64,000 bases of DNA from Crossaster papposus (Eukaryota > Echinodermata > Asteroidea > Velatida > Solasteridae), in contig JBAIAA010000599.1 of NCBI GenBank assembly GCA_037893245.1, positions 248,001-312,000 on the forward strand. The letters are read 5' to 3'. Positions 1 through 64,000 of the stretch are shown here, one piece after another; positions within the stretch are counted from its first letter, which is position 1, and each line of letters begins with the position of its first letter. A program made the position numbers and the translations under genes. Below the pieces are notes generated by a model that had not been told where the DNA came from, searched no databases, and saw only the letters and a program-made list of their open reading frames with translations.

Positions 1-689
1 GTCACTGTGCTGAGCAGAATAGTGAGTGTTCCCATCACAATGCGACTGTGAGAGCAGTCACTGTGCAGAGCAGAATAGTGAGTGTTCCCATCACAGTGTG
101 ACTGCGAGAGCATTCACTGTGCAGAGCAGAATAGTGAGTGTTCCCATCACAGTGTGACTGCGAGAGCAATCATTGTGCAGAGCAGAATAGTGAGTGTTCC
201 CATCACAGTGTTACAGAGAGCAGTCTCTCTGCTGAGCAGAATAGTGAGTGTTCCCATCACAGTGTGACTGCGAGAGCATTCACTTTGTTGAGCAAAATAG
301 TGTGTTCCAATCACAGTATGACTAAGAGCAGTCACTGTGCTGAACAGAATAGTGAGTGTTCCCATCACAGTGTGACTGCGAGAGCATTCAATGTGCTGAG
401 CAGAATAGTGAGTATTCTCATCATAGTGTGACTGAGAGCAGTCACTGTGCTGAGCAGAATAGTGAGTGTTCCCATCACAATGCGACTGTGAGAGCAGTCA
501 CTGTGCAGAGCAGAATAGTGAGTGTTCCCATCACAGTGTGACTGCGAGAGCATTCACTGTGCAGAGCAGAATAGTGAGTGTTCCCATCACAGTGTGACTG
601 CGAGAGCAATCATTGTGCAGAGCACAATAGTGAGTGTTCCCATCACAGTGTTACAGAGAGCAGTCTCTCTGCTGAGCAGAATAGTGAAT

Positions 690-2520
690 GTTCCCGCCAC
701 AGTGTGACTGAGAGCTCTCATTGTGCTGAGCAGAATAGTGAGTGTTCCCATCACAGTGTGACTGAGAGCAGTCACTGTGCTGAGCAAAATAGTGAGTGTT
801 CCCATCACAGTGTGACTGAGAGCTCTCATTGTGCTGAGCAGAATAGTGAGTGTTCCCATCACAGTGTGACTGAGAGCAGTCACTGTGCTGAGCAAAATAG
901 TGAGTGTTCCCATCACAGTGTGAATGAGAGCAGTCACTGTGCTGAACAGAATAGTGAGTGTTCCCATGACAGTGTGACTGAGAGCTGTCAATGTGATGAG
1001 CAGAATAGCAAGTGTTCACATCACAGTGTGACTGAGAGCAGTCACTGTGCTGATCAGAATAGTGAGTGTTCACATCACTATGTGACTGAGAGCAGTCACT
1101 GTGCTGAGCAGAATAGTGAGTGTTCCCATCACAGTGTGACTGAGAGCAGTCACCTGGCTGAGCAGAATAGTGAGTGTTTCCATTGCAGTGTGACTGTGAG
1201 AGCAGTCACTGTGCTGAGCAGAATAGTGAATGTTCCCGCCACAGTGTGACAGAGAGCAGTCACTTCGAAAAGCAAAATAGTGAGTGTTCCAATCACAGTG
1301 TGACTGAGAGCAGTCACTGTGCTGAACAGAATAGTGACTGTTCCCATCACAGTGTGACTGAGAGCTGTCACTGTGCTGATCAGAATAGTGAGTGTTCACA
1401 TCACTATGTGACTGAGAGCAGTCACTGTGCTGAGCAGAATAGTGAGTGTTCCCATCACAGTGTGACTGAGAGCAGTCACTTGGCTGAGCAGAATAGTGAG
1501 TGTTTCCATTGCAGTGTGACTGTGAGAGCAGTCACTGTGCTGAGCAGAATAGTAAATGTTCCCGCCACAGTGTGACTGAGAGCAGTCACTTCGCAAAGCA
1601 AAAATAGTGAGAGTTCCGATCACAGTATGACTAAGAGCAGTCACTGTGCTGAGCAGAATAGTGAGTGTTCCCTTCACAGTGTGACTGAGAGATGTCATTG
1701 TGCTGAACAGAATAGTGAGTGTTCCCACCACAGTGTGACTGAGAGCAGTCACTGTGCTGAGCAGAATAGTGAGTGTTTCCATTGCAGTGTGACTGTGAGA
1801 GCAGTCACTGTGCTGAGCAGAATAGTGAATGTTCCCGCCACAGTGTGACTGAGAGCTCTCATTGTGCTGAGCAGAATAGTGAGTGTTCCCATCACAGTGT
1901 GACTGAGAGCAGTCACTGTGCTGAGCAAAATAGTGAGTGTTCCCATCACAGTGTGACTGAGAGCTCTCATTGTGCTGAGCAGAATAGTGAGTGTTCCCAT
2001 CACAGTGTGACTGAGAGCAGTCACTGTGCTGAGCAAAATAGTGAGTGTTCCCATCACAGTGTGAATGAGAGCAGTCACTGTGCTGAACAGAATAGTGAGT
2101 GTTCCCATGACGGTGTGACTGAGAGCTGTCAATGTGATGAGCAGAATAGCAAGTGTTCACATCACAGTGTGACTGAGAGCAGTCACTGTGCTGATCAGAA
2201 TAGTGAGTGTTCACATCACTATGTGACTGAGAGCAGTCACTGTGCTGAGCAGAATAGTGAGTGTTCCCATCACAGTGTGACTGAGAGCAGTCACCTGGCT
2301 GAGCAGAATAGTGAGTGTTTCCATTGCAGTGTGACTGTGAGAGCAGTCACTGTGCTGAGCAGAATAGTGAATGTTCCCGCCACAGTGTGACAGAGAGCAG
2401 TCACTTCGAAAAGCAAAATAGTGAGTGTTCCAATCACAGTGTGACTGAGAGCAGTCACTGTGCTGAACAGAATAGTGACTGTTCCCATCACAGTGTGACT
2501 GAGAGCTGTCAATGTGCTTA
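690..2520. repeat. 1,141-bp tandem duplication
   Basis: The variant order from about 690 recurs 1,141 bp later (for example the CATTGCAGTG-type monomer run at 1174 and 2315). Edges are approximate. Confidence 0.7.
752..779. repeat. Representative satellite dyad (one per monomer)
   Basis: The left arm CACAGTGTGACTG (752-764), loop AGAG (765-768) and right arm CAGTCACTGTG (769-779) pair over 11 bp with a two-base TG bulge. The same dyad recurs in most monomers of both blocks. It means each monomer carries the heptamer CACAGTG and its complement CACTGTG in inverted orientation 14 bp apart. The dyad also explains why both strands are similarly free of stop codons. It could fold as a hairpin in RNA or extrude as a cruciform, but I infer no function. 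Confidence 0.9.
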
Positions 2521-3084
2521 GCAGAATAGTAAGTGTTCACATCACAGTGTGACTGAGAGCATTCGCTGTGCTGAGCAGAATAGTGAGTGTTCCCATCACA
2601 GTGTGACTGAGAGCTCTCATTGTGCTGAGCAGAATAGTGAGTGTTCCCATCACAGTGTGACTGAGAGCAGTCACTGTGCTGAGCAAAATAGTGAGTGTTC
2701 CCATCACAGTGTGACTGAGAGCTCTCATTGTGCTGAGCAGAATAGTTGAGTGTTCCCATCACAGTGTGACTGAGAGCAGTCACTGTGCTGAGCAAAATAG
2801 TGAGTGTTCCCATCACAGAGTGACTGAGAGCAGTCACCTGGCTGAGCAGAATAGTGAGTGTTTCCATTGCAGTGTGACTGTGAGAGCAGTCACTGTGCTG
2901 AGCAGAATAGTGAATGTTCACGCCACAGTGTGACAGAGAGCAGTCCCTTCGAAAAGCAAAATAGTGAGTGTTCCAATCACAGTGTGACTGAGAGCAGTCA
3001 CTGTGCTGAACAGAATAGTGACTGTTCTCATCACAGTGTGACTGAGAGCTGTCAATGTGCTGAGCAGAATAGTAAGTGTTCACT

Positions 3085-5680
3085 TCATAGTGTGACTGAG
3101 AGCAGTCACTGTGCTGAGCAGAATAGTGAGTGTTCCCATCACAATGCGACTGTGAGAGCAGTCACTGTGCAGAGCAGAATAGTGAGTGTTCCCATCACAG
3201 TGTGACTGCGAGAGCATTCACTGTGCAGAGCAGAATAGTGAGTGTTCCCATCACAGTGTGACTGCGAGAGCAATCATTGTGCAGAGCACAATAGTGAGTG
3301 TTCCCATCACAGTGTTACAGAGAGCAGTCTCTCTGCTGAGCAGAATAGTGAGTGTTCACATCACTATGTGACTGAGAGCAGTCACTGTGCTGAGCAGAAT
3401 AGTGAGTGTTCCCATCACAGTGTGACTGAGAGCAGTCACTTGGCTGAGCAGAATAGTGAGTGTTTCCATTGCAGTGTGACTGTGAGAGCAGTCACTGTGC
3501 TGAGCAGAATAGTAAATGTTCCCGCCACAGTGTGACTGAGAGCAGTCACTTCGCAAAGCAAAAATAGTGAGTGTTCACATCACAGTGTGACTGAGAGCAG
3601 TCACTGTGCTGAGCAGAATAGTGAGTGTTCTCATCACAGTGTGACTGTGAGAGCATTAACTATGCTGAGCAGAATAGTGAGTGTTCCCGTTACAGTGTGA
3701 CTGAGAGCTCTCACTGTGCTGAGCAGAATAGTAAGTGTTCCCATCACAGTGTGACTGAGCGCAGTGACTGTGCTGAGCAAAATATTGAGTGTTCCCATCA
3801 CAGTGTGACTGAGAGCAGTCACTGTGCTGAACAAAATAGTGAGTGTTCCCTTCACAGTGTGACTGAGAGCAGTCACTGTGCTGAACAGAATAGTGAGTGT
3901 TCCCATCACATTGTGACTGAGAGCAGTCACTGTGCTGAGCAGAATAGTGAGTGTTCCCATCACAATGCGACTGTGAGAGCAGTCACTGTGCAGAGCAGAA
4001 TAGTGAGTGTTCCCATCACAGTGTGACTGCGAGAGCATTCACTGTGCAGAGCAGAATAGTGAGTGTTCCCATCACAGTGTGACTGCGAGAGCAATCATTG
4101 TGCAGAGCAGAATAGTGAGTGTTCCCATCACAGTGTTACAGAGAGCAGTCTCTCTGCTGAGCAGAATAGTGAATGTTCCCATCACAGTGCGGCTGTGAGA
4201 GCAGTCATTGTGCAGAGCAGAATAGTGAGTGTTCCCATCACAGTGTGACTGCGAGAGCATTCACTTTGTTGAGCAAAATAGTGTGTTCCAATCACAGTAT
4301 GACTAAGAGCAGTCACTGTGCTGAACAGAATAGTGAGTGTTCCCATCACAGTGTGACTGCGAGAGCATTCAATGTGCTGAGCAGAATAGTGAGTATTCTC
4401 ATCATAGTGTGACTGAGAGCAGTCACTGTGCTGAGCAGAATAGTGAGTGTTCCCATCACAATGCGACTGTGAGAGCAGTCACTGTGCAGAGCAGAATAGT
4501 GAGTGTTCCCATCACAGTGTGACTGCGAGAGCATTCACTGTGCAGAGCAGAATAGTGAGTGTTCCCATCACAGTGTGACTGCGAGAGCAATCATTGTGCA
4601 GAGCACAATAGTGAGTGTTCCCATCACAGTGTTACAGAGAGCAGTCTCTCTGCTGAGCAGAATAGTGAGTGTTCACATCACTATGTGACTGAGAGCAGTC
4701 ACTGTGCTGAGCAGAATAGTGAGTGTTCCCATCACAGTGTGACTGAGAGCAGTCACTTGGCTGAGCAGAATAGTGAGTGTTTCCATTGCAGTGTGACTGT
4801 GAGAGCAGTCACTGTGCTGAGCAGAATAGTAAATGTTCCCGCCACAGTGTGACTGAGAGCAGTCACTTCGCAAAGCAAAAATAGTGAGTGTTCACATCAC
4901 AGTGTGACTGAGAGCAGTCACTGTGCTGAGCAGAATAGTGAGTGTTCTCATCACAGTGTGACTGTGAGAGCATTAACTATGCTGAGCAGAATAGTGAGTG
5001 TTCCCGTTACAGTGTGACTGAGAGCTCTCACTGTGCTGAGCAGAATAGTAAGTGTTCCCATCACAGTGTGACTGAGCGCAGTGACTGTGCTGAGCAAAAT
5101 ATTGAGTGTTCCCATCACAGTGTGACTGAGAGCAGTCACTGTGCTGAACAAAATAGTGAGTGTTCCCTTCACAGTGTGACTGAGAGCAGTCACTGTGCTG
5201 AACAGAATAGTGAGTGTTCCCATCACAGTGTGACTGAGAGCAGTCACTGTGCTGAGCAGAATAGTGAGTGTTCCCATCACAATGCGACTGTGAGAGCAGT
5301 CACTGTGCAGAGCAGAATAGTGAGTGTTCCCATCACAGTGTGACTGCGAGAGCATTCACTGTGCAGAGCAGAATAGTGAGTGTTCCCATCACAGTGTGAC
5401 TGCGAGAGCAATCATTGTGCAGAGCAGAATAGTGAGTGTTCCCATCACAGTGTTACAGAGAGCAGTCTCTCTGCTGAGCAGAATAGTGAATGTTCCCATC
5501 ACAGTGCGGCTGTGAGAGCAGTCATTGTGCAGAGCAGAATAGTGAGTGTTCCCATCACAGTGTGACTGCGAGAGCATTCACTTTGTTGAGCAAAATAGTG
5601 TGTTCCAATCACAGTATGACTAAGAGCAGTCACTGTGCTGAACAGAATAGTGAGTGTTCCCATCACAGTGTGACTGCGAG
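3085..5680. repeat. 1,317-bp tandem duplication
   Basis: Positions 3186, 3625 and 4007 recur at 4503, 4942 and 5324. The two copies are nearly identical over 1.97 units. The older neighbour at 522 shares the start. Confidence 0.85.
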
Positions 5681-6816
5681 AGCATTCACTGTGCAGAGCA
5701 GAATAGTGAGTATTCTCATCACAGTGTTACAGAGAGCAGTCACTGTGTTGAGCAGAATAGTGAGTGTTCCCATCACTGTGTGACTGTGAGAGCATTCGCT
5801 GTGCTGAGCAGAATAGTGAGTGTTCCCGTTACAGTGTGACTGAGAGCTCTCACTGTGCTGAGCAAAATATTGAGTGTTCCCATCACAGTGTGACTGAGAG
5901 CAGTCACTGTGCTGAACAGAATAGTGAGTGTTCCCATCACAGTGTGACTGAGAGCTGTCATTGTGCTGAACAGAATAGTGAGTGTTCCCACAACAGTGTG
6001 ACTGAGAGCAGTCATTATGCTGAGCAGAATAGTGAGTGTTCCAATCACAGTATGGCTAAGAGCAGTCACTCTGCTGAGCAGAATATTGAGTGTTCCCATC
6101 ACAGTGTGACTGAGAGCTATCGTTGTGCTGAACAGAATAGTGAGTGTTCCCACCACAGTGTGACTGAGAGCAGTCACTGTGCTGAACAGAATAGTAAGTG
6201 TTCCCATCACAGTGTGACTGTGAGAGCATTCACTGTGCTGAGCAGAATAATGAGTGTTCCCGTCACAGTGTGACTGAGAGCTCTCATTGTGCTGAGCAAA
6301 ATAGTGAGTGTTCCCATCACAGTGTGACTGAGAGCAGTCACTGTGCTGAGCAAAATAGTGAGTGTTCCCATCACAGTGTGACTGAGAGCAGTCACTGTGC
6401 TGGACAGAATAGTGAGTGTTCCCATCACAGTGTGACTGAGAGCTGTCAATGTGCTGAGCAGAATAGTAAGTGTTCACATCACAGTGTGGCTGAGAGCAGT
6501 CACTGTGCTGAGCAGAATAGTGCGTGTTCCCATCACAGTGTGACTACGAGGGCATTCACTGTGCAGAGCAGAATAGTGAGTGTTCCCATCACAGTGTGAC
6601 TGAGAGCAGTCACTGTGCTGAACAGAATAGTGAGTGTTCCCATCACAGTGTGACTGAGAGCTGTCAATGTGCTGAGCAGAATAGTAAGTATTCACACTAC
6701 AGTATGACTGAGAGCAGTCACTGTGCTGAGCAGAATAGTGAGTATTCTCATCACAGTGTTACAGAGAGCAGTCACTGTGCTGAGCAGAATAGTGAGTGTT
6801 CCCATCACTGTGTGAC

Positions 6817-6819
6817 TGT
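6817..6819. other. Target-site duplication TGT, left copy
   Basis: Last three satellite bases before the CACTG terminus. They match the TGT at 19596-19598 beyond the right terminus and the single TGT in the empty site at 30932-30934. Confidence 0.85.
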
Positions 6820-6831
6820 CACTGTGCGAAA
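6820..6831 (+). repeat. Left terminal inverted repeat of the element
   Basis: Reads CACTGTGCGAAA. Compared with the reverse complement of the right end (CACTGTTTAAAA), positions 1-6 and 10-12 match. The identity is short, so the ends are assigned mainly from the flanking duplication and the empty site. Confidence 0.6.
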
Positions 6832-6836
6832 GGGAT

Positions 6837-6940
6837 GGGTTTACGAAAATTTAACGACGCATGAAACGAACGATGGAGGTGCACCCCCCCGTTTCGGCTA
6901 ACAGTTTACCAACAGAGTGCGGGGTTATGAAAATGTAACG
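6837..6940 (+). repeat. Subterminal direct repeats, left end of element
   Basis: GGGTTTACGAAAATTTAACG (6837-6856) and GGGGTTATGAAAATGTAACG (6921-6940) agree at 17 of 20 bases. GGGGTTATG recurs near the right end at 19410-19418. GTGCACCC at 6879-6886 has an inverted partner GGGTGCAC at 19449-19456. CACTA-class elements usually bind transposase at subterminal repeats, so these are candidate sites by inference only. Confidence 0.45.
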
Positions 6941-6944
6941 CCAA

Positions 6945-8085
6945 GTTTGCACGCTTTACGACGAGCAGAACACGTTAATTGGAAATTTTTCGTGCACTAG
7001 TTTACATAATTCTATGCACATGGAATCAAGCCGAAACCGGGTGTATTCATTACATAGGATTCAGTTTGCTATTGGTTAGTCATAGTAAGAATGTTGAACG
7101 GCCATATTGCCGCTAAAATAATATGCTCACACAAGATGGCCGATTCTGTTTTAGAATATGTGCATACAAAACTGAAAGTATTTTCCTTAAATCGTTTTCA
7201 CGCAAACAATCAATAACATTCTTATTATTTTCCTGGTTCGGTAGTTTACCTCTCTTAAATGTGTATATAAAAATGACATGTTTACGCAACACGACTCGTC
7301 AGTGTACTAAGATTTTGTTTGTCATTTCGTTCCTATCAAGTTTTCTCAAATAATTTGATTTTACAGGTTTTATATAGTTAGTGCGAAACATCAAAGTGAA
7401 CCAATTAGTACTGTGTACATCGGCTTTCATACGTACAGTGTACATGTATGTATACGTATGAACATGTACAATCTGCAAATACATCTCGTTATAATGTACA
7501 GAACAAAATAACCCGCATGTTGATAAACTGACCGGGTCTACTCAAATAAAAGTATCATTACAAACACATGTACATTCAAACAGGATAGTGTCTTGTTAAT
7601 AGTGTGAGTTTCCCCTGCCACTCTCTAAATCACCTTGTGTTTGTTTTAGAAACACCAAATATCTTGTTTTGTATAATGTTAATGTTTTTGTTTTCTTCGT
7701 AAAGCCGCCTTCAGTCCGCATACAGTGCTAAAGTGGTGTAAGATTTGTGCGCACAACGCTAAGTTGTATCACTCGTTTATAAATTACACAGTGACTTCAT
7801 AGTACAGGCCATACAGTACTGACACAGGCGTGCAGCATATCCATGCAGCGCTGTGTGATCTATCACAGCGAGTTGTGAACTTTTGTCTTTTTCCGTAGTG
7901 ATTCGAATTACCTTAACATGCATTCGACCCAAACCGGCCCTTTACGTTTATAGCGAGTGCGAACCGCTAAACCACACCGTACGCATACTATGTTGGTACA
8001 CTAGGTACATGTACGTGTACAGTATATACCAATTATTGATGCCCGGGCAAGCGTACTCCATAAAGTTGAGTTAGTCTTGCATACG
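6945..8085. other. Element interior, no gene seen
   Basis: AT-rich low-copy DNA with many TACATGTA-type words. Two imperfect palindromes are visible. CATACGTA (7428-7435) and TACGTATG (7453-7460) form 8-bp arms around a 17-base loop. CGCTGTGTGAT and ATCACAGCG pair across 7849-7870 with a TG bulge. Open frames here are short and unlike any family I recognise. Confidence 0.5.
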
Positions 8086-8088
8086 CAC

Positions 8089-8162
8089 TGTGGACCTCCG
8101 AACAATATAGGTCCACACGATGCGGGAAGAGGTTACGGTTTGTGGACTTGCACACGTCCACA
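8089..8162. repeat. Double hairpin built on TGTGGAC
   Basis: TGTGGACCT (8089-8097) and AGGTCCACA (8109-8117) are perfect 9-bp arms around 11 bases. TGTGGAC (8141-8147) and GTCCACA (8156-8162) are perfect 7-bp arms around 8 bases. The same heptamer thus occurs four times in alternating orientation within 74 bp. It could be a structured RNA, a dimer-binding site or the trace of a small inverted element; nothing identifies which. Confidence 0.7.
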
Positions 8163-8169
8163 ATCCGTT

Positions 8170-9420
8170 TTTCAGTTTCCGAAAAAGAGCGCTAGAGGGA
8201 AAACGGGTTAGGGTTATATATAGAAAAGATAGAAGGGACAGCTGAGAGGCCCATAATCCAAATTTGAGGGTAAATTTGTTTTGGGGAAGCGAGAAAAATG
8301 AGTATTTAGTCAAAGTTTGTTAACTACACGAAGACAAAGGAATGTCCACAGTACGTATGTAAGGTAAAGCTAGTTGTGTGTGTGTGTGTTTGTTTTCCCG
8401 TAAATAAGCACCAACCAGCATATCAATACATGTACATCGCCTGCTAAAACAATTTCTCGTACTATCGTCAGCTAAAATGGGATGTACAGTAGCTGCGAAG
8501 ATTCATCTGGGGACCAACACAAACACACATAAACTTGCTTTAATAGTAAAACAAGCTTAATAATTACAAATTAAACTTGCATTAGACTTGTGCTGGGATG
8601 ATCAGACTCTTTAGGCAACTTGTATTCTCAACTAAGGGATACTATTTATGTTTCATTATTATACATGGTAACCATTCAACCAAGGGTGTTGTTTGTATGG
8701 GGCACCACAAATTGAATAAATTAAATCATATATAAAACAAAATAAAACATTAAGTCGGGGTTCAAACGTAAGAACAAAACTTCACACCCAAAATATACAT
8801 TTGTAAATAAAAAGTGCTTGACTCAATCACACACCAGACTAATTTCTTAATATAAGTTTGAAATTGATTATTATAAGAAAAGCTCGATCCACTTAGACAG
8901 CAAGATCTTAGACAAATTTGATTCGTAATGAGGGATATTTTCAAGACAATGTTTAAATAGAGTGACACAAAATTAGAATTGAACGGTATCTGACCACATT
9001 AGTTTGGTAAAAACGTGTGGGTTTTTTTCTCGGACGAAATGAAATCTGAGAATTGGTAAATTTAAGTAGAAAATGTTTTATAATACCCGTGGTAAAAACG
9101 TTCAACACAGGATTAAAATAGTAATAAAGAAACGAGGGGAAATAGTACAGGGCGAGTAAACAAAAAGTGAAACCCCGACACAAAACAAAATATATTTCAT
9201 ATAAAAAACACCAAAGTTATGCTTACATGTAGTTGAAAATAAACCACACGTGAATATTGGGAGCTAAATTTTCTTAGTTCATGCATGCAGAGACGTCTGC
9301 ATCAAGGTATCAAAAGTACTAGACGAAACAGCTTGAGAATTTCTCTGAACGTACTCTCTATTCGAAAGAAATTAAACAAAACCACAATTTATTATATACT
9401 AATACCACTGAGTATAGATT
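8170..9420. other. Element interior, no gene seen
   Basis: AT-rich DNA with a short TG microsatellite (about 8374-8389) and several AATAAA words. Frames are short on both strands and show no recognisable domain. Confidence 0.5.
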
Positions 9421-9430
9421 TAGCCTGCTG

Positions 9431-9520
9431 AGGTCACCAGGGTCAAGTAGAAGGCTTGGCTTTTCTAGCCACAGAGGATCTCCACCTGTTGTGCTACCCG
9501 ATTTATAAGGTCAAGGGACA
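9431..9520 (+). promoter_or_regulatory. Possible nuclear-receptor-type direct repeats
   Basis: AGGTCA (9431-9436) and GGGTCA (9440-9445) form a direct repeat with a 3-base spacer. AGGTCA (9508-9513) and GGGACA (9515-9520) form one with a 1-base spacer. These match the half-site grammar of nuclear receptors. Chance occurrence in 12 kb is quite possible and no promoter is established here. Confidence 0.2.
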
Positions 9521-9669
9521 GTCACAGACACTTTCTGCGCGGGATAATTCTAACGAACGCCATAACGGATTTTGCTAAGCCTGTACTAGCTAGCTGTACT
9601 GCAACAACGTTTGCACAACATCCCCTGAAAATAGATATTCCTGAAACCATCAAATAACACTTCCTTGCC

Positions 9670-9850
9670 ATGGTAGCCATAACAGTAGGTTATGATTTAG
9701 CCGTTGACGAAGTTGTCCGTCGAGTTATTCTGACTGAGCTTGACACCACCATGGAATTATTATGACCACAGAGCAAGGAACAGTGAATGACCAAACGGTC
9801 GGTGTTGCTGTGGATGCTATGGTGCTATGGATTTTGAACTAGTAATGGGG
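9670..9850 (+). other. Exon-like fragment with strong splice donor
   Basis: A 31-codon frame opens at ATG 9670 and stops at TGA 9763-9765. Further on, ATG at 9827 opens eight codons (MDFELVMG) that run directly into a consensus donor, GTAAGT at 9851-9856. The region is less AT-rich than its surroundings. This could be a 5' exon, a captured gene piece inside the element, or chance. I recognise no protein family. Confidence 0.2.
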
Positions 9851-9869
9851 GTAAGTTAATTTGTTAATC

Positions 9870-10330
9870 GTCCAAAATAAATACTACTACTGAGTAGTGT
9901 AAACAGTTTAAAGAGGTTTTTTTATTACGATTTAGGCAACCACGTGATATTTTTGTCGCATAGAGTATAACTAGTTTCAGTGATAACCTGTCCTTCCTCT
10001 ATGCAATTTGCTGTATTATTTTGTTTTACTATGCATGGTCTTACAACTTGATCATGTTGTTTGTTGGTCAGGACTATTTTGAGTTTGAACTTAGATTCGT
10101 AGACCCTACTGTTCTTTATTGTTCTACGTCTGCTACTAGTACTCGAATGCAGACAAACTCTCAAACACATGCAGGGTTTTCCCTGTATAAAGCCTAGACA
10201 CATGCTGGAAATGATAGAGGGAACAGTATACAATTGTTCGTGTTTAACAAAACCCTTGATAACCTCGTATTTATATTGTTCGATATTAAATTGAAGTCCT
10301 GGTGCGTGAAATTATGTCTTTTCACACTTT
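9870..10330. other. Element interior, no gene seen
   Basis: AT-rich DNA. A 102-codon minus-strand frame (10233-9925) has no recognisable motif and looks like chance openness. Confidence 0.4.
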
Positions 10331-10334
10331 TCAG

Positions 10335-10449
10335 GGTTCGCTGGCGCCGAAACCGTCTCCTTGTGACCATTCATTTGGTGAGACTACCCGGATGGGCGGA
10401 GGGCTACTCTTTCAGGAGGATAGACTATTATTTTGAGGAAAACATGGAG
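10335..10449 (+). other. Exon-like GC-richer segment
   Basis: A pyrimidine-rich stretch ending TTTTCAG (to 10334) resembles a splice acceptor. GTCAGT at 10450 resembles a donor, and a better donor, GTGAGA, lies at 10378. The 115-base segment is much richer in GC than its neighbours and lies in a 99-codon open frame (10234-10533), in which it encodes an Arg-rich stretch followed by an acidic, aromatic one. It also contains GGATGGGCGGAG (10390-10401), shared with the promoter-like module of the tandem repeats downstream. It may be a captured exon or a diverged repeat piece; I recognise no family. Confidence 0.25.
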
Positions 10450-11390
10450 GTCAGTAAATCAAATTTCAAGATTAATCGATCATTATTGGAACATTTGGGG
10501 GAAAATTCAAGGAAACCTGCAAAGCGATATTAAATTTTAATATTACTGTTCGTCGTGTGCACATATCCCTTGGACTATAAAAACAAATATACCTTTGATG
10601 TTGCACAATTCAATTGTTTGTACCCACCATGCCCACTGGCTATTGTTTTGAATTTAATGATAACCTTTATCTCTCCTGACAAAATTAATGAGCTCACTGC
10701 ATACCCTTTTACTCACGCTTACTCACAAAAAGAACAATAAACCTCGACGGTTGAAACACATAAAAGCACAATCAGCAATCCTGGCCATGATTATATTAAG
10801 ATTTTACCTTAGTTTCGGTTTTTATCTATGTTACAGTTGTTTTCCTAGTTCCGGATCGCTTTCAATAAAAACCTCCCTCTTCTTATGGCTCGTGCCCCGA
10901 AACAAAAATCTCGGTGCATTTTTTAAAGAAACATGTAAGCTTCTTGATACACAAATATTATTTTAATAAATTATCCATAAAGGAATTGCGGCTACATTTT
11001 TGACTCGCACTTTGACATGTTTGGACGGTTTGTAGAAAATCACAAGAGTCGCAAAACCACAATATGTCACTCACAACGTGTGATTTCCATTATGCCTTTT
11101 TGTAATCTACAGTTGTATTAACTCATGCATCGATTATTTGTTGAGTCAAAATCAGTAGAAAATCTCTAGTATTAAAACATCTTACAAAGAGTGAACTTGT
11201 ACTTTTTCATAGTTTCAGATCGCGCTTAAAATACGTGCATCGACTGCACGCCCACAAGCAATTTTATGTGACATGTTCTATAAGTCAGTTTATCGGCCCG
11301 TTCCCGCGCGCACCACGGTATGGTCGCACTGCTCTACACAAACGAAAATTTCAAAATCAATGTCTTACCCAAGTCGTCTTTTTAAAACTG
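10450..11390. other. Element interior, no gene seen
   Basis: AT-rich DNA. Short frames (10555-10740, 10688-10966, 11235-11438) overlap one another and have no recognisable domain, and I treat them as chance. Confidence 0.45.
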
Positions 11391-11397
11391 TATTGGA

Positions 11398-11436
11398 AGT
11401 ATTTAAAAAAAAATTTTTTTTTAATATTTAAATACT
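11398..11436. repeat. A9T9 palindrome with longer outer arms
   Basis: Nine A (11405-11413) followed by nine T (11414-11422) form a perfect inverted core. The outer arms AGTATTTAAA (11398-11407) and TTTAAATACT (11427-11436) are also perfect inverted repeats. It is likely to bend or extrude and prone to length change. Confidence 0.7.
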
Positions 11437-11654
11437 AAAATCGGCTTGACTCGAGTTGGTTCTAGCTAACATGTATTTTCTCGCGCGATTATTTGTTTAT
11501 GTACGAAGCAGTTTTAACCGATCCGGAATTTGTTAAGTCGATTCGCAACTACAGCAAAAGGATGTCGGCACTTGTATATATTTATTTTATTTATTTATTA
11601 ACCACTTCAAACAGCGAAAGAACCGCCAATTACTGGAATGAGATAAACATACAC

Positions 11655-11677
11655 ACAATCTCTCCCAGAGAGATTGT
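11655..11677. repeat. Perfect 10-bp hairpin, 3-base loop
   Basis: ACAATCTCTC (11655-11664), loop CCA and GAGAGATTGT (11668-11677). No T run follows and no gene ends here, so I do not call it a terminator. Confidence 0.75.
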
Positions 11678-11699
11678 ATATAACAAATAGGCCTATATG

Positions 11700-12235
11700 A
11701 AATATAAATGTAAATGTCGTTTTGACGTTGTATTTTTAAAATTAGAAGAGCAATATTGAAACAAAAACAATAGTATCTCCACCACCCAAAGTAAATGATA
11801 CTAAACCCATTTCACTTGAATGTTGAGGATTGGTCTAGCCGAAAGCAGTCTGAATAATTGTTGCGATCTCGAACTAGGAAAACGACTGTATCAGCGTAGT
11901 ACTACTACTAGGGAACTCAAAATGAATGTTAGAAAAACATTGTTTGCTGAAGTATTTGTTGCCGCTAACCGATCAGTTTTAATCCACCGGAAGTGAAACT
12001 CATTACCAAACGGGCTGATGACAAGCATGGGACGAGTCAGAATCGCTTTTCATACGTCTCAATCAGTATAGCTCTAGCAATCTAATGAATGACTTTGCAA
12101 ATAACTGGTGCCTGTCAATGATTACGTGTTTTGTGTCAGGTATACTATAGGTCTCTCGCAAGTCTCGTCATTTTCTAAACTTCCTTTTTTACACTTTATC
12201 TTTCTGTTCACATTACAAAAGGTGTATTCATTGAA
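11700..12235. other. Element interior, no gene seen
   Basis: AT-rich DNA without repeats or long frames that I can recognise. Confidence 0.5.
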
Positions 12236-12239
12236 AATC

Positions 12240-12446
12240 CGCTAACTTCAACGGAAATTGTGTGCAGCATTCACCGATCATTGCGTAATACGCGTACGAG
12301 ACAAGTCAACATACTTCTGCGGCTTCTGCACAGGCAGTGAGGCTTTCGACTTTGAGTTACTTCAGTTGCCAGACTTCGCCGCTTTCGAGGTTTTCCGCGT
12401 ATAACGAAGAGGAGCAAGATCCCCCAAAACAAAAACTATGGTAGGT
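12240..12446 (+). promoter_or_regulatory. CpG-rich promoter / first-exon-like stretch
   Basis: About 200 bp with a high local density of CpG in an AT-rich setting. It ends AAAACAAAAACTATG (ATG at 12438-12440) followed directly by GTAGGT (12441-12446). An ATG immediately before a donor is a gene plan in which exon 1 holds the leader plus the start codon. The AAAACTATGG ending recurs, always in plus orientation, in the tandem repeats downstream (near 17070, 17590 and 18160). No downstream coding exon is identified, so this may be a remnant. Confidence 0.3.
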
Positions 12447-12458
12447 CAACAAGATACG

Positions 12459-12499
12459 TATTAATAATAATAATTATAACAATAATAAAAATAAAAATA
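12459..12499. repeat. AAT-rich microsatellite
   Basis: Imperfect (TAA)n/(AAAT)n stretch about 40 bp long. Confidence 0.8.
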
Positions 12500-12589
12500 G
12501 CATTGAACGATGAAATGTATTGACTATTATACAATATGATGCATGTGTGTGAATATTTTAAATACGTCATTTGAGATTTTGTTTTTCAT

Positions 12590-12680
12590 TTTATTACTTT
12601 TAAAATTTACCGATCCTGGGGTTCTTGTACTAGTGATGGCTTCAATAGTCCAATCCTGGGGTCTCGGTGCATATAGATAG
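12590..12680 (+). repeat. Diverged fragment of tandem family F1
   Basis: Segments such as GTGATGGCTTCAATAGTCCA followed by ATCCTGG are similar to the F1 segment at 15350-15375 and its copies. It appears to be an older, separated piece of the family. Confidence 0.4.
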
Positions 12681-12964
12681 GTGGTGAAAACACGTTTAGT
12701 TTTTGAAACACAATAGGAATCCCGGTTATATTTCAAAATGCATTGAAAGCGGGCTTGTATAAAGCAACATAAATATGTTGTTTTCAACTTGAACCCTCGG
12801 CTGCCAATTTCTGTAATACTCACACACGTTCTAAAACTATTAATTGCGTGTTTATTTTGTCTGCTCTATTATGGAATATCATTACCCCCACAATGAAGGT
12901 ATAATCTATGCTCACATGCAATTTTCCACGATGAATATAAATACGAATACATTTCTAGTTTGAT

Positions 12965-14340
12965 TTGTCGTAGTTTTTCAGTATAGTCTAGATTTGTTAA
13001 AAGGTTGCTGTGAAATACTTAAACAATATTACTGTTAAATTCTTTATCAAGCGTTTGAGACCAGCATTGCTAGCTTTATGCTTTGTTTTGTTTGAAAAAC
13101 TTAAACTTGATGGCATTGCCTGTCAGCAGCATCCTAAGGGACAGCCTTTATGACACACATGTAGAGCCGACAAAGACGTATTCATTCCCCAATCAACTTG
13201 GTTCGGTTCATTTTGCGCGACCTGGCCGCTCGGCCCCAGCTCAATTTACAACCAAAAACTTGACTGTGCCTCACTTAACAGGCCGACCTTTTTTTCTTAA
13301 TGACATGGACCCTAATCAATCAGTCTTTGAATAGGCGGAGCTAAAACTCATGGATGCCGAGAAAGGCACGAAAAACAGCGTTTGTTTGCAACCGGCGTCG
13401 AGCAGTTATTCTTATGTAATTTGTTTTTTTCGCGATCGCCGTCTGGCGATCGCGAATTTGTCTTTATAAAATATTTTGTTTACAGAATAATTACAAGATA
13501 TCTAGCGCAATAATTTTGCTGGATGCCTAACATCATTATTTACTTTTAGATGAGTAAGATATTTCTTAATAATTCGGTAGTAAATATTTTCGATATCTGC
13601 AAATGATGTATCCCACCTTTAACACTGACAAAGTCAAAAAGGCCATGTTATGTACAATCGTATAAATATTATAAGAAAAACGTTTACTAAAATCAAAACA
13701 ACCTTTTTTTCTTGAAACTATAGGCCTATACATGTATGGTGATTACGTTTTTATTTAAAATTGTAGTCTTGCTGCTGTCGTATTGAGTGTGTGTGACAAG
13801 TTTGGAACTTTGTTTTCGAGGGCTAACTTTGGCATCAATTTACTACAGTTTTATGTTGGATTTTGTTTAATTCAGTACACGTATAATTGCTGACTCTTAC
13901 AAATATATACCTAGACTTTTTTTTCAAAAAAGTTGAAATTCAAATTCCGAAATCAAGAGAAGGCTTATTTTAGCAGTGTTTCTAAATCGTGGAATTCTGT
14001 GCTGGCAGTGGGTGGTGGCTTTTATAGTTCGATCCTGGAATGTCATCCACAGAAGTGCGTGATGGATACACAATATTTTTCGCACAAATCAACATAAATG
14101 CAACCGTTTCTTCTGTTCTTTTTTTAATTTAAAGAGAAGAAGCCATACCCAGGTTAGCCCAGGACAAACAAAGTACTGTTCTATTTACATGCATGCTCTT
14201 TGATTTTGTTTTTCTAATATCGGCCGACCATTTGTTTTTATCTGTATTAATATATGCCATTTTGTATGGTGAAATGTTTTTATATTTACTTTGATCTATA
14301 CAGTTCTATACAAGATTATCAAGAATATGACTTACCAGTA
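12965..14340 (+). repeat. Tandem family F1, copy 1 (diverged)
   Basis: Aligned by shared landmarks with copies 2 and 3. ATCAAGCG(T/G)TTGAGA, GCTCAATTT, AATCAATCAGT and the segment from GCAGTGTTTCTAAATCG (13973) occur in the same order. The TATA-like motif is degraded here, and a frame kept open in copies 2 and 3 is shifted by 2 bases near 13950. It contains a GC-rich hairpin (13429-13456) absent from the other copies. Confidence 0.75.
13429..13456. repeat. Perfect 12-bp hairpin containing GCGATCGC twice
   Basis: TTCGCGATCGCC (13429-13440), loop GTCT and GGCGATCGCGAA (13445-13456). The arms are perfect and strikingly CpG-rich in an AT-rich setting, and each contains the octamer GCGATCGC. It is found in F1 copy 1 only. 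It could be the footprint of a small inverted insertion or a structured RNA; I do not know. Confidence 0.85.
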
Positions 14341-14578
14341 CGTGATTATTTTTGATAGTAGATTTGTTTGAAGAGACATTGTGAATTACTTGAAAATCTT
14401 ACTGTGAAATCTTAAATCAAGCGGTTGAGAACAGCATTGATTTGTTGGTATATCAACTTTAACCTTGGTAGCATTGGACTGTCAATTTGTCAAACCATAG
14501 GTGAAACCATGGTCAAACCAAGTGTAGTTCTCAGTTCACAAAACACTTGAGATATAGGCCTACCATGGAGGTATGAGA

Positions 14579-14774
14579 ACGGCGAACAAGCTCAATTTGA
14601 CCGCAAATGATTATTGCGCCTGAACATGTGGGGGGGGGGGCGGGCATTGCTGTAACGGGGTGACCTTTTTATAAAAACGGCGAACAAGCTCAATTTGACC
14701 GCAAATGATTATTGCGCCTGAACATGTGGGGGGGGGGCGGGCATTGCTGTAACGGGGTGACCTTTTTATAAAAA
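14579..14774 (+). repeat. 98-bp tandem duplication inside F1 copy 2
   Basis: The segment starting ACGGCGAACAAGC at 14579 repeats from 14677. It includes a G run of 11 and then 10 bases and a TATAAAAA motif. Copy 3 has it once, with a 14-G run (16032-16045). Confidence 0.9.
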
Positions 14775-14780
14775 GGCATG

Positions 14781-14782
<2 letters not shown>

Positions 14783-14835
<53 letters not shown>
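14783..14835 (+). repeat. 53-base homopolymer C tract
   Basis: Uninterrupted C from 14783 to 14835. The corresponding place in copy 3 has only CCCTCC (16087-16092), so the tract has expanded in copy 2. The complementary strand is a candidate quadruplex and this strand a candidate i-motif. The exact length is likely unreliable in any assembly. The proline-rich frame through it is an artefact. Confidence 0.95.
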
Positions 14836-14837
<2 letters not shown>

Positions 14838-15648
14838 ATCAATCAGTACTGGGATGGGCGGAGCGAAAACTATAGGTGTAGTAAACAAAACTCATATGTA
14901 CAAAACAATTTAACCATTAAAACCTTTTTGGGTGTTAATTACATGATTGTTAGAAAGGAAGAGTTTTGAATGTAATGTTTAGATCACCAGACCTCCAGGC
15001 TCCAGGACTGACAAACTTTTACTACAACCAAAGTCCTTATTTGTTTCTTTTCTTGGAACTATGTTAATTACATTTATAATGTATATTTCTTCACGATAAC
15101 AACAAGCATGTTCTTGGAGAGTTTGGAACTTTGTTTTGAAGGGCCATCAAAAGCATCAATGCTCACATAGTTCAATATTGGATAGTTACACGTGTATTTT
15201 GTTTAATCCAGTACACGTATTGGTGACTGTTACAAACATAATTATAGACAGACTGTTTTCCCCAAAAGTTGAAAAACAAATTCCGAAAACCAAAAAGAAG
15301 GCTTTTTTTAGCAGTGTTTCTAAATCGTGGAATTCTGTGCTGGCAGTGGGTGATGGCTTTTATAGTTCGATCCTGGAATGTCATCAACAGAAGTGCGTGA
15401 TGGATACACATTATTTTTCGCACAAATCAACATAAATGCAACCGTTTCTTCTGTTCTTTTTTGAATTTGAAAAGAAGAAGCCATACCCAGGTTAGCTCAG
15501 GACAAACAGAGTACTGTTCTATTTACATGCATGCTCTTTGATTTTGTTTTTTCTAATATCGGCCGACCATTTATTTTTATCTGTATAATATATGTCATTT
15601 TGTATGGTGAAATGTTCTTATATTTACTTTGATCTATACAGTTCTATA

Positions 15649-15721
15649 CAAGATTGGGTTAAGAGATAAAAAGCAAATTGTTAATTCCTCTTTGTCGGGA
15701 AAGGGTATTTATCACAAGATT
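15649..15721 (+). repeat. 66-bp indel flanked by CAAGATT direct repeats
   Basis: CAAGATT at 15649-15655 and again at 15715-15721, where copy 2 has it once (near 14311). The extra segment (ATAAAAAGCAAAT, then CTTTGT) resembles the F2 family segment near 17300. It was therefore probably lost from other F1 copies by recombination between the 7-bp repeats rather than gained here. Confidence 0.6.
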
Positions 15722-15740
15722 ATCAGGAATATGACTTACC

Positions 15741-16742
15741 AGTGCGTGATTATTTTTGATAGTAGATTTGTTTGAAGAGACATTGTGAATTACTTGAAAA
15801 TCTTACTGTGAAATCTTAAATCAAGCGGTTGAGAACAGCATCGATTTGTTCGTATATCAACTTTAACCTTGGTAGCATTGGACTGTCAATTTGTCAAACC
15901 ATAGGTGAAACCATGGTCAAACCAAGTGTAGTTCTGTTCACAAAACACTTGAGATATAGGCCTACCATGGAGGTATGAGAACGGCGAACAAGCTCAATTT
16001 GACCGCAAATGATTATTGCGCCTGAACATGTGGGGGGGGGGGGGGCATTGCTGTAACGGGGTGACCTTTTTATAAAAAGACATGAACCCTCCAATCAATC
16101 AGTAGTGGGATGGGCGGAGCGAAAACTATAGGTGTAGTAAACCAAACTCATATGTACAAAACAATTTAACCATTGAAACCTTTTTGGGTGTTAATTAGAT
16201 GATTGTTAGAAAGGAAAAGTTTTGAATGTAATGTTTAGATCACCAGACCTCCAGGCTCCAGGACTGACAAACTTTTACTACAACCAAAGTTCTTGTTTGT
16301 TTCTTTCTTGGAACTATGTTAATTACACTTATAATGTATATTTCTTCACGATAACAACAAGCATGTTCTTCGAGAGTTTGGAACTTTGTTTTGAAGGGCC
16401 ATCTTTGGCATCAATGTTCACAAAGTTCAATATTGGATAGTTACACGTGTATTTTGTTTAATCCAGTACACGTATTGGTGACTGTTAGAAACATAATTAT
16501 AGACAGACTGTTTTCCTCAAAAGTTGAAAAACAAATTCCGAAAACCAAAAAGAAGGCATATTTTAGCAGTGTTTTTAAATCGTGGAATTCTGTGCTGGCA
16601 GTGGGTGATGGCTTTTATAGTTCGATCTTGTAATGTCATCCACAGGAGTGCGTGCTGGATACACAATATTTGTCGCACAAAACAACATAAATGCATCCGT
16701 TTCTTCTGTTCTCTTTTGAATTAAAAAAGAAAAGAAGCATAC
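15741..16742 (+). repeat. Tandem family F1, copy 3 (truncated)
   Basis: Follows copy 2 closely from GATAGTAGATTTG (15758) to about 16742, where it stops at CATAC and family F2 begins. It retains the short C tract and the intact promoter-like spacing described separately. Confidence 0.85.
16071..16128 (+). promoter_or_regulatory. TATA / initiator / GC-box-like module
   Basis: TATAAAAAG (16071-16079) is followed by TCAGT, whose A (16101) lies 30 bases after the first T of the TATA motif. GGGCGG follows (16112-16117), then AAAACTATAGG. A spacing of 30 between TATA and initiator is the usual metazoan core-promoter geometry. The same motifs occur in F1 copy 2, where the 53-C run pushes TATA (14767) 78 bases from the A of TCAGT (14845). 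No transcript is known, so function is inference. Confidence 0.35.
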
Positions 16743-17258
16743 ACTATTTTTTTGTTTTAAAACGTTGCTGCTTCTCGCACATTTCCTGTAAGATTATTTG
16801 ATGGGTAAAAAAGCAAAACCTTCGGTTTATTTACTTTTGTAATGGAGGATATTTGTTTTAAAGTGTACATCCTAACCCTTGTTTATTATTTGTAAAGTGA
16901 AGCTTAAACTTTCACGGCCTTGTCGTGTCGAACCGAGTTGGATAGCAAAGCCCATGAGACTGGAGGCTCGCTAGCTCAATTGATGACATCTGCTTGAAAT
17001 TTGGCGGGAATTCTCTAACGGGCCCACGTTTTTATCAATAAATATAAGCGCTCAGCGTCAGTGAAGCTAAAACTATGGATTCAGTAAAATATTTTATTAT
17101 TTTTGCAAGTTGATTTTGGCAGTCCTGTTTTTGTTTAAAATGTGTAGTCTATTTATTATTTCACAAAGGAAGAAAATATTGTTGTTTAACTTCATACAAC
17201 AACATGTATACTTTATTCACACGCATGCTCGTTGAGTTGTCCACTGTTATTTTTTATA
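16743..17258 (+). repeat. Tandem family F2, unit A1
   Basis: Begins near AACGTTGCTGCTTCTCGCAC (16761). The order is a CCTAACCCTTG segment, CGGCCTTGTCGTGTCGAAC, GCTCGCTAGCTCAATTGATG, GGGCCCACG, AAAACTATGGATTCAG, and a tail ending CATGCTCGTTGAGTTG. F1 and F2 share the motif order GCTCAATT, TTTTTAT and AAAACTATGG, so they are probably distant relatives. Confidence 0.8.
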
Positions 17259-17838
17259 AAAACGTTGCTGCTTCTCGCACATTTTCTGTAAGATTATTTG
17301 ATGGGTAAAAAGCAAATACTTTGTTTAATTTTTCTTTGTAATAGTGGATATTTTTTTAAAGTGTACATCCTAACCCTTGTTTATTATTTGTAAAGTGAAA
17401 CTTGAACTTTCACGGCCTTGTCGTGTCGAACCACACAGAGTTGGATAGCAAAGCCCATGAGACTGGAGGCTCGCTAGCTCAATTGATGACATCTGCTTGA
17501 AATTTGGCGGGAATTCTCAAACGGGCCCACGTTTTTATCAATACATTGTTTTATCAAAGAATAGAAGCACTTGGCGTCAGTTAAGTTAAAACTATGGATT
17601 TAGTAAAATATTTTAAAACTTAGTTTCTTTTTTTAGAATGAAGATTTCCTATTCTTAAAAAAACACTGTATGTCTCCACATTATGAGAGATTCATGCTTT
17701 GAAGTGTATACATTAATTTTGAGCACGGGGAGTTTAATTAGTTTTGTGTCTTTGTAGACAATGTTTTTGTTTTCTTTATGTTGACTGTCGTTTATTAATT
17801 TGTTTACAGAAGAAACAAGATTTACCACTATCATTTAA
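17259..17838 (+). repeat. Tandem family F2, unit B1
   Basis: Shares the first ~330 bp with A1 but has a different tail (a TCTCCACATTATGA segment followed by TTTAATTAGTTTTGTGTC). A and B alternate, so the true repeat is an A-B dimer of about 1.08-1.14 kb. Confidence 0.8.
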
Positions 17839-18348
17839 ACAAATCGTTGCTGCCTCTCGCACATTTCCTGTAAGATTATTTGATTGGTAAAAAGCAAATA
17901 CTTCGTTTTATTTGTCTTTGTAATGAAGGATATTTTTAAAAGGTGTACATCCTAACCCTTGTTTATTATTTGTAAAGTGAAACTTGAACTTTCACGGCCT
18001 TGTCGTGTCGAACCACACAGAGTTGGATAGCAAAGCCCATGAGACTGGAGGCTCGCTAGCTCAATTGATGACCCACATATCTGCTTGAAATTTGGCGGGA
18101 ATTCTCTAACGGGCCCACGTTGTTATCAGTGAATATAGGCGCTCAGCGTCAGTGAAGCTAAAACTATGGATTCAGTAAAATATTTTATTATTTTTGCAAG
18201 TTGATTTTGGCAGTCCTGTTTTTGTTTAAAATGTGTAGTCTATTTATTATTTTACAAAAGAAGAAAATAATGTTGTTTAACTTCATACAGCAAGATTTAT
18301 ACTTTATTCACAGGCATGCTCGTTGAGTTGTTCACTATTATTTGTATA
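17839..18348 (+). repeat. Tandem family F2, unit A2
   Basis: Second A-type unit, with the A1 tail (GTTTAACTTCATAC, then CATGCTCGTTGAGTTG) and small indels. Confidence 0.8.
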
Positions 18349-18975
18349 AAAACGTTGCAGCTTCTCGCACATTTTCTGTAAGATTATTTGATGGGTAAAA
18401 AGCAAATACTTCGTTTTATTTGTCTTTGTAATGGAGGATATTTTTAAAAAGTGTACATCATATCTTAAGCCTTGTTTATTTTTTGTAAAGTGAAACTTGA
18501 ACCTTCACAGCCTTGTCGTGTCGAACCACACAGAGTTGGATAGCAAAGCCCATGAGACTGGAGGCTCGCTAGCCCAATTGATGAGATCTGCTTGAAATTT
18601 GGCGGGAATTCTCTAACGGGCCCACGTTTTTCTCAATGATATAAGCGCTCAGCGTCATTGAAGCTAAAACTATGAATCCAGTAAAATATGTTAAAACTTA
18701 AAGTGTTTTTTTTCAGAATGTAGATTTCATATTGATACAAAACACCGTATATCTCCACATTATGACAGATTCATGCTTTGAAATGTATACATTAGTTATG
18801 TAGCACGTGTTGTTTAATTAGTTTTGTGTCTTTTGAACAAACAATTTGTTTTTTCTTTATGTGGACTGTCGGTTATTTTTTTTAAACAGAAGAAAATATT
18901 GTTATTTAAATTCATACCACAAGATTTATACTTTATTCACACGCATGCTCGTTGAGTTGTCCACTATTAATACTG
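18349..18975 (+). repeat. Tandem family F2, unit B2
   Basis: Second B-type unit with the B1 tail. It then re-acquires an A-type end (CATGCTCGTTGAGTTGTCC near 18945), which suggests an exchange between A and B tails. Unrelated sequence follows. Confidence 0.75.
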
Positions 18976-19124
18976 AAACAAAAATATTGTGTTTTCTTTA
19001 AGTTGACTCTCGGGCCGCACTGTCAGACTTTTGAATAATGATGTAAAACATGTGATTGAGAATAAATAATTTACCTCCTTCAAAAATGTTTTGTTGAATG
19101 ATTTTTGCTAAATGTGTCACAAGA

Positions 19125-19231
19125 GGGTGGGGTGGGTGGGGGGGGGGGGTGTACAGGTTGTTGGTGGATTTGTGTTGGTGGATTTGTGTTGGGGAGGAGG
19201 AATGGGGGAGGGGGGAGGGGGTGGGGGGGGG
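19125..19231 (+). repeat. G-rich tract near the right end
   Basis: Many runs of three or more G on the plus strand, enough for several quadruplexes. A short duplicated GTTGGTGGATTTGT lies inside. It is 365 bp from the right terminus. Confidence 0.85.
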
Positions 19232-19583
19232 ATAAAATAAGTGACTAAGTCAATAAATTGCAGGGGAAGCATTTGAAACCTTGAAGCTGGTATTTTTGTT
19301 CAATAATTATGGCTGAACAGAACGTACAACCTATTGACCATAAGCACGCACATGAATTTCCGCGAATTATAGTCTAACATAAAACAAGGAAAGCTGAAAT
19401 CTGGTTTCGGGGGTTATGGTTTCGGTATTCGGAAATTGCGGAGGCGAAGGGTGCACTTACTTAGTGTGGAAGCTATCTGGAACTAGAAATGAAAATGATC
19501 GCCGGAGACGGCCGGATATAGCAAAGAAATGGGTTGGTTTCGTGTTTAATTAGGCGTCAATTTCCGCATTCGAAAACGTGATT
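19232..19583. other. Right subterminal region of element
   Basis: No gene. It is CpG-richer than the interior, like the left subterminal region. It contains GGGGTTATG (19410-19418) and GGGTGCAC (19449-19456), which echo motifs at the left end. Confidence 0.5.
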
Positions 19584-19595
19584 TTTTAAACAGTG
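19584..19595 (-). repeat. Right terminal inverted repeat of the element
   Basis: The reverse complement reads CACTGTTTAAAA, ending at the TGT duplication. The A-rich stretch after CACTGT resembles the general form of CACTA-class ends. Confidence 0.6.
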
Positions 19596-19598
19596 TGT
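19596..19598. other. Target-site duplication TGT, right copy
   Basis: First three satellite bases after the CAGTG terminus. The sequence continues GAGAGCATTCGC exactly as in the uninterrupted copy from 30935. Confidence 0.85.
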
Positions 19599-22500
19599 GA
19601 GAGCATTCGCTGTGCTGAGCAGAATAGTGAGTGTTCCCGTTACAGTGTGACTGAGAGCTCTCACTGTGCTGAGCAAAATATTGAGTGTTCCCATCACAGT
19701 GTGACTGAGAGCAGTCACTGTGCTGAACAGAATAGTGAGTGTTCCCATCACAGTGTGACTGAGAGCTGTCATTGTGCTGAACAGAATAGTGAGTGTTCCC
19801 ACAACAGTGTGACTGAGAGCAGTCATTATGCTGAGCAGAATAGTGAGTGTTCCAATCACAGTATGGCTAAGAGCAGTCACTCTGCTGAGCAGAATATTGA
19901 GTGTTCCCATCACAGTGTGACTGAGAGCTATCGTTGTGCTGAACAGAATAGTGAGTGTTCCCACCACAGTGTGACTGAGAGCAGTCACTGTGCTGAGCAG
20001 AATAGTAAGTGTTCCCATCACAGTGTGACTGTGAGAGCATTCACTGTGCTGAGCAGAATAATGAGTGTTCCCGTCACAGTGTGACTGAGAGCTCTCATTG
20101 TGCTGAGCAGAATAGTGAGTGTTCCCATCACAATGTGACTGAGAGCAGTCACTGTGCTGAGCAAAATAGTGAGTGTTCCCATCACAGTGTGACTGAGAGC
20201 AGTCACTGTGCTGGACAGAATAGTGAGTGTTCCCATCACAGTGTGACTGAGAGCTGTCAATGTGCTGAGCAGAATAGTAAGTGTTCACATCACAGTGTGG
20301 CTGAGAGCAGTCACTGTGCTGAGCAGAATAGTGAGTGTTCCCATCACAGTGTGACTACGAGGGCATTCACTGTGCAGAGCAGAATAGTGAGTGTTCCCAT
20401 CACAGTGTGACTGAGAGCAGTCACTGTGCAGAACAGAATAGTGAGTGTTCCCATCACAGTGTGACTGAGAGCTGTCAATGTGCTGAGCAGAATAGTAAGT
20501 GTTCACACTACAGTATGACTGAGAGCAGTCACTGTGCTGAGCAGAATAGTGAGTGTTCCCATCACAATGTGACTGCGAGAGCATTCACTGTGCTGAACAG
20601 AATAGTGAGTGTTCCCATCACAGTGTGACTGAGAGCTGTCAATGTGCTGAGCAGAATAGTAAGTGTTCACACCACAGTGTGACCGGGAGCTGTCAATGTG
20701 CTGAGCAGAATAGTGAGTGTTCACATCACAGTACGACTGAGAGCAGTCACTGTGCTGTGCACAAGAGTGAGTGTTCCCATCACAGTGTGACTGCGAGAGC
20801 AATCATTGTGCAGAGCAGAATAGTGAGTGTTCCCATCACAGTGTTACAGAGAGCAGTCACTGTGCTGAGCAGAATAGTGAGTGTGCCCATCACAGTGTGA
20901 CTGTGAGAGCAGTCACTGTGCTGAGCAGAATAGTGAGTGTTCACATCACTATGTGACTGAGAGCAGTCACTGTGCTGAGCAGAATAGTGAGTGTTCCCAT
21001 CACAGTGTGACTGAGAGCAGTCACTTGGCTGAGCAGAATAGTGAGTGTTTCCATTGCAGTGTGACTGTGAGAGCAGTCACTGTGCTGAGCAGAATAGTAA
21101 ATGTTCCCGCCACAGTGTGACTGAGAGCAGTCACTTCGCAAAGCAAAAATAGTGAGTGTTCCCATCACAGTATGACTAAGAGCAGTCACTGTGCTGAGCA
21201 GAATAGTGAGTGTTCCCTTCACAGTGTGACTGAGAAATGTCATTGTACTGAACAGAATAGTGAGTGTTCCCACCACAGTGTGACTGAGAGCAGTCACTGT
21301 GCTGAACAGAATAGTGAGTGTTTCCATTGCAGTGTGACTGTGAGAGCAGTCACTGTGCTGAGCAGAATAGTGAATGTTCCCGCCACAGTGTGACTGAGAG
21401 CTCTCATTGTGCTGAGCAGAATAGTGAGTGTTCCCATCACAGTGTGACTGAGAGCAGTCACTGTGCTGAGCAAAATAGTGAGTGTTCCCATCACAGTGTG
21501 ACTGAGAGCTCTCATTGTGCTGAGCAGAATAGTGAATGTTCCCATCACAGTGTGACTGAGAGCAGTCACTGTGCTGAGCAAAATAGTGAGTGTTCCCATC
21601 ACAGTGTGACTGAGAGCAGTCACTGTGCTGAACAGAATAGTGAGTGTTCCCATGACAGTGTGACTGAGAGCTGTCAATGTGCTGAGCAGAATAGCAAGTG
21701 TTCACATCACAGTGTGACTGAGAGCAGTCACTGTGCTGATCAGAATAGTGAGTGTTCACATCACTATGTGACTGAGAGCAGTCACTGTGCTGAGCAGAAT
21801 AGTGAGTGTTCCCATCACAGTGTGACTGAGAGCAGTCACCTGGCTGAGCAGAATAGTGAGTGTTTCCATTGCAGTGTGACTGTGAGAGCAGTCACTGTGC
21901 TGAGCAGAATAGTGAATGTTCCCACCACAGTGTGACAGAGAGCAGTCTCTTCGAAAAGCAAAATAGTGAGTGTTCCAATCACAGTGTGACTGAGAGCAGT
22001 CACTGTGCTGAACAGAATAGTGACTGTTCCCATCACAGTGTGACTGAGAGCTGTCAATGTGCTGAGCAGAATAGTAAGTGTTCACATCACAGTGTGACTG
22101 AGAGCAGTCACTGTGCTGATCAGAATAGTGAGTGTTCACATCACTATGTGACTGAGAGCAGTCACTGTACTGAGCAGAATAGTGAGTGTTCCCATCACAG
22201 TGTGACTGAGAGCAGTCACTTGGCTGAGCAGAATAGTGAGTGTTTCCATTGCAGTGTGACTGTGAGAGCAGTCATTGTGCTGAGCAGAATAGTAAATGTT
22301 CCCGCCACAGTGTGACTGAGAGCAGTCACTTCGCAAAGCAAAAATAGTGAGTGTTCCGATCACAGTATGACTAAGAGCAGTCACTGTGCTGAGCAGAATA
22401 GTGAGTGTTCCCTTCACAGTGTGACTGAGAGATGTCATTGTGCTGAACAGAATAGTGAGTGTTCCCACTACTGTGTGACTGAGAGCAGTCACTGTGCTGA

Positions 22501-23940
22501 GCAGAATAGTGAGTGTTTCCATTGCAGTGTGACTGTGAGAGCAGTCACTGTGCTGAGCAGAATAGTGAATGTTCCCGCCACAGTGTGACTGAGAGCTCTC
22601 ATTGTGCTGAGCAGAATAGTGAGTGTTCCCATCACAGTGTGACTGAGAGCAGTCACTGTGCTGAGCAAAATAGTGAGTGTTCCCATCACAGTGTGACTGA
22701 GAGCAGTCACTGTGCTGAACAGAATAGTGAGTGTTCCCATGACAGTGTGACTGAGAGCTGTCAATGTGCTGAGCAGAATAGCAAGTGTTCACATCACAGT
22801 GTGACTGAGAGCAGTCACTGTGCTGATCAGAATAGTGAGTGTTCACATCACTATGTGACTGAGAGCAGTCACTGTGCTGAGCAGAATAGTGAGTGTTCCC
22901 ATCACAGTGTGACTGAGAGCAGTCACCTGGCTGAGCAGAATAGTGAGTGTTTCCATTGCAGTGTGACTGTGAGAGCAGTCACTGTGCTGAGCAGAATAGT
23001 GAATGTTCCCGCCACAGTGTGACAGAGAGCAGTCACTTCGAAAAGCAAAATAGTGAGTGTTCCAATCACAGTGTGACTGAGAGCAGTCACTGTGCTGAAC
23101 AGAATAGTGACTGTTCCCATCACAGTGTGACTGAGAGCTGTCAATGTGCTGAGCAGAATAGTAAGTGTTCACATCACAGTGTGACTGAGAGCAGTCAATG
23201 TGCTGAGCAGAATAGTAAGTGTTCACAACACAGTGTGACGGAGAGCAGTCACTGTGCTGAGCAGAATAGTGAGTGTTCCCATCACAGTGTGACTGCGAGG
23301 GCATTCACTTTGCAGAGCAGAATAGTGAGTGTTCCCATCACAGTGTGACTGAGAGCAGTCACTGTGCTGAACAGAATAGTGAGTGTTCCAATCACAGTGT
23401 GACTGAGAGCAGTCACTGTGCAGAGCAGAATAGTGAGTGTTCCCATCACAGTGTGACTGAGAGAGCATTCACTTTGTTGAGCAAAATAGTGTGTTCCAAT
23501 AAGAGTATGACTAAGAGCAGTCACTGTGCTGAACAGAATAGTGAGTGTTCCCATCACAGTGTGACTGCGAGAGCATTCACTGTGCAGAGCAGAATAGTGA
23601 GTATTCCCATCACAGTGTTACAGAGAGCAGTCAATGTGCTGAGCAGAATAGCAAGTGTTCACATCACAGTGTGACTGAGAGCAGTCACTGTGCTGATCAG
23701 AATAGTGAGTGTTCACATCACTATGTGACTGAGAGCAGTCACTGTGCTGAGCAGAATAGTGAGTGTTCCCATCACAGTGTGACTGAGAGCAGTCACCTGG
23801 CTGAGCAGAATAGTGAGTGTTTCCATTGCAGTGTGACTGTGAGAGCAGTCACTGTGCTGAGCAGAATAGTGAATGTTCCCGCCACAGTGTGACAGAGAGC
23901 AGTCACTTCGAAAAACAAAATAGTGAGTGTTCCAATCACA

Positions 23941-26900
23941 GTGTGACTGAGAGCAGTCACTGTGCTGAACAGAATAGTGACTGTTCCCATCACAGTGTGA
24001 CTGAGAGCTGTCAATGTGCTGAGCAGAATAGTAAGTGTTCACAACACAGTGTGACTGAGAGCAGTCACTGTGCTGAGCAGAATAGTGAGTGTTCCCATCA
24101 CAGTGTGACTGAGAGCAGTCACTGTGCTGAACAGAATAGTGACTGTTCCCATCACAGTGTGACTGAGAGCTGTCAGTGTGCTGAGCAGAATAGTAAGTGT
24201 TCACAACACAGTGTGACTGAGAGCAGTCACTGTGCTGAGCAGAATAGTGAGTGTTCCCATCACAGTGTGACTGAGAGCAGTCACTGTGCTGAACAGAATA
24301 GTGAGTGTTCCAATCACAGTGTGACTGAGAGCAGTCACTGTGCAGAGCAGAATAGTGAGTGTTCCCATCACAGTGTGACTGCGAGAGCATTCACTTTGTT
24401 GAGCAAAATAGTGTGTTCCAATCACAGTATGACTAAGAGCAGTCACTGTGCTGAACAGAATAGTGAGTGTTCCCATCACAGTGTGACTGCGAGAGCATTC
24501 ACTGTGCAGAGCAGAATAGTGAGTATTCCCATCACAGTGTTACAGAGAGCAGTCACTGTGCTGAGCAGAATAGTGAGTGTTCCCATCACAATGTGACTGT
24601 GAGAGCAGTCACTGTGCTGAGCAGAATAGTGAGTGTTCCCATCACTGTGTGACTGTGAGAGCATTCGCTGTGCTGAGCAGAATAGTGAGTGTTCCCGTTA
24701 CAGTGTGACTGAGAGCTCTCTCTGTGCTGAGCAAAATATTGAGTGTTCCCATCACAGTGTGACTGAGAGCAGTCACTGTGCTGAACATAATAGTGAGTGT
24801 TCCCATCACAGTGTGACTGAGAGCAGTCACCTGGCTGAGCAGAATAGTGAGTGTTTCCATTGCAGTGTGACTGTGAGAGCAGTCACTGTGCTGAGCAGAA
24901 TAGTGAATGTTCCCGCCATAGTGTGACAGAGAGCAGTCACTTCGAAAAACAAAATAGTGAGTGTTCCAATCACAGTGTGACTGAGAGCAGTCACTGTGAT
25001 GAACAGAATAGTGACTGTTCCCATCACAGTGTGACTGAGAGCTGTCAATGTGCTGAGCAGAATAGTAAGTGTTCACAACACAGTGTGACTGAGAGCAGTC
25101 ATTGTGCTGAGCAGAATAGTGAGTGTTCCCATCACAGTGTGACTGAGAGCAGTCACTGTGCTGAGCAAAATAGTGAGTGTTCCCATCACAGTGTGACTGA
25201 GAGCTCTCATTGTGCTGAGCAGAATAGTTGAGTGTTCCCATCACAGTGTGACTGAGAGCAGTCACTGTGCTGAGCAAAATAGTGAGTGTTCCCATCACAG
25301 AGTGACTGAGAGCAGTCACCTGGCTGAGCAGAATAGTGAGTGTTTCCATTGCAGTGTGACTGTGAGAGCAGTCACTGTGCTGAGCAGAATAGTGAATGTT
25401 CACGCCACAGTGTGACAGAGAGCAGTCCCTTCGAAAAGCAAAATAGTGAGTGTTCCAATCACAGTGTGACTGAGAGCAGTCACTGTGCTGAACAGAATAG
25501 TGACTGTTCCCATCACAGTGTGACTGAGAGCTGTCAATGTGCTGAGCAGAATAGTAAGTGTTCACTTCATAGTGTGACTGAGAGCAGTCACTGTGCTGAG
25601 CAGAATAGTGAGTGTTCCCATCACAATGCGACTGTGAGAGCAGTCACTGTGCAGAGCAGAATAGTGAGTGTTCCCATCACAGTGTGACTGCGAGAGCATT
25701 CACTGTGCAGAGCAGAATAGTGAGTGTTCCCATCACAGTGTGACTGCGAGAGCAATCATTGTGCAGAGCACAATAGTGAGTGTTCCCATCACAGTGTTAC
25801 AGAGAGCAGTCTCTCTGCTGAGCAGAATAGTGAGTGTTCACATCACTATGTGACTGAGAGCAGTCACTGTGCTGAGCAGAATAGTGAGTGTTCCCATCAC
25901 AGTGTGACTGAGAGCAGTCACTTGGCTGAGCAGAATAGTGAGTGTTTCCATTGCAGTGTGACTGTGAGAGCAGTCACTGTGCTGAGCAGAATAGTAAATG
26001 TTCCCGCCACAGTGTGACTGAGAGCAGTCACTTCGCAAAGCAAAAATAGTGAGTGTTCACATCACAGTGTGACTGAGAGCAGTCACTGTGCTGAGCAGAA
26101 TAGTGAGTGTTCTCATCACAGTGTGACTGTGAGAGCATTAACTGTGCTGAGCAGAATAGTGAGTGTTCCCGTTACAGTGTGACTGAGAGCTCTCACTGTG
26201 CTGAGCAGAATAGTAAGTGTTCCCATCACAGTGTGACTGAGCGCAGTGACTGTGCTGAGCAAAATATTGAGTGTTCCCATCACAGTGTGACTGAGAGCAG
26301 TCACTGTGCTGAACAGAATAGTGAGTGTTCCCATCACAGTGTGACTGAGAGCAGTCACTGTGCTGAGCAGAATAGTGAGTGTTCCCATCACAATGCGACT
26401 GTGAGAGCAGTCACTGTGCAGAGCAGAATAGTGAGTGTTCCCATCACAGTGTGACTGCGAGAGCATTCACTGTGCAGAGCAGAATAGTGAGTGTTCTCAT
26501 CACAGTGTGACTGCGAGAGCAATCATTGTGCAGAGCAGAATAGTGAGTGTTCCCATCACAGTGTTACAGAGAGCAGTCTCTCTGCTGAGCAGAATAGTGA
26601 ATGTTCCCATCACAGTGCGGCTGTGAGAGCAGTCATTGTGCAGAGCAGAATAGTGAGTGTTCCCATCACAGTGTGACTGCGAGAGCATTCACTTTGTTGA
26701 GCAAAATAGTGTGTTCCAATCACAGTATGACTAAGAGCAGTCACTGTGCTGAACAGAATAGTGAGTGTTCCCATCACAGTGTGACTGCGAGAGCATTCAC
26801 TGTGCAGAGCAGAATAGTGAGTATTCTCATCACAGTGTTACAGAGAGCAGTCACTGTGTTGAGCAGAATAGTGAGTGTTCCCATCACTGTGTGACTGTGA

Positions 26901-29900
26901 GAGCATTCGCTGTGCTGAGCAGAATAGTGAGTGTTCCCGTTACAGTGTGACTGAGAGCAGTCACTGTGCTGAACAGAATAGTGACTGTTCCCATCACAGT
27001 GTGACTGAGAGCTGTCAATGTGCTGAGCAGAATAGTAAGTGTTCACAACACAGTGTGACTGAGAGCAGTCACTGTGCTGAGCAGAATAGTGAGTGTTCCC
27101 ATCACAGTGTGACTGAGAGCAGTCACTGTGCTGAACAGAATAGTGACTGTTCCCATCACAGTGTGACTGAGAGCTGTCAGTGTGCTGAGCAGAATAGTAA
27201 GTGTTCACAACACAGTGTGACTGAGAGCAGTCACTGTGCTGAGCAGAATAGTGAGTGTTCCCATCACAGTGTGACTGAGAGCAGTCACTGTGCTGAACAG
27301 AATAGTGAGTGTTCCAATCACAGTGTGACTGAGAGCAGTCACTGTGCAGAGCAGAATAGTGAGTGTTCCCATCACAGTGTGACTGCGAGAGCATTCACTT
27401 TGTTGAGCAAAATAGTGTGTTCCAATCACAGTATGACTAAGAGCAGTCACTGTGCTGAACAGAATAGTGAGTGTTCCCATCACAGTGTGACTGCGAGAGC
27501 ATTCACTGTGCAGAGCAGAATAGTGAGTATTCCCATCACAGTGTTACATAGAGCAGTCACTGTGCTGAGCAGAATAGTGAGTGTTCCCATCACAATGTGA
27601 CTGTGAGAGCAGTCACTGTGCTGAGCAGAATAGTGAGTGTTCCCATCACTGTGTGACTGTGAGAGCATTCGCTGTGCTGAGCAGAATAGTGAGTGTTCCC
27701 GTTACAGTGTGACTGAGAGCTCTCTCTGTGCTGAGCAAAATATTGAGTGTTCCCATCACAGTGTGACTGAGAGCAGTCACTGTGCTGAACATAATAGTGA
27801 GTGTTCCCATCACAGTGTGACTGAGAGCAGTCACCTGGCTGAGCAGAATAGTGAGTGTTTCCATTGCAGTGTGACTGTGAGAGCAGTCACTGTGCTGAGC
27901 AGAATAGTGAATGTTCCCGCCATAGTGTGACAGAGAGCAGTCACTTCGAAAAACAAAATAGTGAGTGTTCCAATCACAGTGTGACTGAGAGCAGTCACTG
28001 TGCTGAACAGAATAGTGACTGTTCCCATCACAGTGTGACTGAGAGCTGTCAATGTGCTGAGCAGAATAGTAAGTGTTCACAACACAGTGTGACTGAGAGC
28101 AGTCATTGTGCTGAGCAGAATAGTGAGTGTTCCCATCACAGTGTGACTGAGAGCAGTCACTGTGCTGAGCAAAATAGTGAGTGTTCCCATCACAGTGTGA
28201 CTGAGAGCTCTCATTGTGCTGAGCAGAATAGTTGAGTGTTCCCATCACAGTGTGACTGAGAGCAGTCACTGTGCTGAGCAAAATAGTGAGTGTTCCCATC
28301 ACAGAGTGACTGAGAGCAGTCACCTGGCTGAGCAGAATAGTGAGTGTTTCCATTGCAGTGTGACTGTGAGAGCAGTCACTGTGCTGAGCAGAATAGTGAA
28401 TGTTCACGCCACAGTGTGACAGAGAGCAGTCCCTTCGAAAAGCAAAATAGTGAGTGTTCCAATCACAGTGTGACTGAGAGCAGTCACTGTGCTGAACAGA
28501 ATAGTGACTGTTCCCATCACAGTGTGACTGAGAGCTGTCAATGTGCTGAGCAGAATAGTAAGTGTTCACTTCATAGTGTGACTGAGAGCAGTCACTGTGC
28601 TGAGCAGAATAGTGAGTGTTCCCATCACAATGCGACTGTGAGAGCAGTCACTGTGCAGAGCAGAATAGTGAGTGTTCCCATCACAGTGTGACTGCGAGAG
28701 CATTCACTGTGCAGAGCAGAATAGTGAGTGTTCCCATCACAGTGTGACTGCGAGAGCAATCATTGTGCAGAGCACAATAGTGAGTGTTCCCATCACAGTG
28801 TTACAGAGAGCAGTCTCTCTGCTGAGCAGAATAGTGAGTGTTCACATCACTATGTGACTGAGAGCAGTCACTGTGCTGAGCAGAATAGTGAGTGTTCCCA
28901 TCACAGTGTGACTGAGAGCAGTCACTTGGCTGAGCAGAATAGTGAGTGTTTCCATTGCAGTGTGACTGTGAGAGCAGTCACTGTGCTGAGCAGAATAGTA
29001 AATGTTCCCGCCACAGTGTGACTGAGAGCAGTCACTTCGCAAAGCAAAAATAGTGAGTGTTCACATCACAGTGTGACTGAGAGCAGTCACTGTGCTGAGC
29101 AGAATAGTGAGTGTTCTCATCACAGTGTGACTGTGAGAGCATTAACTGTGCTGAGCAGAATAGTGAGTGTTCCCGTTACAGTGTGACTGAGAGCTCTCAC
29201 TGTGCTGAGCAGAATAGTAAGTGTTCCCATCACAGTGTGACTGAGCGCAGTGACTGTGCTGAGCAAAATATTGAGTGTTCCCATCACAGTGTGACTGAGA
29301 GCAGTCACTGTGCTGAACAGAATAGTGAGTGTTCCCATCACAGTGTGACTGAGAGCAGTCACTGTGCTGAGCAGAATAGTGAGTGTTCCCATCACAATGC
29401 GACTGTGAGAGCAGTCACTGTGCAGAGCAGAATAGTGAGTGTTCCCATCACAGTGTGACTGCGAGAGCATTCACTGTGCAGAGCAGAATAGTGAGTGTTC
29501 TCATCACAGTGTGACTGCGAGAGCAATCATTGTGCAGAGCAGAATAGTGAGTGTTCCCATCACAGTGTTACAGAGAGCAGTCTCTCTGCTGAGCAGAATA
29601 GTGAATGTTCCCATCACAGTGCGGCTGTGAGAGCAGTCATTGTGCAGAGCAGAATAGTGAGTGTTCCCATCACAGTGTGACTGCGAGAGCATTCACTTTG
29701 TTGAGCAAAATAGTGTGTTCCAATCACAGTATGACTAAGAGCAGTCACTGTGCTGAACAGAATAGTGAGTGTTCCCATCACAGTGTGACTGCGAGAGCAT
29801 TCACTGTGCAGAGCAGAATAGTGAGTATTCTCATCACAGTGTTACAGAGAGCAGTCACTGTGTTGAGCAGAATAGTGAGTGTTCCCATCACTGTGTGACT

Positions 29901-29948
29901 GTGAGAGCATTCGCTGTGCTGAGCAGAATAGTGAGTGTTCCCGTTACA
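23941..29948. repeat. 3,004-bp tandem duplication (unit A)
   Basis: Two complete copies, 23941-26944 and 26945-29948. By eye I find only two substitutions between them (near 25000 and near 27548). It is absent from units B and C. Confidence 0.9.
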
Positions 29949-30931
29949 GTGTGACTGAGAGCTCTCACTGTGCTGAGCAAAATATTGAGTGTTCCCATCA
30001 CAGTGTGACTGAGAGCAGTCACTGTGCTGAACAGAATAGTGAGTGTTCCCATCACAGTGTGACTGAGAGCTGTCATTGTGCTGAACAGAATAGTGAGTGT
30101 TCCCACAACAGTGTGACTGAGAGCAGTCATTATGCTGAGCAGAATAGTGAGTGTTCCAATCACAGTATGGCTAAGAGCAGTCACTCTGCTGAGCAGAATA
30201 TTGAGTGTTCCCATCACAGTGTGACTGAGAGCTATCGTTGTGCTGAACAGAATAGTGAGTGTTCCCACCACAGTGTGACTGAGAGCAGTCACTGTGCTGA
30301 ACAGAATAGTAAGTGTTCCCATCACAGTGTGACTGTGAGAGCATTCACTGTGCTGAGCAGAATAATGAGTGTTCCCGTCACAGTGTGACTGAGAGCTCTC
30401 ATTGTGCTGAGCAGAATAGTGAGTGTTCCCATCACAGTGTGACTGAGAGCAGTCACTGTGCTGAGCAAAATAGTGAGTGTTCCCATCACAGTGTGACTGA
30501 GAGCAGTCACTGTGCTGGACAGAATAGTGAGTGTTCCCATCACAGTGTGACTGAGAGCTGTCAATGTGCTGAGCAGAATAGTAAGTGTTCACATCACAGT
30601 GTGGCTGAGAGCAGTCACTGTGCTGAGCAGAATAGTGCGTGTTCCCATCACAGTGTGACTACGAGGGCATTCACTGTGCAGAGCAGAATAGTGAGTGTTC
30701 CCATCACAGTGTGACTGAGAGCAGTCACTGTGCTGAACAGAATAGTGAGTGTTCCCATCACAGTGTGACTGAGAGCTGTCAATGTGCTGAGCAGAATAGT
30801 AAGTATTCACACTACAGTATGACTGAGAGCAGTCACTGTGCTGAGCAGAATAGTGAGTATTCTCATCACAGTGTTACAGAGAGCAGTCACTGTGCTGAGC
30901 AGAATAGTGAGTGTTCCCATCACTGTGTGAC

Positions 30932-30934
30932 TGT
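30932..30934. other. Uninterrupted (empty) insertion site
   Basis: A single TGT within GTGTGACTGTGAGAGC. Upstream satellite equals 6524-6819 (offset 24,115) and downstream satellite equals 19596 onward (offset 11,336). Further empty paralogues follow at about 41217 and 50306 by the landmark spacing. Confidence 0.85.
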
Positions 30935-31175
30935 GAGAGCATTCGCTGTGCTGAGCAGAATAGTGAGTGTTCCCGTTACAGTGTGACTGAGAGCTCTCAC
31001 TGTGCTGAGCAAAATATTGAGTGTTCCCATCACAGTGTGACTGAGAGCAGTCACTGTGCTGAACAGAATAGTGAGTGTTCCCATCACAGTGTGACTGAGA
31101 GCTGTCATTGTGCTGAACAGAATAGTGAGTGTTCCCACAACAGTGTGACTGAGAGCAGTCATTATGCTGAGCAGA

Positions 31176-33463
31176 ATAGTGAGTGTTCCAATCACAGTAT
31201 GGCTAAGAGCAGTCACTCTGCTGAGCAGAATATTGAGTGTTCCCATCACAGTGTGACTGAGAGCTATCGTTGTGCTGAACAGAATAGTGAGTGTTCCCAC
31301 CACAGTGTGACTGAGAGCAGTCACTGTGCTGAGCAGAATAGTAAGTGTTCCCATCACAGTGTGACTGTGAGAGCATTCACTGTGCTGAGCAGAATAATGA
31401 GTGTTCCCGTCACAGTGTGACTGAGAGCTCTCATTGTGCTGAGCAGAATAGTGAGTGTTCCCATCACAGTGTGACTGAGAGCAGTCACTGTGCTGAGCAA
31501 AATAGTGAGTGTTCCCATCACAGTGTGACTGAGAGCAGTCACTGTGCTGGACAGAATAGTGAGTGTTCCCATCACAGTGTGACTGAGAGCTGTCAATGTG
31601 CTGAGCAGAATAGTAAGTGTTCACATCACAGTGTGGCTGAGAGCAGTCACTGTGCTGAGCAGAATAGTGAGTGTTCCCATCACAGTGTGACTACGAGGGC
31701 ATTCACTGTGCAGAGCAGAATAGTGAGTGTTCCCATCACAGTGTGACTGAGAGCAGTCACTGTGCAGAACAGAATAGTGAGTGTTCCCATCACAGTGTGA
31801 CTGAGAGCTGTCAATGTGCTGAGCAGAATAGTAAGTGTTCACACTACAGTATGACTGAGAGCAGTCACTGTGCTGAGCAGAATAGTGAGTGTTCCCATCA
31901 CAATGTGACTGCGAGAGCATTCACTGTGCTGAACAGAATAGTGAGTGTTCCCATCACAGTGTGACTGAGAGCTGTCAATGTGCTGAGCAGAATAGTAAGT
32001 GTTCACACCACAGTGTGACCGGGAGCTGTCAATGTGCTGAGCAGAATAGTGAGTGTTCACATCACAGTACGACTGAGAGCAGTCACTGTGCTGTGCACAA
32101 GAGTGAGTGTTCCCATCACAGTGTGACTGCGAGAGCAATCATTGTGCAGAGCAGAATAGTGAGTGTTCCCATCACAGTGTTACATAGAGCAGTCACTGTG
32201 CTGAGCAGAATAGTGAGTGTGCCCATCACAGTGTGACTGTGAGAGCAGTCACTGTGCTGAGCAGAATAGTGAGTGTTCACATCACTATGTGACTGAGAGC
32301 AGTCACTGTGCTGAGCAGAATAGTGAGTGTTCCAATCACAGTATGGCTAAGAGCAGTCACTCTGCTGAGCAGAATATTGAGTGTTCCCATCACAGTGTGA
32401 CTGAGAGCTATCGTTGTGCTGAACAGAATAGTGAGTGTTCCCACCACAGTGTGACTGAGAGCAGTCACTGTGTTGAGCAGAATAGTAAGTGTTCCCATCA
32501 CAGTGTGACTGTGAGAGCATTCACTGTGCTGAGCAGAATAATGAGTGTTCCCGTCACAGTGTGACTGAGAGCTCTCATTGTGCTGAGCAGAATAGTGAGT
32601 GTTCCCATCACAGTGTGACTGAGAGCAGTCACTGTGCTGAGCAAAATAGTGAGTGTTCCCATCACAGTGTGACTGAGAGCAGTCACTGTGCTGGACAGAA
32701 TAGTGAGTGTTCCCATCACAGTGTGACTGAGAGCTGTCAATGTGCTGAGCAGAATAGTAAGTGTTCACATCACAGTGTGGCTGAGAGCAGTCACTGTGCT
32801 GAGCAGAATAGTGAGTGTTCCCATCACAGTGTGACTACGAGGGCATTCACTGTGCAGAGCAGAATAGTGAGTGTTCCCATCACAGTGTGACTGAGAGCAG
32901 TCACTGTGCAGAACAGAATAGTGAGTGTTCCCATCACAGTGTGACTGAGAGCTGTCAATGTGCTGAGCAGAATAGTAAGTGTTCACACTACAGTATGACT
33001 GAGAGCAGTCACTGTGCTGAGCAGAATAGTGAGTGTTCCCATCACAATGTGACTGCGAGAGCATTCACTGTGCTGAACAGAATAGTGAGTGTTCCCATCA
33101 CAGTGTGACTGAGAGCTGTCAATGTGCTGAGCAGAATAGTAAGTGTTCACACCACAGTGTGACCGGGAGCTGTCAATGTGCTGAGCAGAATAGTGAGTGT
33201 TCACATCACAGTACGACTGAGAGCAGTCACTGTGCTGTGCACAAGAGTGAGTGTTCCCATCACAGTGTGACTGCGAGAGCAATCATTGTGCAGAGCAGAA
33301 TAGTGAGTGTTCCCATCACAGTGTTACAGAGAGCAGTCACTGTGCTGAGCAGAATAGTGAGTGTGCCCATCACAGTGTGACTGTGAGAGCAGTCACTGTG
33401 CTGAGCAGAATAGTGAGTGTTCACATCACTATGTGACTGAGAGCAGTCACTGTGCTGAGCAGA
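31176..33463. repeat. 1,144-bp tandem duplication (unit B)
   Basis: Positions 31345, 31671 and 31889 recur at 32489, 32815 and 33033. Unit A has this segment once. Confidence 0.85.
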
Positions 33464-34669
33464 ATAGTGAGTGTTCCCATCACAGTGTGACTGAGAGCAG
33501 TCACTTAGCTGAGCAGAATAGTGAGTGTTTCCATTGCAGTGTGACTGTGAGAGCAGTCACTGTGCTGAGCAGAATAGTAAATGTTCCCGCCACAGTGTGA
33601 CTGAGAGCAGTCACTTCGCAAAGCAAAAATAGTGAGTGTTCCGATCACAGTATGACTAAGAGCAGTCACTGTGCTGAGCAGAATAGTGAGTGTTCCCTTC
33701 ACAGTGTGACTGAGAAATGTCATTGTACTGAACAGAATAGTGAGTGTTCCCACCACAGTGTGACTGAGAGCAGTCACTGTGCTGAACAGAATAGTGAGTG
33801 TTTCCATTGCAGTGTGACTGTGAGAGCAGTCACTGTGCTGAGCAGAATAGTGAATGTTCCCGCCACAGTGTGACTGAGAGCTCTCATTGTGCTGAGCAGA
33901 ATAGTGAGTGTTCCCATCACAGTGTGACTGAGAGCAGTCACTGTGCTGAGCAAAATAGTGAGTGTTCCCATCACAGTGTGACTGAGAGCTCTCATTGTGC
34001 TGAGCAGAATAGTGAATGTTCCCATCACAGTGTGACTGAGAGCAGTCACTGTGCTGAGCAAAATAGTGAGTGTTCCCATCACAGTGTGACTGAGGGCAGT
34101 CACTGTGCTGATCAGAATAGTGAGTGTTCACATCACTATGTGACTGAGAGCAGTCACTGTGCTGAGCAGAATAGTGAGTGTTCCCATCACAGTGTGACTG
34201 AGAGCAGTCACCTGGCTGAGCAGAATAGTGAGTGTTTCCATTGCAGTGTGACTGTGAGAGCAGTCACTGTGCTGAGCAGAATAGTGAATGTTCCCACCAC
34301 AGTGTGACAGAGAGCAGTCCCTTCGAAAAGCAAAATAGTGAGTGTTCCAATCACAGTGTGACTGAGAGCAGTCACTGTGCTGAACAGAATAGTGACTGTT
34401 CCCATCACAGTGTGACTGAGAGCTGTCAATGTGCTGAGCAGAATAGTAAGTGTTCACATCACAGTGTGACTGAGAGCAGTCACTGTGCTGATCAGAATAG
34501 TGAGTGTTCACATCACTATGTGACTGAGAGCAGTCACTGTACTGAGCAGAATAGTGAGTGTTCCCATCACAGTGTGACTGAGAGCAGTCACTTGGCTGAG
34601 CAGAATAGTGAGTGTTTCCATTGCAGTGTGACTGTGAGAGCAGTCATTGTGCTGAGCAGAATAGTAAAT

Positions 34670-36620
34670 GTTCCCGCCACAGTGTGACTGAGAGCAGTCA
34701 CTTCGCAAAGCAAAAATAGTGAGTGTTCCGATCACAGTATGACTAAGAGCAGTCACTGTGCTGAGCAGAATAGTGAGTGTTCCCTTCACAGTGTGACTGA
34801 GAGATGTCATTGTGCTGAACAGAATAGTGAGTGTTCCCACCACTGTGTGACTGAGAGCAGTCACTGTGCTGAGCAGAATAGTGAGTGTTTCCATTGCAGT
34901 GTGACTGTGAGAGCAGTCACTGTGCTGAGCAGAATAGTGAATGTTCCCGCCACAGTGTGACTGAGAGCTCTCATTGTGCTGAGCAGAATAGTGAGTGTTC
35001 CCATCACAGTGTGACTGAGAGCAGTCACTGTGCTGAGCAAAATAGTGAGTGTTCCCATCACAGTGTGACTGAGAGCAGTCACTGTGCTGAACAGAATAGT
35101 GAGTGTTCCCATGACAGTGTGACTGAGAGCTGTCAATGTGCTGAGCAGAATAGCAAGTGTTCACATCACAGTGTGACTGAGAGCAGTCACTGTGCTGATC
35201 AGAATAGTGAGTGTTCACATCACTATGTGACTGAGAGCAGTCACTGTGCTGAGCAGAATAGTGAGTGTTCCCATCACAGTGTGACTGAGAGCAGTCACCT
35301 GGCTGAGCAGAATAGTGAGTGTTTCCATTGCAGTGTGACTGTGAGAGCAGTCACTGTGCTGAGCAGAATAGTGAATGTTCCCGCCACAGTGTGACAGAGA
35401 GCAGTCACTTCGAAAAGCAAAATAGTGAGTGTTCCAATCACAGTGTGACTGAGAGCAGTCACTGTGCTGAACAGAATAGTGACTGTTCCCATCACAGTGT
35501 GACTGAGAGCTGTCAATGTGCTGAGCAGAATAGTAAGTGTTCACATCACAGTGTGACTGAGAGCAGTCAATGTGCTGAGCAGAATAGTAAGTGTTCACAA
35601 CACAGTGTGACGGAGAGCAGTCACTGTGCTGAGCAGAATAGTGAGTGTTCCCGCCACAGTGTGACTGAGAGCAGTCACTTCGCAAAGCAAAAATAGTGAG
35701 TGTTCCGATCACAGTATGACTAAGAGCAGTCACTGTGCTGAGCAGAATAGTGAGTGTTCCCTTCACAGTGTGACTGAGAGATGTCATTGTGCTGAACAGA
35801 ATAGTGAGTGTTCCCACCACTGTGTGACTGAGAGCAGTCACTGTGCTGAGCAGAATAGTGAGTGTTTCCATTGCAGTGTGACTGTGAGAGCAGTCACTGT
35901 GCTGAGCAGAATAGTGAATGTTCCCGCCACAGTGTGACTGAGAGCTCTCATTGTGCTGAGCAGAATAGTGAGTGTTCCCATCACAGTGTGACTGAGAGCA
36001 GTCACTGTGCTGAGCAAAATAGTGAGTGTTCCCATCACAGTGTGACTGAGAGCAGTCACTGTGCTGAACAGAATAGTGAGTGTTCCCATGACAGTGTGAC
36101 TGAGAGCTGTCAATGTGCTGAGCAGAATAGCAAGTGTTCACATCACAGTGTGACTGAGAGCAGTCACTGTGCTGATCAGAATAGTGAGTGTTCACATCAC
36201 TATGTGACTGAGAGCAGTCACTGTGCTGAGCAGAATAGTGAGTGTTCCCATCACAGTGTGACTGAGAGCAGTCACCTGGCTGAGCAGAATAGTGAGTGTT
36301 TCCATTGCAGTGTGACTGTGAGAGCAGTCACTGTGCTGAGCAGAATAGTGAATGTTCCCGCCACAGTGTGACAGAGAGCAGTCACTTCGAAAAGCAAAAT
36401 AGTGAGTGTTCCAATCACAGTGTGACTGAGAGCAGTCACTGTGCTGAACAGAATAGTGACTGTTCCCATCACAGTGTGACTGAGAGCTGTCAATGTGCTG
36501 AGCAGAATAGTAAGTGTTCACATCACAGTGTGACTGAGAGCAGTCAATGTGCTGAGCAGAATAGTAAGTGTTCACAACACAGTGTGACGGAGAGCAGTCA
36601 CTGTGCTGAGCAGAATAGTG
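34670..36620. repeat. 977-bp tandem duplication (unit B)
   Basis: Positions 34739, 34885 and 35319 recur at 35716, 35862 and 36296. It is private to unit B. Confidence 0.85.
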
Positions 36621-39600
36621 AGTGTTCCCATCACAGTGTGACTGCGAGGGCATTCACTTTGCAGAGCAGAATAGTGAGTGTTCCCATCACAGTGTGACTG
36701 AGAGCAGTCACTGTGCTGAACAGAATAGTGAGTGTTCCAATCACAGTGTGACTGAGAGCAGTCACTGTGCAGAGCAGAATAGTGAGTGTTCCCATCACAG
36801 TGTGACTGAGAGAGCATTCACTTTGTTGAGCAAAATAGTGTGTTCCAATAAGAGTATGACTAAGAGCAGTCACTGTGCTGAACAGAATAGTGAGTGTTCC
36901 CATCACAGTGTGACTGCGAGAGCATTCACTGTGCAGAGCAGAATAGTGAGTATTCCCATCACAGTGTTACAGAGAGCAGTCAATGTGCTGAGCAGAATAG
37001 CAAGTGTTCACATCACAGTGTGACTGAGAGCAGTCACTGTGCTGATCAGAATAGTGAGTGTTCACATCACTATGTGACTGAGAGCAGTCACTGTGCTGAG
37101 CAGAATAGTGAGTGTTCCCATCACAGTGTGACTGAGAGCAGTCACCTGGCTGAGCAGAATAGTGAGTGTTTCCATTGCAGTGTGACTGTGAGAGCAGTCA
37201 CTGTGCTGAGCAGAATAGTGAATGTTCCCGCCACAGTGTGACAGAGAGCAGTCACTTCGAAAAACAAAATAGTGAGTGTTCCAATCACAGTGTGACTGAG
37301 AGCAGTCACTGTGCTGAACAGAATAGTGACTGTTCCCATCACAGTGTGACTGAGAGCTGTCAATGTGCTGAGCAGAATAGTAAGTGTTCACAACACAGTG
37401 TGACTGAGAGCAGTCACTGTGCTGAGCAGAATAGTGAGTGTTCCCATCACAGTGTGACTGAGAGCAGTCACTGTGCTGAACAGAATAGTGACTGTTCCCA
37501 TCACAGTGTGACTGAGAGCTGTCAGTGTGCTGAGCAGAATAGTAAGTGTTCACAACACAGTGTGACTGAGAGCAGTCACTGTGCTGAGCAGAATAGTGAG
37601 TGTTCCCATCACAGTGTGACTGAGAGCAGTCACTGTGCTGAACAGAATAGTGAGTGTTCCAATCACAGTGTGACTGAGAGCAGTCACTGTGCAGAGCAGA
37701 ATAGTGAGTGTTCCCATCACAGTGTGACTGCGAGAGCATTCACTTTGTTGAGCAAAATAGTGTGTTCCAATCACAGTATGACTAAGAGCAGTCACTGTGC
37801 TGAACAGAATAGTGAGTGTTCCCATCACAGTGTGACTGCGAGAGCATTCACTGTGCAGAGCAGAATAGTGAGTATTCCCATCACAGTGTTACAGAGAGCA
37901 GTCACTGTGCTGAGCAGAATAGTGAGTGTTCCCATCACAATGTGACTGTGAGAGCAGTCACTGTGCTGAGCAGAATAGTGAGTGTTCCCATCACTGTGTG
38001 ACTGTGAGAGCATTCGCTGTGCTGAGCAGAATACCCCATCACAGTGTGACTGAGAGCAGTCACTGTGCTGAACATAATAGTGAGTGTTCCCATCACAGTG
38101 TGACTGAGAGCAGTCACCTGGCTGAGCAGAATAGTGAGTGTTTCCATTGCAGTGTGACTGTGAGAGCAGTCACTGTGCTGAGCAGAATAGTGAATGTTCC
38201 CGCCATAGTGTGACAGAGAGCAGTCACTTCGAAAAACAAAATAGTGAGTGTTCCAATCACAGTGTGACTGAGAGCAGTCACTGTGCTGAACAGAATAGTG
38301 ACTGTTCCCATCACAGTGTGACTGAGAGCTGTCAATGTGCTGAGCAGAATAGTAAGTGTTCACAACACAGTGTGACTGAGAGCAGTCATTGTGCTGAGCA
38401 GAATAGTGAGTGTTCCCATCACAGTGTGACTGAGAGCAGTCACTGTGCTGAGCAAAATAGTGAGTGTTCCCATCACAGTGTGACTGAGAGCTCTCATTGT
38501 GCTGAGCAGAATAGTTGAGTGTTCCCATCACAGTGTGACTGAGAGCAGTCACTGTGCTGAGCAAAATAGTGAGTGTTCCCATCACAGAGTGACTGAGAGC
38601 AGTCACCTGGCTGAGCAGAATAGTGAGTGTTTCCATTGCAGTGTGACTGTGAGAGCAGTCACTGTGCTGAGCAGAATAGTGAATGTTCACGCCACAGTGT
38701 GACAGAGAGCAGTCCCTTCGAAAAGCAAAATAGTGAGTGTTCCAATCACAGTGTGACTGAGAGCAGTCACTGTGCTGAACAGAATAGTGACTGTTCCCAT
38801 CACAGTGTGACTGAGAGCTGTCAATGTGCTGAGCAGAATAGTAAGTGTTCACTTCATAGTGTGACTGAGAGCACTCACTGTGCTGAGCAGAATAGTGAGT
38901 GTTCCCATCACAATGCGACTGTGAGAGCAGTCACTGTGCAGAGCAGAATAGTGAGTGTTCCCATCACAGTGTGACTGCGAGAGCATTCACTGTGCAGAGC
39001 AGAATAGTGAGTGTTCCCATCACAGTGTGACTGCGAGAGCAATCATTGTGCAGAGCACAATAGTGAGTGTTCCCATCACAGTGTTACAGAGAGCAGTCTC
39101 TCTGCTGAGCAGAATAGTGAGTGTTCACATCACTATGTGACTGAGAGCAGTCACTGTGCTGAGCAGAATAGTGAGTGTTCCCATCACAGTGTGACTGAGA
39201 GCAGTCACTTGGCTGAGCAGAATAGTGAGTGTTTCCATTGCAGTGTGACTGTGAGAGCAGTCACTGTGCTGAGCAGAATAGTAAATGTTCCCGCCACAGT
39301 GTGACTGAGAGCAGTCACTTCGCAAAGCAAAAATAGTGAGTGTTCACATCACAGTGTGACTGAGAGCAGTCACTGTGCTGAGCAGAATAGTGAGTGTTCT
39401 CATCACAGTGTGACTGTGAGAGCATTAACTGTGCTGAGCAGAATAGTGAGTGTTCCCGTTACAGTGTGACTGAGAGCTCTCACTGTGCTGAGCAGAATAG
39501 TAAGTGTTCCCATCACAGTGTGACTGAGCGCAGTGACTGTGCTGAGCAAAATATTGAGTGTTCCCATCACAGTGTGACTGAGAGCAGTCACTGTGCTGAA

Positions 39601-41404
39601 CAGAATAGTGAGTGTTCCCATCACAGTGTGACTGAGAGCAGTCACTGTGCTGAGCAGAATAGTGAGTGTTCCCATCACAATGCGACTGTGAGAGCAGTCA
39701 CTGTGCAGAGCAGAATAGTGAGTGTTCCCATCACAGTGTGACTGCGAGAGCATTCACTGTGCAGAGCAGAATAGTGAGTGTTCTCATCACAGTGTGACTG
39801 CGAGAGCAATCATTGTGCAGAGCAGAATAGTGAGTGTTCCCATCACAGTGTTACAGAGAGCAGTCTCTCTGCTGAGCAGAATAGTGAATGTTCCCATCAC
39901 AGTGCGGCTGTGAGAGCAGTCATTGTGCAGAGCAGAATAGTGAGTGTTCCCATCACAGTGTGACTGCGAGAGCATTCACTTTGTTGAGCAAAATAGTGTG
40001 TTCCAATCACAGTATGACTAAGAGCAGTCACTGTGCTGAACAGAATAGTGAGTGTTCCCATCACAGTGTGACTGCGAGAGCATTCACTGTGCAGAGCAGA
40101 ATAGTGAGTATTCTCATCACAGTGTTACAGAGAGCAGTCACTGTGTTGAGCAGAATAGTGAGTGTTCCCATCACTGTGTGACTGTGAGAGCATTCGCTGT
40201 GCTGAGCAGAATAGTGAGTGTTCCCGTTACAGTGTGACTGAGAGCTCTCACTGTGCTGAGCAAAATATTGAGTGTTCCCATCACAGTGTGACTGAGAGCA
40301 GTCACTGTGCTGAACAGAATAGTGAGTGTTCCCATCACAGTGTGACTGAGAGCTGTCATTGTGCTGAACAGAATAGTGAGTGTTCCCACAACAGTGTGAC
40401 TAAGAGCAGTCATTATGCTGAGCAGAATAGTGAGTGTTCCAATCACAGTATGGCTAAGAGCAGTCACTCTGCTGAGCAGAATATTGAGTGTTCCCATCAC
40501 AGTGTGACTGAGAGCTATCGTTGTGCTGAACAGAATAGTGAGTGTTCCCACCACAGTGTGACTGAGAGCAGTCACTGTGCTGAACAGAATAGTAAGTGTT
40601 CCCATCACAGTGTGACTGTGAGAGCATTCACTGTGCTGAGCAGAATAATGAGTGTTCCCGTCACAGTGTGACTGAGAGCTCTCATTGTGCTGAGCAGAAT
40701 AGTGAGTGTTCCCATCACAGTGTGACTGAGAGCAGTCACTGTGCTGAGCAAAATAGTGAGTGTTCCCATCACAGTGTGACTGAGAGCAGTCACTGTGCTG
40801 GACAGAATAGTGAGTGTTCCCATCACAGTGTGACTGAGAGCTGTCAATGTGCTGAGCAGAATAGTAAGTGTTCACATCACAGTGTGGCTGAGAGCAGTCA
40901 CTGTGCTGAGCAGAATAGTGCGTGTTCCCATCACAGTGTGACTACGAGGGCATTCACTGTGCAGAGCAGAATAGTGAGTGTTCCCATCACAGTGTGACTG
41001 AGAGCAGTCACTGTGCTGAACAGAATAGTGAGTGTTCCCATCACAGTGTGACTGAGAGCTGTCAATGTGCTGAGCAGAATAGTAAGTATTCACACTACAG
41101 TATGACTGAGAGCAGTCACTGTGCTGAGCAGAATAGTGAGTATTCTCATCACAGTGTTACAGAGAGCAGTCACTGTGCTGAGCAGAATAGTGAGTGTTCC
41201 CATCACTGTGTGACTGTGAGAGCATTCGCTGTGCTGAGCAGAATAGTGAGTGTTCCCGTTACAGTGTGACTGAGAGCTCTCACTGTGCTGAGCAAAATAT
41301 TGAGTGTTCCCATCACAGTGTGACTGAGAGCAGTCACTGTGCTGAACAGAATAGTGAGTGTTCCCATCACAGTGTGACCGAGAGCTGTCATTGTGCTGAA
41401 CAGA

Positions 41405-43800
41405 ATAGTGAGTGTTCCCACAACAGTGTGACTGAGAGCAGTCATTATGCTGAGCAGAATAGTGAGTGTTCCAATCACAGTATGGCTAAGAGCAGTCACT
41501 CTGCTGAGCAGAATATTGAGTGTTCCCATCACAGTGTGACTGAGAGCTATCGTTGTGCTGAACAGAATAGTGAGTGTTCCCACCACAGTGTGACTGAGAG
41601 CAGTCACTGTGCTGAGCAGAATAGTAAGTGTTCCCATCACAGTGTGACTGTGAGAGCATTCACTGTGCTGAGCAGAATAATAAGTGTTCCCGTCACAGTG
41701 TGACTGAGAGCTCTCATTGTGCTGAGCAGAATAGTGAGTGTTCCCATCACAGTGTGACTGAGAGCAGTCACTGTGCTGAGCAAAATAGTGAGTGTTCCCA
41801 TCACAGTGTGACTGAGAGCAGTCACTGTGCTGGACAGAATAGTGAGTGTTCCCATCACAGTGTGACTGAGAGCTGTCAATGTGCTGAGCAGAATAGTAAG
41901 TGTTCACATCACAGTGTGGCTGAGAGCAGTCACTGTGCTGAGCAGAATAGTGAGTGTTCCCATCACAGTGTGACTACGAGGGCATTCACTGTGCAGAGCA
42001 GAATAGTGAGTGTTCCCATCACAGTGTGACTGAGAGCAGTCACTGTGCAGAACAGTATAGTGAGTGTTCCCATCACAGTGTGTCTGAGAGCTGTCAATGT
42101 GCTGAGCAGAATAGTAAGTGTTCACACTACAGTATGACTGAGAGCAGTCACTGTGCTGAGCAGAATAGTGAGTGTTCCCATCACAATGTGACTGCGAGAG
42201 CATTCACTGTGCTGAACAGAATAGTGAGTGTTCCCATCACAGTGTGACTGAGAGCTGTCAATGTGCTGAGCAGAATAGTAAGTGTTCACACCACAGTGTG
42301 ACCGGGAGCTGTCAATGTGCTGAGCAGAATAGTGAGTGTTCACATCACAGTACGACTGAGAGCAGTCACTGTGCTGTGCACAAGAGTGCGTGTTCCCATC
42401 ACAGTGTGACTGCGAGAGCAATCATTGTGCAGAGCAGAATAGTGAGTGTTCCCATCACAGTGTTACATAGAGCAGTCACTGTGCTGAGCAGAATAGTGAG
42501 TGTGCCCATCACAGTGTGACTGTGAGAGCAGTCACTGTGCTGAGCAGAATAGTGAGTGTTCACATCACTATGTGACTGAGAGCAGTCACTGTGCTGAGCA
42601 GAATAGTGAGTGTTCCCACAACAGTGTGACTGAGAGCAGTCATTATGCTGAGCAGAATAGTGAGTGTTCCAATCACAGTATGGCTAAGAGCAGTCACTCT
42701 GCTGAGCAGAATATTGAGTGTTCCCATCACAGTGTGACTGAGAGCTATCGTTGTGCTGAACAGAATAGTGAGTGTTCCCACCACAGTGTGACTGAGAGCA
42801 GTCACTGTGTTGAGCAGAATAGTAAGTGTTCCCATCACAGTGTGACTGTGAGAGCATTCACTGTGCTGAGCAGAATAATGAGTGTTCCCGTCACAGTGTG
42901 ACTGAGAGCTCTCATTGTGCTGAGCAGAATAGTGAGTGTTCCCATCACAGTGTGACTGAGAGCAGTCACTGTGCTGAGCAAAATAGTGAGTGTTCCCATC
43001 ACAGTGTGACTGAGAGCAGTCACTGTGCTGGACAGAATAGTGAGTGTTCCCATCACAGTGTGACTGAGAGCTGTCAATGTGCAGAGCAGAATAGTAAGTG
43101 TTCACATCACAGTGTGGCTGAGAGCAGTCACTGTGCTGAGCAGAATAGTGAGTGTTCCCATCACAGTGTGACTACGAGGGCATTCACTGTGCAGAGCAGA
43201 ATAGTGAGTGTTCCCATCACAGTGTGACTGAGAGCAGTCACTGTGCAGAACAGAATAGTGAGTGTTCCCATCACAGTGTGACTGAGAGCTGTCAATGTGC
43301 TGAGCAGAATAGTAAGTGTTCACACTACAGTATGACTGAGAGCAGTCACTGTGCTGAGCAGAATAGTGAGTGTTCCCATCACAATGTGACTGCGAGAGCA
43401 TTCACTGTGCTGAACAGAATAGTGAGTGTTCCCATCACAGTGTGACTGAGAGCTGTCAATGTGCTGAGCAGAATAGTAAGTGTTCACACCACAGTGTGAC
43501 CGGGAGCTGTCAATGTGCTGAGCAGAATAGTGAGTGTTCACATCACAGTACGACTGAGAGCAGTCACTGTGCTGTGCACAAGAGTGAGTGTTCCCATCAC
43601 AGTGTGACTGCGAGAGCAATCATTGTGCAGAGCAGAATAGTGAGTGTTCCCATCACAGTGTTACAGAGAGCAGTCACTGTGCTGAGCAGAATAGTGAGTG
43701 TGCCCATCACAGTGTGACTGTGAGAGCAGTCACTGTGCTGAGCAGAATAGTGAGTGTTCACATCACTATGTGACTGAGAGCAGTCACTGTGCTGAGCAGA
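41405..43800. repeat. 1,198-bp tandem duplication (unit C)
   Basis: Positions 41628, 41954 and 42172 recur at 42826, 43152 and 43370. The equivalent in unit B is one 54-bp monomer shorter. Confidence 0.85.
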
Positions 43801-45537
43801 ATAGTGAGTGTTCCCATCACAGTGTGACTGAGAGCAGTCACTTAGCTGAGCAGAATAGTGAGTGTTTCCATTGCAGTGTGACTGTGAGAGCAGTCACTGT
43901 GCTGAGCAGAATAGTAAATGTTCCCGCCACAGTGTGACTGAGAGCAGTCACTTCGCAAAGCAAAAATAGTGAGTGTTCCGATCACAGTATGACTAAGAGC
44001 AGTCACTGTGCTGAGCAGAATAGTGAGTGTTCCCTTCACAGTGTGACTGAGAAATGTCATTGTACTGAACAGAATAGTGAGTGTTCCCACCACAGTGTGA
44101 CTGAGAGCAGTCACTGTGCTGAACAGAATAGTGAGTGTTTCCATTGCAGTGTGACTGTGAGAGCAGTCACTGTGCTGAGCAGAATAGTGAATGTTCCCGC
44201 CACAGTGTGACTGAGAGCTCTCATTGTGCTGAGCAGAATAGTGAGTGTTCCCATCACAGTGTGACTGAGAGCAGTCACTGTGCTGAGCAAAATAGTGAGT
44301 GTTCCCATCACAGTGTGACTGAGAGCTCTCATTGTGCTGAGCAGAATAGTGAATGTTCCCATCACAGTGTGACTGAGAGCAGTCACTGTGCTGAGCAAAA
44401 TAGTGAGTGTTCCCATCACAGTGTGACTGAGAGCAGTCACTGTGCTGAACAGAATAGTGAGTGTTCCCATGACAGTGTGACTGAGAGCTGTCAATGTGCT
44501 GAGCAGAATAGCAAGTGTTCACATCACAGTGTGACTGAGAGCAGTCACTGTGCTGATCAGAATAGTGAGTGTTCACATCACTATGTGACTGGGAGCAGTC
44601 ACTGTGCTGAGCAGAATAGTGAGTGTTCCCATCACAGTGTGACTGAGAGCAGTCACCTGGCTGAGCAGAATAGTGAGTGTTTCCATTGCAGTGTGACTGT
44701 GAGAGCAGTCACTGTGCTGAGCAGAATAGTGAATGTTCCCACCACAGTGTGACAGAGAGCAGTCCCTTCGAAAAGCAAAATAGTGAGTGTTCCAATCACA
44801 GTGTGACTGAGAGCAGTCACTGTGCTGAACAGAATAGTGACTGTTCCCATCACAGTGTGACTGAGAGCTGTCAATGTGCTGAGCAGAATAGTAAGTGTTC
44901 ACATCACAGTGTGACTGAGAGCAGTCACTGTGCTGATCAGAATAGTGAGTGTTCACATCACTATGTGACTGAGAGCAGTCACTGTACTGAGCAGAATAGT
45001 GAGTGTTCCCATCACAGTGTGACTGAGAGCAGTCACTTGGCTGAGCAGAATAGTGAGTGTTTCCATTGCAGTGTGACTGTGAGAGCAGTCATTGTGCTGA
45101 GCAGAATAGTAAATGTTCCCGCCACAGTGTGACTGAGAGCAGTCACTTCGCAAAGCAAAAATAGTGAGTGTTCCGATCACAGTATGACTAAGAGCAGTCA
45201 CTGTGCTGAGCAGAATAGTGAGTGTTCCCTTCACAGTGTGACTGAGAGATGTCATTGTGCTGAACAGAATAGTGAGTGTTCCCACCACTGTGTGACTGAG
45301 AGCAGTCACTGTGCTGAGCAGAATAGTGAGTGTTTCCATTGCAGTGTGACTGTGAGAGCAGTCACTGTGCTGAGCAGAATAGTGAATGTTCCCGCCACAG
45401 TGTGACTGAGAGCTCTCATTGTGCTGAGCAGAATAGTGAGTGTTCCCATCACAGTGTGACTGAGAGCAGTCACTGTGCTGAGCAAAATAGTGAGTGTTCC
45501 CATCACAGTGTGACTGAGAGCTCTCATTGTGCTGAGC

Positions 45538-46621
45538 AGAATAGTGAGTGTTCCCATCACAGTGTGACTGAGAGCAGTCACTGTGCTGAGCAAAATAGTG
45601 AGTGTTCCCATCACAGTGTGACTGAGAGCAGTCACTGTGCTGAACAGAATAGTGAGTGTTCCCATGACAGTGTGACTGAGAGCTGTCAATGTGCTGAGCA
45701 GAATAGCAAGTGTTCACATCACAGTGTGACTGAGAGCAGTCACTTTGCTGATCAGAATAGTGAGTCTTCACATCACTATGTGACTGAGAGCAGTCACTGT
45801 GCTGAGCAGAATAGTGAGTGTTCCCATCACAGTGTGACTGAGAGCAGTCACCTGGCTGAGCAGAATAGTGAGTGTTTCCATTGCAGTGTGACTGTGAGAG
45901 CAGTCACTGTGCTGAGCAGAATAGTGAATGTTCCCGCCACAGTGTGACAGAGAGCAGTCACTTCGAAAAACAAAATAGTGAGTGTTCCAATCACAGTGTG
46001 ACTGAGAGCAGTCACTGTGCTGAACAGAATAGTGACTGTTCCCATCACAGTGTGACTGAGAGCTGTCAATGTGCTGAGCAAAATAGTGAGTGTTCCCATC
46101 ACAGTGTGACTGAGAGCAGTCACTGTGCTGAGCAAAATAGTGAGTGTTCCCATCACAGTGTGACTGAGAGCAGTCACTGTGCTGAACAGAATAGTGAGTG
46201 TTCCCATGACAGTGTGACTGAGAGCTGTCAATGTGCTGAGCAGAATAGCAAGTGTTCACATCACAGTGTGACTGAGAGCAGTCACTTTGCTGATCAGAAT
46301 AGTGAGTGTTCACATCACTATGTGACTGAGAGCAGTCACTGTGCTGAGCAGAATAGTGAGTGTTCCCATCACAGTGTGACTGAGAGCAGTCACCTGGCTG
46401 AGCAGAATAGTGAGTGTTTCCATTGCAGTGTGACTGTGAGAGCAGTCACTGTGCTGAGCAGAATAGTGAATGTTCCCGCCACAGTGTGACAGAGAGCAGT
46501 CACTTCGAAAAGCAAAATAGTGAGTGTTCCAATCACAGTGTGACTGAGAGCAGTCACTGTGCTGAACAGAATAGTGACTGTTCCCATCACAGTGTGACTG
46601 AGAGCTGTCAATGTGCTGAGC
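45538..46621. repeat. 542-bp tandem duplication (unit C)
   Basis: Two copies joined at about 46080. Both carry the rare CACTTTGCTGATCAG variant (near 45743 and 46285), confirming the relation. Confidence 0.8.
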
Positions 46622-49600
46622 AGAATAGTAAGTGTTCACATCACAGTGTGACTGAGAGCAGTCAATGTGCTGAGCAGAATAGTAAGTGTTCACAACACAG
46701 TGTGACTGAGAGCAGTCACTGTGCTGAGCAGAATAGTGAGTGTTCCCATCACAGTGTGACTGCGAGGGCATTCACTTTGCAGAGCAGAATAGTGAGTGTT
46801 CCCATCACAGTGTGACTGAGAGCAGTCACTGTGCTGAACAGAATAGTGAGTGTTCCAATCACAGTGTGACTGAGAGCAGTCACTGTGCAGAGCAGAATAG
46901 TGAGTGTTCCCATCACAGTGTGACTGAGAGAGCATTCACTTTGTTGAGCAAAATAGTGTGTTCCAATAAGAGTATGACTAAGAGCAGTCACTGTGCTGAA
47001 CAGAATAGTGAGTGTTCCCATCACAGTGTGACTGCGAGAGCATTCACTGTGCAGAGCAGAATAGTGAGTATTCCCATCACAGTGTTACAGAGAGCAGTCA
47101 ATGTGCTGAGCAGAATAGCAAGTGTTCACATTACAGTGTGACTGAGAGCAGTCACTGTGCTGATCAGAATAGTGAGTGTTCACATCACTATGTGACTGAG
47201 AGCAGTCACTGTGCTGAGCAGAATAGTGAGTGTTCCCATCACAGTGTGACTGAGAGCAGTCACCTGGCTGAGCAGAATAGTGAGTGTTTCCATTGCAGTG
47301 TGACTGTGAGAGCAGTCACTGTGCTGAGCAGAATAGTGAATGTTCCCGCCACAGTGTGACAGAGAGCAGTCACTTCGAAAAACAAAATAGTGAGTGTTCC
47401 AATCACAGTGTGACTGAGAGCAGTCACTGTGCTGAACAGAATAGTGACTGTTCCCATCACAGTGTGACTGAGAGCTGTCAATGTGCTGAGCAGAATAGTA
47501 AGTGTTCACAACACAGTGTGACTGAGAGCAGTCACTGTGCTGAGCAGAATAGTGAGTGTTCCCATCACAGTGTGACTGAGAGCAGTCACTGTGCTGAACA
47601 GAATAGTGACTGTTCCCATCACAGTGTGACTGAGAGCTGTCAGTGTGCTGAGCAGAATAGTAAGTGTTCACAACACAGTGTGACTGAGAGCAGTCACTGT
47701 GCTGAGCAGAATAGTGAGTGTTCCCATCACAGTGTGACTGAGAGCAGTCACTGTGCTGAACAGAATAGTGAGTGTTCCAATCACAGTGTGACTGAGAGCA
47801 GTCACTGTGCAGAGCAGAATAGTGAGTGTTCCCATCACAGTGTGACTGCGAGAGCATTCACTTTGTTGAGCAAAATAGTGTGTTCCAATCACAGTATGAC
47901 TAAGAGCAGTCACTGTGCTGAACAGAATAGTGAGTGTTCCCATCACAGTGTGACTGCGAGAGCATTCACTGTGCAGAGCAGAATAGTGAGTATTCCCATC
48001 ACAGTGTTACAGAGAGCAGTCACTGTGCTGAGCAGAATAGTGAGTGTTCCCATCACAATGTGACTGTGAGAGCAGTCACTGTGCTGAGCAGAATAGTGAG
48101 TGTTCCCATCACTGTGTGACTGTGAGAGCATTCGCTGTGCTGAGCAGAATAGTGAGTGTTCCCGTTACAGTGTGACTGAGAGCTCTCTCTGTGCTGAGCA
48201 CAATAGTGAGTGTTCCCATCACAGTGTTACAGAGAGCAGTCTCTCTGCTGAGCAGAATAGTGAGTGTTCACATCACTATGTGACTGAGAGCAGTCACTGT
48301 GCTGAGCAGAATAGTGAGTGTTCCCATCACAGTGTGACTGAGAGCAGTCACTTGGCTGAGCAGAATAGTGAGTGTTTCCATTGCAGTGTGACTGTGAGAG
48401 CAGTCACTGTGCTGAGCAGAATAGTAAATGTTCCCGCCACAGTGTGACTGAGAGCAGTCACTTCGCAAAGCAAAAATAGTGAGTGTTCACATCACAGTGT
48501 GACTGAGAGCAGTCACTGTGCTGAGCAGAATAGTGAGTGTTCTCATCACAGTGTGACTGTGAGAGCATTAACTGTGCTGAGCAAAATATTGAGTGTTCCC
48601 ATCACAGTGTGACTGAGAGCAGTCACTGTGCTGAACAAAATAGTGAGTGTTCCCTTCACAGTGTGACTGAGAGCAGTCACTGTGCTGAACAGAATAGTGA
48701 GTGTTCCCATCACAGTGTGACTGAGAGCAGTCACTGTGCTGAGCAGAATAGTGAGTGTTCCCATCACAATGCGACTGTGAGAGCAGTCACTGTGCAGAGC
48801 AGAATAGTGAGTGTTCCCATCACAGTGTGACTGCGAGAGCATTCACTGTGCAGAGCAGAATAGTGAGTGTTCTCATCACAGTGTGACTGCGAGAGCAATC
48901 ATTGTGCAGAGCAGAATAGTGAGTGTTCCCATCACAGTGTTACAGAGAGCAGTCTCTCTGCTGAGCAGAATAGTGAATGTTCCCATCACAGTGCGGCTGT
49001 GAGAGCAGTCATTGTGCAGAGCAGAATAGTGAGTGTTCCCATCACAGTGTGACTGCGAGAGCATTCACTTTGTTGAGCAAAATAGTGTGTTCCAATCACA
49101 GTATGACTAAGAGCAGTCACTGTGCTGAACAGAATAGTGAGTGTTCCCATCACAGTGTGACTGCGAGAGCATTCACTGTGCAGAGCAGAATAGTGAGTAT
49201 TCTCATCACAGTGTTACAGAGAGCAGTCACTGTGTTGAGCAGAATAGTGAGTGTTCCCATCACTGTGTGACTGTGAGAGCATTCGCTGTGCTGAGCAGAA
49301 TAGTGAGTGTTCCCGTTACAGTGTGACTGAGAGCTCTCACTGTGCTGAGCAAAATATTGAGTGTTCCCATCACAGTGTGACTGAGAGCAGTCACTGTGCT
49401 GAACAGAATAGTGAGTGTTCCCATCACAGTGTGACTGAGAGCTGTCATTGTGCTGAACAGAATAGTGAGTGTTCCCACAACAGTGTGACTGAGAGCAGTC
49501 ATTATGCTGAGCAGAATAGTGAGTGTTCCAATCACAGTATGGCTAAGAGCAGTCACTCTGCTGAGCAGAATATTGAGTGTTCCCATCACAGTGTGACTGA

Positions 49601-50493
49601 GAGCTATCGTTGTGCTGAACAGAATAGTGAGTGTTCCCACCACAGTGTGACTGAGAGCAGTCACTGTGCTGAACAGAATAGTAAGTGTTCCCATCACAGT
49701 GTGACTGTGAGAGCATTCACTGTGCTGAGCAGAATAATGAGTGTTCCCGTCACAGTGTGACTGAGAGCTCTCATTGTGCTGAGCAGAATAGTGAGTGTTC
49801 CCATCACAGTGTGACTGAGAGCAGTCACTGTGCTGAGCAAAATAGTGAGTGTTCCCATCACAGTGTGACTGAGAGCAGTCACTGTGCTGGACAGAATAGT
49901 GAGTGTTCCCATCACAGTGTGACTGAGAGCTGTCAATGTGCTGAGCAGAATAGTAAGTGTTCACATCACAGTGTGGCTGAGAGCAGTCACTGTGCTGAGC
50001 AGAATAGTGCGTGTTCCCATCACAGTGTGACTACGAGGGCATTCACTGTGCAGAGCAGAATAGTGAGTGTTCCCATCACAGTGTGACTGAGAGCAGTCAC
50101 TGTGCTGAACAGAATAGTGAGTGTTCCCATCACAGTGTGACTGAGAGCTGTCAATGTGCTGAGCAGAATAGTAAGTATTCACACTACAGTATGACTGAGA
50201 GCAGTCACTGTGCTGAGCAGAATAGTGAGTATTCTCATCACAGTGTTACAGAGAGCAGTCACTGTGCTGAGCAGAATAGTGAGTGTTCCCATCACTGTGT
50301 GACTGTGAGAGCATTCGCTGTGCTGAGCAGAATAGTGAGTGTTCCCGTTACAGTGTGACTGAGAGCTCTCACTGTGCTGAGCAAAATACTGAGTGTTCCC
50401 ATCACAGTGTGACTGAGAGCAGTCACTGTGCTGAACAGAATAGTGAGTGTTCCCATCACAGTGTGACTGAGAGCTGTCATTGTGCTGAACAGA

Positions 50494-52889
50494 ATAGTGA
50501 GTGTTCCCACAACAGTGTGACTGAGAGCAGTCATTATGCTGAGCAGAATAGTGAGTGTTCCAATCACAGTATGGCTAAGAGCAGTCACTCTGCTGAGCAG
50601 AATATTGAGTGTTCCCATCACAGTGTGACTGAGAGCTATCGTTGTGCTGAACAGAATAGTGAGTGTTCCCACCACAGTGTGACTGAGAGCAGTCACTGTG
50701 CTGAGCAGAATAGTAAGTGTTCCCATCACAGTGTGACTGTGAGAGCATTCACTGTGCTGAGCAGAATAATGAGTGTTCCCGTCACAGTGTGACTGAGAGC
50801 TCTCATTGTGCTGAGCAGAATAGTGAGTGTTCCCATCACAGTGTGACTGAGAGCAGTCACTGTGCTGAGCAAAATAGTGAGTGTTCCCATCACAGTGTGA
50901 CTGAGAGCAGTCACTGTGCTGGACAGAATAGTGAGTGTTCCCATCACAGTGTGACTGAGAGCTGTCAATGTGCTGAGCAGAATAGTAAGTGTTCACATCA
51001 CAGTGTGGCTGAGAGCAGTCACTGTGCTGAGCAGAATAGTGAGTGTTCCCATCACAGTGTGACTACGAGGGCATTCACTGTGCAGAGCAGAATAGTGAGT
51101 GTTCCCATCACAGTGTGACTGAGAGCAGTCACTGTGCAGAACAGAATAGTGAGTGTTCCCATCACAGTGTGACTGAGAGCTGTCAATGTGCTGAGCAGAA
51201 TAGTAAGTGTTCACACTACAGTATGACTGAGAGCAGTCACTGTGCTGAGCAGAATAGTGAGTGTTCCCATCACAATGTGACTGCGAGAGCATTCACTGTG
51301 CTGAACAGAATAGTGAGTGTTCCCATCACAGTGTGACTGAGAGCTGTCAATGTGCTGAGCAGAATAGTAAGTGTTCACACCACAGTGTGACCGGGAGCTG
51401 TCAATGTGCTGAGCAGAATAGTGAGTGTTCACATCACAGTACGACTGAGAGCAGTCACTGTGCTGTGCACAAGAGTGAGTGTTCCCATCACAGTGTGACT
51501 GCGAGAGCAATCATTGTGCAGAGCAGAATAGTGAGTGTTCCCATCACAGTGTTACAGAGAGCAGTCACTGTGCTGAGCAGAATAGTGAGTGTGCCCATCA
51601 CAGTGTGACTGTGAGAGCAGTCACTGTGCTGAGCAGAATAGTGAGTGTTCACATCACTATGTGACTGAGAGCAGTCACTGTGCTGAGCAGAATAGTGAGT
51701 GTTCCCACAACAGTGTGACTGAGAGCAGTCATTATGCTGAGCAGAATAGTGAGTGTTCCAATCACAGTATGGCTAAGAGCAGTCACTCTGCTGAGCAGAA
51801 TATTGAGTGTTCCCATCACAGTGTGACTGAGAGCTATCGTTGTGCTGAACAGAATAGTGAGTGTTCCCACCACAGTGTGACTGAGAGCAGTCACTGTGCT
51901 GAGCAGAATAGTAAGTGTTCCCATCACAGTGTGACTGTGAGAGCATTCACTGTGCTGAGCAGAATAATGAGTGTTCCCGTCACAGTGTGACTGAGAGCTC
52001 TCATTGTGCTGAGCAGAATAGTGAGTGTTCCCATCACAGTGTGACTGAGAGCAGTCACTGTGCTGAGCAAAATAGTGAGTGTTCCCATCACAGTGTGACT
52101 GAGAGCAGTCACTGTGCTGGACAGAATAGTGAGTGTTCCCATCACAGTGTGACTGAGAGCTGTCAATGTGCTGAGCAGAATAGTAAGTGTTCACATCACA
52201 GTGTGGCTGAGAGCAGTCACTGTGCTGAGCAGAATAGTGAGTGTTCCCATCACAGTGTGACTACGAGGGCATTCACTGTGCAGAGCAGAATAGTGAGTGT
52301 TCCCATCACAGTGTGACTGAGAGCAGTCACTGTGCAGAACAGAATAGTGAGTGTTCCCATCACAGTGTGACTGAGAGCTGTCAATGTGCTGAGCAGAATA
52401 GTAAGTGTTCACACTACAGTATGACTGAGAGCAGTCACTGTGCTGAGCAGAATAGTGAGTGTTCCCATCACAATGTGACTGCGAGAGCATTCACTGTGCT
52501 GAACAGAATAGTGAGTGTTCCCATCACAGTGTGACTGAGAGCTGTCAATGTGCTGAGCAGAATAGTAAGTGTTCACACCACAGTGTGACCGGGAGCTGTC
52601 AATGTGCTGAGCAGAATAGTGAGTGTTCACATCACAGTACGACTGAGAGCAGTCACTGTGCTGTGCACAAGAGTGAGTGTTCCCATCACAGTGTGACTGC
52701 GAGAGCAATCATTGTGCAGAGCAGAATAGTGAGTGTTCCCATCACAGTGTTACAGAGAGCAGTCACTGTGCTGAGCAGAATAGTGAGTGTGCCCATCACA
52801 GTGTGACTGTGAGAGCAGTCACTGTGCTGAGCAGAATAGTGAGTGTTCACATCACTATGTGACTGAGAGCAGTCACTGTGCTGAGCAGA
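50494..52889. repeat. 1,198-bp tandem duplication (unit D)
   Basis: The same duplication as in unit C, 9,089 bp further on (50717 and 51915). Confidence 0.85.
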
Positions 52890-55779
52890 ATAGTGAGTGT
52901 TCCCATCACAGTGTGACTGAGAGCAGTCACTTGGCTGAGCAGAATAGTGAGTGTTTCCATTGCAGTGTGACTGTGAGAGCAGTCACTGTGCTGAGCAGAA
53001 TAGTAAATGTTCCCGCCACAGTGTGACTGAGAGCAGTCACTTCGCAAAGCAAAAATAGTGAGTGTTCCGATCACAGTATGACTAAGAGCAGTCACTGTGC
53101 TGAGCAGAATAGTGAGTGTTCCCTTCACAGTGTGACTGAGAAATGTCATTGTACTGAACAGAATAGTGAGTGTTCCCACCACAGTGTGACTGAGAGCAGT
53201 CACTGTGCTGAACAGAATAGTGAGTGTTTCCATTGCAGTGTGACTGTGAGAGCAGTCACTGTGCTGAGCAGAATAGTGAATGTTCCCGCCACAGTGTGAC
53301 TGAGAGCTCTCATTGTGCTGAGCAGAATAGTGAGTGTTCCCATCACAGTGTGACTGAGAGCAGTCACTGTGCTGAGCAAAATAGTGAGTGTTCCCATCAC
53401 AGTGTGACTGAGAGCTCTCATTGTGCTGAGCAGAATAGTGAATGTTCCCATCACAGTGTGACTGAGAGCAGTCACTGTGCTGAGCAAAATAGTGAGTGTT
53501 CCCATCACAGTGTGACTGAGAGCAGTCACTGTGCTGAACAGAATAGTGCGTGTTCCCATGACAGTGTGACTGAGAGCTGTCAATGTGCTGAGCAGAATAG
53601 CAAGTGTTCACATCACAGTGTGACTGAGAGCAGTCACTGTGCTGATCAGAATAGTGAGTGTTCACATCACTATGTGACTGAGAGCAGTCACTGTGCTGAG
53701 CAGAATAGTGAGTGTTCCCATCACAGTGTGACTGAGAGCAGTCACCTGGCTGAGCAGAATAGTGAGTGTTTCCATTGCAGTGTGACTGTGAGAGCAGTCA
53801 CTGTGCTGAGCAGAATAGTGAATGTTCCCACCACAGTGTGACAGAGAGCAGTCCCTTCGAAAAGCAAAATAGTGAGTGTTCCAATCACAGTGTGACTGAG
53901 AGCAGTCACTGTGCTGAACAGAATAGTGACTGTTCCCATCACAGTGTGACTGAGAGCTGTCAATGTGCTGAGCAGAATAGTAAGTGTTCACATCACAGTG
54001 TGACTGAGAGCAGTCACTGTGCTGATCAGAATAGTGAGTGTTCACATCACTATGTGACTGAGAGCAGTCACTGTACTGAGCAGAATAGTGAGTGTTCCCA
54101 TCACAGTGTGACTGAGAGCAGTCACTTGGCTGAGCAGAATAGTGAGTGTTTCCATTGCAGTGTGACTGTGAGAGCAGTCATTGTGCTGAGCAGAATAGTA
54201 AATGTTCCCGCCACAGTGTGACTGAGAGCAGTCACTTCGCAAAGCAAAAATAGTGAGTGTTCCGATCACAGTATGACTAAGAGCAGTCACTGTGCTGAGC
54301 AGAATAGTGAGTGTTCCCTTCACAGTGTGACTGAGAGATGTCATTGTGCTGAACAGAATAGTGAGTGTTCCCACCACTGTGTGACTGAGAGCAGTCACTG
54401 TGCTGAGCAGAATAGTGAGTGTTTCCATTGCAGTGTGACTGTGAGAGCAGTCACTGTGCTGAGCAGAATAGTGAATGTTCCCGGCACAGTGTGACTGAGA
54501 GCTCTCATTGTGCTGAGCAGAATAGTGAGTGTTCCCATCACAGTGTGACTGAGAGCAGTCACTGTGCTGACCAAAATAGTGAGTGTTCCCATCACAGTGT
54601 GACTGAGAGCTCTCATTGTGCTGAGCAGAATAGTGAGTGTTCCCATCACAGTGTGACTGAGAGCAGTCACTGTGCTGAGCAAAATAGTGAGTGTTCCCAT
54701 CACAGTGTGACTGAGAGCAGTCACTGTGCTGAACAGAATAGTGAGTGTTCCCATGACAGTGTGACTGAGAGCTGTCAATGTGCTGAGCAGAATAGCAAGT
54801 GTTCACATCACAGTGTGACTGAGAGCAGTCACTGTGCTGATCAGAATAGAGAGTGTTCACATCACTATGTGACTGAGAGCAGTCACTGTGCTGAGCAGAA
54901 TAGTGAGTGTTCCCATCACAGTGTGACTGAGAGCAGTCACCTGGCTGAGCAGAATAGTGAGTGTTTCCATTGCAGTGTGACTGTGAGAGCAGTCACTGTG
55001 CTGAGCAGAATAGTGAATGTTCCCGCCACAGTGTGACAGAGAGCAGTCACTTCGAAAAGCAAAATAGTGAGTGTTCCAATCACAGTGTGACTGAGAGCAG
55101 TCACTGTGCTGAACAGAATAGTGACTGTTCCCATCACAGTGTGACTGAGAGCTGTCAATGTGCTGAGCAGAATAGTAAGTGTTCACATCACAGTGTGACT
55201 GAGAGCAGTCAATGTGCTGAGCAGAATAGTAAGTGTTCACAACACAGTGTGACTGAGAGCAGTCACTGTGCTGAGCAGAATAGTGAGTGTTCCCATCACA
55301 GTGTGACTGCGAGGGCATTCACTTTGCAGAGCAGAATAGTGAGTGTTCCCATCACAGTGTGACTGAGAGCAGTCACTGTGCTGAACAGAATAGTGAGTGT
55401 TCCAATCACAGTGTGACTGAGAGCAGTCACTGTGCAGAGCAGAATAGTGAGTGTTCCCATCACAGTGTGACTGAGAGAGCATTCACTTTGTTGAGCAAAA
55501 TAGTGTGTTCCAATAAGAGTATGACTAAGAGCAGTCACTGTGCTGAACAGAATAGTGAGTGTTCCCATCACAGTGTGACTGCGAGAGCGTTCACTGTGCA
55601 GAGCAGAATAGTGAGTATTCCCATCACAGTGTTACAGAGAGCAGTCAATGTGCTGAGCAGAATAGCAAGTGTTCACATTACAGTGTGACTGAGAGCAGTC
55701 ACTGTGCTGATCAGAATAGTGAGTGTTCACATCACTATGTGACTGAGAGCAGTCACTGTGCTGAGCAGAATAGTGAGTG

Positions 55780-58773
55780 TTCCCATCACAGTGTGACTGA
55801 GAGCAGTCACCTGGCTGAGCAGAATAGTGAGTGTTTCCATTGCAGTGTGACTGTGAGAGCAGTCACTGTGCTGAGCAGAATAGTGAATGTTCCCGCCACA
55901 GTGTGACAGAGAGCAGTCACTTCGAAAAACAAAATAGTGAGTGTTCCAATCACAGTGTGACTGAGAGCAGTCACTGTGCTGAACAGAATAGTGACTGTTC
56001 CCATCACAGTGTGACTGAGAGCTGTCAATGTGCTGAGCAGAATAGTAAGTGTTCACAACACAGTGTGACTGAGAGCAGTCACTGTGCTGAGCAGAATAGT
56101 GAGTGTTCCCATCACAGTGTGACTGAGAGCAGTCACTGTGCTGAACAGAATAGTGACTGTTCCCATCACAGTGTGACTGAGAGCTGTCAGTGTGCTGAGC
56201 AGAATAGTAAGTGTTCACAACACAGTGTGACTGAGAGCAGTCACTGTGCTGAGCAGAATAGTGAGTGTTCCCATCACAGTGTGACTGAGAGCAGTCACTG
56301 TGCTGAACAGAATAGTGAGTGTTCCATTCACAGTGTGACTGAGAGCAGTCACTGTGCAGAGCAGAATAGTGAGTGTTCCCATCACAGTGTGACTGCGAGA
56401 GCATTCACTTTGTTGAGCAAAATAGTGTGTTCCAATCACAGTATGACTAAGAGCAGTCACTGTGCTGAACAGAATAGTGAGTGTTCCCATCACAGTGTGA
56501 CTGCGAGAGCATTCACTGTGCAGAGCAGAATAGTGAGTATTCCCATCACAGTGTTACAGAGAGCAGTCACTGTGCTGAGCAGAATAGTGAGTGTTCCCAT
56601 CACAATGTGACTGTGAGAGCAGTCACTGTGCTGAGCAGAATAGTGAGTGTTCCCATCACTGTGTGACTGTGAGAGCATTCGCTGTGCTGAGCAGAATAGT
56701 GAGTGTTCCCGTTACAGTGTGACTGAGAGCTCTCTCTGTGCTGAGCAAAATATTGAGTGTTCCCATCACAGTGTGACTGAGAGCAGTCACTGTGCTAAAC
56801 AGAATAGTGAGTGTTCCCATCACAGTGTGACTGAGAGCAGTCACCTGGCTGAGCAGAATAGTGAGTGTTTCCATTGCAGTGTGACTGTGAGAGCAGTCAC
56901 TGTGCTGAGCAGAATAGTGAATGTTCCCGCCATAGTGTGACAGAGAGCAGTCACTTCGAAAAACAAAATAGTGAGTGTTCCAATCACAGTGTGACTGAGA
57001 GCAGTCACTGTGCTGAACAGAATAGTGACTGTTCCCATCACAGTGTGACTGAGAGCTGTCAATGTGCTGAGCAGAATAGTAAGTGTTCACAACACAGTGT
57101 GACTGAGAGCAGTCACTGTGCTGAGCAGAATAGTGAGTGTTCCCATCACAGTGTGACTGAGAGCAGTCACTGTGCTGAACAGAATAGTGACTGTTCCCAT
57201 CACAGTGTGACTGAGAGCTGTCAGTGTGCTGAGCAGAATAGTAAGTGTTCACAACACAGTGTGACTGAGAGCAGTCACTGTGCTGAGCAGAATAGTGAGT
57301 GTTCCCATCACAGTGTGACTGAGAGCAGTCACTGTGCTGAACAGAATAGTGAGTGTTCCAATCACAGTGTGACTGAGAGCAGTCACTGTGCAGAGCAGAA
57401 TAGTGAGTGTTCCCATCACAGTGTGACTGCGAGAGCATTCACTTTGTTGAGCAAAATAGTGTGTTCCAATCACAGTATGACTAAGAGCAGTCACTGTGCT
57501 GAACAGAATAGTGAGTGTTCCCATCACAGTGTGACTGTGAGAGCATTCACTGTGCAGAGCAGAATAGTGAGTATTCCCATCACAGTGTTACAGAGAGCAG
57601 TCACTGTGCTGAGCAGAATAGTGAGTGTTCACATCACAATGTGACTGTGAGAGCAGTCACTGTGCTGAGCAGAATAGTGAGTGTTCCCATCACTGTGTGA
57701 CTGTGAGAGCATTCGCTGTGCTGAGCAGAATAGTGAGTGTTCCCGTTACAGTGTGACTGAGAGCTCTCTCTGTGCTGAGCAAAATATTGAGTGTTCCCAT
57801 CACAGTGTGACTGAGAGCAGTCACTGTGCTGAACAGAATAGTGAGTGTTCCCATCACAGTGTGACTGAGAGCAGTCACCTGGCTGAGCAGAATAGTGAGT
57901 GTTTCCATTGCAGTGTGACTGTGAGAGCAGTCACTGTGCTGAGCAGAATAGTGAATGTTCCCGCCATAGTGTGACAGAGAGCAGTCACTTCGAAAAACAA
58001 AATAGTGAGTGTTCCAATCACAGTGTGACTGAGAGCAGTCACTGTGCTGAACAGAATAGTGACTGTTCCCATCACAGTGTGACTGAGAGCTGTCAATGTG
58101 CTGAGCAGAATAGTAAGTGTTCACAACACAGTGTGACTGAGAGCAGTCACTGTGCTGAGCAGAATAGTGAGTGTTCCCATCACAGTGTGACTGAGAGCAG
58201 TCACTGTGCTGAACAGAATAGTGACTGTTCCCATCACAGTGTGACTGAGAGCTGTCAGTGTGCTGAGCAGAATAGTAAGTGTTCCAATCACAGTGTGACT
58301 GAGAGCAGTCACTGTGCTGAGCAGAATAGTGAGTGTTCCCATCACAGTGTGACTGCGAGAGCATTCACTTTGTTGAGCAAAACAATGTGTTCCAATCACA
58401 GTATGACTAAGAGCAGTCACTGTGCTGAACAGAATAGTGAGTGTTCCCATCACAGTGTGACTGTGAGAGCATTCACTGTGCAGAGCAGAATAGTGAGTAT
58501 TCCCATCACAGTGTTACAGAGAGCAGTCACTGTGCTGAGCAGAATAGTGAGTGTTCACATCACAATGTGACTGTGAGAGCAGTCACTGTGCTGAGCAGAA
58601 TAGTGAGTGTTCCCATCACTGTGTGACTGTGAGAGCATTCGCTGTGCTGAGCAGAATAGTGAGTGTTCCCGTTACAGTGTGACTGAGAGCTCTCTCTGTG
58701 CTGAGCAAAATATTGAGTGTTCCCATCACAGTGTGACTGAGAGCAGTCACTGTGCTGAACAGAATAGTGAGTG
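55780..58773. repeat. 1,034 / 1,034 / 926-bp tandem ladder (unit D)
   Basis: Landmarks 55831, 56865 and 57899 are 1,034 bp apart. The third unit lacks two monomers (108 bp), with the junction near 58280. Confidence 0.8.
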
Positions 58774-61700
58774 TTCCCATCACAGTGTGACTGAGAGCTG
58801 TCATTGTGCTGAACAGAATAGTGAGTGTTCCCACAACAGTGTGACTGAGAGCAGTCATTATGCTGAGCAGAATAGTGAGTGTTCCAATCACAGTATGGCT
58901 AAGAGCAGTCACTCTGCTGAGCAGAATATTGAGTGTTCCCATCACTGTGTGACTGAGAGCTATCGTTGTGCTGAACAGAATAGTGAGTGTTCCCATCACA
59001 GTGTGACTGCGAGCAGTCACCTGGCTGAGCAGAATAGTGAGTGTTTCCGTTGCAGTGTGACTGTGAGAGCAGTCACTGTGCTGAGCAGAATAGTGAATGT
59101 TCCCGCCACAGTGTGACAGAGAGCAGTCCCTTCGAAAAGCAAAATAGTGAGTGTTCCCATCACAGTGTGACTGAGAGCAGTCACCTGGCTGAGCAGAATA
59201 GTGAGTGTTTCCATTGCAGTGTGACTGTGAGAGCAGTCACTGTGCTGAGCAGAATAGTGAATGTTCCCGCCATAGTGTGACAGAGAGCAGTCCCTTCGAA
59301 AAGCAAAATAGTGAGTGTTCCAATCACAGTGTGACTGAGAGCAGTCACTGTGCTGAACAGAATAGTGACTGTTCCCATCACAGTGTGACTGAGAGCTGTC
59401 AATGTGCTGAGCAGAATAGTAAGTGTTCACATCATAGTGTGACTGAGAGCAGTCACTGTGCTGATCAGAATAGTGAGTGTTCACATCACTATGTGACTGA
59501 GAGCAGTCACTGTGCTGAGCAGAATAGTGAGTGTTCCCATCACAGTGTGACTGAGAGCAGTCACTTGGCTGAGCAGAATAGTGAGTGTTTCAATTGCAGT
59601 GTGACTGTGAGAGCAGTCACTGTGCTGAGCAGAATAGTAAATGTTCCCGCCACAGTGTGACTGAGAGCAGTCACTTCGCAAAGCAAAAATAGTGAGTGTT
59701 CACATCACAGTGTGACTGTGAGAGCATTCACTGTGCTGAGCAGAATAGTGAGTGTTCCCGTTACAGTGTGACTGAGAGCTCTCACTGTGCTGAGCAGAAT
59801 AGTAAGTGTTCCCATCACAGTGTGACTGAGCGCAGTGACTGTGCTGAGCAAAATATTGAGTGTTCCCATCACAGTTTGACTGAGAGCAGTCACTGTGCTG
59901 AACAAAATAGTGAGTGTTCCCTTCACAGTGTGACTGAGAGCAGTCACTGTGCTGAACAGAATAGTGAGTGTTCCCATCACAGTGTGACTGAGAGCAGTCA
60001 CTGTGCTGAGCAGAATAGTGAGTGTTTTCATCACAATGCGACAGTGAGAGCAGTCACTGTGCAGAGCAGAATAGTGAGTGTTCCCATCACAGTGTGACTG
60101 CGAGAGCATTCACTGTGCAGAGCAGAATAGTGAGTGTTCCCATCACAGTGTGACTGCGAGAGCAATCATTGTGCAGAGCAGAATAGTGAGTGTTCCCATC
60201 ACAGTGTTACAGAGAGCAGTCTCTCTGCTGAGCAGAATAGTGAATGTTCCCATCACAGTGCGGCTGTGAGAGCAGTCATTGTGCAGAGCAGAATAGTGAG
60301 TGTTCCCATCACAGTGTGACTGCGAGAGCATTCACTTTGTTGAGCAAAATAGTGTGTTCCAATCACAGTATGACTAAGAGCAGTCACTGTGCTGAACAGA
60401 ATAGTGAGTGTTCCCATCACAGTGTGACTGCGAGAGCATTCACTGTGCAGAGCAGAATAGGGAGTATTCCCATCACAGTGTTACAGAGAGCAGTCACTGT
60501 GCTGAGCAGAATAGTGAGTGTTCCCATCACAATGTGACTGTGAGAGCAGTCACTGTGCTGAGCAGAATAGTGAGTGTTCCCATCACTGTGTGACTGTGAG
60601 AGCATTCGCTGTGCTGAGCAGAATAGTGAGTGTTCCCGTTACAGTGTGACTGAGAGCTCTCTCTGTGCTGAGCAAAATATTGAGTGTTCCCATCACAGTG
60701 TGACTGAGAGCAGTCACTGTGCTAAACAGAATAGTGAGTGTTCCCATCACAGTGTGACTGAGAGCAGTCACCTGGCTGAGCAGAATAGTGAGTGTTTCCA
60801 TTGCAGTGTGACTGTGAGAGCAGTCACTGTGCTGAGCAGAATAGTGAATGTTCCCGCCATAGTGTGACAGAGAGCAGTCACTTCGAAAAACAAAATAGTG
60901 AGTGTTCCAATCACAGTGTGACTGAGAGCAGTCACTGTGCTGAACAGAATAGTGACTGTTCCCATCACAGTGTGACTGAGAGCTGTCAATGTGCTGAGCA
61001 GAATAGTAAGTGTTCACAACACAGTGTGACTGAGAGCAGTCACTGTGCTGAGCAGAATAGTGAGTGTTCCCATCACAGTGTGACTGAGAGCAGTCACTGT
61101 GCTGAACAGAATAGTGACTGTTCCCATCACAGTGTGACTGAGAGCTGTCAGTGTGCTGAGCAGAATAGTAAGTGTTCACAACACAGTGTGACTGAGAGCA
61201 GTCACTGTGCTGAGCAGAATAGTGAGTGTTCCCATCACAGTGTGACTGAGAGCAGTCACTGTGCTGAACAGAATAGTGAGTGTTCCAATCACAGTGTGAC
61301 TGAGAGCAGTCACTGTGCAGAGCAGAATAGTGAGTGTTCCCATCACAGTGTGACTGCGAGAGCATTCACTTTGTTGAGCAAAATAGTGTGTTCCAATCAC
61401 AGTATGACTAAGAGCAGTCACTGTGCTGAACAGAATAGTGAGTGTTCCCATCACAGTGTGACTGTGAGAGCATTCACTGTGCAGAGCAGAATAGTGAGTA
61501 TTCCCATCACAGTGTTACAGAGAGCAGTCACTGTGCTGAGCAGAATAGTGAGTGTTCACATCACAATGTGACTGTGAGAGCAGTCACTGTGCTGAGCAGA
61601 ATAGTGAGTGTTCCCATCACTGTGTGACTGTGAGAGCATTCGCTGTGCTGAGCAGAATAGTGAGTGTTCCCGTTACAGTGTGACTGAGAGCTCTCTCTGT

Positions 61701-64000
61701 GCTGAGCAAAATATTGAGTGTTCCCATCACAGTGTGACTGAGAGCAGTCACTGTGCTGAACAGAATAGTGAGTGTTCCCATCACAGTGTGACTGAGAGCA
61801 GTCACCTGGCTGAGCAGAATAGTGAGTGTTTCCATTGCAGTGTGACTGTGAGAGCAGTCACTGTGCTGAGCAGAATAGTGAATGTTCCCGCCATAGTGTG
61901 ACAGAGAGCAGTCACTTCGAAAAACAAAATAGTGAGTGTTCCAATCACAGTGTGACTGAGAGCAGTCACTGTGCTGAACAGAATAGTGACTGTTCCCATC
62001 ACAGTGTGACTGAGAGCTGTCAATGTGCTGAGCAGAATAGTAAGTGTTCACAACACAGTGTGACTGAGAGCAGTCACTGTGCTGAGCAGAATAGTGAGTG
62101 TTCCCATCACAGTGTGACTGAGAGCAGTCACTGTGCTGAACAGAATAGTGACTGTTCCCATCACAGTGTGACTGAGAGCTGTCAGTGTGCTGAGCAGAAT
62201 AGTAAGTGTTCCAATCACAGTGTGACTGAGAGCAGTCACTGTGCTGAGCAGAATAGTGAGTGTTCCCATCACAGTGTGACTGCGAGAGCATTCACTTTGT
62301 TGAGCAAAACAATGTGTTCCAATCACAGTATGACTAAGAGCAGTCACTGTGCTGAACAGAATAGTGAGTGTTCCCATCACAGTGTGACTGTGAGAGCATT
62401 CACTGTGCAGAGCAGAATAGTGAGTATTCCCATCACAGTGTTACAGAGAGCAGTCACTGTGCTGAGCAGAATAGTGAGTGTTCACATCACAATGTGACTG
62501 TGAGAGCAGTCACTGTGCTGAGCAGAATAGTGAGTGTTCCCATCACTGTGTGACTGTGAGAGCATTCGCTGTGCTGAGCAGAATAGTGAGTGTTCCCGTT
62601 ACAGTGTGACTGAGAGCTCTCTCTGTGCTGAGCAAAATATTGAGTGTTCCCATCACAGTGTGACTGAGAGCAGTCACTGTGCTGAACAGAATAGTGAGTG
62701 TTCCCATCACAGTGTGACTGAGAGCTGTCATTGTGCTGAACAGAATAGTGAGTGTTCCCACAACAGTGTGACTGAGAGCAGTCATTATGCTGAGCAGAAT
62801 AGTGAGTGTTCCAATCACAGTATGGCTAAGAGCAGTCACTCTGCTGAGCAGAATATTGAGTGTTCCCATCACTGTGTGACTGAGAGCTATCGTTGTGCTG
62901 AACAGAATAGTGAGTGTTCCCATCACAGTGTGACTGCGAGCAGTCACCTGGCTGAGCAGAATAGTGAGTGTTTCCGTTGCAGTGTGACTGTGAGAGCAGT
63001 CACTGTGCTGAGCAGAATAGTGAATGTTCCCGCCACAGTGTGACAGAGAGCAGTCCCTTCGAAAAGCAAAATAGTGAGTGTTCCCATCACAGTGTGACTG
63101 AGAGCAGTCACCTGGCTGAGCAGAATAGTGAGTGTTTCCATTGCAGTGTGACTGTGAGAGCAGTCACTGTGCTGAGCAGAATAGTGAATGTTCCCGCCAT
63201 AGTGTGACAGAGAGCAGTCCCTTCGAAAAGCAAAATAGTGAGTGTTCCAATCACAGTGTGACTGAGAGCAGTCACTGTGCTGAACAGAATAGTGACTGTT
63301 CCCATCACAGTGTGACTGAGAGCTGTCAATGTGCTGAGCAGAATAGTAAGTGTTCACATCATAGTGTGACTGAGAGCAGTCACTGTGCTGATCAGAATAG
63401 TGAGTGTTCACATCACTATGTGACTGAGAGCAGTCACTGTGCTGAGCAGAATAGTGAGTGTTCCCATCACAGTGTGACTGAGAGCAGTCACTTGGCTGAG
63501 CAGAATAGTGAGTGTTTCAATTGCAGTGTGACTGTGAGAGCAGTCACTGTGCTGAGCAGAATAGTAAATGTTCCCGCCACAGTGTGACTGAGAGCAGTCA
63601 CTTCGCAAAGCAAAAATAGTGAGTGTTCACATCACAGTGTGACTGTGAGAGCATTCACTGTGCTGAGCAGAATAGTGAGTGTTCCCGTTACAGTGTGACT
63701 GAGAGCTCTCACTGTGCTGAGCAGAATAGTAAGTGTTCCCATCACAGTGTGACTGAGCGCAGTGACTGTGCTGAGCAAAATATTGAGTGTTCCCATCACA
63801 GTTTGACTGAGAGCAGTCACTGTGCTGAACAAAATAGTGAGTGTTCCCTTCACAGTGTGACTGAGAGCAGTCACTGTGCTGAACAGAATAGTGAGTGTTC
63901 CCATCACAGTGTGACTGAGAGCAGTCACTGTGCTGAGCAGAATAGTGAGTGTTTTCATCACAATGCGACAGTGAGAGCAGTCACTGTGCAGAGCAGAATA
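56352..64000. repeat. 3,927-bp tandem duplication, second copy cut by window end
   Basis: 56481, 57681, 58607 and 59205 recur at 60408, 61608, 62534 and 63132. Over 3.7 kb I noticed one substitution (G at about 60462). Confidence 0.9.

Follow-up and report, generated by a model that had tools for sequence, protein, structure and literature searches.

The window analyzed here, a 64,000-nucleotide stretch of the Crossaster papposus genome, carries one insertion that belongs to a genuine mobile family. The inserted block of 12,776 bp is very probably a copy of a family of large, non-coding, non-autonomous DNA transposons with CACTG...CAGTG ends. It would have entered this site once, after the paralogues of the site had formed, moved in trans by a transposase of the CACTA-Mirage-Chapaev (CMC) group; copies of the family that lie in arrays may be multiplied passively.

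The block occupies positions 6820 to 19595, has CACTGT...ACAGTG at its ends, and is bordered on each side by TGT. This duplication is exactly 3 bp, with the adjacent base mismatched on both sides. An earlier note on this DNA had described a TGT-flanked CACTG...CAGTG element of 12.8 kb in a satellite monomer, which proves correct to the base. The site is composed as follows.

1..6819, no strand: 54-bp satellite array, left part (TRF 1-6818, period 54, 124.9 copies)
6817..6819, no strand: target-site duplication TGT, left copy (sequence; single TGT at the empty paralogues)
6817-6819 TGT, then CACTGTGCGAAAG... from 6820: left junction (sequence)
6820..19595, + strand as read (left end CACTGTGCG...): transposon, 12,776 bp, apparently non-coding and non-autonomous (boundaries common to other copies; no Pfam or Rfam match)
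...TTTTTTAAACAGTG up to 19595, then TGT 19596-19598: right junction (sequence)
19596..19598, no strand: target-site duplication TGT, right copy (sequence; flank BLAST and rejoined-flank comparison)
19596..64000, no strand: 54-bp satellite array, right part (TRF 19590-64000; a 218-bp period is also given by TRF)
30932..30934, no strand: empty paralogous site 1, TGT (flank mismatches 2/1640)
41215..41217, no strand: empty paralogous site 2, TGT (flank mismatches 5/1640)
50304..50306, no strand: empty paralogous site 3, TGT (flank mismatches 3/1640)

BLAST of the flanks places position 6818 at 30933, 41216 and 50305, and position 19596 at 30932, 41215 and 50304. The offsets of 24,115 and 11,336 given previously for the two flanks are right, and their difference, 12,779, equals 12,776 + 3. 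When the block and one TGT are removed and 820 bp from each side are rejoined, the resulting 1,640 bp align cleanly and without gaps at 30932, 41215 and 50304, with 2, 5 and 3 mismatches versus 304 at the next-best ungapped placement (in a scan that left out placements starting between 5180 and 21299). In ungapped comparison, the left 500 bp are free of mismatches to every one of the three paralogues; for the right 500 bp the counts are 0, 2 and 1. Short versions of the empty site, of 34 and 20 bp, are frequent in the window (18 and 35 occurrences with at most one mismatch), so the three paralogues are singled out by their long flanks only. The retention of empty paralogues beside the insertion suggests that the higher-order copies came first and the jump later, which bears out the earlier proposal of a single transposition into an already organized higher-order array; the insertion would thus have happened once, after the three paralogues had formed.

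The ends of the element recur throughout the 1.02-Gb genome. With subfamilies included, there are 77 matches to the left end (53 exact and 24 with 1 to 3 mismatches, most of these 24 belonging to a related subfamily) and 73 to the right end (at most 3 mismatches), and reversed controls for either end returned none. Of the 77 left ends, 43 can be paired with a same-strand right end no more than 45 kb away (a single right end serves three of them), and 27 of these pairs span 10 to 14 kb. A third terminal class was also encountered. In size, the family is unusual for an element with no recognized gene. A word search of titles and abstract openings in one open-access library returned no description of it, which is no proof of absence.

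The boundaries are shared among the loci fetched, being identical at 20 of 20 left ends and 29 of 30 right ends, and by their flanks, 44 insertions represent 36 distinct sites. Twenty of these sites were read at both ends, and 15 carry an exact 3-bp duplication, none of which extends to 4 bp: TGT, GCC, ATA (four sites), TAT (two sites), CGC, TTC, AAA, AAC, AAT, TAC and CAT. A relative of the element, W, is flanked by ATA on both sides. Other copies with identical ends and different 3-bp flanks, for which the earlier note proposed a search, are found elsewhere in the genome. That note also held that copies with different boundaries would refute its reading. Of the 40 left-end loci scored, 20 were fetched and gave no conflicting left boundary; in two of the other 20, the match begins at base 2 (C304) or base 11 (C130) of the query. 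At 5 of the 20 sites with both ends read, no duplication is present. Altered ends occur in a few other copies (e.g., C9, C164 and C130). At one of these five, C130b, the element lacks its first bases, which makes the duplication test unfair there; the other four may be recombinant, decayed or misassembled.

These five sites, together with the error-prone assembly of satellite arrays, are what could be said for an ordinary segmental insertion or assembly join that involves no transposon. Such a join is rejected, with a probability close to nil, because the same boundaries recur with different flanks at 36 distinct sites and 15 of 20 sites carry the duplication.

The 3-bp duplication is the basis for proposing that the transposon was moved by cut-and-paste rather than by another mode, with staggered cuts of 3 bp at the target. 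Copy A, found at a different site with a different duplication, is separated from the window copy by a K2P distance of 0.55% over 7,798 columns, a closeness that speaks for movement without coding capacity.

Nothing recognizable is encoded within the element. Its six frames, translated with stops read as X, contain no Pfam match over the cut-off (6 of 6 frames), neither Transposase_21 nor a DDE transposase among them, and its longest wholly internal open frame is 128 aa. There is no Rfam match at gathering scores, and a known structured RNA or tRNA within the element is rejected. Similarity between the element and its relatives V and W involves the same conserved DNA, matched in multiple frames and in both orientations, in some cases with stops, and thus provides no coding signal. 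A hidden, degenerate transposase is likewise rejected by the six-frame Pfam searches and by tblastn with open reading frames from transposase loci (see below). As no coding sequence was detected, the element is most likely non-autonomous and moved by a transposase encoded elsewhere.

The element contains internal repeats and has terminal segments in common with its relatives.

6820..6867, + strand: left terminal segment, 48 bp, common to V and W (pattern search)
13348..13622, no strand: probable dispersed-repeat piece of about 275 bp (element 6529-6803), also at two transposase loci and beside copy C1070
13799..16742, + strand: internal direct-repeat region 1 (element 6980-9923), units of ~1.3-1.4 kb, 81-98% alike (self-BLAST)
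14783..14835, + strand: uninterrupted C(53) run within repeat region 1 (TRF)
16742..18969, + strand: internal direct-repeat region 2 (element 9923-12150), offsets of ~0.5 and 1.08 kb, 87-89% alike (self-BLAST)
19241..19595, + strand: right terminal region (element 12422-12776), ending ...TTTTTTAAACAGTG (comparison with W; right-end matches in the genome)

The 48-bp left segment matches V at 93.8% and W at 91.7% (measured against copy C), and the adjoining sequence differs. The right terminal region aligns with the final 373 bp of W, which is 5,341 bp long, at 81.6% identity, and blocks of repeat region 1 reappear, rearranged, in both relatives. The exact terminal inverted repeat is 6 bp, beyond which there is weak gapped similarity over 55 bp; the similarity of the first 55 bases was equaled in 1, 0 and 4 of 500 shuffles for the element, W and copy C, respectively. 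No subterminal short repeats were detected: within the terminal 150 or 250 bp of the element and W, the top-ranking 14- and 16-mers recur no more often than in 60 Markov shuffles each, a comparison that a weaker or longer motif could escape.

The ends and duplication fit the CMC group, a DDE-type transposase of which, encoded elsewhere, would recognize the terminal segments. The reading in the earlier note is supported in part, its more specific assignment to CACTA/EnSpm being tentative. The termini 5'-CACTR...YAGTG-3' occur in the window copy and at 20 of 20 left-end and 29 of 30 right-end loci, and the 3-bp duplication occurs at 15 of 20 sites, backed at the window site by the empty paralogues; like non-autonomous CACTA/EnSpm members, the family also has subfamilies with common terminal segments. 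Its 6-bp exact inverted repeat, the lack of detected subterminal repeats, and the absence of a recognized transposase and of a linked partner set it apart. CACTA examples have terminal inverted repeats of 28 bp, and subterminal direct or inverted short repeats are named as a hallmark (PMC8978399). No transposase is recognized in the element, and a non-autonomous member need not possess one.

CACTA-type transposases are present in the genome: Transposase_21 has 27 matches, 26 of them over the cut-off and several in open frames of 762 to 930 aa. They lend weight to the reading of the family as EnSpm/CACTA proper, a gene-loss derivative of an autonomous element moved by these very enzymes, to which we give slightly less than an even chance. 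Its difficulty, besides the short inverted repeat and the missing subterminal repeats, is that no trace of a transposase remains in the element and that none of the 27 places lies within any of the 41 distinct paired intervals. Furthermore, eight Transposase_21 loci (~3.3-3.5 kb each, short of the transposon ends) contain only loose resemblances to the two ends of the element, with 2 to 3 substitutions. Neither the element nor copy C shows transposase similarity in tblastn with 18 open reading frames from six Transposase_21 loci. The sole matches below an E value of 0.1 correspond to the piece of about 275 bp, which is common to the element and transposase loci L076 and L077; because the flank of copy C1070 holds it too, beyond the element itself, it is not counted as a link to a partner, and is probably an independent dispersed repeat. 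On these loci and paired intervals, an autonomous partner around the Transposase_21 genes is rejected. Longer copies of 17 to 40 kb, outside the interiors that were read, may carry a gene.

Membership of Chapaev, or of some other CMC-like superfamily that has CAC...GTG ends and is as yet undescribed, is less probable. CAC...GTG ends and 3- to 4-bp duplications are given as hallmarks of Chapaev (PMC4079192), both of which the family displays, and CMCT elements are described as having mostly CA..TG ends and 2- to 5-bp duplications (PMC12730594). This likeness to Chapaev concerns ends and duplication. The Chapaev3 subgroup, whose duplication is given as TWA (PMC4079192), is rejected, since none of the 15 distinct-site duplications is TAA or TTA. 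The same count (0 of 15) leads us to reject PIF/Harbinger. The 3-bp duplication of PIF/Harbinger is of TWA form.

The junction lies in or against a tandem array at 8 of the 36 distinct sites, or at 7 of 36 without C950, where the tandem sequence is on the left side only. Seven unrelated array units are involved (54, 217/219, 130, 141, 43, 230 and 398 bp), the 398-bp unit holding tRNA-Met genes. Derivation of the element from its host arrays is rejected, there being no BLAST match at an E value of 0.01 to the seven units; an 8-base identity to the 54-bp unit falls below this threshold. In homologous 217/219-bp monomers of ~80% identity, two independent insertions occupy positions only 3 bp apart. 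One insertion, at the same GCC site of the 219-bp array, is present in eight copies, and the two of these that were opened, A and B, have a common insert at a matching position, a retrotransposon in A. Copies within tandem arrays would have multiplied passively with the array, as this insertion in the 219-bp satellite, now at eight places, suggests.

It is doubtful that tandem arrays are favored targets of the family, as opposed to places where it simply survives or is multiplied. The array-associated sites, with their unrelated units, and the neighboring insertions in homologous monomers speak for such a preference, but 8 of 36 stands without a genomic background rate for tandem arrays, and the sites, 16 of 36 read on one side only, derive from the best-scoring copies, which biases the sample toward recent and amplified copies. 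More speculative still, and improbable, is a large gene-free lineage with arrays (satellites, minisatellites and tRNA-gene clusters) as its habitat, inserting preferentially via a transposase with ends unlike those of classical CACTA, then expanding with the arrays and so maintaining its copy number in part by means other than transposition.

Co-amplification of transposons with satellite arrays is reported for rye subtelomeres (PMC4857426). As in rye, transposon copies are here embedded in tandem arrays and multiplied with them; unlike in rye, they belong to one non-coding family that occupies several unrelated arrays in an echinoderm, where the duplications are exact to the base and empty paralogues are present.

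The site in the window preserves, exact to the base, a natural record of a transposon within a satellite, its empty paralogues still in place. Even if the link to arrays is unproved, the family is a well-defined repeat for genome annotation. Its recurrence in unrelated arrays poses a testable question, whether it targets arrays or rides on their amplification, and the link, if true, would bear on how satellites gain and spread foreign sequence.

The 54-bp satellite of the window (G000:C599:248001-312000, in a 1.02-Gb assembly) occupies positions 1-6818 and 19590-64000 by TRF and is interrupted once, by a block of 12,776 bp that differs in composition. GC content is 0.35-0.42 in the 2-kb bins touching this block versus approximately 0.47-0.48 in the rest of the window. 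At the left junction, TGT is followed by CACTGTGCG, and at the right junction, AAACAGTG is followed by TGT, the target duplication being exactly TGT. Flanks of 1.5 kb were placed by BLAST at 30933, 41216, and 50305 (left) and at 30932, 41215, and 50304 (right). Once the block and one TGT are removed, the flanks (820 + 820 bp) rejoin cleanly, differing from the three empty sites at 2, 5, and 3 of 1,640 positions, against 304 for the next-best ungapped placement scanned. Short versions of the empty site (two lengths, 18 and 35 matches) are spread over many monomers, so the proof rests on the long flanks. These junctions and rejoined flanks confirm the earlier note, which had described a TGT-flanked CACTG...CAGTG block with its empty sites in the window, and the block entered the higher-order satellite by a genuine and clean transposition.

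The array itself (window 1-6819 and 19596-64000) contains 524 exact occurrences of CACTGTGC, the first 8 bases of the element, and 651 of CACAGTG, which resembles its right end. Together these motifs form a 7-bp inverted repeat, which may be a coincidence or may reflect a satellite built from terminal repeats.

Genome searches with the first 401 bp and the last 356 bp of the block gave 154 candidates each; 40 per end were scored (left-end identity, 93 to 100%). Boundaries are shared almost throughout: 38 of the 40 left ends match from base 1 (the match starts at base 2 in C304 and at base 11 in C130), all 20 left-end loci fetched start at the same base with CACTG, and 29 of the 30 right-end loci fetched have the same CAGTG end, L056 being inexact. 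Allowing up to 3 mismatches, a 26-bp left-end pattern has 77 genome matches (53 exact and 5, 13, and 6 with one, two, and three mismatches) and a 27-bp right-end pattern has 73; the reversed patterns, used as controls, have 0 each. Pairing each left end with a same-strand right end no more than 45 kb away yields 43 pairs from 41 right ends, three left ends on C646 having one right end in common, and the paired lengths are under 10 kb in 4 cases, 10 to 14 kb in 27, and longer in 12. Three consecutive right ends, spaced about 660 bp apart, occur at C31:298282-299637 and at C864:1302361-1303713, with a fourth about 13 kb off on each contig; these series are either tandem terminal fragments or duplicated blocks.

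The 25 copies for which both flanks were read represent 20 distinct sites. Copies with both ends and different 3-bp flanks, which the earlier note had proposed to seek, do exist: 15 of the 20 sites carry their own exact 3-bp duplication, and none carries one of 4 bp. The duplication is absent from C1070, C950, C787, C164, and C130b, the last having lost the element's first bases. Two copies serve for comparison.

Copy A, C679: 16,398 bp, duplication GCC/GCC
Copy C, C301: 12,384 bp, duplication AAT/AAT

In the first 7.8 kb, the K2P distance from the window copy is 0.55% for copy A (7,798 columns) and 2.5% for copy C (7,309 columns).

Passive amplification probably also contributes copies. Eight occupy one and the same junction in a 219-bp satellite (the GCC site): three on C679, two each on C294 and C569, and one on C393. 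Across 14.5 kb, copies A and B (C294) show 99.44% identity, and both contain a 3.7-kb insert in the same position; this points to one amplified insertion rather than eight, as judged from the interiors of these two of the eight copies. The insert in copy A has an uninterrupted 1,077-amino-acid (aa) frame with RVT_1 and Exo_endo_phos (reverse transcriptase and endonuclease domains), and its ends show a 4-bp overlap of element sequence.

L021 (G000:C679:964000-973999), 1633-4863, minus strand: non-LTR retrotransposon in copy A, with a short repeated tail

On each of C679, C294, and C569, two same-orientation GCC-site copies lie 711 to 744 kb apart, a spacing that may reflect large duplications or separated haplotypes. 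The C9 insertion, in a homologous monomer of about 80% identity, is offset by 3 bp from the GCC site; having its own duplication, TAT, it is probably independent.

The longest stop-to-stop open frame entirely within the element is 128 aa. None of its six frames (stops read as X) has a Pfam match over the cutoff; the two matches below it are weak, to Shikimate kinase (E 0.057, 14 bits versus a cutoff of 22.1) and Paralemmin (E 0.47, 10.3 bits versus 27.3). Neither Rfam (gathering scores) nor ARAGORN detects structured RNA or tRNA in the element, whose right half contains the following.

Element 6980-9923: internal direct-repeat region 1
Element 9923-12150: internal direct-repeat region 2
Right half of the element: C(53) run

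Near-identical copies at different sites, with no recognized gene, suggest that the element was mobilized in gene-free form. The family is large and gene-free, and its kind of DNA transposon is already known.

Two relatives have a variant left end.

Relative V, C773: 9,926 bp read from the variant left end, short of the right end
Relative W, C466: 5,341 bp, variant left end, duplication ATA

The first 48 bp are common to V and the element (93.8% identity), the last 373 bp of W match the element's right end (81.6%), and longer internal blocks in common with V or W are approximately 70 to 86% alike, in changed order. When V and W were compared with 40 frames of the element, each 60 aa or longer, no coding signal emerged, since several reading frames, on either strand, match the same DNA, some of them with stops. 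A third class of left end, CACTGTGCGAAAGGGAAGTGTTTT, is also present; its pattern has 58 matches at up to 2 mismatches, some of the V class, and a broader pattern covering all classes has 120. By eye, among the matches listed, the variant and third classes seem clustered on C251, C343, C678, C91, C31, C466, C773, and C263, and the window's class seems more widely spread.

Transposase_21 (PF02992) has 27 matches in the genome, 26 over the cutoff, and none in 14 control genomes; none of the 27 places falls within the 41 distinct paired intervals. A tblastn search with 18 open reading frames from six of these loci (transposon ends not reached) detected no transposase similarity in the element or copy C, the matches below E 0.1 being confined to a dispersed piece of approximately 275 bp. 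The exact terminal inverted repeat spans 6 bases; with gaps allowed, the first 55 bases show a similarity that is reached in 1 of 500 shuffles for the window copy, 0 for W, and 4 for copy C. CACTA elements, in the available text of PMC8978399, have terminal inverted repeats and subterminal units of 10 to 20 bp, whereas no subterminal repeats above shuffles were detected here. The element's CACTG...CAGTG ends and 3-bp duplication resemble Chapaev, for which the available part of PMC4079192 gives CAC/GTG ends and 3- to 4-bp duplications (TWA for Chapaev3); the wider CMCT group, in the portion available of PMC12730594, has mostly CA..TG ends and duplications of 2 to 5 bp. The element resembles a cut-and-paste transposon of CMC type. 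Its ends and duplication agree with the CACTA/EnSpm assignment made earlier, but membership is unproven, given the 6-base inverted repeat, the lack of subterminal repeats, and the lack of a transposase link.

On the mitochondrial contig C1841, COX1 is read with 13 TGA codons; its score to the best solved homologue is 839.5 bits with table 9 (AAA=N) and 808.3 with table 5. Next to it, nad1 lies on the opposite strand, and nad4L and cox2 lie downstream. Echinoderms have this gene order and code, and an inverted nad1 is the arrangement in sea stars or brittle stars. Contig C8 (>5.2 Mb) has COX1-like genes, stop-free under the standard code, at 5208663-5210009 and 2872001-2873343, and may be the genome of a bacterium, either symbiont or contaminant, within the animal assembly.

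At least one flank was read for 44 insertions, 36 of them distinct by flank. The junction touches a tandem array at 8 of these 36 sites, a figure drawn from the best-scoring copies.

Window site: 54-bp array
GCC site: 219-bp array
C9: 217-bp array
C754: 130-bp array
C55: 141-bp array
C123b: 43-bp array
C79 (L020, G000:C79:1025367-1028767): 398-bp array with tRNA-Met genes
C950: 230-bp array on the left side

On C79, the array continues in the right flank (91.7% over 637 bp); on C950, where the duplication is also absent, the right flank has no match to the left-hand array. The element has no BLAST match to any of the seven array units tested. The repeated occurrence of the element in arrays unrelated to one another, as yet uncontrolled, is the lead of greatest interest.
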